Shown here: in pieces, positions 1-64,000 of the stretch
Layout: each line of letters starts with the position of its first letter
Position numbering within the stretch: position 1 is the first letter of the stretch
From: Mytilus galloprovincialis
Lineage: Eukaryota; Mollusca; Bivalvia; Mytilida; Mytilidae
Reading direction: 5' to 3'
NCBI RefSeq assembly: GCF_965363235.1
Contig: NC_134839.1
Location: forward strand, 100,211,743 to 100,275,742
DNA: 64,000 nucleotides
Notes under the pieces: model-generated
Database searches by the model: none
Told to the model about the DNA's origin: nothing
Seen by the model: only the letters and a program-made list of their open reading frames with translations
Made by a program: the position numbers and the translations under genes

Positions 1-621
1 ATTAAAATTTTGAAGTATTATAAATTAAATTACCAAGTTAGCAATGGGTAATGTCACAATGTAAATGTTTAACCATCACACATGATGTGCAATTGTACAC
101 CAATTAAAAAAGGACTTACAAACAATTCTTCGAATGACAACAACTGGTAACTACAATTGTTGCATTACTCTAACTGAGAGACTGACACACATCAATAAAA
201 ACAACAATAATTTAAGGTTAAAAATAAAACTAATATCAACATATTGATCTCATTTTTGGGTAATTTACATAAAATAATTTAGGACAAAGAAGCCTGCCGG
301 ATAGACAACTTTTAAGTTTGATGCATTTCCGTCAAAAAGTTTGGTTTTAGTGAACATCATTCATGCGTTTAGGGAAGTCTTCACTTCTGTTCAAATGTTG
401 AGTAAGTGATTGGAATTACACATAGTGTACATAATAGGTGCACATAATCAACGGACAAACTCAAAAGTGGTTTATTCCATGATCTTTATTGCTATAGACA
501 AAATAGACGAAGGAAATCACCTGACTGGCTTCTATTGAAAGCCCTAGTTTAAAGTTGAAGTTGTAGCATTTTGAAAAGAAAAAAACATAAATATTCACTT
601 TTGCATGTATAAATCACTTAC
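1..621 (-). other. Kinesin heavy chain intron 1 (partial)
   Basis: This is the intron following the first kinesin exon, read on the minus strand from the donor at 621-620 to the left edge. I found no second kinesin exon here. Positions 293-415 carry a dispersed repeat that recurs in opposite orientation at 9337-9457 inside GLB1. Confidence 0.6.
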
Positions 622-777
622 ATTTATATTTATAGAGTCATCGGTTGGAAACTTCAAGATAAACTTGCTGCCAACTTTTTCTTCAGAGGAATTTAATGGT
701 CGGACCCTGCTAATAACTCTGATGCTGCATTCATCAGGAGTAGGTCCTGGTGGAGCAGGTGACTGCTGTGTCGCCAT
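622..777 (-). CDS. KIF5: Kinesin-1 heavy chain, first coding exon (partial gene)
   Basis: This exon encodes the first 52 residues of a kinesin-1 (conventional kinesin) heavy chain, the plus-end-directed microtubule motor that carries vesicles and organelles. After a proline-rich start (MATQQSPAPPGPTPDE) comes the motor-domain opening CSIRVISRVRPLN, then SEEKVGSKFILKFPTDDSI. The V-x-x-R-x-RPLN motif marks the first strand of the kinesin motor, and SEEKxGSKF followed by KFP is typical of invertebrate kinesin-1. The start ATG is at 777-775 on the minus strand. The exon ends in phase 0 at a strong donor (GTAAGTG, complement of 615-621). The P-loop, switch regions, stalk and tail are outside the window. 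A KIF5 orthologue is the best fit; the exact paralogue cannot be fixed from one exon. Confidence 0.88.
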
Positions 778-1016
778 TGTTTATGATACCAATTTAATTT
801 GTTAACATCAAATGTTTATAATGTAATGTATGTGAATCACACCATCATGAATATATCATGAGCTGAATTAAACGGAAAATTAGTCAGTGAAAATGCAGTT
901 CGAAAGAGTTACAAGAAAGATATATTAAGCGAATTGGATATATCAATGAATTACTAAGCAGAAAATAGAGCAGAATGTATTAGGATGACACGGCGATCGC
1001 CTTGAACACAATATTT

Positions 1017-1198
1017 TTATAACGTCCGAACAAAATCTCCTCCTTCTTCCATCATTGCTGTTGAATGATGGGAAATGACGTTTGCGAGAAATCGAACTTC
1101 TCTAGCCGTTTCTTTAATTCCATATAATAGCTCGAAATTACCCGAATAAGATATTTCCCGCGGAATCTCTAAATTTAGCTTTGCAAAGTTTGTGGACA
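1017..1198 (-). CDS. Candidate 3'-terminal exon of an unidentified gene
   Basis: On the minus strand a good acceptor (CTTTTTCAG ending at 1199) opens a frame of about 60 codons ending in TAA at 1019-1017. It contains the segments STNFAKLNLEIPREISYSG and NFELLYGIKETAREVRFLAN, followed by a hydrophilic end (MMEEGGDFVRTL). The sequence is compositionally balanced and more GC-rich than its surroundings, unlike random ORFs here. The exon begins with the last two bases of a split codon, so upstream exons must lie between 1200 and about 6000; I could not locate them. It ends only about 240 bp before the kinesin start on the same strand. I do not recognise the family. Confidence 0.4.
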
Positions 1199-1564
1199 CT
1201 GAAAAAGTTTTTATAAATGATCATAAATAAATAATAGAAAATACGGAAGTCAATTCATGTTTTGTTTATTGTCTATTGCAATTGTGTGATAATCTTTTGT
1301 TAATATGTGTGAACAAGATAAGTTTAGTTCATTTTGAAAAGTAATGATATGCATGGACACTAGTACTGTAAGTGTAGCTGGAATAAGCGATATGTATGAT
1401 TTGAACATTCATTTAAAGCAAACATAATGTTGTTAAGAGCTTTTATAGTATTAAAGCTGATTGTAATAGCTTGAATTAATAATATTGTATGAATAACACC
1501 TCTACGCAATGTAAATATAAAATATGTATCTCTTATCATGATCATTGAGAAAATATGTTTGGTT

Positions 1565-1704
1565 GTTTTTTTTTTGTTTTTTTTTTTTTTGTTTGTTTGT
1601 TTGTTTGTTTGTTTGTTTATTTTTGTATTTGTATTTTGTAAATGTCGGCTGGTATCATTTCTGTATAGGAATTTACACCAATAAAATTATTTGATTTGAT
1701 TTGA
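1565..1704 (+). repeat. T-rich/(GTTT)n microsatellite and retroposon-like tail
   Basis: A poly-T run passes into about eight GTTT units (1591-1618). After it comes a segment containing an AATAAA-like hexamer and ending in TTGAT-type repeats (near 1690-1704), which resembles the 3' tail of non-LTR elements or SINEs. No coding part is attached. Confidence 0.55.
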
Positions 1705-1764
1705 TAAAAAATCAATGTACTGATTATGCCTGTAATGGGTCCGCTATTGAAAATAAAATATATC

Positions 1765-1915
1765 TTATCAGTGACGGATCCAGAAATTTACATAAGTGGG
1801 GGCCCACTGACTGACCTAAGAGGCGGCCCGCTCCAGTCACGCTTCAATGATTCCCTATATAAGCAACCAATTTTTTTCCCGGATCCCGCTGACTGTTTTG
1901 TTAGATTCCCACTAT
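1765..1915 (+). repeat. Dispersed repeat, copy 1 (second copy at 19715-19861)
   Basis: This segment, starting near CAGTGACGGATCC, recurs in opposite orientation at 19715-19861 within GLB1 intron 9. Both copies share the GGATCC region, a G-rich GTGGGGGCCC block and the following GGCC-rich block. It is a dispersed non-coding repeat; the short reading frame across it has no independent support. Confidence 0.65.
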
Positions 1916-2471
1916 GATCTCATTTTTTTTGTAATTTCCCGTGTCCCACTAGACTCCATTTTCCGTTTTCACGGCACAATCATTTGACTTTCACGTGTCA
2001 CGCTTACAAAAATCGGCAATCCCGCGTTACGTTTAGACCCCAATGAGACCCTCCTATTATACTAACTAATAAATAAAAAAAAAAATAAGGTTTTTATTGT
2101 TTGTTAAGAATGTTCGTTTGGATCAAATTTCATTTTCAGGTCAGTGAAGATCCCCCCCCCCCAAAATGGGACATATATTGTACAGTTTATGGTTGCACTG
2201 ATATGTTTGTGTACAAGATAATACATATGAGGGGGGTCACATATAGAAAGAAACGAAGAACTTATTGATTATTAAAATTAAACATGTATAAACACATTTT
2301 TGAGGGTATGATAACAGTTTCAGTGTTGTCGTATTTGGCTTTTGTATGAAAACTTAAATAGATGGTGAGAAATTATTCGCAGCTGCATCAGCAAACCATG
2401 ATCTACAAGAAAAGGCTGTTTCACAGAAATAACGTGTGTGATAGTAAACTTGATTATCTTGATCTATAAAG

Positions 2472-4264
2472 AGGGGGGGCAAGGGGTTTAACTGTTATGC
2501 TGTTATGGGGCATTTAAATTCTTTGTTATCTGTTATTCTGAAAATATATTTACTGTTAGCTGTTATTGTCTTATTCTTTGTTATCTGTTATAGGACTATT
2601 ATCTATTTTGTTATCTGTTATTGTGAGAATCTATTTGCTGTTAACTGTTATTGAAAATTGGAATGTTAGCATTTTGACAGCCAATCTTCCGTCGAAATTG
2701 AAGATAATTGAAAATTGTGATTTGAATGGATAATAGTCTCATTGGCACGCTTACCGCATCTTTTAACAATGTATATCTATTGGGGTCTTTCTACTGGTAA
2801 TATCGGGTGGACCTGTATTTGCAGAAGAATTTCAGTAACATACATCACATAAACATATAAAATCAATTGGACCCAGGACCATTCCAGTATATATTATTAT
2901 TATCCTTTGTAATAAATTCCATTGTCTGTGAACATGTAGCAGTTTGTACAAATTATAATTCACTTATTACTTGTACAATAACTTATAGTATGGATTTTGT
3001 TATATAAAAGGCATTGGTACTCCCTATAGATTTTTTTATTCAATGACCACATAATAATCTTTATGTTGTACTATTGTCCCTGATTTGGGGAGGATTGGAC
3101 ACCAACTAGCATGCTAAAGTTGACGCAGTCACATTCTGTATGTGCCTATTTCCAAGTCAGGAGCCTGGATTCAGTGGTTGTAGTTTGTTACTGTGTTACT
3201 AAGTTTCTCGTTCACTATTTTGTGGATAAATTAGGCAGTTAGTTTTCTCCTTTGAATTGTTTTACATTACTAAGTGGTGTGGGTTTGAATTATGGCTTTG
3301 GGAATTATACAACATCTTTTTCTTTTAGCATTTATATTATAAGTGCTACTCCCTCTCTTTTCATTTACATGAAAGAGAATCCTGATCACCGTATTTTTAA
3401 AAGCTTTTTAGCTGCTTCACATGGCGAAAATTGAAGCTCAGAAACCATTGATGCAAATACAGATGTGTTTTCAGTTTAATTTTTCGACAAATACCCTTTT
3501 TAAAATCCTTCAGCTTCTCCATTGCTGTACCCAAATTTTCCATATATTATAATTTCACATAAGATACAGGATTGGTTTTTCACTTGATGTCATCCAAATT
3601 TTCACTAGGTCCAATTTCTATTATACTATCAGAATTGTCACTTGAGTCAATTTCTATTATCAGAATAACCACAACTGGCATGCGTGTTTCAGTTACATGT
3701 CCTGTCTCCACTGATCTGGGTATTTTTGTATTTTATAAGTAAGTTTAATCATGAGGTCATTAAATAAAAAAAATATATTGTGCATCAATGTTTTTTTTTA
3801 TTACTTGTAAAGTATATATATTGCTTTTCAGAAAAAAAATAATCTAAAAATCAAATTGATAATAAAGTGTCACTGGCTGCACTATTTTCAAAAATTAAAT
3901 AAAAAAATCTAAATCATTAAAAATTGATCCCTCAAATGCCCTAGTTTAAAAATATCCCTATATCAAAAACAGAAACTAGTAATTTCGTTCAGAAAAATTC
4001 AACATCCAAGTTACGGAAAAAAAATCAACCAAGGCAGAACTGCCTCAACGGCCGAAACGTCTTGTTTGCACAAATTTTCTAGGTCCATACCACAAGTTAT
4101 ATACTAAGATCTACGAGTCATCTACTGGATTGGTCTTTGACAGATTTATTTTCATATTTCATTACTGATATCTGTTATTATCCCTTTTCAATTCCTTGTT
4201 ATCTGTTTTTCACCAAATCAATTCACTGTTTTGCTGTTATGGGGACCCCCCTTGCCCCCCCCCT
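2472..4264. repeat. Possible G-rich-ended repeat unit
   Basis: The left end (2472) reads AGGGGGGGCAAGGGG. The right end (about 4230-4264) is its approximate complement, and both are followed inward by CTGTTATGGGG-type sequence. Between them are repeated CTGTTATCTGTTATT motifs (2490-2660 and 4140-4230) and a segment near 4035-4075 with no recognised function. It could be one 1.8-kb element with short inverted ends or two related simple-repeat patches. Confidence 0.3.
3060..3260 (-). repeat. Dispersed bivalve repeat fragment (family B)
   Basis: This is a diverged minus-strand fragment of the repeat found nearly complete at 20178-20524. It shares the region around CATTCTGTATGTGCCT and the sequence downstream of it. 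Confidence 0.55.
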
Positions 4265-4586
4265 ATAAAGTTCCGTTTATTCTTTTACAATTTATATAAT
4301 GGTAAATTTCTTTTTATTTCCCTTTAAAGATTTGATGATAAAAAGTGTCATATCTATGTTTTTTTACCATTTAGCCCGGATAGTTTATGATGTAAATAGC
4401 AGATATTGGAATAGTTTCAATATCCCTCATTCAGATCGAAACTATAAGTCAAACTCAGTTTTAAAAAAGTCAAGCGCAGATATAAGTAAAGTGTTTTATT
4501 TTGGAAGGGACAACTGATGCCTTGTCAATCTAATTATAATAAAGATATTGATCTGATTTTGTTATACTACATATGACTGATACGTA

Positions 4587-4836
4587 GTTTAGGGACGACA
4601 TCAAAAGATCGATGTAGGATAAAAAACTTAAATCAAATAGTTTGGGGGGTGGGGGGTTAAAATTCTGCAAGTTTTGTATATCTAAAATCGATTTTTACAT
4701 ATATCCCTATTGGTAAATCAATTTTTCCCAAATTAAGTTAAGAGGGGGGTGGGGGGGGGGGGGGGGGGGGTCAGTGGAAAAACTATGTGAATTAAGTTTT
4801 TTATCCTACATTGAACTTTTGATGTCGTCCCTTAAC
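4587..4836. mobile_element. MITE with ~45-bp inverted ends and poly-G core
   Basis: The left end has AGGGACGACATCAAAAG followed by TGTAGGATAAAAAACTTAA. The right end is the near-perfect reverse complement (TTAAGTTTTTTATCCTACA, then CTTTTGATGTCGTCCCT). The arms are about 45 bp and the whole is about 250 bp. The core holds G-rich runs, including a poly-G tract near 4744-4770. No coding capacity; the target duplication is not clear. Confidence 0.7.
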
Positions 4837-6064
4837 GAAATCAGAGATCAATATTTTAATTAGATTGGATGCTTTGTAAAACACTTTTATTCAAGTAAGA
4901 TCTCAATTAGTTTCTCTAATGCAAAAAGTTATGTTTATCCTTCATGAGCACATTCAGGAGTTTGACATTGCCTGTTTTGGCTGCGATTTGTGTTGTTCAA
5001 TATTACGGTCTTCTGTGTTGAGTTTCGTTTTCTGTTATTTGTCTTTTCGTCGTATTTTTCTTTTTGGTCATGTTGTGCATCTTGGATATAAGATATATAA
5101 TATTCTTTTTTTTTTTGGTACAAACTGATAGGATCTTATTTACAAATACAAACTTGAAGACAGTAAACTATACTCGTGTACACTTGGACAAATAACTTTG
5201 TTTGTAAAATAATATTTATCTGTAATCCACAGTGTTGACATTGTAGACAAAATCCCAAAAGGTTGCATGTGTCAGAACACACTTTGAAGATTGAAAAGGA
5301 AAGACATCAGGGCAATCCTCGACACGAAATAGGTTGTCCTAGATGCTAAGGTCTGAGGTTGAGATGATTTTTCTTCTTCTTTTTTTTACCCCAATAAATA
5401 ATTAGAAAAGCAAACAATTACAAATTTTTGCCAACTTTGACATTTTAACTATTAAGAATCTTTGATTTTTGTTGTTGATTTTTTTCTCTCAGAGCATAGG
5501 GACAAGTTGTGCTAGAGGCTGCATCCAAATCCAAGTAATGTTTGCGCTTATTTGTTTTTTTTATTTCAGCAATGTTCTTTGAGCGCCTGCATTTGAGCAA
5601 CTGCTTAGGAGGACTAGATCATAAAGTTATTGAACATAAAGTGCTTTTAAAAATATCCGGCTTCGGTTTATTGCTTGAGTGTCCTTTAAGCAACTAAAAT
5701 ATATTTTCATATATATACATCAGCTTTGAGAAGGACTTCGCAATAAGTTTTAAGGTATATAGAGGGGGGACTATTTTGAGACAAGTGCCTGTGGTTATAT
5801 CACGCTTCCAGACCACCACTGATTCATATCATATATATATGAAAATTGAGGAATATAAAAAAACTCTTAATATATTTATATATCTATACCAAATGCAGGG
5901 ACGAATTGTCAATAGGGTGAATTGGCAATAGGGACGAATTTATAATGCATTAATAGGATATCGTTACATTTATAATAAATATTGGATACGAATTGGTAAA
6001 GGTACGAGTTAACATGTAACCCAGTCATATGATCTAATCACATGACTTCAACAAAACATTGAAA

Positions 6065-6133
6065 ATGGCGACTTACATGTTTCGTCCAACTTTCACTTTC
6101 GTCTTTTTATTTATCATCATACATGCACTAAAG
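6065..6133 (+). CDS. GLB1: GLB1 exon 1: start codon and signal peptide
   Basis: The ATG is in good context (GAAAATGG). It encodes 23 residues: a short polar start with one Arg, then a hydrophobic core ([10 protein letters not shown]) and HALK, a typical secretory signal peptide that directs the enzyme to the ER and then the lysosome. The exon ends in phase 0 at AAG|GTATTT, which joins exon 2 (AxRTFTIDY) cleanly. A short upstream ORF (ATG at 6041) ends just before this start. The start was chosen because it is the only nearby exon with a signal peptide and correct phase. Confidence 0.88.
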
Positions 6134-9100
6134 GTATTTGTAACACAAGGACACACAAGATAACTTGTATTTTGGTTCAAAACATTTAAATTTCATCAAA
6201 ATATTAGTTAAGTCTTTCTCAAACACCTTTAAGAGGAGTGAAAACAAATTTTAATTAAATCTTATCAAGTCTGACAAAATTTTTTATCAAATCAAATCAG
6301 ATTCTTATAGCTCACCTGGACAAAAGAGCCAGTGTGATCAAGTGGCATCTTTCGTTGTCATTGTTTTCTTTGATAACTTTTACAAAGATCTAACAAAAGT
6401 AATTGATATTTTTTAAACGACCACAAAATTTTGTGCATTTGCATATTTTGCATATTGGTATCACGTCGTTGTTGTCGTTGTCTGAAGACATTTGGTGTCT
6501 GGACAATAACTTTAGTATAACTATAGATAATAGAAATCTATCTTTAAACACAAGGTTTATAACATCAAAAGGAAGGTTTGGATTGATTTTGGGGGTTATG
6601 GTCCTAACAGTTTAGGAATTAGGGCCCAAAAAGATGCCCAAATAAGCATTTTTCTAGTTTCCAGACAATAACTTGTGTTAAAGCATATGTATCTCTCTGA
6701 AATATACCACAAGTTTCCATACCTCAAAGGGACAGTAAAGATTGGCTTCAGGGGGTTATAGCTCAAACTGTTTTTAGAAGTTAGGTGGAAACAAAACATG
6801 CAAAACAAGGGTTTCCTATTTAACAGACAATTTTAAACAGTGTAAGGGAGGTAATCCAATCATATTTTGGAGGTAATCCAAACATAATGGCTCTGTGTTG
6901 AAGGCCGTACCTTGACCTATAATTGTTTACTTTTATAAATTGTTATTTGGATGGAGAGTTGTCTCATTGGCATTCATACCACTTCTTCCTATACCTATAT
7001 AATATGTTTGGATAACCTCCCTTACACTGCTTTTGTGCAATACACTATGTTTTTCATATATTTTTTGTTTTGAAAAAAAAAGAGGGGGATAAAACATTTT
7101 TGGTTGATATGCAACAGCATTATGTGCATACTATCAAAAAAATTGAGTATAAATTCAAATCAAATAACCAATTCTAAATTCTTTGACTACAGTTATTCTG
7201 TGTCAGAAACCTATTATGTGTCAAATATTTAATTACAATTCAACAAATTCAGACCTGTATCAAGCATCAATATTGTTCCATTTTTGCCCCAACTGTTCAG
7301 GGTTGGACATTTGCGGCCCCAACTGTTCAGGATTGGACATCTGCGGTCGTATCCAGCTTTGCTCAAAGCAATTTAGTAACTGTTATATATCGATTGAAAT
7401 AACTTCCACACTGTTATGAATTTGATTCTAGTTATTGTTTGTAAAACAAGGTTTTAAGGTGCCTTTGGAACCAATCAATTGTACTGGTAAAGCTATTTGC
7501 TAGTTATTGAATGACTTTATTTTTTCATTATATTCAGGCAAACAGAACGTTTACAATTGATTATGATAATGACATGTTCCGTATGGATGGCAAACCTTTC
7601 CGTTATATATCTGGCAGTATACATTATAGCAGGATACCTTCATATTACTGGAAAGACAGATTACAGAAAATGAAAGCTGCTGGCTTGAATGCTGTACAAG
7701 TGTAGGTAGTCCATTAGACTTACATGACTTAAGGATGAATATTTCTAAAAAACAATATGAATACCAAACTGATCTATTCAATCTAGAGATAAGTATAAAG
7801 TATGATGACAGTGATCATCTAATACTACATTTTGTACTTGTTACAAAGTGAATCATCAGTTCAGCTCAGCTTTATGTTGAAGATTAGGACAGGATGTTAG
7901 AATTAATAATACCTTTTCATATTCAAACTATCTTAAGATTTAAATTATTACCAACAAAAATCTTGGTAGCATTAGTTTTAGCAGTATACTTCATTATGAA
8001 CCAAGCAGATGTAAAAATCGCTGTGAAGTTGAATAGACAAGGATTTATACAAAGTAAAGTTTACTAAAAAATAAGTTGGTTTTCTGTAGATGATTATAAA
8101 TTTTAAGCAAATGATACACATTTCTAGGAAAGAGATTTAAATGATTTTTTTTAATTTCTAGATATGTACCTTGGAATTTCCATGAGATGGAGGAGAATGA
8201 ATTGAATTTTGAAGGAGACAAAGATTTAGTTGGATTCATTAAGCAGGCACAGGAAGTTGACTTGTTTGTTGTGCTTAGAGCAGGGCCTTATATCTGTGGA
8301 GAATGGGACTTTGTAAGTTATTGTACTTTGAGCTGGATTTTTTTCTTCTAATCAGAAAATCATGAATGGATTTCTATGATTTTTTTAAAGAAAGTTCAAT
8401 ACCACAAAAGAGGGTTGGGATTGATTTAAAGGATGAAGGTCCTAACTGTTAAGAAGTTAGGGGCCAAAAGGGGCCCAAAACAAGCATCTTTCTAGTTTCA
8501 GGATAATAACTTGTGTTTAAGTATTTCAATTGCTTTGAAATTGTACCACAATGTTTAATACCACAAGTAAAAGGTAGGGATTAATTTTTGGGGTTATGGT
8601 GTCAATAGTTAAGGAATTAAAGGCTACAACCAATGCTTTGTAAAATGCAATGTTCACTGAAAAAATAAAACAATATTTACCCTTCAGTGCTTACAAGCAC
8701 TTTGATTAATGTTCTTCAGTTTTGTCCTTTATAACCTTACGGTATATGATATTTGTTTCCATTCTCTAACTTAAGTTTGTCTCAACTGAATTTAATGGCA
8801 TGTATAAATAATGCTTATTACCATTTAACTCAGTTTAAGTTCAAATTTCGGGAGTATCACTTTACAGTCTTTGAGTTATGTCCCTTTATAATGTGATATA
8901 TCCATCATTTGTGTCCCTATGGACACATTCCTCATTTATTTTTCCATTTTCTTTTAAAGGGGTTCATATTTTTTTTCAAAATTTTTCAAATGTCAAATTT
9001 TTAAAAAGTTTCAAGAAGAAATCAATTGCCCAATAAATTTGTAAGATCCTTGACCACATTTTTTTTCTGTCAGAAACCTATGTTATGTAAAAAATTTGAT

Positions 9101-12100
9101 CACAATCCAAGTAGACCACTTTCGTGTTAATCCGTCACTGGAAAAAACTTGTCAATTATGCCCTGCACTATTAACGTTCATCAAGCGTCTTAGTAATCGT
9201 CATTGTGCAGGATAAACTAGAAATAAAGTTTGTTCAGTAGGTACTTAATCAAAATTCCCAAATGACAGCGGTGCTGATTTTCAATTATGAGAATTTGATT
9301 TGCCGAATAATTTGTGCAATATAGCTTTATAGTTTTCCAACCACTCACTCAACATTGGAACGGAAGTGACGATGTTCCTAAAGGCACAAATGACGTTCAC
9401 TAAAACCAAAGTTTTTGACAGAAATGCATAGAACTCGAAAGTTTGTCTATTTTGACAGTATGAAGCTTGAATATTGTGTCCAAATTTGCCCCAACTGTTC
9501 AGGGTTTAATTTCTGCGGTCGTATCAGGCTGTGCTCAGCGAAGCATTTTATTCATCAATAATTACAAGTAACAGGTATATTGTCACTTGGCCTAGATCTC
9601 ATTTTCATTGGTTAATATATTGATTCAATTTTCTTTATAGGGTAATTTTTCCTAATTACCACAAGTAAAAAATACTCAGGATATCTACATGTATAGCATA
9701 TTCAGATAAAGGTTTTGTAATGTCAGACGTAGATTTATGTTAAAAGTTGCAAAGTATTCACACAATTTCGGTATTTTGCAATTATGTAATAGTGAGAACC
9801 TGTAGATTTTCTTCCATGACCTGCAGTGAAAAATAGATTCTGAGAACTTTGGTAGGCATATGCATTATAACAATGAGTAGAAATTTCTTTACCAATTGGT
9901 CATTACTATTTATTTTCTGTCAAGATGTCTGTATTAACTGTGTATTGATCTTTTATCTTATAATTTGAATGATCTCATCTAAATTAGATATTACATATTT
10001 ATGAAATTCTATTGTTTTTATGACCTACTATAACTATTCTGTAATATATTTCAGGGTGGATTTCCTCCATACATATTAGCCAAGAATCCTAATACAATAT
10101 TCCGCACTATGGATTCAAGTAAGTCATATCAAAAAGGCAACCTTTTGTGTTCATAGGTACTGAAGTTGATTTTTCTGTTTCTTTTATCATTTTTTTTTCT
10201 GGTATTAAAAATTTTTTAAACTTGAATAAATTTCTTGAATCTCTGTAGAATTTTAGAAAATTTGTGTTGTGTATGGCAGAAGTTTTTTTCCATTTCTCAT
10301 TAATTTTATATTATGTATTTTAGACTTTTAAAACTGTGTGAAAAATTCATGATTCTCACCAAAAAATAATTGATACCAAAGGGAAAAAAACATGGAAAAA
10401 AGACAAAAGAAGAAAGAAACAACAGTTAAGATACATTTGTTTTTCAATTATTTCTGCAAATTTTTCATTTCATGAAAGATTGAAAAATTTATCTTCTAAG
10501 TATTTTGTTTATGTTATCTTAGAAGCATCTACCAAATAATATCTATTTTTAACCGGATTTTTGTGACAAAAATGTCGGTTATTGATTTGGGGATGTACGG
10601 CGGGCGGGCGGCAATCAAATGTTGTCCGTGCATTAACACATGAACCGTTCAACCAAAGCTTTTAAAATTTTAATATGTTGTTACTGACAACTAAATGAAG
10701 GTCAAGTTCAATAATGGCGATTTTGACTTTTAACCTTCAGGAGTTATGGTTCTTGAAAGATTGAAAAATGGAGTTTCCAGTCGTCTCCGTGCATTTACGC
10801 ATGAACTGTTCTACCAAAGCTTCCCAAATTTTAATATGTTGTTACTGATGACAAAATGGAGGTCAAGTTCAATAATGACGATTTTGACTTTTACAGTTCA
10901 GGAGTTATGGTTCTTGAAAGATTGAAAAATGGAGTTTCAAGTCGTGTCCGTGCATTTACGCATGGACTGTTCTACCAAAGCTTCCCAAATTTTAATATAT
11001 TGTTACTGATGACAAAATGGAGGTCAAGTTCAAAAATGACGATTTTGACTTTTACCGTTCAGGAGTTATGGTTCTTGAAAAATTGAAAAATGGTGTTTCC
11101 AGTCGTGTCCGTGCATTTTCTCATAAACCATTCAACCAAAGCTTTTGAAATTTTTATATGTTGTTACTGATGACAAAATAGAGGTCAAGTTCAATAATGA
11201 CGATTTTGACTTTTACCGTTCAGGAGTTATGGTTCTTGAAAGATCGTAAAATGGTGTTTCCATTCACGTTGTTGCATTTACTAATGAACCATTCAATCTA
11301 AGCTTTTCAAATTTTAATATGTTGATACTGACTACAAAATGGAGGTCAAATTTGATATTGACGATTTTCACTTTCAGCATTCATCAGTTATGGTTCTTGT
11401 GATATTGCCAGGACACAAATAAATGTTAATAAATCCGGTTTGCTGTCGTTGTGACAGCCTCTTGTTTAAAATTTATTCATTGTACATTTTGTATATAATG
11501 ATAACTTTTTCAATTTACTAGCCTATATAAAGTATGTAGACAAATGGTTAGATGTGTTGTATCCAATGTTAAAACCTTTACTGTACATACATGGTGGGCC
11601 AGTGTTAATGGTTCAGGTATGTAACATTTTTATACGACCGCAAAAAATTTTCCGTCGTATAATGGTATCATGTCGTCCAAAGACACATTTAGTTATATTA
11701 TGGTATACCGTTGTTCGTCCGTCCCTTGTCAACATGTCGGACATTAACTCAAAAACACTTTAACATATTTGAATAAATCTTTGATGGATTGTTAATATCT
11801 ATTGACATGATCTCCATTTGTTGGTTTTTAATTTTACATTTTATGTTTCTGAGTTTTGGGGTTTTATTCATTAAAAAAGGGGGGAATTCCAGTTTTCGGA
11901 CAATAACTCAAAAATGCTTTTAGTAGTTCTCATGAAACTTTGGTGAATAGTGTCATAATTGACATAAGCTCCCTTTCGTTTTCTATAAATTTTTATATAT
12001 TTTACTTTTTAAATTCTGGGGATTTATTTATTAAAAAAGTGGGGATTTTCCAGTTTTCTGACAATAACTCAAAAAATGCTTTCAGCAGTTCTCATTAAAC

Positions 12101-15100
12101 TTTGGTGAATTGTTTATATCTATTGATAATCTCTGATTTGACATTGAGAAGTGATTGAACTTTATTCTTCAAAAACACAGCAGGCGTATCATGTCTTTTG
12201 GTTAATTTTGTCTTTTGGTTGCTGTCTTATTTATAAAAGAAATGCTGACATATATATAAGAATATGTGGTGAGACAACTTCCCATCCAAGTCACAATTCA
12301 TAAAAGTAAACCATTATATGTCAAAGTACGGTCTTCAACATGGAGCCTTGACTCACACAAAACAGCAAGCTATAAATGGCCTAAAAATTACTAGTGCAAA
12401 ACCATTCGAACTGGAAAAATAACGGTCTAATCTATACAAAAAACGAAAAACGAGAAACACTTATGAACCACATCAACAAATGATAACTACTGAACATCAG
12501 ATTCCTGACTTAAGACAGGTGCAAACAATTGAAGCGGTTTAAAGAGGTTAATGGTACCAAACCTTCACCCTTATCTGAAACAATAGTATAACATCACAAC
12601 ATAAAAAGACACACTGATTGTTGTTGATGGTTGTTTTGTTTAAAACAGGTGAATAACACAACAGACTCAAATACACTGTTTAATACTGTATTTGATCTAT
12701 TCAAGCATGAAACGAAACCTGTCTATTATTTCATTATGCATTCAAATATATAGCTATAGTATCGGCTGCAATATGATTTGAATGCTTAATAGTTTTAGTG
12801 ACTCCATTTATATTCAACAGAAGAAATTAACGCCAGCATCAAACAGTTTATATTCAAATAATATTCATATTCTTTTTTCAGTATACAATGTATCAGGGAT
12901 ACTTAATGGAATGCTGTACATGAAAAACTTTGATAAACAGCAAGGAGTGCTATAAAGAATTTATGAGTGTTGAAAAGTAAAGAAAAAGAAGTGATAATAC
13001 AGAAACGTTGTTTTTTTTTTTCAGATAGAGAATGAATATGGAAGTTACAAGGTAACTGGGGGATACTGTGATCATGACTATATGAGACATCTGAGGAACA
13101 AAGCATTTTCACTTTTAGGGAAAGATGCTGTTATATTTACCACAGATGGTGACCGTGACAGCCCTGAGTTAAGGTGTGGCACTATTGAAGGAGTATATGC
13201 CACAATAGATTTTCATCCTACCCGTAAGTGGAGACAACTCCCTGTTGCAGCTGCTTTTAATGGCCTATTTGTATGCAATTGTTTTGAATATAGATTCTAT
13301 CTGTTTGATCTCAATTAGTTATCTACGCAATAAGAATATTTTGGTTTTGTAAACTTCAAAATTGTATATTTCACAATTTAACTTCTTATCTAAAGTGACA
13401 ATAGAATGAAAAGAATATATCCTCAAAACAATTGCATTTTATGTTGTTTTTATAGGAACTAGTTTCAACAACAGTGTACATGTGCATTTTATGTTTCTCA
13501 TTCATAATTCAGCATATCGCAAATTTAATTATCATTTTAAAGTTTAATGATTTTAAATGAACTTTAAATGCTAATTAGAATTAAATCCCATACAATATTA
13601 CAAATCCAATTAAAATTTTGGACATTAAATTTACTTATAGTATAACTAATCGCCGTATTTGAATATCAAAAATAAGACAACGCGTGACCGAACAACGCAT
13701 GGATTAAACGAGTGCGCAGCACGAGTTTAATCCATAGCTGCGTTCGGTCACAAGTTGTCTTATTTTTGATATTCAAATACGGCGATTAGTTATTCTTTTT
13801 ATTACATTGGCAAATGGCTTTTTTTATGAAATTAATGTAGAAAATGTAAGGAACTATATCTTTTTCCTACGCATTGACAATTTGTTTTGATCCGACGTTA
13901 TCGACGTCTTGACAACGCCTATTGTTGTATGACGTCAGAGATTGAAATAACCATGTTTATTTCACATGTGAAATTATCGGTTTTTATTTAACTGGGAAAT
14001 CAATGTAAATTGTAATTCATTGCAACCAATGTAATAAATATCTTAATTTCCAAAATGAAGCCGTCAACAAATTATGAAAGAAAATACTTCGAATGCATGG
14101 TTTCTATTTTTTTTTTGCTTTGGTAATTTAGATGACACATTTATGGTACTTTCAATGTCTATTTGGTTACTACCAAATAACTTAGTTGTAAATGTAAAAT
14201 CAGTATATAATTAATTCCTTAGTAAAACATTAAAAGAGAATATGAGAAACATACTATGCAGTGGTGAACTTCTTTTCTAATACTAATAACACAATTACAT
14301 GTATTTATATGTGGCAATCATTTACCTGAATTAATCTGTTGATAGCTTCACATTAATTTACTATGTTTCCTCGTATTGTATTTCTCTGTAATTCAGTGGA
14401 CCATTTGATTTCTCTACTTTTCATTCTTTTATCACATTTCTCGATTGGTGTAAGAAAAATATTTTCATCTCTAGAAAGAACGATCTGTGCTAAAGATTGG
14501 TTCAAATTCAATAATGAGGCCAAATGTTTTTGATTTCTTCTGAATTTCCTAGTGTGATGTCATGAAAAAAGGTGACCATGCCTGATGACTTTACATATAA
14601 AACAATACAGTTTTCTGAAAATCTTTGAAATGGAAGGTTAACTTTATTAAGATAGCATCTAAAAATCATTAGAGAAACAGATTCCAAAACGATATCTCAT
14701 GCATTAGGATATTTCTCTACTCAACAGTTAAATTTTAAATATTTAAGAATCTTGGCAAGCTCTAGTTTTACAGTGAGTTGACTATGGGTGTTATTGTAAA
14801 ACTTTACCTATAGCTCAACCTGTTTTTAAAATCGACAACACAATAGGGACATTTAAATTGACCAGTTGGTATTGTTAGATTTAAATCTACCTTGATGCTA
14901 CCTGTAAAAAAATTTTTCACCTAACCCAAAATTTCAGCATGCTTTTTTCCTGAACTTTTTCTTACCTAGGATTATTCTATTGAGAGATTTTTATTTTACT
15001 GTCATTCGAAATATTAGGAGTGATCAAGCCAAGCATGAATGACTATATCATATGTTATTTTCTTGCAGTTTATTTAAAATTGCATGGCCTAAAATGCACT

Positions 15101-18100
15101 ACATTTCATCTTAATGTTTGCATAGCCACTACTAGCAGTGTTTACACCCTAAATAATCCAGTCGTAATATTTCACTCACTTTATGAAACATCAAAATCAT
15201 ATTTGAATAAACAATTTCATTTATTTTTTTACACTAATATTTGACATCTCATCCAGAATTCCAAAGATTTTAAATAATTCCCAATTTTATTCATTTTTCA
15301 CTACTTCACTAGATTTTTTTCTAAATCCATAGTATAAATTCTGATTAACTTCCCATGATATACATCCTAATTTAACAGGTGCAGAATCTATGCATAATTC
15401 AGAATCTTGTATTTTTTTTTTATCATTTCCATTACTATATTCCAAATAGCTAACCTCACTTTACAAATATTTTGTAATATTTTATTTATATTTTTACTAT
15501 ATATCACTTGATTTTACTATATCCACAGTAAACATTTCATTTCATATCCTATGATAAATTTCCAAATCAAACAATTTTTGATCCAGAATTTTATAATGAC
15601 TATTTCCAATTTTACATTCACTTAAAAGATTTCCTCACGTTAGGAATATTTTAGAATATTTTACTTTCATTTTTCACTTTATCACTAGATTAGACTATAT
15701 CCATAATCCACTGCATTAATTCAACATTTTATTTCATTTCCAAGATCCCATTTAAATGGTAAATCATCTTAAGTTTGTAATAGATCCCAAAATTAATAAT
15801 GAATGATTTTAAAATCACATTTAAAGCCACAGAAACATGTTGGATGATCTCACACTATATCTCCTACTTGAATTCCAGTTTTGAAATTTTTTAATCTTTA
15901 ACATAACTAAATCCCATCGTATGAAAATTTGAATTTCCTTGAGTGAACACAGCATTTTATGCACAAAAGTCCCACTAATATTATAATAGATTTCAAAGAA
16001 AAAACACAGCAAGGTATACTCCAAAATTATTTTCGAATTTTACATGTACAACATCATATGTAAGCCCCACAAAACAGTTTGACTGAATTATTTCCTCCTT
16101 GATGTCCTTCATGACAATAAAATCTTGAAAAAAACACATCACATTTTAAGAAGCAAAATTGCTATAAATAATCTAAGAAGTGAATTGAAATAAAAGAAAT
16201 CCAATATTGTATGCACAATGACACCAAAAGATTTCAAACATTGCAAATAATAATCCAAAATGAGAATCTTGAAGGGTCATGTGAAGAAATGAACAACATA
16301 TCCCTCTGAAAATGTAAACTGTAAACACCTAAACAGCTATTTCTTGTTTCACTGGCAGCTGGACAATACTATATATAAGGGTTAGAATTTTAAAGAAGCA
16401 TTTAGTATGTAAAAACAGTTTAAATTTTCAAACATAGTAATACATATTTAATTCAATCTTTTACTGATTTAGAATTTTAGGTAAAAAATAGATAATTCAT
16501 ATATATCAGAAATTTAAAACAATGAAAACCAAAACTATGTTCTTCCCTATCAATTTTTGAATAGAATAATCCTACGTAAGAAAAAGTTCTGGAAAAAAGC
16601 ATGCTGAAACTTTGGGTTAGGTGAATAAAAATCTTTACAGGTAGCATCAAGGTAGATCATTTGTAAAGTAAAAACAGATGAAAATCAGGAAAATGGTTGC
16701 TACGGCAGGTTTTATTGCTTCTGTTTATTTCTCTCTAGGTACAAGTGAGGACTGTCAGATTTATAGTGTTTTCCTCTTGTATGATTATCTATGATGATAT
16801 TCTGTGGTCTGCTTTTCAGATTGAAAATGAATATGGCAGTTATTTTGCTTGTGATTATGATTATCTACGATATCTACGTGAAAAGGCTTTGGCCTATCTG
16901 GGTCAAGAGGTTATTCTCATAACCACTGACGGGAGTGGTGATGGCTATCTTAAGTGTGGTAACCTAGAGGGTGTATATGCTACTGTTGATTTTGGGGTTA
17001 CTAGTAAGTTTTTCCCTTTATTTATCCAACAATCTTCAATAGTTTTTGCATGCTTTATAATTTTGCACATAATTCACAGCTTTCTCACCCTAATCATCTC
17101 TAAATCCTGAATATTTATTGTATACAGAAAATAGCCAAATAGTTCTAGTTTTATTATTTCATTGTCAATTATGTGTATCATGTTAATTTTTTGCACTTAT
17201 TCAAAAGCTAATTTACATATCTCAATAGATTTACCACTATAGTGGTAAATCTTATATTTTAATCAAAAGCAGGGAGACTCAGACTGGATAATTGAGAGCA
17301 AATACTGTGATGTTAGATATTTCTTTCAGGATTTATTTGCATTAATTTGGTAATCAAAATAAAATCATGAAGAATAACCTTTTGGTTTAATTTTACCTAA
17401 AGGCAAATTCAGAAACAAACAAAAAACATGTTAATAAAACCTCATGAACGGTTTTGGTTCTAAAAAAATTGCAAACTTTTGTTTCTGTAAAAATAAACCA
17501 CTTCTCAGTATTAATATGCTTCTCCATTTTCTCACCAAATTGAGCAGTAGTGTAATGAAATGGATCTCACCATTTTTTTCAGGATTAGCAACTCTATATT
17601 TTACAGTATACACTAAGTCTGAATGAACCACCTTTAAAGTTTATTTTTAAAAGCAATGTCAAACAAATCTGCATGTCAAGCACTTTCCCTTAGCTGTACT
17701 ATTTTTTGCACTAAACATGATTATTTTTTTTTATTCTTTGAACATACTTTTTCTGCAATAAACAAAACAAAAATTGGCTTACTTTATATCATTCCCCAAT
17801 TTGATATACAGTGTACTGACAAAGATGACCGGTTAACTTCAATAAATAAGTCCACTTTTTTGTACCGGTACATATTTATGAAAAAAAAAGTTGAAAGTTA
17901 AGGGAATGTAGAAAAGTTTGTCTATTTAGAGTGTGATTATCCATCCTAATGTTTCTTAATGTTTTTGTAGTGGATCCTAAGAAAGCATTTCAACCACAAA
18001 GAGACTGGGAACCTAAAGGGCCTTTGGTATGTAAAATAAAATAAAAATCTTACCTGTAATGCAAATGCTAAATTTTGATTTGAAACTATTGTAAGATGGT

Positions 18101-21100
18101 TTCATTTATTAGGTGTTGGGGAAAACAATGTTTTTGCAATCATTGATTGTTGTATAAAAGATGGTACATCATGTTGAACACTGATGATAAAATTCAATAT
18201 AAAAAGGAAAAAATAAAGTTAATTAATTGCTAAAAGAGGGCAAGGAAAGGGCAACAAAACCATTTAATGTTTAGAAGCAATGATCAGAATGTGACAGGGC
18301 ATGCTTCTAATACACAATTTTTAATTTACAGGAAAAGTCTTTATACAAACTACATTGTTTTTTAATTGTGTTTTTTACCTTGTTCAACAGGTAAACTCTG
18401 AGTTTTACACTGGTTGGTTAGATCACTGGGGATTCAAACATTCAACCACAGGTTTAGATATTGTTGCCAAGAGTTTAGATGTGTTACTAGCCTATGGTGC
18501 TAATATCAACATGTAAGTAGACTTAGATAAAAAACAAAACATTGACATCAACAAAATCAGGACTTTAATATGAGAGTCTGTAAAGGTGTCAAACAAGCAA
18601 TATTAAATAAGCTTTCAAACAAAACAAGAAAAGAAACAAATGTATAAAATGATATAATGTTTTGATAATGATAAATGATAGAAACTAAAAATCATAAATG
18701 ATATGTTTGACAGCTATACTTCTCTAAGTAATGATAGTCTGAGATTTGTAAGTAAGATACAAACAACTAACCTGCTAAGATTTGCAATTAGAATTAGTTT
18801 TGATTGATTGATATTTGCTGTTAAACCCCACTTTCAGCACTTTTGGCTATTTCATGGCAGGACGTTTTTATTAATGTAAGAAGCCAAGAGAACCAAGATT
18901 TTGAAATCTAGGATTTCAATTAAAATAGTTTATAAGAATTACAGTATGCTTTTGGAAATGTATTAATCAACTGTTTCTTGTGTTTTTTTAAAGGTATATG
19001 TTTGAAGGTGGCACCAACTTTGGCTACTGGAATGGTAAGTCAACACAAGCAAGCTAGCCAAATTTTATAAGATGATCATTTTTATTGCTTACTGATGTCT
19101 TAAAAAATGAATAACACAAATACTTTCAATGCATTAATCAAAGAATAATAAATGATGGCAAACCATTATATAGATTATTTATATGAACTGTATTTGGCAA
19201 GAACTCTATTTATTAACTTTTATGCTAGTCAGATTTATTATTTCCATCTTCAATATAATGCAAAATCTACAATGTCTTAAATAAAATTAATGTACGTTTG
19301 TGCTTTGAATTTAACACAGGGGCGGACTATCTAAGTATTATTTATTTGTACTTTTGATATGTTGCATGCATGTAAACCAATTTAATATGTTATTCTGGGA
19401 CTTTAATAACTGGCAAAGATAAATTTATGGGAGAAAAAAAAACATTTCATATCATGTTGAACTTCTGTCTAGTTCATAATGTGGCGATTGTTGCATGCTG
19501 ACATTTTAAATTAAGTTCTTCAAAAGTGTGTAATTTTTTTACCAATTTTTATTTTTAATATTACAAGAAATGTTAAAATTATGTACCAAGCTACAAACGA
19601 AAAGTTGAAAGATTGGTTAAGGGAACCAGGGGTATACTTTTAAGATCATTTGATTAAATGATCTTAAAGAAGTTACACAAACAATTTAATTTTGATATTC
19701 AGAAGTGAATTTAGAGGGTTTTTCAGGGGGCCTGGGTCCCCCTTTTCTGGGAAAAATTTTGTTGATTATATTGGGAATCACTGAAGCATGGCTGGAGTGG
19801 GCCCCCTCTTGGGCAGTCAGCGGGCCCCCACTTATGAAAATTTCTGGATCCGCCACTGATATTCCATGTTAAAGCATCAAAATTATACATTAGATTAACT
19901 TGTATGCAAAATATACCTGACATGGACTGTATTTTTTTATGAAAGAATGTTAATTTTGACATTGTAGGAGCAAACTATCCAGCATTCCTGCCGGTACCTA
20001 CAAGTTATGACTATGACGGTCCACTAACAGAAGCAGGGGATGTCACTGATAAATATTTGGCACTCAGACAGGTCATTTCAAAGGTAGGATCAGGGACAAG
20101 TCATTTCAAAGGTAGGATTATAGACAAGTCATTTAAAAGGTAGGATCATAGACAAGTCATTTCAAAGGTAGGATTATATATAAAAAAGAAGATGTGGTAT
20201 GATTGCCAAAGAGACCAAAATGACACAGACATTAACAACTATAGGTCACCCTATGATCTTCAACAATGAGCAAAGCCCATACCGCATAGTCAGCTATAAA
20301 AGGCCCAGTTATGACAATGTAAAACAATTCAAACGAGAAAACTAACGGCCTTATTTGTATAAAAAAATGAACTAAATATGTAACACATAAACAAACAACA
20401 ACCACTTAATTACAGGCTCCTGACTTGGGGACAGGCACATACATAAATAATGTGGCAGGGTTAAATTTGTTAGCGGGATCCCAACCCTCCCCCTAACCTG
20501 GGTCAGTGGTATAACAGTACAATAGACAAGTCATTTCAAAGGTAGGATCATAGACAAGTTTTTTCAAAGGTAGGATTATAGACAAGTCTTTTCAAAGGTA
20601 GGATTATAGACAAGTCATTTCAAAGGTAGGATTATAGACAAGTCATTTCAAAGGTAGGATCATAGACAAGTCATTTCAAAGGTAAGATCAGGGACAGGGT
20701 ATAGGAAATACTTTAATGGGGACTGGTCATCTTTGATAATTAAAAGGTTATTCAGGATATTAATTAGATTTGAATATAAATTTTGCTTTGTACTGAAACG
20801 ATATTCATAGTTAGATATTTAATGTGCTAGTTCACAAGGTAACAGTATTCAGGAAGACATATCACCTTACCCAGACACATTATTCTGACTATGAATAAAC
20901 AAAAATAGGATAAATAGAGGTGAAAAAGTTGACTGACAAAACTGAAAAATGAAATGATTATGAGAGATGTAGAGTAAATGCAATGAGAGATAAAAATACT
21001 AGTAAACTGAGTAGACAATCAATGCCATTTATTCAGCCTTCAACATTTGACAAGCACTTACATTTGTATGGTAGGTAATAAATCAGAAGTAACCAAATAT

Positions 21101-24100
21101 CTGACACCAACACCAATTTTTTAAAGACTTTAAAAATGTAGTAAGAAGAATACCAAACTCCAAAGGAATATTGATTAATATTAAATACTGGAAGTTCATT
21201 ACGACTAACAAACAGAACACTCAACGATATCAACCAAAAAATAAAAACTTTAACATAAAGGAATAAGAACAACAATAGATAAATTTCTGACCGGTGCATA
21301 GACATTTTACAGGGTTTCTTGTACTGTATCACTGATAGCAGTCTTAGTACATCAACTGTCCAGCACCTTCTGTTTACAAATATTCCAAATCTGCCCTTTA
21401 TAACTACAGTTTTAGAGGAAACATATTGCATTTTATTATTTGTACAAATGTAATTCTTATTTTTTATTTAAGGAATGACTATAATATTTTTTCTGTCTAT
21501 GAAGAAATAACATAAAAAATGTGGTGCACACTGAATAACGCGCGTAACGGGTTATTTAACAGTGTGCACCACATTTTTTATGTTATTTTGAATAGACAGA
21601 AAAAATATTACAGTCATTTCTTATAATTTAATTCTAAATTCCATTTTAAACCGTAGAAAACCATGAAAAAACGTTGATGACGTCACGGTCACATGACTAA
21701 ATTATGTCTATGGGCTCATAACAAAATAAGGTCAGCCAATCAGAAGACGCGTTACATCCAAAATTAAATTATATAACTTTTAAATTTTGAATGATTTTAT
21801 TTCTGCAGTATGTGAAGACACCACCCATGCCTATTCCAGCTAATACCCCAAAGATGGCTTATGGAAAGATAGAAATGAAGTTTGTAAGTAAGATATGATT
21901 GGTGTTTATATATTTTTATTATATACTTAGTAGTAAATACAGATAAATTGTATGTTTAATACAATCAATGGCAAGCGTGCTGTATCAACCACCCGTGATG
22001 ATATCGATATCAGCACGGTTGCAAAAGCTTTATCACACCTTTAATCTGTATGACGTCACGTCATCGATTGCAGTCACTGTTGCAAAGGCTTTATCAAACC
22101 TATAATCTGTATGACGTCATTTCAATCCTCTTTATCTGTATGACGTCATGTCACATAAAAAACATGTACTTGAGATATATGTATATAATAAAGTGTATAT
22201 GATATGGCTTTTTCAATATCACACACCGTATCAACCCTCAACCAATATAATCCCTCGATCAGAGCTCTTGGGGTTATATTGGTGTCTCGGGTTGATACGG
22301 ATGCGATATTCAAAAAGCCATATGGTATTTTCTATGAACATTGTGCAATCTATGTTAATAAGATTTGAATTCTAAACGGTAATTAGTACTTTCTTCATCT
22401 TTAATTTTCATCAGTTGTTTTCTTGCTTTTTATACGACCGCAAACCTTTTTTTTGGATCGTATAATGGTATGATGTCGTTGTTGTCTGCGTCGTCTGGAG
22501 ACACATTGGACAATAACTTTAGTTTACGTGAATGGATCTCTTTGAAATTTAAAAAGAAGGTTCAATAACACAAAAGGAAGGTTGGGATTCATTTTGGCGA
22601 TGAGGCTCCTAACCGCTTAGGCCCAAAACAAGCATTTTTCTACTTTCAGGATAATAACTTGTGTATAAGTATTTCAATTGCTCTGAAATGTTCCACAATA
22701 TTTAATACCACAAGTAGAAGGTTTGGACTCATTTTGGGGGTTATAGTACAACAGTTTAGGAATAAAGGGCCAAAAAGGGGCCAAAAACAAGCATTTTTGT
22801 AGTTTTTGTAGGCTGAGGTTCAATTTTTTTTCAAAATTTTTATAAAGTTTCAAGAAGAAATCATTAATTGCACAGTATTGCGCAATAGATTTGTAAGATC
22901 TTGATATTTGTTTTGTGTCAGAAACCTATATTATGTCAAAAATTTTATAACAATCCCAATTCAGACAGAATCAAACTTGAATATTGTGTCCAAATTTGGC
23001 CCAACTGTTCAGGGTTCAACCTCTGAGGTTGTATCAGACTGTGCTCAGCGAAGCATTTTATTATATGTTCCATTTGTAAGGAATTATTCTTATATTAATC
23101 GAGCATTTTTTTTATACAAATAAACTTTTGGAATGTAACATTCCTATGATTTCTTGCTTTTGCTTAGTCCAAATAATTATGATGTCTTGAAAGGCTATTA
23201 TAATTTTTTTCTTTGACGCCTTACGTTGAAGTAAGGTGTCAAAGAAAAACATTATAATAGCCTTTCAAGACGTCATAATTATTTGGACTAGCTTTTGCTA
23301 TATTTACAGATGTATTTATCAATCATAGTTTTGTACCTGTATCCTGTAGCTTCTTTATCCATCTTTGAGATTATATCAAACTTAGGCAGTATGTTAATAT
23401 TGATAATTACCAATTCATTTCTTGGTTACCTTTGACCTATATCTAATCCTTAATTATTATAATACAAAATTTTAGTTATTTTTTGCTATTTAAGGGCTGT
23501 ATATTAACAATATGTTCTGAATGTGTTAAGCATTTTATTTAAGGGTGACAATACTCACAAAGGTTTTCTTAAATGGACAGATCTTAATCGTTTAATTTGA
23601 ACAAAACTTATTATAAGATCAAAATGTAAACTTATTTATTAATTCAAAAATGGCTGAACTTTTTAATTGTTCAAAACAGTGAGAAGAATTAGTAATTTCA
23701 ATTCTTTCAGGCAGGAACAGTTCAGGATTTACTGGATAAATTGAGAAAACCAAACCAGAAACCTGTGACTGCAACTTATCCTGTTTACATGCAAGCTTTT
23801 GGACAGGTATAAAACAAACTATAAATGGCAATGAATACAACAGTAATACAACATTGTTCAGAAATCCAGTGGATAATGAACAAAAAATTTTAATCATCAA
23901 CCTATATTTCTTTTAAAGGAGAACAACTATTCTGCTTCCATATTCATAAAGTTTGGAGCAAATGAAGGGTTGAAATTATAAGTTGAATAGGCATGTTCAC
24001 ATTTCTTCAAATTTGATGTGTGAGTAACATACACATGTATGACTGTACCTCTTCATTAAACAGAATTATTTTATTAAAGTACTTACAACCCAAGACTATT

Positions 24101-27100
24101 AAATATTCAGTTAAAATCAGGACTTTCCTAAGATAAGTAGTTACCTAAGTGTACTGATTTCACATTTTAAAATTACAATTCTTAGCTTCATTTTTTGTTG
24201 ACATGGTATAATGACTCATGTATTCTGCCAATGAAACAAACCAAATTGCAAGATTAGCTAGGCTATTTCACTACAGTAAAATATAACTGTATAATCACTG
24301 TCTTTTCAGTATCAAGGTTATGCCTTGTATAGACACATATTCAAACAAGATTACCCTACAGCTCAGAATCTGTCAGTGGTTGGGATCAGAGACAGAGGAT
24401 ATGTTATGATAGACCAGGTAAGATTACCCTACAGCTCAGAATCTGTCAGTGGTTGGTATCAGAGACAAAGGATTTGTTATGATAGACCAGGTAAGATTAC
24501 CCCACAGCTCAGAATCTGTCAGTGGTTGGGATCAGAGACAGGATATGTTATGATAGACCAGGTAAGATTACCCTACAGATCAGAATCTGTCAGTGGTTGG
24601 TATCAGAGACAGGATATGTTATGATAGACCAGGTAAGATTACCCTACAGATCAGAATCTGTCAGTGGTTGGTATCAGAGACAGAGGATATGTTATGATAG
24701 ACCAAGTAAGATAACCCTACAGCTCAGAATCTGTCAGTGGTTGGTATCAGAGACAGAGGATATGATAGACCAGGTAAGATTACCCCACAGCTCAGAATCT
24801 GTCAGTGGTTGGTATCAGAGACAGAGGATATGTTATGATAGACCAGGTAAGATTACCCCACAGCTCAGAATCTGTCAGTGGTTGGTATCAGAGACAGAGG
24901 ATATGTTATGATAGACCAGGTAAGATTACCCTACAGTTCAGAATCTGTTTGTAGTTGGTATCAGAGACAGAGGATATGTTATGATAGACCAGGTAAGATT
25001 ACCCCACAGCTCAGAATCTGTCAGTGGTTGGGATCAGAGACAGAGGATATGTTATGATAGACCAGGTAAGATTACCCCACAGCCCAGAATCTGTCAGTGG
25101 TTGGTATCAGAGACAGAGGATATGTTATGATAGACCAGGTAAGATTACCCCACAGCCCAGAATCTGTTAGAGGTTGGCATCAGAGACAGAGGATATGTTA
25201 TGATAGACCAGGTAAGATTACCCTACAGTTCAGAATCTGTTTGTGGTTGGTATCAGAGACAGAGGATATGTTATGATAGACCAGGTAAGATTACCCCACA
25301 GCCCAGAATCTGTTAGAGGTTGGCATCAGAGACAGAGGATATGTTATGATAGACCAGGTAAGATTACCCTACAGCTCAGAATCTGTCAGTGGTTGGGATC
25401 AGAGACAGAGGATATGTTATGATAGACCAGGTAAGATTACCCCACAGCTCAGAATCTGTCAGTGGTTGGTATCAGAGACAGAGGATATGTTATGATAGAC
25501 CAGGTAAGATTACCCTACAGATCAGAATCTGTCAGTGGTTGGTATCAGAGACAGAGGATATGTTATGATAGACCAGGTAAGATTACCCTACAGCTCAGAA
25601 TCTGTCAGTGGTTGGTATCAGAGACAGAGGATATGTTATGATAGACCAGGAAAGATTACCCTACAGCTCAGAATCTGTCAGTGGTTGGTATCAGAGACAG
25701 AGGATATGTTATGATAGACCAGGTAAGATTACCCCACAGCCCAGAATCTGTTAGAGGTTGGCATCAGAGACAGAGGATATGTTATGATAGACCAGGTAAG
25801 ATTACCCTACAGTTCAGAATCTGTTTGTGGTTGGTATCAGAGACAGAGGATATGTTATGATAGACCAGGTAAGATTACCCCACAGCCCAGAATCTGTTAG
25901 AGGTTGGCATCAGAGACAGAGGATATGTTATGATAGACCAGGTAAGATTACCCTACAGCTCAGAATCTGTCAGTGGTTGGTATCAGACACAGAGGATATG
26001 TTATGATAGACCAGGTAAGATTACCCTACAGATCAGAATCTGTCAGTGGTTGGGATCAGAGACAGAGGATATGTTATGATAGACCAGGTAAGATTACCCC
26101 ACAGCTCAGAATCTGTCAGTGGTTGGTATCAGAGACAGAGGATATGTTATGATAGACCAGGTAAGATAACCCTACAGATCAGAATCTGTCAGTGGTTGGT
26201 ATCAGAGACAGAGGATATGTTATGATAGACCAGGTAAAATTACCCTACAGCTCAGAATCTGTCAGTGGTTGGCATCAGAGACAGAGGATATGTTATGATA
26301 GACCAGATAAGATTACCCTACAGATCAGAATCTGTCAGTGGTTGGTATCAGAGACAGAGGATATGTTATGATAGACCAGGTTAGATTACCCCACAGATCA
26401 GAATCTGTCAGTGGTTGGTATCAGAGACAGAGGATATGTTATGATATCCCAGGTAAAATAACCCCACAGCACAGAATATGTCAATGGTTGGTATCAGAGA
26501 CAGAGGATATGTTATGATAGACCAGGTAAGATTACCCTACAGCTCAGAATCTGTTTTTGGTTGGTATCAGAGACAGAGGATATGTTATGATAGACCAGGT
26601 AAGATTACCCCACAGCTCAGAATCTGTCAGTGGTTGGTTTCAGAGACAGAGGATATGTTATGATAGACCAGGTAAGATTACCCCACAGCTCAGAACCTGT
26701 CAGTGGTTGGGATCAGAGACAGAGGATATGTTATGATAGACCAGGTAAGATTACCCCACAGCTCAGAATCTGTCAGTGGTTGGTTTCAGAGACAGAGGAT
26801 ATGTTATGATAGACCAGGTTAGATTACCCCACAGTTCAGAACCTGTCAGTGGTTGGGATCAGAGACAGAGGATATGTTATGATAGACCAGGTAAGATTAC
26901 CCTACAGCACAGAATCTGTCAGTGGTTGGTGTCAGAGACAAAGTATATGTTATGATAGACCAGGTAAGATTACCCCACAGCTCAGAATCTGTTTGTGGTT
27001 GATATCAGAGACAGAGGATATGTTATGATAGACCAGGTAAGATTACCCTACAGCTCAGAATCTGTTTGTGGTTGGTATCAGAGACAGAGGATATGTTATG

Positions 27101-30100
27101 ATAGACCAGGTAAGATTACCCCACAGCTCAGAATCTGTCAGTGGTTGGTTTCAGAGACAGAGGATATGTTATGATAGACCAGGTAAGATTACCCCACAGC
27201 TCAGAATCTGTTTGTGGTTGGTATCAGAGACAGAGGATATGTTATGATAGACCAGGTAAGATTACCCTACAGATCAGAATCTGTCAGTGGTTGGTATCAG
27301 AGACAAAGGATATGTTATGATAGACCAGGTTAGATTACCCACAGATCAGAATCTGTCAGTGGTTGGTTTCAGAGACGGAGGATATGTTATGATAGACCAG
27401 GTAAGATTACCCTACAGCTCAGAATCTGTCAGTGGTTGGTATCAGAGACAGAGGATATGTTTTGATATCCCAGGTAAGATTACCCCACAGCCCAGAATCT
27501 TTTAGAGGTTGGCATCAGAGACAGAGGATATGTTATGATAGACCAGGTAAGATTACCCTACAGCTCAGAATGTGTCAGTGGTTGGGATCAGAGACAGAGG
27601 ATATGTTATGATAGAGCAGGTAAGATTACCCTACAGCTCAGAATGTGTCAGTGTTTGGGATCAGAGACAGAGGATATGTTATGATAGACAAGGTAAGATT
27701 ATCCCACAGCTCAGAATGTGTCAGTGGTTGGTATCAGAAACAGAGGATATGTTATGATAGACCAGGTAAGATTACCCCACAGCTCAGAATCTGTCAGTGG
27801 TTGGTATCAGAGACAGAGGATATGTTATGATAGACCAGGTAAGATTACCCCACAGCTCAGAATCTGTCAGTGGTTGGTATCAGACAGAGGATATGTTATG
27901 ATAGACCAGGTAAGATTACCCCACAGCACAGAATCTGTCAGTGGTTGGTATCAGAGACAGAGGATATGTTATGATAGACCAGGTATCAGAGACAGAGGAT
28001 ATGTTATGATAGACCAAGTAAGATTACCCCACAGCTCAGAATCTGTCAGTGGTTGATATCAGAGACAAAGGATATGTTATGATAGGCCAGGTAAGATTAC
28101 CCTACAGCTCAGAATCTGTCAGTGGTTGGGATTAGAGACAGAGGATATGTTATGATAGACCAGGTAAGATTACCCCACAGCTCAGAATCTGTCAGTGGTT
28201 GGGATCAGAGACAGAGGATATGTTATGATAGACCAGGTAAGATTACCCTACAGCTCAGAATCTGTCAGTGGTTGGGATCAGAGACAGAGGATATGTTATG
28301 ATAGACCAGGTAAGATTACCCTACAGCTCAGAATCTGTCAGTGGTTGGTATCAGAGACAGAGGATATGTTATGATATCCCAGGTAAAATTACCCCACAGC
28401 ACAGAATATGTCAATGGTTGGTATCAGAGACAGAGGATATGTTATGATAGACCAGGTAAGATTACCCTACAGCTCAGAATCTGTTTGTGGTTGGTATCAG
28501 AGACAGAGGATATGTTATGATAGACCAGGTAAGATTACCCCACAGCTCAGAATCTGTCAGTGGTTGGTTTCAGAGACAGAGGATATGTTATTATAGACCA
28601 GGTAAGATTACCCTACAGCTCAGAACCTGTCAGTAGTTTGGATCAGAGACAGAGGATATGTTATGATAGACCAGGTAATATTACCCCACAGCTTAGAATC
28701 TGTCAGTGGTTGGTTTCAGAGACAGAGGATATGTTATGATAGACCAGGTTAGATTACCCCACAGTTCAGAACCTGTCAGTGGTTTGGATCAGAGACAGAG
28801 GATATGTTATGATAGACCAGGTTAGATTACCCCACAGTTCAGAACCTGTCAGTGGTTTGGATCAGAGACAGAGGATATGTTATGATAGACCAGGTAAGAT
28901 TACCCTACAGCACAGAATCTATCAGTGGTTGGTGTCAGAGACAAAGTATATGTTATGATAGACCAGGTAAGATTACCCCACAGCTCAGAATCTGTTTGTG
29001 GTTGGTATCAGAGACAGAGGATATGTTATGATAGACCAGGTAAGATTACCCTACAGCTCAGAATCTGTTTGTGGTTGGTATCAGAGACAGAGGATATGTT
29101 ATGATAGACCAGGTAAGATTACCCCACAGCTCAGAATCTGTTTGTGGTTGGTATCAGAGACAGAGGATATGTTATGATAGACCAGGTAAGATAACCCTAC
29201 AGATCAGAATCTGTCAGTGGTTGGGATCAGAGACGGAGGATATGTTATGATATCCCAGGTAAAATTACCCCACAGCACAGAATATGTCAATGGTTGGTAT
29301 CAGAGACAGAGGATATGTTATGATAGACCAGGTAAGATTACCCTACAGCTCAGAATCTGTTTGTGGTTGGTATCAGAGACAGAGGATATGTTATGATAGA
29401 CCAGGTAAGATTACCCCACAGCTCAGAATCTGTCAGTGGTTGGTTTCAGAGACAGAGGATATGTTATTATAGACCAGGTAAGATTACCCTACAGCTCAGA
29501 ACCTGTCAGTAGTTTGGATCAGAGACAGAGGATATGTTATGATAGACCAGGTAATATTACCCCACAGCTCAGAATCTGTCAGTGGTTGGTTTCAGAGACA
29601 GAGGATATGTTATGATAGACCAGGTTAGATTACCCCACAGTTCAGAACCTGTCAGTGGTTTGGATCAGAGACAGAGGATATGTTATGATAGACCAGGTAA
29701 GATTACCCTACAGCACAGAATCTGTCAGTGGTTGGTGTCAGAGACAAAGTATATGTTATGATAGACCAGGTAAGATTACCCCACAGCTCAGAATCTGTTT
29801 GTGGTTGGTATCAGAGACAGAGGATATGTTATGATAGACCAGGTAAGATTACCCTACAGCTCAGAATCTGTTTGTGGTTGGTATCAGAGACAGAGGATAT
29901 GTTATGATAGACCAGGTAAGATTACCCCACAGCTCAGAATCTGTTTGTGGTTGGTATCAGAGACAGAGGATATGTTATGATAGACCAGGTAAGATTACCC
30001 TACAGCTCAGAATGTGTCAGTGTTTGGGATCAGAGACAGAGGATATGTTATGATAGACCAGGTAAGATTATCCCACAGCTCAGAATGTGTCAGTGGTTGG

Positions 30101-33100
30101 TATCAGAGACAGAGGATATGTTATGATAGACCAGGTATGATTACCCCACAGCTCAGAATCTGTCAGTGGTTGGTATCAGACAGAGGATATGTTATGATAG
30201 ACCAGGTAAGATTACCCTACAGCTCAGAATCTGTTTGTGGTTGGTATCAGAGACAGAGGATATGTTATGATAGACCAGGTAAGAATACCCCACAGCACAG
30301 AATCTGTTTGTGGTTGGTATCAGAGACAGAGGATATGTTATGATAGACCAGGTAAGATTACCCTACAGATCAGAATCTGTCAGTGGTTGGTATCAGAGAC
30401 AGAGGATATGTTATGATAGACCAGGTAAGATTACCCCACAGATCAGAATCTGTCAGTGGTTGGTTTCAGAGACGGAGGATATGTTATGATAGACCAGGTA
30501 AGATTACCCACAGCTCAGAATCTGTCAGTTGTTGGGATCAGAGACAGAGGATATGTTATGATAGACCAGGTAAGATTACCCCACAGCTCAGAATCTGTCA
30601 GTGGTTGGTATTAGAGACAGAGGATATGTTATGATAGACCAGGTAAGATAACCCTACAGCTCAGAATCTGTCAGTGGTTGGGATCAGAGACAGAGGATAT
30701 GTTATGATAGGCCAGGTAAGATTACCCCACAGCTCAGAACCTGTCAGTGGTTGGTATCAGAGACAGAGAATATGTTATGATAGACCAGGTAAGATTACCC
30801 CACAGCTCAGAATCTGTCAGTGGTTGGTATTAGAGACAGAGGATATGTTATGATAGACCAGGTAAGATAACCCTACAGCTCAGAATCTGTCAGTGGTTGG
30901 GATCAGAGACAGAGGATATGTTATGATAGGCCAGGTAAGATTACCCCACAGCTCAGAATCTGTCAGTGGTTGGTATCAGAGACAGAGGATATGTTATGAT
31001 AGACCAGGTAAGATAACCCTACAGCTCAGAATCTGTCAGTGGTTGGGATCAGAGACAGAGGATATGTTATGATAGACCAGGTAAGATTACCCCACAGCTC
31101 AGAATCTGTCAGTGGTTGGGATCAGAGACAGAGGATATGTTATGATAGACCAGGTAAGATAACCCTACAGCTCAGAATCTGTCAGTGGTTGGTATCAGAG
31201 ACAGAGGATATGTTATGATAGACCAGGTAAGATAACCCTACAGCTCAGAATCTGTCATTGGTTGGGATCAGACACAGAGGATATGTTATGATAGACCAGG
31301 TAAAATTACCCCACAGCTCAGAATCTGTTTGTGGTTGGTATCAGAGACAGAGGATATGTTTTGATAGACCAGGTAAGATTACCCCACAGCTCAGAATCTG
31401 TCAGTTATTGGTATCAGAGACAGAGGATATGTTATGAAAGACCAGGAAAGATTACCCTACATAGTGTTTCCTGCAGCTTTTAAAAAGGGCAGGGTAATTG
31501 TTAGCTCAGAGGGCACATTAAGCGCGATGGACAACAATTTTAGGGCACTTACTTAACATAAACAGGCAATTTCTATAAAATGGATTCATTTAAAACATAC
31601 TAGTTTAATACTATAAAAAGGACATATACATCTGTAATCAATCATTAAAACAAATTGTTAAACAAGAAAAAGTGTGTAAAACATATATATATGAAATATT
31701 TAAAACAATAAACACAATTAAAAACAAAATCAGTTCTTTAAAAACAAGAAAGCACTATGTCATATACATGTATATAAAAATATTGCTTTGGTCATATCAA
31801 TTGTCATTGACAAATCCTCCTTTTTTTCCTTAAAAACAGGTTGACACATTCCCTGATATCCAGGGTCATTTTTAGTAACTAAAATTTATTAAATTACAAA
31901 AAAAAATAACTTTACAAATTAACCCCTTCCCCTCTACACCCTTTTCCAAATTAAATTAATATAGATACAACAAGTTTTACTACTTTCATGGCACTACCAT
32001 ATCAGCTGTTTATTTTAAATGTCTATAAATAGCCAGACATAGTTGTCTGTTACTTAGGTGTTTTCCCCAAGTATTTTTCCCGCCTAAAATGATCATGTGA
32101 CATGTTTGTAAACAAAAGAAAACATTTGATCAAGGAATCCATTTATTTTCTGGATTATTCTGCTTTTAATAATTTAGTTTGGATTTTTATTCATTTCATT
32201 TAAGGTACAGTCAAGCATTTGTATTTAAAAAATAGTTTGCAAAGAATTTTTACTTTTCAATTTGACAAATGTCTCATGTCAGATCGCCGTTCATTGGCTT
32301 GTTCAACCATGCAAACAATGTAAATTATGTAAATTAGAAATCTATCAGCTGTAAAAAAAAATTATCTAAGCATCACATCGATGTTTTTTCATTAATCTTC
32401 TAGGCAAAACGATGTTTCTGGGACTTGGGGGATACAATCAGGACCCGTGATTAGTATCTGTATTCACTATTCAATCTATTGCAGTTTGCTAATCAGCTGA
32501 TTACGAAATCGATTACAAAATGGCGACCTAGTGAACTTTTGTTTTGAAGGGAAATAACTCGAGCGGTATTCATAAAATATGTCTTTCAGTACCAGTTGTT
32601 AATTACGACGATAAAGGCATGGCGTCAGGAATTTCGACAAAATTAGGGCAGGGCGCAAATTTTTTTTTCCCAAAAAGGGCAGGGCTTCGAGAAATCGCGG
32701 CAGGGCGCCATTACACGCCAAAACCACCTGTAGAAAACACTACCTACAGCTCAGAATCTGTCAGTGGTTGGGATCAGAGACAGAGGATATGTTATGATAG
32801 ACCAGGTAAGATTACCCTACAGCTCAGAACCTGTCAGTGGTTGGTATCAGAGACAGAGGATATGTTATGATTGACCAGGTAAGATTACCCCACAGCTCAG
32901 AATCTGTCAGTGGTTGGTATCAGAGACAGAGGATATGTTATGATAGACCAGGTAAAATTACCCCACAGCTCAGAATCTGTCAGTGATTGGGATCCGAGAC
33001 AGAGGATATGGGACAATATTTCTAATGCGCCTTGAAATGAGGATATGTTATGAAAGACCAGGTACAATAGCATTTTCTCATTACAGTTGTTATTTAAAGC

Positions 33101-35301
33101 ACATTTTGATTCTACTTAGAGATTTCACATTTTTGTATGATATTCAAAATCAATGAAGGCAAATTTTAAAATAAGCATAATATTATTCATTAGAATATAT
33201 GAAAATGGAGTATCAGTCAAAGAACAGAATTTTGATAGAGACCTTGAAATTTATTACATAGTGTTTTACCAGTTATGACTAGATAAACTCAATAAATGAG
33301 GACTATAATGATATAAATATTCAAAGTGTTCTTTTGTCAAATGTTTTCTGATATACATATTTGTTATGTTGATATTTTATTCAATAACCAATTTTAATAG
33401 GAACACAATATTTGTTGTTTGGAAATCATGTTATATTTTTTAGGTTCCTGTTGGTCTGGTGATTAGGGAAAGAATACATAATTTATCTTTAAGCATTACA
33501 GCAAAGAAAGGTCAAACATTGGATATATTAGTGGAGAACCAAGGACATATAAACTTTGGATCTGGTATTAATAACAATACTAAGGTATGTTGGTATCTCT
33601 TGAAAATGACAATGCTAAGTTGTGGTAGAAGTAAGTTGATATAAACTTCAGACCAGAAATCAGTGTCACTTCTTAGATATGCAACTTTTTTTGAAATCAC
33701 TAGTTTCATTTTGTTGAAGAATACTTTTAATCAGACATCTGTTTCAAAAATGAAGGTCACCATTGACAAAACTGTCATAATTGCCATACAATTTGGTTTT
33801 TATTATAAATCAAATTCAACATAGAAACTACTGACTCAGACATCAAATGTTGGTTTCAATTTAAATCTGAGATAGAACAATCTTTTTATCTTTTTTCATA
33901 TATAAGGGTTTTGAACTGCATATAGTTAGTACAATATAATTAATTGTCTATTCAGTAAAATCTAGTTATTCAATTGGCGAACATGAATTTGACAGCTAAT
34001 GTCCATTAACAATACTAACTTCTTTGATACATGAATTGGTATGTCATTATTTTATAGAAAGTTCCTTACCTGAAATGTTTTGGAAAGAAACCACTTTGTT
34101 TTTTTTTGTTTGTTATTTTAACAGGGTATCATACAAAATGTTACCATAGGAACCACAATATTAACAGACTGGGAAATGTATCCTGTATCTCCTGAATTAT
34201 TTGAACCAAGTACAGATACATTTAAAAGGTACTTAGAAATGATAATGCATATTTATTAAACTGAACAAATGTGAAAATAAAGACTGTACATGTATATCAT
34301 TACATTTCATGAAAATATCTAGTAATTTTATATTGAGGAGGAAGATGATGACAAGATGATATCTATCTAATCCTATATCTTGACCTTGAGGACTGTAAAT
34401 GATTTTATTCCATAGCAAATTGTATGTTTTCATGTTTGTATAAACAATTGGATCTTTGTTGAATTAATAATTATTTAAATCATATTTTTCAGTATTGGAA
34501 CACCTTATTACAGTAAGGATGGGAGATTTATGTCGCCCTCTATTTATGTAGGACAAATGCCAACCCTTACAGACCCTCAAGATACCTATCTAGATCCCAC
34601 TACCTGGTCAAAGGTAATTAACTTACAAAGTATAACTTCTAATAATTCAGATGATACCTGAATCTGAGTCCACAATGGCTCTTGGAAGGTAAACAGTAAG
34701 TTAATTTCTGATGACTTTGTTGTATTGTTAGGATGTTGTCTCCTTAAGGTTTACCCACATCTCTGTAATGTAGTCAGTTCTCATATTGATATCATATTGA
34801 TCTAAAATTGACTAGTTGGTTTACTTTCTCATAAATTTTTGATTTGAATCATATTGATGGGTAGGGTACAACATTTTGATCCAACTTATCCAAACCATCA
34901 TTTTGCACCTCACATGAAATAATTTTTATTTTGTGTTGTTTTTATTTTTAAATCCAAATAAACTATATCAGTATCTTTTAAACCTATTTGTATATATTAT
35001 AAAATATTTTTACTTTCAGGGTCAGACAATTATAAGGAGTAACATGGCGTATAACATAGGAAGATATTGGCCCATTGCTGGACCACAAATAAGACTGTTT
35101 GTACCAAAGCCTTACCTGGCTCCAAACACTGTTAATAATGTGATAATGTTCGAACTTGAAATGGCACCATGTAAAACCCAGGCTGGATGTACTGTTGAGT
35201 TTAAAGATAAACCATTAATCAATGCTACAGCACATGGACCTTATCATAAATATATGTCTCAAGAAATAGGTTATAAATATAACTGGCATTCGTTTCATTA
35301 A
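6065..35301 (+). CDS. GLB1: Beta-galactosidase (GLB1), complete 18-exon gene
   Basis: A complete lysosomal-type acid beta-galactosidase of glycoside hydrolase family 35, which removes terminal beta-galactose from gangliosides, glycoproteins and keratan sulfate in lysosomes. CDS exons: 6065-6133, 7538-7701, 8162-8312, 10055-10118, 11522-11616, 13025-13223 (6a) or 16820-17003 (6b), 17971-18026, 18391-18512, 18994-19034, 19968-20083, 21809-21883, 23711-23806, 24310-24417, 33444-33584, 34125-34228, 34493-34613, 35020-35301. All phases match. The product is 662 aa with 6b or 667 with 6a, against 677 in human. Landmarks: signal peptide (residues 1-23), [30 protein letters not shown], acid/base Glu185 in IENEYGSY (human Glu188), nucleophile Glu265 in [13 protein letters not shown] (human Glu268), [12 protein letters not shown], and the C-terminal IGRYWP jelly-roll motif. 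Two exon ends (10 and 13) are expanded into tandem arrays. Confidence 0.97.
6398..6830 (+). repeat. Family A repeat fragment, intron 1
   Basis: Contains CGACCACAAAATTTTG, TGGTATCACGTCGTTG, AGGAAGGTTTGGATTGATTT and ACAATAACTTGTGTTAAAG blocks shared with the other family A copies. No coding potential. Confidence 0.6.
6838..7031. mobile_element. MITE with ~27-bp inverted ends in intron 1
   Basis: The ends are inverted copies: GTGTAAGGGAGGTAATCCAA on the left and the complement of GGATAACCTCCCTTACACTG on the right. The core, in reverse orientation, is a fragment of repeat family C (copies at 12256 and 37448), including GGCCGTACCTTGACCTATAA. The unit is about 194 bp and non-coding. Confidence 0.6.
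7255..7385 (+). repeat. Family A repeat 3' fragment, intron 1
   Basis: Two partly duplicated CCCCAACTGTTCAGG-TTGGACAT units followed by the GCGGTCGTATCCAG end seen in other family A copies. It lies about 150 bp before exon 2. Confidence 0.55.
7538..7701 (+). CDS. GLB1: GLB1 exon 2: start of the GH35 barrel
   Basis: Residues 24-78. It contains [14 protein letters not shown] and [19 protein letters not shown], the first conserved block of GH35 enzymes, and an N-glycosylation sequon NRT near the mature N-terminus. Acceptor TATTCAG; the donor GTAGGT splits a Val codon. Confidence 0.95.
8162..8312 (+). CDS. GLB1: GLB1 exon 3
   Basis: Residues 78-128. It contains YVPWNFHE and [12 protein letters not shown], conserved strands of the TIM barrel near the galactose pocket. 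Acceptor TTTCTAG, donor GTAAGT, ends in phase 0. Confidence 0.95.
8390..9552 (+). repeat. Composite of family A and related repeats, intron 3
   Basis: Contains family A blocks (8400-8650, 9040-9125 and 9470-9552) and a segment with GTGTCCCTATGGACACATTC (near 8911), a motif that also ends the repeats at 57750-58440. Embedded is an inverted copy (9337-9457) of the repeat at 293-415. No exon signals. Confidence 0.55.
10055..10118 (+). CDS. GLB1: GLB1 exon 4
   Basis: Residues 129-150, [12 protein letters not shown] followed by FRTMDS. It corresponds to the human GGLPAWLL segment. Acceptor TTTCAG, donor GTAAGT, phase 1. Confidence 0.93.
10555..11465 (+). repeat. Tandem repeat, ~160-bp units, in GLB1 intron 4
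   Basis: About five diverged head-to-tail units share TGTCCGTGCATT, CCAAAGCTT, AATATGTTGTTACTGA, GAGGTCAAGTTCAATAATG and GGAGTTATGGTTCTTGAAA. The block opens with a GGCGGGCGGGCGG patch (10595-10610) and closes with CCGGTTTGCTGTCG (11435-11450). It belongs to a dispersed bivalve repeat class and is not coding. Confidence 0.8.
11522..11616 (+). CDS. GLB1: GLB1 exon 5
   Basis: Residues 150-181, [20 protein letters not shown] then GGPVLMVQ. It ends in phase 0 directly before the acid/base motif, so either version of exon 6 continues it. Acceptor TTACTAG, donor GTATGT. Confidence 0.95.
11626..12185 (+). repeat. Dispersed repeat family A (TATACGACCGCAAA), copy in intron 5
   Basis: It starts TATACGACCGCAAAAA followed by CGTCGTATAATGGTATCATG, then repeated blocks containing ACAATAACTCAAAAA. 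The same family recurs at 6398-6830, 7255-7385, 8390-9552, 22432-23064 and 54045-54620, making it the most frequent dispersed repeat in the window. Confidence 0.7.
12256..12610 (+). repeat. Dispersed bivalve repeat family C, intron 5
   Basis: Shares AAAAGTAAACCATTATA, TACGGTCTTCAA, ACAGCAAGCTATAAA and AACGGTCTAATC blocks with 37448-37680. Truncated or inverted relatives are at 6893-6985 and 52260-52345. It resembles short non-autonomous elements very common in mussels. Confidence 0.65.
13025..13223 (+). CDS. GLB1: GLB1 exon 6a (alternative copy with acid/base Glu)
   Basis: This is the first of two tandem versions of exon 6 and encodes 66 codons plus one base. It opens with IENEYGSY, carrying the acid/base Glu185, continues [16 protein letters not shown], then VIFTTDG, and ends [16 protein letters not shown]. 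Both Cys residues matching the human Cys195-Cys230 disulfide are kept. Compared with 6b it has four extra residues before the first Cys (KVTGGY versus FA) and one more before the second. Acceptor TTTTTCAG, donor GTAAGT, phase 0 in and 1 out, identical to 6b. If 6a were spliced to 6b the frame would read ACC CAT TGA, a stop, so the two are expected to be mutually exclusive. Confidence 0.9.
13642..13793. mobile_element. Long palindromic foldback element in intron 6a-6b
   Basis: About 150 bp, nearly perfectly self-complementary: the left end ATAACTAATCGCCGTATTTG pairs with the right end, followed inward by AATATCAAAAATAAGACAAC and its complement. The centre holds GTTTAATCC / GGATTAAAC. The size and symmetry fit a foldback MITE. 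No coding potential. Confidence 0.75.
14430..14775 (+). repeat. Dispersed repeat family D, copy 1
   Basis: It aligns by eye with 53490-53835 over about 340 bp: shared blocks include AGAAAAATAT, CATGCCTGATGACTTTAC (CATGTCTGATGACGTCAC in the other copy), GAAACAGATTC and AACAGTTAAATTT. It is non-coding and lies between exons 6a and 6b. Confidence 0.6.
14885..16657. mobile_element. 1.77-kb element with ~96-bp inverted arms between exons 6a and 6b
   Basis: The left arm (14885-14980) and right arm (16561-16657) are inverted copies with only a few mismatches; for example ATCTACCTTGATGCTACCTG pairs at the outer end and CCTAGGATTATTCTAT at the inner end. The interior is AT-rich with degenerate blocks such as TTTCATTTC, CATTTTTCAC and AATTCCAAA. 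No transposase frame is visible, so it may be a non-autonomous TIR element. In RNA the arms could form a long stem in the intron separating the two alternative exons. Confidence 0.65.
16820..17003 (+). CDS. GLB1: GLB1 exon 6b (canonical copy with acid/base Glu)
   Basis: Second version of exon 6, residues 182-243. It encodes [20 protein letters not shown], then [17 protein letters not shown] and [11 protein letters not shown]. It matches the vertebrate segment closely (YFACDFDYLRFL), so it is the likely canonical exon. Glu185 is the acid/base catalyst; the YFAC and LKCG cysteines match the human Cys195-Cys230 pair. Acceptor GCTTTTCAG, donor GTAAGT; phases 0 in and 1 out as in 6a. Confidence 0.95.
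17227..17252. repeat. Perfect 26-bp palindrome in intron 6b
   Basis: The sequence is its own reverse complement around ACTATAGT, with arms AGATTTACC and GGTAAATCT. It could form a cruciform or an RNA hairpin. Function unknown. Confidence 0.9.
17971..18026 (+). CDS. GLB1: GLB1 exon 7
   Basis: Residues 243-261, [24 protein letters not shown] is conserved and leads into the nucleophile motif. Acceptor TTTTTGTAG, donor GTATGT, phase 1 in and 0 out. The first codon is Met when joined to 6b (A+TG) and Leu when joined to 6a (C+TG). Confidence 0.95.
18391..18512 (+). CDS. GLB1: GLB1 exon 8: catalytic nucleophile
   Basis: Residues 262-302, [19 protein letters not shown] and on to LLAYGANIN. Glu265 in NSEFYTGW is the catalytic nucleophile (human Glu268). 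Acceptor TTCAACAG, donor GTAAGT, splits a Met codon. Confidence 0.96.
18780..18900 (+). repeat. Mollusc SINE-like fragment, intron 8
   Basis: The block starting GATTGATTGATATTTGCTGT and continuing TTAAACCCCACTTTCAGCAC resembles a widely dispersed molluscan short element. It is truncated. Confidence 0.45.
18994..19034 (+). CDS. GLB1: GLB1 exon 9
   Basis: A 41-nt exon, residues 302-316, [13 protein letters not shown], the conserved [12 protein letters not shown] block that lines the active site. Acceptor TTTTTTTAAAG, donor GTAAGT. Confidence 0.94.
19715..19861 (-). repeat. Dispersed repeat, copy 2 (first at 1765-1915)
   Basis: Inverted copy of the 1765-1915 repeat in intron 9, ending just before the word CACTGATATTCC. 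It shares the GTGGGGGCCC-type block, GGATCC and the ATTGGGAATCACTGAAGC region. The short minus-strand frame across it is a product of the repeat. Confidence 0.65.
19968..20083 (+). CDS. GLB1: GLB1 exon 10
   Basis: Residues 316-354. It includes [20 protein letters not shown] and the end LALRQVISK, matching human [20 protein letters not shown]. Acceptor ACATTGTAG, donor GTAGGA, phase 0 out. The last 17 exonic bases and the donor form the first unit of a 28-bp tandem array. Confidence 0.96.
20067..20692 (+). repeat. 28-bp minisatellite derived from the exon 10/intron 10 junction
   Basis: The unit is GACAAGTCATTTCAAAG followed by GTAGGATTATA (28 bp). Unit 1 (20067-20094) contains the real end of exon 10 and its donor. 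Three more units run to 20178, then a 350-bp repeat interrupts, and six more units run 20525-20692. Every unit keeps a GTAGGA or GTAAGA donor preceded by AAAG. Since 28 is not a multiple of three, use of the next donors would shift the frame. Confidence 0.92.
20178..20524 (+). mobile_element. Dispersed bivalve repeat family B inserted in the 28-bp array
   Basis: Starts near GAAGATGTGGTATGATTGCC and continues AGAGACCAAAATGACACAG, CAATGAGCAAAGCCCATACC, GGCTCCTGACTTGGGGACAG and AACCCTCCCCCTAACCTGGG. Degenerate copies lie at 3060-3260 and 39811-40150 on the other strand. I recognise it as an abundant mussel repeat. It splits the array of exon 10 copies, so it arrived after the array formed. Confidence 0.75.
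20823..21080. repeat. Dispersed repeat fragment, intron 10
   Basis: The block CAGGAAGACATATCACCTTA followed by CATTATTCTGACTATGA recurs at 39595-39650 (CAGGAAGACATGTCATCTTA). A 132-codon minus-strand frame extends from here to 21431 but is AT-rich and lacks any recognisable domain. Confidence 0.45.
21469..21624. mobile_element. Palindromic foldback element, intron 10
   Basis: Arms of about 65 bp: the left AATAACATAAAAAATGTGGT and GCACACTG pair with the right CAGTGTGC and ACCACATTTTTTATGTTATT. Outer ends TAAGGAATGACT and AGTCATTTCTTA also pair. The loop contains AACGCGCGTAACGGG. It ends about 185 bp before exon 11. Confidence 0.75.
21809..21883 (+). CDS. GLB1: GLB1 exon 11
   Basis: Residues 355-379: [20 protein letters not shown] then IEMKF, matching human [20 protein letters not shown] at the end of the barrel. 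Acceptor TTTCTGCAG, donor GTAAGT. Confidence 0.95.
22199..22324. mobile_element. Foldback element, intron 11
   Basis: The left part ATATGGCTTTTTCAATATC, CCGTATCAACCC and CCAATATAA pairs with the right part TTATATTGG, GGGTTGATACGG and GATATTCAAAAAGCCATAT. Centre GATCAGAGCTCTTGG. About 125 bp. Confidence 0.65.
22432..23064 (+). repeat. Family A repeat, near full-length, intron 11
   Basis: The most complete copy: starts TATACGACCGCAAACC, contains GATCGTATAATGGTATGATG, AGGTTGGGATTCATTTTGG, AATTTGGCCCAACTGTTCAG, and ends TGTGCTCAGCGAAGCATTTT. No coding capacity. Confidence 0.7.
23165..23290. mobile_element. Palindromic foldback element (family E), intron 11
   Basis: The left arm TAGTCCAAATAATTATGATG through TTGACGCCTTAC pairs with the right arm GTAAGGTGTCAA through CATAATTATTTGGACTA; the loop is six bases. 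A diverged relative lies at 50848-50962. Confidence 0.8.
23711..23806 (+). CDS. GLB1: GLB1 exon 12
   Basis: Residues 380-411: [20 protein letters not shown] then [12 protein letters not shown], matching the human linker from VGAALDIL to FIQVKQ. Acceptor ATTCTTTCAG, donor GTATAA, phase 0 on both sides. Confidence 0.93.
24310..24417 (+). CDS. GLB1: GLB1 exon 13 (its 3' end is unit 1 of a satellite)
   Basis: Residues 412-447: [14 protein letters not shown], then [20 protein letters not shown] ending in Gln. It matches human QHYGFVLYRTTLPQD and HDRAYVAVDG, from the beta domain that follows the barrel. Acceptor TCTTTTCAG, donor GTAAGA. From 24347 to the exon end the sequence is the founder-like first unit of the 73-bp array. 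Extending to the second donor adds 73 nt and shifts the frame. Confidence 0.95.
24347..31461 (+). repeat. 73-bp satellite made from the exon 13 end and its splice donor
   Basis: About 95-100 head-to-tail units. Each runs AAGATTACCC(T/C)ACAGCTCAG, then AATCTGTCAGTGGTTGG, ATCAGAGACAGAGGATATG, TTATGATAGACCAGGT. Unit 1 (24347-24419) contains the last 71 coding bases of exon 13 plus GT. The joint between units falls where exonic CAAGATT and intronic GTAAGATT share AAG, suggesting origin by a short-homology duplication. Nearly every unit keeps CAG|GTAAGA (a donor) and C(T/C)ACAG (an acceptor-like end), so each looks like a 56-nt micro-exon. Variants include TTTGTGGTTGG, TTAGAGGTTGGC and a GATATCCCAGG type. 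All short ORFs inside are the repeat read in three frames. Confidence 0.97.
28408..30159 (+). repeat. Higher-order 876-bp (12-unit) duplication in the satellite
   Basis: The series of unit variants starting at the GATATCCCAGGTAAAATTACC unit near 28373 recurs at about 29249, an offset of 876 bp or exactly 12 units, with the same order of diagnostic variants (AATATGTCAATGG, TTATTATAGACC, GTCAGTAGTTTGG, ACAAAGTATATG). A related series starts near 26446. Confidence 0.7.
31462..32742. mobile_element. hAT-like non-autonomous element inserted in the 73-bp satellite
   Basis: A 1.28-kb insertion interrupts the array. It starts TAGTGTTTCCTGCAG; the right end reads CTGTAGAAAACACTA, its imperfect inverse. 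Flanks are ACCCTACA on the left and CCTACAG on the right, consistent with a 6-8 bp target duplication, as expected for hAT elements. GGGCAGGG motifs lie near both ends (31487 and 32647-32705). No transposase frame. The satellite resumes at 32743, so insertion followed amplification. Confidence 0.65.
32743..33064 (+). repeat. Distal block of the 73-bp exon 13 satellite
   Basis: About four and a half units after the hAT-like element, with the last ones decayed: a GGATCCGAGACAG variant and a foreign stretch (33010-33040) before the terminal GACCAGGTACAATAGC. Normal intron sequence follows to exon 14. Confidence 0.92.
33444..33584 (+). CDS. GLB1: GLB1 exon 14
   Basis: Residues 448-494: [20 protein letters not shown], then [20 protein letters not shown]. 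TLDxLVEN and the GxxNxG turn match human TLDLLVENMGRVNYG of the jelly-roll domain. Acceptor TTTTTTAG, donor GTATGT, phase 0. The splice from exon 13 crosses about 9 kb of mostly satellite intron. Confidence 0.96.
34125..34228 (+). CDS. GLB1: GLB1 exon 15
   Basis: Residues 495-529: [20 protein letters not shown] then [13 protein letters not shown]. ILTDWxxxP is conserved with human ILTDWTIFP. Acceptor TTTAACAG, donor GTACTT (weak +3 to +6), split codon. Confidence 0.93.
34493..34613 (+). CDS. GLB1: GLB1 exon 16
   Basis: Residues 529-569: [20 protein letters not shown] then PTTWSK, matching human PAFYMGNFSIPSG and PQDTFIQFPGWTKG. Acceptor TTTTTCAG, donor GTAATT. Confidence 0.94.
35020..35301 (+). 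CDS. GLB1: GLB1 exon 17: C-terminus and stop
   Basis: Residues 570-662: [59 protein letters not shown]. IGRYWPxxGPQxxLFVP is the C-terminal GH35 signature (human LGRYWPARGPQLTLFVP). TAA at 35299-35301. The Cys pair near the end matches human Cys626-Cys634. Confidence 0.96.
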   Translation, partial: GQTIIRSNMAYNIGRYWPIAGPQIRLFVPKPYLAPNTVNNVIMFELEMAPCKTQAGCTVEFKDKPLINATAHGPYHKYMSQEIGYKYNWHSFH

Positions 35302-35444
35302 ATTGTTATTAGTTATATTATATAAATTTTGTTTCACATTCTGATGCAATAGTCTTAGAAGGCAACTAATATATTTTTACACTTTTTTAATGTTGAATAA
35401 GTTTTCAATGCTCTTATTTATAAGAAATTGTTTAAATTTTGTTT

Positions 35445-35450
35445 AATAAA
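35445..35450 (+). terminator. GLB1: Probable GLB1 polyadenylation signal
   Basis: AATAAA lies 144 bp after the GLB1 stop. It is the first canonical hexamer after the stop in the sense direction. Confidence 0.6.
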
Positions 35451-35512
35451 AGTTATAGTAAGTCAAACACCTGAAACATGATAGAAAAACAAAAAGATTA
35501 ATATTTGCATAA

Positions 35513-36681
35513 GGCCAACTAAAATTAATTAGTAGATTTTCATCCAAATTTTTGAAAAAAATGGGGCGGGTGGAAGGATTTTATTTTTTAAATTTTATTT
35601 CATATGATACCCTCGTCACGAGTTCTTCATACCGCGGGGTATATGCTAGTAGAAAACAAGCTTGTATAATGTATATACATGCTGTATAAGGAATTCTACA
35701 CTATTTTTAAACTCTTAAATAAAAATCCCTGATTGGCAACCACTGTTATACATGTAATTGCCGCTTTAGAAACCTATTTATAGTATACATCAAAAAGAAG
35801 AGAAATGCTCTCTTCAGTTGGACTATACCTACACCAAATTTATTTTGCTTTCTAAGCAATGGTTTGTAGTCCCCATAAAATCAATAAAATGTATTGGTAC
35901 AATCAGAGACATATATACATATATATATGTGTATATATGTCTCTGGTACAATTGTATGCAACACAAGTACAAACTGTATTGTGAGTACAGAATAAAATGT
36001 AAACTCAGTGTTGAAAGTAATTATGATGTAAAACAAGAACTTAACCAAAAAGTAGTTGTTGTTTAATGACTAAATTGAAGGTATTGGGACAGTTACAGAG
36101 GGTGTTTGCTGTTGGTCAACAAAATAACAACAGCCAAGGGCTTGTTATAATTAAAATGCGTGTTTGTCGACTTTTTTTTTCAATATACGGTCATAAATCA
36201 AATAAGTTCGTGCTTGTGTCAATTTGTTTAATCCAGTCATGTTTTTTTACCAATTTGTTCTACGATTCTTGCGCTTTGGATATCATTCACAGTCCACATT
36301 TCCTGACACAAAGTCATTGTATATTAAATGAAGAAAAAAACACGGTTTTCGATTCAGTTGTGACTACCGCAATTTGCGTTTCAGCGTAACACGAATATTT
36401 CATGCTCTTCTCGTTATCAATCACTATTCTCGGAAGATGATGTTGTCATCATAGAGCAGCAGAATATGTCGACTTAATCATTTTCGTTTGATTACTCGAA
36501 GAAATACAAAAACGAAATTTGAAACAGGAAGTTTTGAATGAAACGAAATTATCGATGGTTCCCGGTAACGGACATGAACAAAATCCGGAAATCGTATTTT
36601 TGTTAAATAAAAAAAATCGGGGCGGGACGATTTCAGAGGGGCGGGCGGGGATGAAAATCTAGCAATTAATTTTAATTGGCC
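35513..36681. mobile_element. 1.17-kb element with ~33-bp terminal inverted repeats
   Basis: The left end GGCCAACTAAAATTAATTAG then TAGATTTTCATCC matches the inverse of the right end (GGATGAAAATCTAGC then AATTAATTTTAATTGGCC). GGGGCGGG motifs sit just inside both ends. The target duplication is uncertain (TAATATTT occurs on both sides at slightly different distances). A 107-codon frame (36066-36389) has no recognisable domain. Confidence 0.55.
35903..35946. repeat. Palindromic TA-rich hairpin
   Basis: AGAGACATATATACATATAT pairs with TATGTGTATATATGTCTCT, forming a long hairpin with TA-rich arms inside the preceding TIR element. Probably a simple-repeat product. Confidence 0.6.
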
Positions 36682-37447
36682 TAATATTTAGAATTAAAAT
36701 CAAATTATTAACAAATTTATTTACAGCATGGTGTGATATTTTATACTTTGGGTCTTCATGATTTAAACCATATTTTACAAAGGTAAAAGCAAAAACATTG
36801 TCGTCCCTTTTCATCCATTTTTTTTGGTTTTATTGAAAAAATGCTACTTAATATTTGAAAATTATTTGTGATGTTAGTGGTGGTATAAAATATTTTTTTG
36901 ATTATACATGTATTATATGAGTTTTATTAGTAGAAGTGTTCAATATTCTTTTTGCAAAATTCAAAAATCATGCATTCCTTGAAGATTTAAAAATCTGTTG
37001 AAAAGACAAAATACATATAATTTTGTTTTGGTATGTTAAGGTATATTTGAATGTGGTGCAATTGATAATTGAGAGGTTTTTATATATTTGATGGTTGGGA
37101 GTTTTGTTTTATACTTACTGGGTGTAAGATAAGATAATGTACTGTTGATAAATATATGTATCAATTTATGATTTATATAAAGTAATAATTCCATAGATTG
37201 ATTTAATAGTGCTTTTGTTATACATTATATTTGTAATATTTTCTGATTAAATTGTGGTTTTGTTATAGTTGTGATATTTCTAAACACCTCGTTTAAACAT
37301 ACATGTAAGAAACTGATCAAATCAACATTAGTCTGAAAATGAAATAACAAAGGCATATTATTGGCACAATGCCACTGAAGTGTGAAATCATTCATACTGA
37401 CAAAAAGACCATGACTATTCACAAATGGAATGAAATTTAAGAGGGTG

Positions 37448-37680
37448 AATAGACATAAGAATTGGTATGAGTGCCAATAAGACAACTCTCCATCTAAATC
37501 ACAATTTGTAAAAGTAAACCATTATAGGTCAAATTACGGTCTTCAAAAGAGAGCCTTGGTTCACACCTAACAGCAAGCTATAAAGGGCCCTAAAATGACT
37601 AGTGTTAAACCATTCAAACAGGAAAAACAACGGTCTAATCAATATAAAAAAACTAGAAATGAAAAACACTTAATGAATCT
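37448..37680 (+). repeat. Dispersed repeat family C, truncated copy
   Basis: AGACATAAGAATTGGTATG, AAGTAAACCATTATAGGTCA, AACAGCAAGCTATAAAGGGC and AACGGTCTAATC match the copy at 12256-12610. It is cut off near 37680. A second scrap with GAGCCTTGGTTCACCC lies near 38145. Confidence 0.65.
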
Positions 37681-37771
37681 TTTATATTGGAAATTCTTTA
37701 CCGGCTAAATCTGCTGTTGGATAATTTATGGTGTCTAAACAGACAGTAGCTGCACTCCAATTCGTTGTAGC

Positions 37772-37815
37772 AGGGACTTTCTATACTAAGTAATATACTA
37801 ATATAGAAAGTCCCT
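37772..37815. repeat. 44-bp hairpin with perfect 14-bp arms
   Basis: AGGGACTTTCTATA and TATAGAAAGTCCCT flank a 16-base loop. This may be the remnant of a foldback element or a small RNA hairpin; nothing nearby decides. Confidence 0.75.
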
Positions 37816-38692
37816 GGTAGTAATTATATACATGTCTGTTCAGCTTTCAACAATATTGAAATTCAAGGTTCTCGATAAAAAAATATCTTGCTTTCTGTGA
37901 TCTTGCTTTATATGTTCTTTTTAACTTACGAGTTTGATTTCTAACAAAAATATCTTTAAATACTGATAACAATTGTTTGCATAAAAATTGCTTTCAGGAT
38001 CAAGCATTACTGATGAGTCTTAAAGTAAGGAAATCGAAGGAAAACTGATCATTTTAAGCCACTGATTTAAATGAGAGAAAAAAATCTGTGGTCACAATGT
38101 ATTTTATGTTGATAATTAAAGGTCATTGTACTGCCTTCAAGACAGAGCCTTGGTTCACCCCGAACAGCAATCTCAGCTTGTTTTTCCATAAAAATTGCTT
38201 CCAGGTTCAAGCAATACTGATGTTTCTTAAAGTAAGGAAATCGAAGGAAAGCAGGTCATTTTTAGCCATTTAAGGAGAGAAAAAAAATGGCAGGGGGGCC
38301 CCACTCTTAGGAGCCTCATTTGGCAGCTCCCAAACCCCTGCCTCCCCTGAATTTGAGCCCTAGTTACAGCCCTGATTTTCTTGACAAGTGTACCATCATT
38401 TTGTGACTTGAATATCTGAGCATATATAACATTGATGAATTTCTAGAAATTTTCATGGATAGGATGCATAGAATGTTATGATCAATGCACTATATTGTTT
38501 GTATCAAAAAGGTAGTGATCAGCCTTGGAAGATTTAGATATCAAGCCAGTAACATAGGGTTCTGATTGCGTTACATGCAATCTTTACCCCAAAATCATGT
38601 ATCTAACTTAACATTCCTTTAGGTCAATGGTTTCTGATGGATGTTACCAATTCTACATTTCTATGTGACAGATGGATCATGATCTCTTTATG

Positions 38693-39433
38693 ATACTTTG
38701 GATTGGTGGTTTCAGATTGATACCAACTTTGCATTCCTTTGTGACAATGGTTTCAGATGTATGATGATCACTTTATGATACTTTGGGTCAGTGGTTTCAG
38801 ATTTATACCAACTTTGCATTTCTTTGTGACAGTTGTTTCAGATAGATTAATACCAACTTTGCATTCCTTTGTGAGTTGTTTTTCAGACTGATACCAACTT
38901 TGCATTACTTTGTGACAGTGGTTTCAGATTGATACCAACTTTGCATTACTTTGTGACAGTGGTTTCAGACTAATACCAACTTTGCATTACTTTGTAAGTG
39001 GTTTCAGGTTGATACCAACTTTGCATTACGTTGTGACAGTGGTTTCAGATTGATACCAACTTTGCATTACGTTGTGACAGTGGTTTCAGATTGATACCAA
39101 CTTTGCATTACTTTGTGACAGTGGTTTCAGATTGATACCAACTTTGCATTACTTTGTGACAGTGGTTTCAGACTGATACCAACTTTGCATTACTTTGTGA
39201 CAGAGGTTTCAGATTGATACCAACTTTGCATTACTTTGTGACAGTGGTTTCAGACTGATACCAACTTTGCATTACTTTGTGACAGTGGTTTCAGATTGAT
39301 ACCAACTTTGCATTACTTTGTGACAGTGGTTTCAGACTGATACCAACTTTGCATTACTTTGTGACAGTGGTTTCAGATTGATACCAACTTTGCATTCCTT
39401 TGTTACAGTGGTTTCAGATTGATTACAACTTTG
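38693..39433 (+). repeat. 41-bp tandem array, ~18 units
   Basis: The unit is GACAGTGGTTTCAGATTGAT then ACCAACTTTGCATTACTTTGT, with several shortened or diverged units at the left end and point variants throughout. Each unit carries a TTTCAG (acceptor-like) and a TTTGTGA. It lies 3.4 kb beyond the GLB1 stop and does not match any exon in the window. Confidence 0.88.
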
Positions 39434-39594
39434 AATTTCTTTTTGACCATGGTTTCAGATGATGGATGTCTGTTTAAAGTCAATTGCATATTCAGGAAGA
39501 ACATGTAATTTTATATGACTACTAACCCTGCCTTGTACTAGATAGACATGCCGAGTGCTGATTTTTAACCTACTAGTTCACAATAAAACAGTCT

Positions 39595-39790
39595 GCAGGA
39601 AGACATGTCATCTTACTCGAGTGAACACAATATTCTGACTATGATCCAACAAGACTCTGCTCCTAATCCCTTGTATTGTGTGCTTAGTGGAAAAGCAGCA
39701 AATACCAATTTTAAAATGTTTGGTTTGACATTTGAGGTAAACACACTAGATGGATGAATATAACTAGTATCACCCATTAATACAGCTAAA
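39595..39790. repeat. Dispersed repeat fragment (also at 20823-21080)
   Basis: CAGGAAGACATGTCATCTTA, CTGACTATGATCCAAC, GTGCTTAGTGGAAAAGCAGC and AATACCAATTTTAAAATG. It belongs to a common mussel short element that is truncated here. Confidence 0.5.
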
Positions 39791-39810
39791 GATAATGAAC
39801 AAACGATAAT

Positions 39811-40150
39811 GTTATGATGTACTGTCACAGGTAAGGGGAAGGGTTGGGATCCTGCTAACATGTTTAACCCTGCCACATTCTGTATGCGCCTGTCCAGCCT
39901 GTAATTAGGTGGTTGTCATTTGTTGCTGTGTTACATATTTGTTTTTTGTTCATTATTTTGTACACAAATTAGGCCAACAGTTTTCTTGATTTAATTGTTT
40001 AACATTTGTCAAATCAGGGCCTGACTATTTGGTATTGGCTTTGCTCATTGTTGAATGCTACATACAATCTATAGTTGTTCATTTCTATGCCATTTGGTAT
40101 CTTGTGAAGAGTTGTCTCATTGACAATCGTACCACATTTTCTTTTTAATA
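39811..40150 (-). repeat. Dispersed repeat family B, minus-strand copy
   Basis: A diverged inverse of 20178-20524: GGATCCTGCTAACATG, CATTCTGTATGCGCCTGTCC and GAAGAGTTGTCTCATTG are recognisable. Confidence 0.65.
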
Positions 40151-40817
40151 AATATAATACTTCCAAACAAAAAGATTTATTATTCCCAACAGACAAAAAT
40201 AATATAAAGCTGATAGCCACAAATCAAGAAAATATATTTAATAAGGAATGTATCTTAAATGTAAATTAATTTTTTTTCTTTAAATATTGACAAAAAAGTG
40301 TCAAAAGTGTACAGCATTGACATGCCGAGTGGTATACATTTAACAATAACAAATGTAACATAAAACAGATTTCTATTGCTATTTTTCTTCTAGAATTTAA
40401 AATGAAACTAAACATTGGAAACTCAGACCTCAGCTTGGCCAGTCATCTCTGATCCCAGAAAGCATCAATAAATTTCTTTCCATGCCTTTAACATGCAAAC
40501 ACTGATTTGTCCTTGATCCTTAACCTCTGACTCTGAAAATGTTTAATGAAGATTTAAAAGTTTTTAAACCAGTAAGGGCGCATGAGAATGCTTTGAACTG
40601 GACCAATGAGTTAACTTTTTCTGGTTTTTATGTATACCTAGTTTTAGATTAGCCAAGTCGTTCAGCCAGTATTACTATAACAAATGGTTGTTGATAATTG
40701 GTTCATAGAAAAATAAATAAAATACAGATAAAATTATAACTGAAATGAGGGAAAAAATCACAACTATAACTATATCCCCTGCCATCAATTGATTGTGGTT
40801 TTAAAAATAAACAAGAA

Positions 40818-41010
40818 TGTGTCCATAATACATGGATGCTTCGCTGGCACTATCATTTTCTATGTTCAGTGGACCATGAAAATGGGGTAAAATCTCTAAT
40901 TTGACATCAAAATAAGAAAGATAATATCATAGGGAACATGTGTAATAAGTTTCAAGTTGACCAAAAACTGTAAACTGAAGGGGCAGACGGAAGGACAAAC
41001 GAACAGACGC
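40818..41010 (-). repeat. Dispersed repeat family G, minus-strand fragment
   Basis: Inverse relative of 57062-57352: GTGTCC, ACTATCATTTTCTATGTTCA, GTGGACC and AAGTTTCAAGTTGA motifs correspond. It ends in a region with GGACAAACGAACAGACG, the inverse of the CGTTCGTTCGTC run in the other copy. Confidence 0.6.
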
Positions 41011-42065
41011 ACAGACCAGAAAACATATTGCCCATAAATGGAGCATAAAAATTAGACTAGGAATGTGAAAGCTATATATACATGCAATATTAATAAAATA
41101 ATACAATGCACTTTCTACCCATGTAGATATCCCAACATGTGATTTAATCAAATTTGATGACTGACTTCTCAGTTAAACTTCCTATTTATATTTTCACTTT
41201 TTTGTTTTCACAAATATAAAAAAAAAAGTTAAAAAAGGTTTTATAATTCAACATAGATTTTTACCTTTCTGCTTTAATATAACAATGGTGGTTTTGGCAA
41301 ATTGCTATATTTTTGCAAAACATATAACAAATCTGTTAACATCTTCATAAGTTAAAATTTCTGGTTTCTATTTGTATCCAGTTCACCTGTCCAAAAAAGT
41401 TACCAATACTTATCATGTGAAATTTCAGGCAAATTTGATTAACAGAAGACCTTTTAAATATTCTATTTAAATCTTAATGTAACATCAACTATGACATGGG
41501 CAAAACAGCGATAATCTATAATTAACATCATTCTGTGTTATATCAATATAATTTCAAAGTGTCAAATAAGCATAATCTAAAAGTGAAAAAAAAATCACCA
41601 TTATAAAAGAATGGAGCCATGTTGGCCATAAAATGAATGGTATTTGAAATATTCTCAAATTTGATGAATTAAAAGTTGAATATATGATTTATAATGAATC
41701 TATGAGTTTTTGGTTAAAAATATTTCCCATTCATTAGATCTACAGACATGAAAAAACAAAAAATCACAAAAATTACCGACTTGCCATAAAACTGGACAAT
41801 TTGACTAATAGATACCTAGGTACTTAGAAATAATAATAGAGAACAAATGTCGGCAAAACAAAAATTACAAAAAGAAGCTTATTTGCTCACAAAAAAATGT
41901 TTTGAGTGGTGCTTGAGTTCCGTAAAAATAATTTATCATAACGTCACATTTTAGTAATGAAGATAACTAATGTTGTTGTTTTCATAAAGGCTTACATATC
42001 ATAGGTTTAAAAGCTACAAATATTAATGTTGAAATGTCTACAAACAATCTTTTCTTTCTTCCGCA

Positions 42066-42181
42066 TTAAACATCATAATAATCTATATGTGCTCCTGAGA
42101 CAAATGTATCAGTCTCTAAAATCTGAACCAGTTTCTTTATAGAGGCATCACATTCCAATACATTGCCTTCCTTGTACAAGG
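42066..42181 (-). CDS. SPR: SPR exon 3: C-terminus
   Basis: Residues 228-265: SLYKEGNVLECDASIKKLVQ then ILETDTFVSGAHIDYYDV, stop TAA at 42068-42066. HIDYYD supplies the substrate-binding Asp. The acceptor (TCTGTTTCAG) sits 13 bp from a 66-bp tandem repeat. Confidence 0.94.
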
Positions 42182-45100
42182 CTGAAACAGAAAGAAAAAT
42201 ATATTCTCTTACTGTTTGGTGGTAAATAAGGCCTGGTATAAATAGCAGTTACTCCAAAACAAAAATATATTCTCATACTGTTTGGTGGTAAATCAGGCCT
42301 AATATCAATAGCAGTTACTCCAAAACAAAAATATATTAATGTATAAGGCTTCAGTCTTCTATCGTCATCTATTGCAGTCAAATATCTACACTTTCTAAAA
42401 AAATTTTGAACCGTTTTAATCTTCATTGGCCTTCTTGATATAGGCTTAGGGATGAAAATCTCCAGAGTCATTTAGGATTTAGGTGTACTATCACAGTAAA
42501 TCAAAATTAGATATACTGCTTTGAAAGTGCAAATGTATACTGTTTTACACCTGTTTGTCTGACTATTTGTTAGGAACTACAAATGGGAGCTTCCTTAAAC
42601 TAGGTACCAAACTTTGATGGAACATGCTATACCATGTGATGCTATTCACATGTCTGGCTTATTAACTTCCTGTTTATCAAATGCTGTGGATTCATTTATT
42701 TTCGTGGGTATCAAGTTTCATGGATTGTGGAAAACTAGCATTTATATGGATATTTGATTTTGTGGTTTTCATTGGCATTGTCTGTGTTCAAAGCAATAGA
42801 ACATTTGTAATTTATTGAATGTTTAAATTTGTGGTTTGCCTGTTCCCAAGAAACCCACAAAAATTAGTATCCAATGAATAATAATAAATCTACCGTACTT
42901 ATATATTCTTAATTCTTACAGATAATGACCATGTATGACATTTCTGTCACGTTTTATTGAGGAACTGCAAATCAGAACACTCTGATTTTAATATCAAAAT
43001 TCATGCAAGCATGCTTTACAATCATCTTCGCTAGCCAAGGGTTACGATCCACTCCCGCTCTCTTCACCCTTGGCGGATTGAGATAATATTTCGGAGACAC
43101 AAGGTAAGGATTTTTATTGGTTGCAGTAGAAACTCGCTGCATCCAATCAAAAAGCGCCTATAACATGATCACATGTAAACATAGAATGTGTTTGTAAACA
43201 ATTGCCACATGTTTATTGTGCAACAAGTCTTTACATCACTAAACATACGACTATATTTAGTGACAACTTGAATGTTTTAATCAACTATTAGAAGTTCCTG
43301 TGTATGTTTCATGCACAAATGCATGAATGTTGACGTATATTTTTTAGTTTCCGGCTTTACCAAGTGGATAGAATCTAGACGCTACCGTGTTTTTACCTCC
43401 AAATTGAAGAGTTCAAGTGCTACCATTGGTCAAGAATAATGTATTCGGAATGGGCGTGACTTTAATCTTCCGATAGATGGCGCAACATTGATATCACAAA
43501 TGTTGGTTCAATCTGCCAAGGGTGAAGAGAGCGGGAGTGGATCGTAACCCTTGGCTAGCGAAGATGGCTTTACAATGTACGGTGTGATGCATTCTCACCT
43601 TCCTGTTAATTGAATACTAACATGAGGATATCAATATTGAGCAGTAGCAAACAGTTCCACTTGTTATGGTTATAGGCAACTTTTTATGTTGCTAGTTTAT
43701 TATAATGTATGTGTTCCGGACCATATGAGTATTTGGACCATACGCATATGGTCATGACCATATACATATACTCATATGGTCCGACGGTATGCGTATGGTC
43801 GGACCATATGAGTATAATACTCGTTTGGCTATTAACGGGCAGGACCATATGAGTATTTGGACCATTTATGTATTTTTTTTAAATTACATTATAAACGTTT
43901 CAATAATACAAAAACTTTATCTAAAAAAAACAGTGATGGTTACATGACAATTTATTAATTTTATAATCCAAAAACTATGTGAAAATTAAATATTGATGCC
44001 ATAGTTAGTTTTCATCGCTAGTTACATTCTTGCATGTATGCTTGGTGTGACATTCACTTCCATAAGGTATCATAGCTTTTTTGCATTTGCAAGAAATTTG
44101 TGCACGATCATTTTCATTTACACCTTTTTTTTGCGAGTGAAACTATAGCTAGACTTTTTGCAGCTGTGTACAGTGATACCAAAGTTGTTGGCCATTCTGA
44201 TGTCTACGGTGTTTTCAATAAGCTCTAGGTCTCAAATAACGTAAAATGACTGTACTACACCATATTCACAATACAACTTAAATAAACTATGTTACTTTCC
44301 AGTGACTGCTTGTGTAAAAGTTCATTAAGAAATTTTTGGAGTTTAATTATTTTAGTCGACATATTGCCATTCACTCGTAATAACAAATCGGTAATGAACG
44401 ACCATCGGTATAAAATGTGTTTACTATAAATATGACAATTAAGTAAAATTAACTATGTGAAACTTCTTATTTTTATTTAGCTTATCTTTTGATCATCATT
44501 TAATAATAAAATTACCTATATTATAGCGTCTTTTAAATGAACGGTCATATCATATGAAGAGTTTAGAAGTATTGAAAGTAAACTGTAACAAGAGTGTTAA
44601 TCACCCCGACCATACACGTATGGTCGGACCATATGAGTATATACCCATATGGTCATGACCATACGCATATGGTCCAAATACTCATATGGTCTGGAACATA
44701 TGCATCTTATCTCCAATTAGTTCAAATAAGAAACTTAGAAGCATCATTAATACTTACATTCAAACATTTGTTTAACCTCTGGGTCTGAAGTATTTTCTCT
44801 ACATTTGATCTGCATATCTGTTTCACAAGGACCAGGGGCATAACTCAGTACCCTTATTGTGGGTTCCTCTTCTGTCATAACCTTATAGAACATATCACGT
44901 GCTGCTTTTACTGAAAAAATGTTTATGCATAAAATAATCTATCTGGTGAAATCTGAAGATATATGTTATTGTATGAGGTACAGACAAAATTGTTCTGCAA
45001 TGATGTAAAAACGCATAAATGTTCATTGGCTGTCAATTTTCATATATATATTGACACCAGAATGTATCCTTTACAAATGTAAAATTTTGTTGAAATCCAA

Positions 45101-46572
45101 GCACTAAGTATTATGGCTACAATTTAGAAAAGGAGTCCATCCAATAATTACTGACATCAGAAATCAATTGGGAATATATTATACTGGTCCTCATTTTAAT
45201 TGTCAATCAAATCCTAGCAAATTTTCAACGTTTCTCAAAATATATAATTCATTACCAAAATTTAAGTTTTAACAACAATTTTGACGTCAAGAACCAATTT
45301 TGGAAAGCATATCAATTTAGATTGTCATCCTAAACAAAAAAATCTTTCCAAAAATGGTAACTTTCTGATATAAAGTAAGCTTATAACCCAAATTTGACAC
45401 TGATAATTAATTTGGAATAGCATAAAATGCCTGTAGATCAATTTTTGTTGTTGAAACCCTAGCATAGAAATTTTCAATAAAAAGTACATTTTTAAACATT
45501 TTAGAACTGGGAATTATACTTTCTCTGCCCAAAATATACATAAATGATGATACGAAACAAGAAAAATCATAAAATGTTTACAAAATATACAAATTTTATC
45601 ATAGTTTGTTGCGATGGAAACTTGTCATATGTGATTTATTTTTTAATATTATCTGTACACCATTCACCTTAGAAATGTAACTTTAGAATTTTTCTAACAA
45701 TAACTTATCTCTCTTACCACAAGTGTTTTAATTCTTTCCCAAAATTTTACCTTACAGTAAATTTGACACTAGGAGTTTGGAGTAGTATAATTTTAACCTT
45801 CTTATACATCTTAATTAATTTACTTGAAATGATAGAATAAAAGAATATTTCTAAAAAATAGTGATTTTTTTCTCACCAAATTTTCACAAAACTTAAAATT
45901 GTGACACAATGAATTTTGAAAAGCACACAACATACAATAATTGTTTTATGAAATCCCAACACAACAAGATGTTGCTCCCTCTTACTTTTTTTCACATTGA
46001 ATGAAATTATGTAATTTTATAGACATAACAGAACTGAACTCACCTGTACAATATAGAGAGAAGCTTTTAAATGCTTTAACTGCTGTAAGTGATGATATAT
46101 TAATCACATATCTGTGTGCAAATTTCTCTTGGGTAAAAAAATTCAAACATGCAGAATTCAACAAAATATTTCCAGTCACGTTAACTCCAAAATGTGTGTT
46201 CAACTCTGAAACATTAACCAGATCTTTAACATATTTACTGTTGTCTCCTAAGGTCCCTGCATTGTGCACAATAACTGCCTGTTCAAAGTTATCAATAGAC
46301 AAATTGTTTTCTTTAAAAATATTTTCGAAAATATTGCTAAACTTTTTTTCATCTAAATCTCCTTGATCAAATTCACTGACAACTACTTTAACATCCTGAC
46401 AAGATGACTTGATTTCTGTTTCAACCTCTTTTAAAGCTTTCATATCCCTTGAAAGTAGTATCATTACACTTTCCCTTCTGGCTTTCTTAGCAAAGCTTAT
46501 GGCCATACTTCTTCCAAGACCTCTGCTTGCACCAGCTATAACAAAACATGATTTCTTCTCAAACACTCCCAT
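42066..46572 (-). CDS. SPR: Sepiapterin reductase, complete three-exon gene
   Basis: Encodes an NADPH-dependent short-chain dehydrogenase of 265 aa (human 261) that performs the last reductions making tetrahydrobiopterin, the cofactor of aromatic amino acid hydroxylases and nitric oxide synthase; cytosolic. Exons on the minus strand: 46572-46044, 44910-44758, 42181-42066, all phases matching. Landmarks: N-terminal Rossmann motif AGASRGLGRS (residues 13-22), IVHNAGTLGD (101-110, the SPR form of NNAG), catalytic Ser161 in NISSLTA, Tyr174 and Lys178 in YCTVKAARD (human Ser157, Tyr170, Lys174), SYAPGPCETDM, and the C-terminal SGAHIDYYD with the pterin-binding Asp261 (human Asp257). The ATG was chosen because it precedes the Rossmann motif at family-typical distance. 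Intron 2 contains two DNA-transposon-like elements. Confidence 0.95.
42195..42336. repeat. 66-bp tandem duplication beside the SPR exon 3 acceptor
   Basis: Two full units and a short third start AAAAATATATTCTC and include ACTGTTTGGTGGTAAAT and AGCAGTTACTCCAAAAC. They lie in SPR intron 2 immediately before exon 3. On the minus strand a 107-codon frame runs through them; it is a repeat by-product. Confidence 0.85.
43023..43566. mobile_element. Mutator-like MITE with perfect 10-bp target duplication
   Basis: A 544-bp element in SPR intron 2. The ends are inverted repeats, 52 bp perfect (CATCTTCGCTAGCCAAGGG ... TTCACCCTTGGC) and extending to 59 bp with one mismatch. It is flanked by identical GCTTTACAAT at 43013-43022 and 43567-43576. 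Long TIRs plus 9-11 bp target duplications are the hallmark of Mutator-like elements. The interior has no transposase. The intact ends and duplication point to a recent insertion. Confidence 0.88.
43717..44702. mobile_element. 985-bp element with palindromic GGACCATATGAGTAT ends
   Basis: The left block (43717-43805, extending to about 43870) and right block (44608-44702) are inverted copies. Each is itself built of short palindromic modules such as GGACCATATGAGTAT, GACCATACGCATATGGTC and GGTCATGACC. The outermost ends are TTCCGGACCATATGAG and CTCATATGGTCTGGAA. The interior (43880-44590) is AT-rich and non-coding. The target duplication is not obvious. It sits in SPR intron 2, beside exon 2. 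Confidence 0.75.
44758..44910 (-). CDS. SPR: SPR exon 2
   Basis: Residues 177-227: VKAARDMFYKVMTEEEPTIR then VLSYAPGPCETDMQIKCREN. It contains Lys178 and the PGPxxTDM loop that closes over NADPH. Acceptor TTTTTTCAG, donor GTAAGTA. It lies just left of the end of the 43717-44702 element. Confidence 0.95.
46044..46572 (-). CDS. SPR: SPR exon 1
   Basis: Residues 1-176 plus one base: cofactor-binding half of the Rossmann fold, HNAG motif, catalytic Ser161 and Tyr174. It ends TGTACAG|GTGAGT. Reading through the donor would add about 20 residues without the catalytic Lys. Confidence 0.96.
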
Positions 46573-47289
46573 TGTGCACTTCCTTCAAGATAATAAATAA
46601 AATTTAACATGTTTTATTGCATTGAAAATAAAAACTATGATTTCTTAATTATGAGTAAACCAACAACTACTAACTTTATACTTTATTTCTTTTTAACTTA
46701 ATAGCAATATTTCTAAACATTATTATGATACTGTTGTTGTTCAATTATTGTGTCTTGTAAATCTGGTGATAAGCATAGATTGAAACACTTATTTAATTTT
46801 ATTTAAAAGTTATGGTTGATCATGGTTTGTAGCAAAATTAAAATTCTGTTTGTTTTTCAGGATTGAAATTCTGCACAGGCAAAACTTTCTTCATGTACTG
46901 TTTATCTGCATCTGGCAGAAAATTGCCATCTTCAACATGTCAAAGTTTCTGTTATATACTAGTAATTGTTTTCTAGAAAGTTTATTGCAATAACTGGTAG
47001 AGTTCTGTAATTTGGTACTAATATTTTGTTGTTTTTTATCTCTAATATACGGATATTATAATCTCACTTAAGTACTTTTCTTGTACCGGTATAGTCTTCT
47101 GTATTAATTTATTCACAACTTTTTAACAGGTTGGGGAAGATTCTCATAAGTATCATCCCCATTGAAGGGTATTATTATAGAATACCCTAAACAGGCATCA
47201 ATTTATAGTAATAACAAGAATGCACACTCTGAAATGTCGCCTTCTTTTCTTAACATTGATATTATGTTGAAAGTCCTAAATATAAAGCA

Positions 47290-47830
47290 CAACTACAGGC
47301 TCTCAAGAGACTGTGTCGCTCACCTGACTCTACTTTGGTTTTAGAAATCATATAAAAATAGAAAAAAATCATAACAGATAGTATCATACCCAAATAATGA
47401 TTGAGGCCAAATTTTTTTTAATATTGGTCCCGTAATTTAATCAAATATCCTGGTGACCATCTTGAACAGTAAATCATTCCATTCAGTGGTTCTGAATAAG
47501 GTACATTCATGCCATGTTTCATGTTTGGTTTCATTCCATTCAGTGGTGGTTCTCTAAAAGAAGACATTTGTATGTATTTCCCATAGGGTCCTATGTTAAA
47601 CTATGTCCCCCCACTAGCAGCCATCTTAAATGATGGATTGGCTTCAAAGTAACAACACTTGGTCAGGACCTCATAAGGAACTTTCATGCCATGTTTGGTT
47701 CCATTCCATTTGGTGGTTCTCTAGAAGAAGACCAAAATTTAAAAGATTAACAACAAAGACTACGGACGACAGATGATGGACGCCAAGTGATGAGAAGAGC
47801 TTACTTGGCACTTCGGGCCAGGTGAGCTCA
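47290..47830 (+). repeat. Dispersed repeat family F
   Basis: Two related halves share TTCATGCCATGTTT, GGTTTCATTCCATTCAGTGG / GGTTCCATTCCATTTGGTGG and GGTTCTCTA(A/G)AAGAAGAC. It opens with CTGTGTCGCTCACCTGACTC and closes with CACTTCGGGCCAGGTGAGCT, both hallmarks of a family very common in bivalves. Confidence 0.65.
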
Positions 47831-47879
47831 AAACTTAACACTGACATGAACCGTTTAAAAAGGTCATGGTGAGGTGAGA

Positions 47880-48345
47880 CTGACATGTAAATCATAAAAT
47901 ATTACCATACACCAAATATAGTTGACCTATTGCATTTGGTATTAGAAAAAAAGACCACAACAGTTGGAACTCAAAAACTTAACTTTTGACCACTGAATCA
48001 TGAAAATAAGGTCAAGGTCAGATGACACCTGCCAGTTGGACATGTACACCTTACAATCATTCCATACACCAAATATGGTAGACTTATTGCATACAGTATA
48101 TGAAAAAAAAGACCAAAACACAAACTTAACTAAAACCACTGAACCATGAAAATGAGGTCAAGGTCAGAGGACATCTGGACTTGTACACCTTACAGTCTTT
48201 CCATACACCAAATATACCAGCTAGCTAGACCTATTGCTTATATAGTATCTGAGATATGAACTTCAACACCAAAACTTAACCTTGTTGAAATCCTTGTTCA
48301 CTGATCTATGAAACATGTGAAATGAGGCACAGGTCAAGTCAAAAT
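47880..48345 (+). repeat. Family H tandem units (~125-130 bp)
   Basis: About three and a half units share CCATACACCAAATATGGT, AGACCTATTGC, AAAACTTAACTTTTGACC and GAAAATGAGGTCAAGGTCAG. An inverted array of the same family is at 56255-56800. Confidence 0.75.
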
Positions 48346-48516
48346 TGTCTGATGGGGATGAGGATCTTGCAAGGTATCCTATTACTCAAAATAATTTTAA
48401 GAGAGAAATTGATATTACAAAAAATCTTAAGAACTTTTATTTTTTAAGAAATGTGAATGATCAATAGATATCTTTCTCAGGAGATGGTCTTTAATAATTA
48501 TAATCTTTCTTATGGT

Positions 48517-48655
48517 ACAAAATGATCATGGTACGAAATGGTTTATGTTATGGTTGAAATAGTTTTTGTTATTATACGAAATGGTTTTTGTTATAGTACG
48601 AAATGGTTTCTTGTTATGGTACAAAATGGGTGGTACGAAATGGTCTGGGTACAAA
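48517..48655 (+). repeat. Degenerate tandem patch GGTACGAAATGG
   Basis: Five to seven imperfect units of about 20-28 bp with ACGAAATGGTTT and TTGTTATGGTAC. A simple, non-coding tandem repeat. Confidence 0.65.
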
Positions 48656-49089
48656 ATGACTTTGATTCCTTAAAAACATTGATTTTACTCATGTGGACTG
48701 TAACTATAAACAGGTTTTCATAATTTGGTTGTTGGGAATATATCCATATTTTGAAGGTGAAATTGAATATATTTAACAGAAAACAATCAGGCACACAAAG
48801 GGAGGTGTTAATAGTTATTTTAGGCTGTCATCTAGTATCTTTGTCTGACAGATTGAAACGCAAATATTTTTTAGCAATAAACGTATTTACACTTTTGGTA
48901 TTTAGCTGAATCTTGCCTCCGAATGACCTTAGATCTACTCCGAATCACCTTTTGACGTCAAGCAACAATCACTTTTAAATTGTGACGTCAAATATTTTAA
49001 ATTATGATGTTAAAGTTTACGGGAACCTGTGTGATTTTACGTAATGGCAGACAAATTTGCATACAAATTATACATAAACTAGAATGGGT

Positions 49090-49400
49090 ACTTTGAGGGC
49101 CTCGGTTGGTCAAAGTTGTCCCCTACTTTGACCTGGAGATCAATCTTCTGATATCTCTCTGGTTTGTCTGTTTCCACCGAGTGGCCCGGTGGTTCTCTCC
49201 GAGTACTTCGGCTTCCTCCACCATAATAACAGACTTCCCGGTGTCCTACACGCTCCCTTGGGCGGTGTTGGGTGGGGATTGTTCTGGTGGTGGGATAATA
49301 TTGTAAAGGACACATCTCCATTAATCCTTAGGGAGTGTACATGGATCCGCTGTACCCTTGCAGTCAATCAAGGGGTGCGTCTAAATTGGCGGAATCTCGA
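49090..49400 (+). repeat. GC-rich dispersed repeat
   Basis: Contains GGGCCTCGGTTGGTCAAAG, GAGTGGCCCGGTGGTTCTCT and GAGTACTTCGGCTTCCTCC, ending near ACATACATACATACAAG. Overlapping open frames exist in several registers on both strands, as expected for a GC-rich non-coding repeat. Not a gene. Confidence 0.5.
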
Positions 49401-49746
49401 GTACATACATACATACAAGTGTCAAATACGTCTATTTGGAATAGTAGTCTCAGCTCAGGATGAAAGTGAAAAAAATTACTTTTTTTAGTATAAATTAACT
49501 TATTTTAATATATAGATCCTTTATGATTATTTATATGTCATTGACATATATCCATTATATGAATGTAGGTCAAATTTCTTACCACGGGAAAAGAGTGGGA
49601 ATCCGCAAATTATATTATTACAGTGCGCGGACGTCTCAGAGAACACCTTTGCCAATGTCAAACTCGTACCTTCGATAACTCGCCCCAGGAACTTCAGTTA
49701 CTAATCTAACACAGTTATCTCCCCATACAAACTACATTGATGCATC

Positions 49747-49862
49747 ATGGGTAAGACGCGAAATTTGAACGGGGACCGAGATGTGAAAGAATCCGAGATA
49801 AAAAATACTTTAGCAAACAGAAATGTCCAGAAGAAAAAGAAGATGTTTTACTCGTTTATTAG
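49747..49862 (+). CDS. Candidate first coding exon of the serine-rich protein gene
   Basis: The ATG in ATCATGGGT opens 38 codons plus two bases: MGKTRNLNGDRDVKESEIKN, then TLANRNVQKKKKMFYSFI, ending AG|GTACTA. The phase fits the exon at 60638: AG plus A gives Arg, making a junction FIRRISTEEEE with a protein kinase A-like RRIS site. The flanks look like a gene start. Weak points are the mediocre donor and the 10.8-kb intron this implies. If not joined here, it may be a chance frame. Confidence 0.35.
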
Positions 49863-50195
49863 GTACTAATCAAAATGTTGTCTTCGACAAGATTGCGAAT
49901 AAGGAACACTCTTTTCAAATACGCAAACATTTGATAAATGTTTTGAGGTTGATGCAAAAAGAAAAACAAAAATAAATGGTCAATATTCCATATGCACAAC
50001 CATTATAATTATGTAAAAGATAAACCATTTAAGTCAATAAAATAAAGAAAAAATTTACAATAAAAAAAGAGTAGATAACTAGCAGGGACTCGATTAGCAG
50101 ATTATTTTTGTTTTTGTTTTTCAAATGTTTTTTATTGTATTTCCTGGCTATTTTAGTATTTATCATATTATATGTATAGATTATAGGGTTTTCTA

Positions 50196-50330
50196 CACAT
50201 TGATATCGTAAAATATCAGCCGCGAGCCACAATGTCATGAATGTGAACCTTTTTGGCGAGTGAACGCAGCAAATGAGCTAAAAAGTTTCACATTATTCAG
50301 AGCGGCTGATATTTTACAATATCTATATAA
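50196..50330. mobile_element. Foldback element
   Basis: GATATCGTAAAATATCAGCCGC-type left arm and GCGGCTGATATTTTACAATATC-type right arm; inside them GTGAACCTTTTT pairs loosely with AAAAAGTTTCAC. About 135 bp. Confidence 0.65.
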
Positions 50331-50417
50331 GAAGAAAATCCGATTATCTTTTTATCGTTCTATTACTGATCTTTTCCCTCTTCCTAAGACAGTTTTACGC
50401 ATGACGAAAGCAAGCTT

Positions 50418-50490
50418 GAAAACGTCTCCTCTCGCATTGTGAAATCGCTGATAACTTCTCCTCTCACATTGTGACATCGCTGATAATGCC
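50418..50490 (+). repeat. 33-bp tandem duplication
   Basis: TCTCCTCTCGCATTGTGAAA then TCGCTGATAACT, followed by TCTCCTCTCACATTGTGACA then TCGCTGATAATG. Two units only. Confidence 0.75.
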
Positions 50491-50847
50491 TGGTCTCGTT
50501 TTGAAGCCTTGATATGTGAATTACAGAGCGACAGAGCAGGGCAATATAGGCGTAGGGAAGGACGATAAATTACATTATTAACGTGTTCAATGTTGGCTTC
50601 AGTATTTCTTTGTTTTCCAGCAATGTGCAGTTTACTATCCATATACTGAAAAATTCAAAGAAATATTGTTGTCAAAGTTAAAAACATATACAGTCCGGTA
50701 AATCACGGGATTGCAGTTATAAATAACTTATCAATTTTAATATTTTCTATCCCTTCTGAAGGCTAAGACAATTATAACTTATAAGAACAATTTTATTTGT
50801 GTTACAGTGTGGATATTACGAAATCAGCTAATGCGAAACATCACCAG

Positions 50848-50962
50848 CAAATAATTATAAGTCTAAGAAGGCTATATTATTTTTTTTGCTTTGATGCCTT
50901 CATGCACCGCTGTAAGGCGTTAAAGAAAAAAATATAATAGCTCAGCTGTCATAATTATTTGG
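50848..50962. mobile_element. Degenerate foldback element of family E
   Basis: A relative of 23165-23290: CAAATAATTAT, GAAGGCTATATTAT, TTTGATGCCTT, GTAAGGCGTTAAAG and CATAATTATTTGG appear in the same order, with more mismatches between arms. Confidence 0.65.
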
Positions 50963-51597
50963 AATAACAGGAAATATGAAAAACAAGTTGCTTTCTTTAA
51001 AAAAAACAAAATCAACACATGAACCTAAGACCGCTGACTGTCGGGTCACCAAAAGATTGTTGCTGAATTTGTGTTTGCTTTTGAATTAAAATAATTGACT
51101 GTGAATAGAAGAAGCCAGTTGAACGTATATATTTACAGCTTCTATTTGAATAGTTATTTTAAAGCTCGACTATTTTATATATTACTTGGGAATGTACATA
51201 TTTTTTTCGATTATAACCCATTGGCAAATCTCAAATTCTACTAACTGGATGACTTATGCAAATTGCACAAACCTATCGCAATATAAACTTATGTATTCAG
51301 TTTGCTTTATAATCTGGAATTCTGGATGCATTCATTTTATCTATCATATCTTTATATTTTGTTTCCTAAATGAATGCCTTATATTCTCAACTCATTTGAA
51401 GCTGTCTTTACTCATGAGTCATGGAAGATGTTGTATGCGGTTAAACCTGTGGCATGCAATTGATTGGGACCTCTTATGAAGAGACTTATTTTGGTCTCAT
51501 AAAACATCTCAAATCTTAAGGATTTCCTGATTTTACTTAAATCAATTCAAACATTATACAGAGAAACATAGTTTTACCAAAGAATTTCATGAATTCA

Positions 51598-51729
51598 GAT
51601 GTTTTTAACGACCTTGACTGGCTATACAGACCTTGCCCGGTCGGTCCTTGGCACAGCATCAAATGGGAGTTTTTTAAGACCTTGACTGGCTATACAACCC
51701 TCGCATGGTCGGACTGGCACAGTAAACCA
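51598..51729 (+). repeat. ~66-bp tandem duplication
   Basis: Two units share GACCTTGACTGGCTATACA, then CCCGGTCGGTCCTTGGCACAG / CATGGTCGGACTGGCACAG. An 82-codon frame crosses them but shows no domain. Confidence 0.65.
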
Positions 51730-52229
51730 CCTCTCATGTTATACAGGGTTCTCTCCAAGGAGGCAGCTCATGGGGGTGTCTTAAGTAATAACAAAAGCAT
51801 AATTTTTTTTGACAATATATTCACACAATCATTATAATAATTTTTTTAAACAAGATAAACAAATATTAAAAATTCAGTCCCAGATAAACAAAAATTAAAA
51901 AATTCAGTCCTAGATTACAGTTACTCATGAAATATTTGGTCTGGTAATTAAATAATCACCATAAAAACATGAAAAACGACAAAGTAAAAATTTTACATTA
52001 TCAAAAAACCCATGCATCCTGAACTTTCTGGTGAGTCCAAAGATGGAAAATGGATGGTCACAGTTGTATGACCACAGCTAATTTTTAACCCCTAATTAAA
52101 AGCAAGGCCAACAGAAATAATCTTGTTCAGAAAAATGCTTTTCTTAGGTTTAGTGGAAGGTGTAACATTGAAAAAGTTGAATTTCTCTGATGGATGTCAG
52201 ATTTAATACATCCACGGCACCATTAATCT

Positions 52230-52345
52230 AAAACAATTATTATGCCATTTGGTATTTAAAGGGTAATTATTTGTTGCCATTCAATGTGACGTGGATGGAG
52301 AGTTGTCTCAATGGCACTCATACCACATCTTCCTATATCTATTGG
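52230..52345 (-). repeat. Repeat family C/B fragment, minus strand
   Basis: ATGTGACGTGGATGGAGAGT followed by TGTCTCAATGGCACTCATAC matches the inverse of the 5' end of family C. Confidence 0.6.
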
Positions 52346-52741
52346 AATAATTTACAAGTTTTTCGTCATGTTCATGTCAAATAATTGCTAAAATCAGAGT
52401 AGCCTATATAAGTCCACATGTGTTGTTAATTAATGATTTTGTGGATGTAATCAAAATTCAAAGATTTACAAATGTAATTCAATTATTTATGACTTTTAAT
52501 TTTCATTTCTATTTAAATGTTGTTAAAATGCAACTTATTTCTTGTTGGCTCATTTATTTGTTATTAGAGGTCAATCTTTTATTTCAAGAACTAAGCAAAA
52601 AAATTCCACTGCCCAGCCCTGTCCCAAAGTTGTTAAGTAATTGTGCAAGGCCTTCAAAAAATTTACCTGGTGGCTTTTAAATGAGCAGTATTTTGAAGAT
52701 AACTGACAAACAAAATTGCATTGTTCATGAAATTATGCTTT

Positions 52742-53162
52742 TTAGCTCACCTTGCCCGAAGAGCCAAGTGAGCTTTTCTCATCACTTTGCGTCTGTCGTC
52801 CGTTGTTGTCTGTTAACTTTTACAAAAATCTTTTCCTCTGAAACTACTGGGCCAAATTAAACCAAACTTGGCCACAATCATTATTGGGGTATCTAGTATA
52901 AAAAAAATGTGTCTGGTGACCCGGCCATTCTACCAAGATGGCTGCTGCCAAGGCTAAAAATAGAACATAGGGGTAAAATGCAGTTTTTGGCTTATAACTC
53001 AAAAACCAAAGCATTTAGAGCAAATCTGACGGAGTTAAATTGTTTATCAGGTCAAAATTATCTGCCCTGAAATTTTCAGATGGATCGGACAACCTGTTGT
53101 TGGGTTGCTGCCCCTGAATTGGTAGTTTTAAGGAAATTTTGCGGTTTTTAGCTTACCTGGCC
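52742..53162 (+). repeat. Dispersed repeat (TAGCTCACCTTGCCCGAAG family)
   Basis: It starts TAGCTCACCTTGCCCGAAG, continues GTGAGCTTTTCTCATCAC, TCTGAAACTACTGGGCCAAA and AAATAGAACATAGGGGTAAA, and ends TAGCTTACCTGGCCCGAAG. Partial relatives: 6310-6395 and 55995-56250. A hallmark bivalve repeat. Confidence 0.75.
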
Positions 53163-53489
53163 CGAAGGTAAAAATTGAAAATGTCGGATGACGGAAGCGA
53201 CTGAAAGCAAGTATCGACAAGAACAGGGCAACTTGTTTTCACTTTTGGGGGTCAGGGAAAGCAAAGTGACAGTCGGGAAAGCGACTTCTTCGCCCTAGTC
53301 GCCTGGTAGCGTGAGCCCTGATAAGTAGAAAGAAATCTAAATGTCTAAGGGATATAACTCTTCCTCCAAAATAATCTAACAGTACAAGTAGATAAAAAAA
53401 ACCAATTGTATAAGTATTAGACTATTTCCAGGACCCTTGGCTTGACTATGTGTAAGGTACAGTTCTCTAATTTTTGTGCAATTTTAACA

Positions 53490-53835
53490 TTTCTTGATCA
53501 GTGTGAGAAAAATATTTCTCCTCACAAGTGAAAAATCTGTTCTATGCAAATGATTGGTCAAAGTTGAATTGTGGCGTTAAATTTTCTTGGTTTCTTTTGT
53601 ATTTTCCTATTGTGACGCCATAGAAAAAGAAGATCATGTCTGATGACGTCACATAAAAAGTAGACAACTTTCTTTAAATCTTTGAAAAGGAAGGATAAAA
53701 ATCATTATAGAAACAGATTCGGCCACTTTAACTCGTGAATTACGATATTTCTTCACTCTAACAGTTAAATTTCAATTATTTACAAAGCTCAGCAAGCCTT
53801 GTGCTTTAAATATTAAAATTTAACTGTCTTGAGTG
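53490..53835 (+). repeat. Dispersed repeat family D, copy 2
   Basis: Counterpart of 14430-14775 (see that entry), with blocks AGAAAAATATTTCTCC, TGATGACGTCACATAAAAAG and TCTAACAGTTAAATTTC. Confidence 0.6.
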
Positions 53836-54044
53836 GAAAAATTTCATAACACACTTGTTGCAGTTGTGGAATCTATATTTCTTTTTTGTTCCCAGTGCAA
53901 CAAGTGGACATAGAAATATTGGACGTCTGCTCTTCCAGTATTGTTAGCACTCTCATCTGTACCATTCTCACCAGTTTTTATGAAAATTTTATCAGAGGTT
54001 GATTTCAGCAATAATTTGGAAGAGTTCAAAAATCAGTGTCAATA

Positions 54045-54620
54045 ATTTTTGCATAAGAGTTATGCCCATTGGAAGTATTGTGAAACTTTTTTTTTCATTA
54101 AAAGGGTGGTTTCCGACAATAACTCAAAAAACACTTTCACCAATTTGCTAGAAACTTAGGTGATTTTTTTATATAGATCTATTGACATGAGTTCTCTTGT
54201 GATTTTTATAAATATTAGATTTTATGTTTCCGTGTTGTGGGATTTTATTCATCATGTTCATTAAAAAAATGGTGGATTTTCCAGTTTTCGCACAATTATT
54301 CAAAAATGCTTTCGGCAGTTTTCTGAAACATCTGTGAATTGTTTATATCTGTTGACCTAAGCTCCCTTTCGATTTTTATAAATTATAGGTTTTATTTTCC
54401 GAGTTTATGGATTTTGTTTATAAAAAGGGTTGATTTTCCAGTTTTCTTACAATGATTTCAGCAGTTATCATGAACTTTGATGACTGGTTTATATCTATTT
54501 CGATAACCTCCCTTTAGTTTTTCATGAATTTCTGATATGACATTGGGAAGTTATTGAACTTTATTCGTTAAAAAAGCGACTGGTGTATCATGCATTCATG
54601 GTGCAGCTGTTTATTCGCCT
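54045..54620 (+). repeat. Family A-related repeat
   Basis: Repeated blocks with ACAATAACTCAAAAA, ATCTATTGACATGAG, TTTTATGTTTCCG and GTGGATTTTCCAGTTTTC match 11850-12185. About three internal units. Confidence 0.65.
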
Positions 54621-55994
54621 TATTTTACAGCATCAAGACAGCTTTAAATAGAATATATTGAAATAAAAAACTGAAAAGATAATATGTAAACGTAATTAAT
54701 AGATGGGTAACTTAAAGTATAATGCAAAAAAAAAGATAAATAGCTATGAAAAATTCTTCTTTGTCATTATTGTTTTGGGAATATTTAGAGAAAATGAGGT
54801 ATTATCACATTCAATATGAAATGGAAAATATTCATTGATTTATAATCTCTTGTTTGTTATTCCTTATGATAAAGTGACAATTAACATAGGATCTGCTAAT
54901 CTAATGCCATGTATAATATCACCTGTTCACACCTGTATAAGGTATTGTCTACCTAGACAGGATGTCACCTGTGGTTTATTGCAACTTATTAAATATTAAA
55001 CAAGGTGGGAATTACTAATTTGACCATTTATTACATAAAATTTCTAGTCAATTTTATGGTAGTTTGAAGAGATAAAGTTCAATTAACAGATCAAAGTTTT
55101 CAAATATATTATATTGTGATAGATATACTAGTTTTAAATAGAAGCAAACAGCAGAAAAAACAGAAATTATTCAATTAGAAAGAGATAGCATTATTGAAAA
55201 CAGAATAGGCACAAAAATTGGTAAGAATTCAAATAATTTTAAAATAAAATATTGAAATAATGACGATTAATGTATATTTTGGGTGGATTTTTCTGCTACC
55301 TGTACCAGAGACATATATCTCTGGGTTTTTTTACTAATCAAATTTAAATACATATTTAAAGTATAGAAGTAACATCATAAAAGAAAAAGTAATTCAGCCA
55401 AAAACTGTTTGTTTCATGTATTGTTTTGGTACATATACATTTATGTGATTTAAACTAATGTAACATTGTAATTTTTCTTGCATTTCATCATTGAACAAAG
55501 ACTTCATCATTAATGGCAATTTTAGAAGTCATTTATTTTATTAATTGCTGTTTACTAGACACAAATCATTATTATTATGTTTAAACAGTTGTGAAATATT
55601 CCATAATAACAACCCTCCCCCAGGTGTTCTCAGTAATCACTATAAACATTGATTGTTTGGTCTTAGAATAAATTTGTAGCAAAAAGTTTCTGATCAAAAA
55701 AATATTTTGATTTCATGTTTTTGATATTTTTGTTGACACTGTTGCAAAGAAAACAAAAATATTTTTGATAACAATGAGCAGTAAATAAAAACAAGTTTAT
55801 GTAAACATGCCTGTAAACTGTAAACACATCTAGATGTCTCTCTAAAGAGTTGTCAGAAAACAAAATTGGAAATTTCAAATAATGTTTTTACACCACAGAA
55901 ATCTGTCTTTAATATTTTAAATAGATTTTTCTTTGTCACATGTTTATCAATGCTTAACATCATCATGATAATAGGTAGGTCTGTGTAAACTTTT

Positions 55995-56250
55995 TCAAAC
56001 TTCTTTTCCTCCGAATCTACTGAACTAATTTCTACCAAACTTAAACTGAATGATCCTTAGGGTATCTAGAATAAAGTTTGTGCTTTATTTTCTGTTTCAT
56101 TAAAAAAAACATGGCCACCATGGCTAAAAATAGAACATAGAGGTAAAATACAGTTTTTGGCTTTAATATATCTCAAAAACTAAAGCATTTAAAGCAAATC
56201 TTACATAGGTTAAATTGTTCAATAGAGCAAGTACTATCAGCCCTGAAATT
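55995..56250 (+). repeat. Fragment of the 52742-53162 repeat family
   Basis: TCTTTTCCTCCGAATCTACT, AAATAGAACATAGAGGTAAA and TCAGCCCTGAAATTTTAGA correspond to the same order of blocks at 52830-53080. Confidence 0.6.
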
Positions 56251-56254
56251 TTAG

Positions 56255-56800
56255 ATGAAACTAACAATGCATGTCCAACTGGCAGGAGTCATCTGACCTT
56301 GACTTCATTTTCATGGTTCAGTGGTTATAGTTAAGTATTTGTGCATTGGTCTGTTTTTCTCATACTGTATGCAAAAGGTCTACTATATTTGGTGTATGGA
56401 ATGATTGTAAGGTGTTCATGTCTAGCTGACAGGTGTCATCTGAACTTGACCTCATTTTCATGGTTCAGTGGTCAAAGTTAAGTTTTTGAATTTTGGTCTT
56501 TTTTTTTCTAAATACTATATGCAATAGGTCAACTATATTTGGTGTATGGAAATATTTAATGATCTCTATGTCAGTCGCACAAGTTTTATTTGACCGTGAC
56601 CCAATTTTCACGGTTCATTGCTCTGTGTTAAGTTTTTGTGTTTTGGTCTGTTTTTCTTAGATTATAAGCAATTGGTCAACTTAATTTGTTGTATGGAAGA
56701 ATTGTTAGCCGTACATGCCTGCCTGACATGGTTCATCTGACCTTGACCTGCTTTTCAAGGTTCATTGGTCGAAGTTTAGTTTTCTTGATTATTGTTAAGT
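56255..56800 (-). repeat. Family H tandem units, inverted relative to 47880
   Basis: About four units share GACCTTGACCTCATTTTCAT, GGTTCAGTGGTCAAAGTTA and TATTTGGTGTATGGAATGAT, the inverse of the 47880-48345 units. Confidence 0.75.
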
Positions 56801-57061
56801 AAGTTTATGTGACAGTTGTAATAAAGCTTTATATTTAGGACTATAAATACATAATATCAATGATTAGTAAAGAAGGCAAGACATTTCAGCGTGTGCACTC
56901 TTGTTGGTTATAATCATTGAATATAAATAAAGATAATGATAAACTGACTGTAAACAGCATTAATGTTCAGCAAAGTAAGATCTACAAATAAGTATATACT
57001 AGAACACACCCGTGAAATCGCTAGCATTTAGAGAGCGTGGTTAAAAGTATGTAAACTGTTG

Positions 57062-57122
57062 ACGGGTGGTTTTTTATGCCCCACCTACGATAGTAGAGGG
57101 GCATTATGTTTTCTGGTCTGTG

Positions 57123-57154
<32 letters not shown>

Positions 57155-57352
57155 TGTCCCGCCTCAGGTTAAAGTTTTTGGTCAAGGTAGTTTTTGATGA
57201 AGTTGAAGTCCAATCGACTTCAAACTTGGTACACATGTTCCCTGTGATATGATCTTTCTAATTTTAATGCCAAATTAGAGATTTTACTCCAATTTCACGG
57301 TCCAATGAACATAGAAAATGATAGTGCGAGTGGGGCATTCGTGTACTGAGGA
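57062..57352 (+). repeat. Dispersed repeat family G with CGTT/CGTC microsatellite
   Basis: Starts GGTTTTTTATGCCCCACCTA, has TCCGTTCGTTCGTTCGTCCG (57126-57150), then TTCAAACTTGGTACACATG, and ends GTACTGAGGACACATTCTTG. The inverse fragment is at 40818-41010. A common bivalve repeat. Confidence 0.75.
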
Positions 57353-57749
57353 CACATTCTTGTTTTAAAGATTTTATGACTAGAATTTCTTTTTTTTTAT
57401 ATTTCTGTTAGTTTCAATTTTTTTAGCGTTTCAATCTGTATACTATGAACCGATACATAATTGTATATTGTATCTATTTATTATCAATTCCAAGTTTATT
57501 ATTAACGGCGGTCACTGATATATTATATAGAGTCTCTATATATTATAGTAGTATGATCAAAGTATACATGCAGATTAACGGGCAAATAATTGTCCTGTCA
57601 CCTAGAACTTAAAAAAAATTTCTTAACAGAAGTCTTATATATGACGTAAAAGTCCGTCCGATGACAGAAACAATATCCGGACGCATTTATTGGACAGGAC
57701 AAGACCTTGGCAGACTCACTATTTAATTCCTTGATACGTATGTACATCC

Positions 57750-58440
57750 CAAAATTGGTTTCCATTCTCAAACTTTAGTTTGGCTATACCAAATGTTATG
57801 AAACTTATACACAATGCTTATTACCACGAAATACAGACTAAGTTTGAATTTTGGTGGTGTCACTTTAACTTCTTGAGTTATGCCTCTTTACAAATTGATT
57901 AATTGCTGTTCCTTTTAGGCTTTCTCTGACTTTAGTTTGGCTCAACCTAATGTTATAAATCTCATTCATAATGCTTATTTCCACAAAAGACAAATCGAAA
58001 TTGAATTTTGGTGGTGTGACATGTCACATTAACTGCTCTAGAGTTATGCCCCTATACAAATGGATTAATTGCTAAAATTTTTGTTGCCGTTCTCTAACTT
58101 TAGTTTGCCCCTATCAAATGTTATGAAACTTATACGCAATGCTTATTACCACAAAACACAGATCAAGTATAAATTTAGGTTGCATGACTTTTACTGTTCT
58201 AGAGATGCCCTTTTACAAAAGGAAAGAATTGCTGATTTTTTTCATTTCTGTTCTCTTACTTAAGTTTCTCTCTACCAAATGTTATAAAAAGTTATATAAA
58301 CAATACTTATTACTATAAAACTCAAATCAGTAAAAATTTGGGAAGTGTCACTTTTACCATTCTTCAGTTATACCCTTTTATATGATATGCAAGCTGGGGC
58401 ATCATCTGTGTTCCATGGACACATTCCCCATTTATTTTTA
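57750..58440 (+). repeat. Family I tandem units (~150-180 bp), ~4 copies
   Basis: Units start near TCTCAAACTTTAGTTTGGCT and share CCAAATGTTATGAAACTTAT, AATGCTTATTACCACAAAA and GAGTTATGCC. The last ends GTGTTCCATGGACACATTCC, a motif also seen near 8911. Confidence 0.75.
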
Positions 58441-60637
58441 ATAATTTTCCTCCTTAACACAAATTAAGCTATATAGTATTTAGATATACTTGTAAAAAAT
58501 ACATTTTTTTCATTAGGAAAATACATATTTTTTGCCAGTTGTACATATATACATTAAAATATAAAAATTTGTGAAACGTTTGTCCAAGCAAACAATATAA
58601 AGCGTAAAAGGATTAAAATAATTTCCATTACTAGGGGGTTTGAATGATTTTCCACACTTCTCATAAACCTGTGAATTACAAAGTCAACAACCTTAATAAA
58701 TTAGTATCTTGGACTTAATTTTCTGAGATAAGTAAAGATAAATGTTATTATACCTGTGGAGTTAATCACCTTTGTAATAAAAACAATTAAATAATTACCT
58801 GTTAATTACACCAAGTACCTGTGTGATATTTTTGTTTTCCTTGGGAATTTTGAGTTTGAGCACCCCAAGCTGTCGAATTTATGTTTTGAAAAAGATATAT
58901 TTTAGAAGTGTTATTTTTAATAATAATTTACAAAGTAGTATTCAGCTGATAGACAATTTTGGAGTACAACTTGCAAGTAATAGATGAATAAACTGGCTGT
59001 TTGGATATTTTGGTGCCAGTATAAAAATATCATTAGACAAAGCACCATTTCAAGTCACTTTTTAAATAGGAGAAAATAATTACAAAAAAATTAACTTGTA
59101 GTAAATAATTGTTAATGAGGAACTTGACCTAAAGCAATTCCACACATTGATGAAACTATTACATAAGGACAGGGAAATCAGGTGAGAAAATCACTTAAAT
59201 TACCTCAAAGAGATCGATTTAATTTGCAAATTAATAAAGGGAAATAATGTTTATCACTTGGCACATTTTTTATCCACTTAAAAATATTTAATTTGAAAGT
59301 TTTTTATTTCAAAAAGAATAAAGAAACCTGCACGGACATCTTTTTGAATAATGAATGTTAAATTTTTATTTCTTTATATATATTTGTTTGAAAAATTTAT
59401 GAATATTTATTGATATGTTCATATATTAGTAAAGAAACTGTAAAATAATCATGGTTGACTAAAGAGTTACCTGTCATGTATAGGTAAGTGATTGATGTCA
59501 TTTTTATACAATATAAATGTCAAATATTTTTTAAATCAATTATTTAATGTTTATTTCTTATTGCAAATTGTCACTTTCTTAAAGCTTCCACAAATTTAGG
59601 TTAAAAAGTCCAGTATTTGTCTTTAACAGGTATGAATGATTTATTAACCTTAATTTGAGTATGTTTTAAAGATTTTTTGGAAAATAAATCTGTTTATTAA
59701 TTTGTACCACCCTCATGACCCTTGAGATTTAATAATAAAAAAAATAATTTATACATTTTTTGTGTTTGAAAAGGTTTGTCCCTCAAAAATATTGATGATT
59801 ATTCTTTTAAATTTTATGAAAAAAATGAAAATTATAATTTATTGCTTTAAATATTCAAAATGAAAAGTAAATGTTCATGAAAACAGTTGTCTGTGTAATT
59901 TCCAGTTGGTAAATAGTAAAAAAAAAAAGGGTTAACATTTTTTTAAAGCAGGAAATGAAAAAGTCCTTGATGTTCATGTTACACTTATAATGTTGGTTTA
60001 ATTGTAAACTGGTAATCCTCTTAAATGATTGAAAATAGAGTTGTATGGCCTCAGGTTGTCTGCATGGCTTTGTCATCTGTGTGCTCCTTATCAGATGTTT
60101 GACCTGTGAATTGGGGCTTCAAAAGGGAAATTTACAGGAAAATAGTTTGAATTGTACATTTTAAGCTATTTTATGATATTATTTATTTGAAGAGGATATT
60201 TTATCAATTCATTGCTAACTTAAATTATCTTTTATTAAACTTTTTTTTAAAGAAAATTAATAAGTATTAATGGGAACCTATAACAAATCCTTGTTGGGGT
60301 CCCCAGGGAAAATAATAAGATTTGATAAGATAGCAATCAGAAAATAGCCTGTGATTTGTAAATATGTTGTTTTTCTGGCTTTTACTGGACAATAACAGGA
60401 CACAAATATCAGTTGACTAATGCTATGACATGTTGAATTATTGTGAGTCCATACAACATTTAGAATAAGGATGTAAATATTTTTATGCATTTGAGGAATA
60501 TAATATTTGGTGCCTTAGATTTAACAGAATTTTAAAAGTTGAGGATTGGAAAATAATGGAAAAATGAATGTAAACCTGATAGTGCTCTTAATTTGAAATT
60601 AACATATTTGTCTACATTGTAATGATATTTTTTGCAG

Positions 60638-62514
60638 AAGAATCAGCACAGAAGAGGAAGAAGACGACAACGTATTCTTAGATGAAGGTAGTGACCAGAA
60701 GATGAAGAAAACCCAGAAACGTCGTACTGTATTGTTTATTCCTGGATTCCGTAAAAGTAAGAAGACAACTGTCAGCGTAGAGAATGATGTACCTCAGGAG
60801 CAGATGATTGTATTAGGAAATGTTTGTAGAGACACTGATTCTGTTCTATATAGGAGCAACCATGACACTGATACACATGTGAAAGGTTCATCAAGTAGTA
60901 GTATTTCAAGTTTAGATACTTTAGTTTCTATTGATAGTGGAGTGGATTGTGGTCAAATATCTACAAGTAGTCTGAGTAGTATAGAAAGTTTAGGTAGTTC
61001 CTATGAAGTAATGAATGATAAACACTGTAAACCCTGTGGCCGAGCACCCATTGCTTCGCCAGAAGATGATTTATTATTAGAGGATGCTAATTCAAAGCAT
61101 GAAAAAGACAATTCAAAGTATGAAAATTTGACATTTACGCATAATACTTCTGCCTCATCCTTTTGTACTTTAAGTGACAATAATTCTTCTTGTACTTGTG
61201 GTTCATGTGGTGATTCAGAATCGTCTGAATCTGAGAGCGAGGATAGTTTACAGAGAACACCTGCACAGAGTGAATCTGAAAGTGATTCAGATTCTGGTAG
61301 TAAAACTAAATCACATAGAAGACAAAGATATGATTCTGACACAGATTCCGATTCTGATTGTGAACAATCTAACCAATGGTGCTTAAATTCTTCAGTTTTA
61401 CCACCAACAAATGTTAAAACTGACAAGACCAATCAACCAGTGAAGAAATTAGCTAGAAGTAATAGCAGACTGAATCTCTCACTCAGGAAGTTTATGAAAA
61501 AAGGCAGTAAATTGGACTTATCAATAAGAAAATTCATGAAAGGCAGCAAAAAAACCGATTCGTCTACAAATAAAGTTCCAAAAAACAATTGCACTTTAAG
61601 TGTTCCTGAATTAAAAGCTTCACCCAAAAGAGTTCTCCAAAAGAGACCGCCTTTAGAGTGGAACAAGTCATCCTCACTGAAAAAATGTTCTTCAGTTGAT
61701 AACAATTCTGTGATTTTATTAAAACATTCAAACACTTTGCCAGTAAGATGCTCTAGTAGTTTAACAGTGAACAAGTCTTTATGTGACACTTTGCCATTAA
61801 GATCCTCTAGTTCTATGTCAGTGAACAAGTCTTTATGTGATAATTTTTGTGAACCATACTCTGATAGTGACAGCAGCAACTTTTCAAGGTCACGTTCAGG
61901 AAGTGATAGTAGTGGAAGTAGTTTTAGAGGTCGTAGTGGAATCAAGTTAGGAAACAGTGTGAAAAAACTTCATCGAAGTAAGAGTGATTGTTCTACCAAA
62001 CCTCAATTAGTATTCAACAAAAGACTGAATATATCTCAACCACTTGATACCTCTAGATCATCTCGACAGGTTGTCAGTAACAGTCCAGCTTTACAAATTC
62101 GTTCACATAGCATGGTAGAAAATCACTGTGACATTGACATTGATACATGTAAGAGTCCTTTAGAAGTTCGTCAATCGATGGAGAAAACAGCTTTCTGGAT
62201 CGAGAACAATGACTATGACAAAACACCAGATGTGTCATCAACGGAATCGTTGTTACAGACGAGTCGTGACGTGTCAGAATCAGACCTCTGTAATCAGATA
62301 ATTGGTATATACTTTGGTGAAGAGAACGATAGTGATTCGTCCTTATCATCATCCTGTCTTGACAACACCATGGATACATCTCTTATTTCTGATGACCTTG
62401 TGTCTAATGTTTCATCTACCAGACTAGAGACAAACCTTGATGATTTCTCCATGGCAACATTTGTTCCTGCACCTTATCAAACAGCTGAGGCTAAAACCAG
62501 AAAAATTAGTAAAG
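60638..62514 (+). CDS. Serine-rich protein, large internal exon
   Basis: An 1877-nt exon. Counting from the Met at 60702: residues ~60-110 SSSSSISSLDTLVSIDSGVD-type Ser runs; ~175-230 acidic SESESEDS and DSDTDSDSD; ~247-284 a duplicated basic amphipathic motif (LNLSLRKFMKKGSK then LDLSIRKFMKGSK); ~345-382 a duplicated NTLPVRCSSSLTVNKSLCD / TLPLRSSSSMSVNKSLCD; ~390-420 SRSGSDSSGSSFRGRSG. It ends AAAG|GTAAGT; reading through the donor gives a stop at 62544-62546. Two long minus-strand frames over it are shadows of the Ser codon repeats. Confidence 0.88.
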
Positions 62515-64000
62515 GTAAGTTGTTTTTTAAATGTTCAGGACATTAATTATGATAAATATCTTAAATAATGTAAATACAAAAAGCAAAATGCAACCAAAAC
62601 ATGAAAAATATATTCTTTAATCTAAAGTTCAGTGGTAACAAACACCTTTATGTCCTCACTATACACATGATACATGGAAAATCTTATTTGAGCTCAGTAT
62701 ATTAAGGCAGCAACCATTTGATTTTCTGGGGGGGGCTATGGTTTTTTTTTCTGGACAATCTATTTTTTTCGTGACAAGTCGAAAACATTTTTTTTTCTTT
62801 CAATTTTAGCATTACATATAGTGGCAGCTGAGGGTGAAACAAACAATTTTTTTTTCTCAGAATCAAAAACAAATTATTTTTTCTCCAAAAACTGGAAACA
62901 AACTTTTTTTTCCAAAAAAAACCATAGCCCCCCCCCCCCCCAGAAAATCAAATGGTTGCTGCCTAACTGCTCAGTAGAGTTAATATTTTGGTGGGGATAA
63001 ACAATTCTTGCAACCACCTGAACAGCAACTAATTGTATAATTTATTATGTGCAACAATTTGTTTCAAACCAATGTCATCAAAGTTTTGCTTAAATGAACC
63101 ATTGGAAAATAGACAGAGAAAACTTGTTTGTTCCAGAAAATCCAGTTGAATGCTGTAAAATAATTCCTATAATCCGTTTGTTTATGATCAGACATTTCAA
63201 GATAACCAATGTTGCTATTTGTAACATAATTTACACTTCAACTTTGTAATGAAACGAGGGTTGTTTCCATAAAAGTTCAAATAAATGTCAATTAAATCTA
63301 TCCATTGGGAAAATGTCACTTGAAAATTCTAGAATTTTCCTGATGACAAATATTGACAAGTTAATAACATTGCTGGCTATATAAACTGGAAATATTAGTT
63401 GTATGTCATAGATTGTAGAATAATAATAGATGACAACACTTGAATATTATCTTAGGCTAAAAATGAAAAGACAAGTTCTTGTTCTTAGAAAACAAGGTAA
63501 GACAAACAATGTTAATTATATTGTTTTATAAAGAGTTACAGAGGGAGGTCATTAGAATTGATATGAATGCAATTTGTATGTTCAAAATATTGGAGGTTAT
63601 CAGTAAACTTGTGATAAATGCATTTTATTTGTTTCCTAGACATTAATAGCAAACTAAGTACAAATTTTATTATTCCAATTTATATTTCAGCTGAGAGTGT
63701 CCCTGATAAGAAAGTAAAGACAGCTGATACAAAGATGACAAGAAAAGTGGTTCTTAAAGAAAGGGTGGATAACTCTTACAATAAGGTATGATCACATATC
63801 TGTCTTAAAGCAAGATATTTAATGAGTTTTATAGTTTTGTTTGACTTCTTGTTTTATGATAAATGGGCATAGATAAAAAAAAAAATGTAGGATTAAAATC
63901 ATGGTTTAAATTAAGGGTGCAGTACAATCATTTGTGAGTTTCATTTTATAACATTTCTTGCTTTGCCTATAGATTCAGTCTAAGAGTGAATTTTTCTGTA
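60638..64000 (+). CDS. Serine-rich charged protein, internal exons (partial gene, family unknown)
   Basis: Exons 60638-62514, 63691-63785 and 63973 to the edge are joined by good GT-AG sites with matching phases (2 in, 1, 0). The large exon starts AGAATCAGC right after TTTTTTGCAG and its frame is open from its first base, so it is an internal exon and the ATG at 60702 need not be the start. I do not recognise the protein. It begins RISTEEEEDDNVFLDEGSDQ, then a basic RRTVLFIPGFRKSKK, then long Ser-rich and Ser/Asp/Glu-rich stretches, with two internal duplications. It appears largely disordered, with many potential phosphorylation sites and no membrane segment. A signalling or cytoskeletal scaffold is possible but unsupported. 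Confidence 0.85.
62706..62963. mobile_element. PIF/Harbinger-like MITE with TAA target duplication
   Basis: 258 bp in the intron after the large exon. The left end GGCAGCAACCATTTGATTTT then CTGGGGGGGGCTATGGTTTT and the right end AAACCATAGCCCCC then AGAAAATCAAATGGTTGCTG CC are inverted copies of about 45 bp, flanked by TAA at 62703-62705 and 62964-62966. TTA/TAA duplication fits the PIF/Harbinger superfamily. Core of T-rich sequence, no gene. Confidence 0.72.
63691..63785 (+). CDS. Serine-rich protein, next exon
   Basis: The acceptor TATATTTCAG completes a split Ala codon, then ESVPDKKVKTADTKMTRKVV and LKERVDNSYNK, ending in phase 0 at AAG|GTATGA. Lys-rich. Confidence 0.82.
63973..64000 (+). 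CDS. Serine-rich protein, exon cut by the window edge
   Basis: After GCCTATAG a frame opens in the required phase 0: IQSKSEFFC, then the window ends. Only nine codons are visible, so this is provisional. Confidence 0.5.

Follow-up and report, generated by a model that had tools for sequence, protein, structure and literature searches.

A minisatellite of about 100 units across the exon 13 donor boundary of GLB1 in Mytilus galloprovincialis, and similar arrays at other exon ends

Minisatellites whose units run across an exon-intron boundary have been described in amphioxus, where these 'mirage' minisatellites lie in Adh3, the globin genes BflGb6 and BflGb9, TnC and PGBD5, with units of 10-160 bp and regular splicing reported to be undisturbed (PMC3087553, PMC3902484). 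Copy numbers, where these reports give them, are small (6 and 3 in BflGb6; 3 in PGBD5). Boundary-crossing internal tandem repeats able to move an exon end have also been described in human duplicated genes (PMC2812944), and in the potato RdRp gene a duplication bearing a splice site puts exon-derived sequence into an intron (PMC4974935). In human UBC, a tandem array carries one dual-specific AG|GT site in each of its units (PMC10809524). For molluscs, we recognized no mirage among the papers listed from the openly licensed literature, judging from titles and the opening lines of abstracts; the introns of a mussel lysozyme gene hold tandem repeats, the account of which does not state their position relative to the exon boundary (PMC3448621).

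The locus analysed here lies in a window of 64,000 nucleotides from Mytilus galloprovincialis. A preliminary description of this DNA had named the gene GLB1 and taken the repeat unit to be the end of its exon 13 plus the following GT; both assignments were borne out, as the gene hosting the 73-bp array encodes a GH35 beta-galactosidase and unit 1 has exactly this composition. The features of the region are as follows.

24310..24417, plus strand: GLB1 exon 13, 108 nt, phase 0 to 0, 36 residues, from the open CDS reconstruction and protein records
24347..24419, plus strand: unit 1, the final 71 nt of exon 13 and the donor GT at 24418-24419
24347..31461, plus strand: main block of the 73-bp array, 98 aligned rows (rows 50 and 51 partial) and one truncated row
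24418-33443, plus strand: GLB1 intron 13
24562..24563, plus strand: donor 3, giving a 252-nt exon with 48 extra residues, open through exon 14
28385..29990, plus strand: higher-order repeat, units 57-62 recurring as 69-74 (offset 12 units, 876 bp) with near-same variants, from the alignment listing
31462..32742, no strand assigned: insertion of 1281 bp that interrupts a unit, with termini TAGTGTTT and the target duplication CCTACA
32743..33064, plus strand: right block of the 73-bp array, closing in a degenerate unit with the donor CAG|GTACAATAG
33444..33584, plus strand: GLB1 exon 14, the acceptor partner of donor 1

TRF reported 97.2 copies of the 73-bp unit at 24347-31461 (score 9463) and a further 3.6 copies at 32746-33010; in the wrap-around alignment, the right block holds five rows reaching 33064, the final two of them degenerate, which makes about four units and a degenerate tail. 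The head-to-tail array reported at the outset stands, with about 100 units, except that it is not continuous, being split by the insertion, whose coordinates were taken by hand from the sequence and which is probably a DNA transposon. As in the amphioxus mirages, tandem units cross an exon-intron boundary, here with 71 nt from the exon side and 2 nt from the intron side, and many of them carry splice signals. Both donor columns are present in 100 of the 103 array rows examined, and GT is kept in 97 and CAG|GTAAGA intact in 79 of these 100, in agreement with the run of near-identical donors noted earlier. The mussel array differs in scale, with about 100 units in one intron against the small numbers given for amphioxus. 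Turnover is seen in higher-order blocks inside the array and in the degenerate units on its right, and its left edge is the exon itself. Within the higher-order repeat listed above, units 64-67 also recur as 75-78 at an offset of 11 units, again with near-same variants, and inter-unit identity is slightly raised at lag 12 (0.9405 vs about 0.933) and likewise at lag 2. Pairwise difference between units averages 6.7%, and two downstream units are identical to unit 1 across all 73 nt, a pattern compatible with gene conversion of the exon copy, short of demonstrating it.

Chance is no serious alternative for the exon-13 array. In the 1.385-Gb assembly, all 102 of the DNA matches listed for the 73-bp unit, in a search that scores only the best candidates, fall in the GLB1 locus, as do all 94 of those listed for exons 13-14, which yielded no GLB1 paralogue for comparison. 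The peptide translated from the array had no protein relative in the search, the exon-array junction was carried by 0 viral contigs in a search that may omit records of the same or a very near genome, and an Rfam scan of the window gave no family above the gathering threshold.

By predicted U1 pairing, donor 1 is the best among the 16 GLB1 donors scored (-11.0 kcal/mol), and the donor of the rightmost unit reaches -7.1 kcal/mol; by a small-matrix score donor 1 is strong (10.3), with three other donors higher (10.6-11.5). It had been proposed that any later donor would shift the frame or soon meet a stop. This is so for 95 of the 96 downstream GT donors, which lead to a stop within the extended exon 13 or exon 14, the exception being donor 3, which alone keeps the frame and meets no stop. 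At the first donor, exon 13 is joined to exon 14 both in a Mytilus edulis protein model and in a transcript-like record of a close relative, neither of them with added units; the M. edulis model may derive from an array-free assembly, and the source of the second record may likewise lack the array. These records lend support to the earlier deduction that splicing must favour donor 1, a preference that may hold in the array-bearing gene as well. Human boundary repeats are tied to novel introns or alternative transcripts (PMC2812944), whereas the old mussel intron, according to the protein records, merely grew. Unlike potato RdRp (PMC4974935), the mussel gene has gained no new intron, as intron 13 joins the same exons and the records join them at the old junction.

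A second array crosses the end of exon 10 of the same gene, as follows.

19968..20083, plus strand: GLB1 exon 10
20067..20178, plus strand: first part of the exon-10 array, 4 units of 28 bp, unit 1 being the last 17 nt of exon 10 and 11 intronic nt
20179-20524: insertion in the exon-10 array
20525..20692, plus strand: remainder of the array, 6 units past the insertion

With 10 units of 28 bp here, the mussel differs from the amphioxus mirages in being a mollusc and in having two arrays in one gene. The motif GACAGG opens the exonic unit and reappears in the array's right flank. This suggests an origin by slippage between short repeats and offers the clearest view of how such an array may begin.

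The uniqueness implied by the preliminary description does not hold, given the array at exon 10 and others of this kind at further exon ends in the genome. A whole-genome search with the spaced pattern CAGGTAAG returned 1255 matches, vs 371 for the backwards control; these figures count pattern matches, the donor-bearing arrays examined being the 16 listed on contig C1. The donor motif and the pattern both miss weaker donors, such as that of GLB1 exon 10 itself. The upstream edge was reached in 15 of the 16 arrays, L045/L055 being outside this count, and 13 of the 15 start where an open exon ends, one by way of an adjoining 105-bp array. Homology supports nine of the 13, in genes for glycogen debranching enzyme (twice), MTR4, FANCD2, FBXO7, the IP3 receptor, zinc transporter 7, an M1 peptidase and an otoferlin-like protein. 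Among the C1 arrays, no exon was found for L042 and no open exon end for a 34-bp array (L040/L054). The 200 kb to the right of the window contain 68 TRF arrays, of which one more is donor-bearing (49 bp x 75, L021:4142-7849), and the backwards motif gave one array there, with two copies. The 49-bp array has no open exon ahead and a poor acceptor score, which counts against the view that every such array is an exon end. Similar arrays at other exon ends make this look like a recurrent kind of repeat.

The exon-13 array is probably a mirage-type minisatellite, that is, a neutral tandem duplication over an exon-donor boundary, tolerated since the first donor is normally used. A short duplication would once have covered the last part of exon 13 together with the opening bases of its intron; with the first donor used, everything downstream would turn into intron, so that the duplication would be invisible in the mRNA and would therefore survive. 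Growth to about 100 units with higher-order blocks may have proceeded through unequal exchange or slippage, and a transposon-like element would have split the array later. Under such a history, the left flank would stay with the coding exon and the old intron flank with the last unit. The array does open inside the exon and close in a unit whose flank differs and resembles intron, and we infer that the terminal donor CAG|GTACAATAG represents the old intron flank. As to the choice of donor, exon definition would couple the strong acceptor at 24309 to donor 1, the closest one downstream and the earliest to be transcribed, and later units lack a good acceptor. The duplication itself may have raised the U1 pairing of donor 1 above that of the putative ancestral donor. 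The 371 genome-wide matches of the backwards pattern are a point against this account. To our knowledge, choice among identical neighbouring donors has been studied mostly with few competing sites. Not all rules of donor competition favour the distal (first) site, given that SRSF1 is reported to activate the intron-proximal donor (PMC5585400).

Acceptor-like motifs bear on whether the array is spliced internally. The motif CCC(C/T)ACAG occurs 96 times in the array, and CCYACAG has a median acceptor score of -4.4, vs 2.1-12.4 in real GLB1 acceptors, so the 56-nt micro-exons and circular RNAs once envisaged for these units lose support and were set aside. Scored against a small matrix derived from 17 sites, the CAG|GT motif rates as a passable acceptor in its own right (median 2.75; 91 of 100 units at least at the 2.1 of the weakest real GLB1 acceptor), which makes splicing within the array possible. 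Each CAG|GTAAGA might then serve as both acceptor and donor, and the intron would be removed in n x 73-nt steps that leave the mRNA unchanged or yield an isoform ladder, as in human UBC, which is processed via a tandem array of such sites (PMC10809524). We regard this as improbable, as the scores are at the low end of those of real acceptors, 2.1 is also attained by 14% of 913 background AGs, the unit has no clear pyrimidine tract and both protein records lack added units. The UBC units are coding and 228 nt long, whereas those of the mussel are intronic and 73 nt long, with acceptors of borderline quality; 73 nt leaves a remainder of 1 on division by 3, and, with the stops described above, the units are not frame-keeping. 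What points to dual-specific use in the mussel array is the borderline motif score.

The array might instead have a selected function, either as a run of U1 sites shielding the intron from premature polyadenylation or as a switch to donor 3 for the 48-residue in-frame isoform. The retention of GT and the openness of donor 3 fit such a function, and by changed cells the donor columns are about half as variable as the others (19/882 vs 256/6272), which also counts against the mirage account, as neutrality does not require it. By variant types, however, donor columns are as variable as the rest (8 over 9 columns vs 45 over the other 64, in 98 rows counted), and changed cells count shared descent many times. 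Like-donor arrays recur in unrelated genes, the insert is absent from both protein records, and we give selection very little weight. Tandem arrays are often collapsed or stretched in assembly, and the array could be real with a misassembled length or in part an artefact. The differences between units, the higher-order blocks, the inserted element and the arrays of the same kind elsewhere in the assembly speak against this, making it highly unlikely.

The exon 13 array would, most plausibly as a neutral mirage, extend to a mussel gene and to about 100 units, in a genome where such arrays recur, what was known before from amphioxus on a small scale. Tentatively, exon-intron junctions of the mussel may be preferred birthplaces of arrays, through a junction-linked process or a filter passing only a strong first donor or last acceptor, with mirages in very many genes and on both exon sides. 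If so, the genome would amount to a natural experiment on a large scale, showing how the spliceosome chooses among up to a hundred identical donors. The cue that marks donor 1 probably lies outside the unit, since two units are identical with the exon copy at all 73 nt; donor 1 is probably singled out by the 37 upstream exon bases, by the upstream acceptor or by simple order or distance. As the same genome has arrays with other periods and copy numbers, the rule of donor choice could be read from RNA. Exon-end arrays can mislead gene annotation and read mapping, and those of the mussel illustrate the conversion of exon sequence into intron.

The left half of the window (C2:100211743-100275742, in an assembly of 1.385 Gb and 331 contigs) is occupied by GLB1, a GH35 beta-galactosidase gene that lies on the plus strand and carries a 73-bp tandem array whose first row consists of the last 71 nt of exon 13 plus the GT of its splice donor. 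Splicing exons 2 to 17 (7538-35301) yields a single open frame, and beta-galactosidase structures match almost all of the protein (best 7kdv, residues 2-613 of 639). For exons 12-14, the top protein match is a Mytilus edulis model, with 100% identity across the 91 residues compared and a few residue differences outside this stretch. Exon 6 is present in two alternative copies of equal phase, both encoding ENEYGSY, whose glutamate we take to be the acid/base residue of GH35. Since including both copies would break the frame, they look mutually exclusive; form 6b is the one in the M. edulis model (P0006), and form 6a the one in a second protein record from a close relative (P0007).

Features of GLB1 (gene on the plus strand; window coordinates)
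6133, end of exon 1
13025-13223 and 16820-17003, alternative copies of exon 6
20067-20178, exon-10 array, first part, four 28-bp units
20525-20692, exon-10 array, second part, six 28-bp units
24310-24417, exon 13
24418-33443, intron 13
31462-32742, 1281-bp element splitting a 73-bp unit

The main block of the 73-bp array comprises 98 aligned rows, two of them partial, and one truncated unit, and it runs to 31461. The element that follows has short inverted ends, TAGTGTTT, and a target duplication of 6 bp, CCTACA, all read by hand; to its right, about four further units and a degenerate tail, with the donor CAG|GTACAATAG, extend to 33064. Among the 104 rows aligned, 99 had at most five gaps, and 98 of these entered the variant table. 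Compared in pairs, units differ by 6.7% on average. Unit 1, which departs from the consensus at 2 positions, is identical to the units at 25360 and 28239. Units 57-67 are repeated as 69-78, minus one unit, and identity is slightly higher at lags 2 and 12.

Both donor columns are present in 100 of the 103 rows examined, with GT kept in 97 of the 100 and CAG|GTAAGA in 79. Donor 1, that of the first unit, has the best U1 pairing (-11.0 kcal/mol, computed against the U1 5' end) among 16 GLB1 donors (exons 2-16, both exons 6 counted). By a small matrix it scores 10.3; the other GLB1 donors span 3.4-11.5, three of them higher, with splice-site matrices built from 16-17 sites. The rightmost donor, which we read as the ancestral flank, pairs at -7.1, so duplication seems to have strengthened the exon 13 donor. 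On the acceptor side, the 96 CCYACAG motifs have a median score of -4.4, against 2.1-12.4 for real acceptors. Scored as an acceptor, CAG|GT itself has a median of 2.75, and 91 of 100 equal or exceed the weakest real site, a level reached by 14% of background AGs (n=913).

The preliminary description held that any donor but the first shifts the frame or soon hits a stop. Frame class is kept by 34 of the 97 GT donors, and exons 13 and 14 stay open only with donors 1 and 3; the statement is therefore true for 95 of 96 donors and fails for donor 3, which is in frame and open and whose use would insert 48 extra residues. Exon 13 would measure 181 nt with donor 2 and 252 nt with donor 3. The exon 13-14 junction reads ...YVMIDQ-VPVGL... 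in both P0006 and P0007, whose sources are not known to carry the array. P0007 (662 residues, 92% identical to P0006) comes from a 2025-bp contig; a 29-kb gene is too large to fit unspliced into 2 kb, so this record is probably a transcript. No long insertion was found at the junction in the other 11 aligned proteins (scallops, echinoderms and two further sources). Under exon definition, an acceptor is paired with a nearby donor across the exon. This would account for the choice of donor 1, since it lies nearest to the only strong acceptor; leaks, if any, are likely at donors 2 and 3.

The second GLB1 array has 10 copies of a 28-bp unit, made of the last 17 nt of exon 10 and 11 intronic nt, split by an insertion. 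GACAGG, the start of the exonic unit, is found again at the right flank, which points to an origin through slippage between short direct repeats. Right of GLB1, the window also holds a 41-bp x 18 array (38706-39460) and, on the minus strand, a stop-free short-chain dehydrogenase frame of 200 residues (45985-46584, Pfam adh_short), presumably sepiapterin reductase-like.

Across the genome, CAGGTAAG occurring three times at spacings of 51-81 gave 628 matches on one strand and 627 on the other, while the backwards pattern gave 87 and 284; these are counts of matches, not arrays, and are dominated by large arrays. Grouped by hand, the 100 places listed make up 16 arrays, every one on contig C1, a sample of one contig and one motif. 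The upstream edge was reached in 15 (all except L045/L055), and 13 of the 15 start where an open reading frame runs into its donor; no such start was found for L042 and L040/L054.

Exon-end arrays on C1 (gene names based on short exon matches)
Homology-supported: glycogen debranching enzyme (two arrays), MTR4, FANCD2, zinc transporter 7, M1 peptidase, otoferlin-like gene
Homology, E about 2e-4: IP3 receptor
Weak homology, E 8.5e-4: FBXO7
Open frame only: loci L047, L048, L051 (weak), L056

The pattern prefers strong donors, so the strength of the first donors in these arrays cannot count as evidence on its own; the pattern is also blind to weak donors such as that of GLB1 exon 10. The exon-end unit at L056 is 105 bp long and is adjoined by a listed array of shorter period. 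Two of these loci bear further arrays on the acceptor side; there each unit ends with a 3' splice site, and the true exon comes directly after the final unit.

Acceptor-side arrays (reverse complement of the fetched locus)
L056:1-521, 50 bp x 10.5
L057:1-127, 40 bp x 3.2

A large 49-bp x 75 array within the 200 kb to the right of the window (L021:4142-7849) has TTAG|GTAAGT in most units, and no open exon was found in front of it. It resembles a series of recursive-splice motifs, yet its acceptor score is poor. Two exon-end arrays (L037 and L044) lie within one glycogen debranching enzyme gene, as two do in GLB1, and some genes may be prone to them.

Our own tallies over 98 rows give a mixed answer on selection at the array donors. 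Variant types indicate no extra constraint (8 across nine donor columns versus 45 across the other 64), whereas by changed cells donors change less (19/882 versus 256/6272), though in this tally one change inherited by many units is counted many times. We lean towards no selection. The name mirage was given to tandem repeats that span exon-intron boundaries in amphioxus Adh3; such repeats are also described in globin genes, TnC and PGBD5, and splicing is reported to be regular (PMC3087553, PMC3902484). The GLB1 array, as read from DNA, fits that description by its anatomy. The simplest account of its origin is a neutral one, since a duplication across the donor would be silent as long as the first donor is used.
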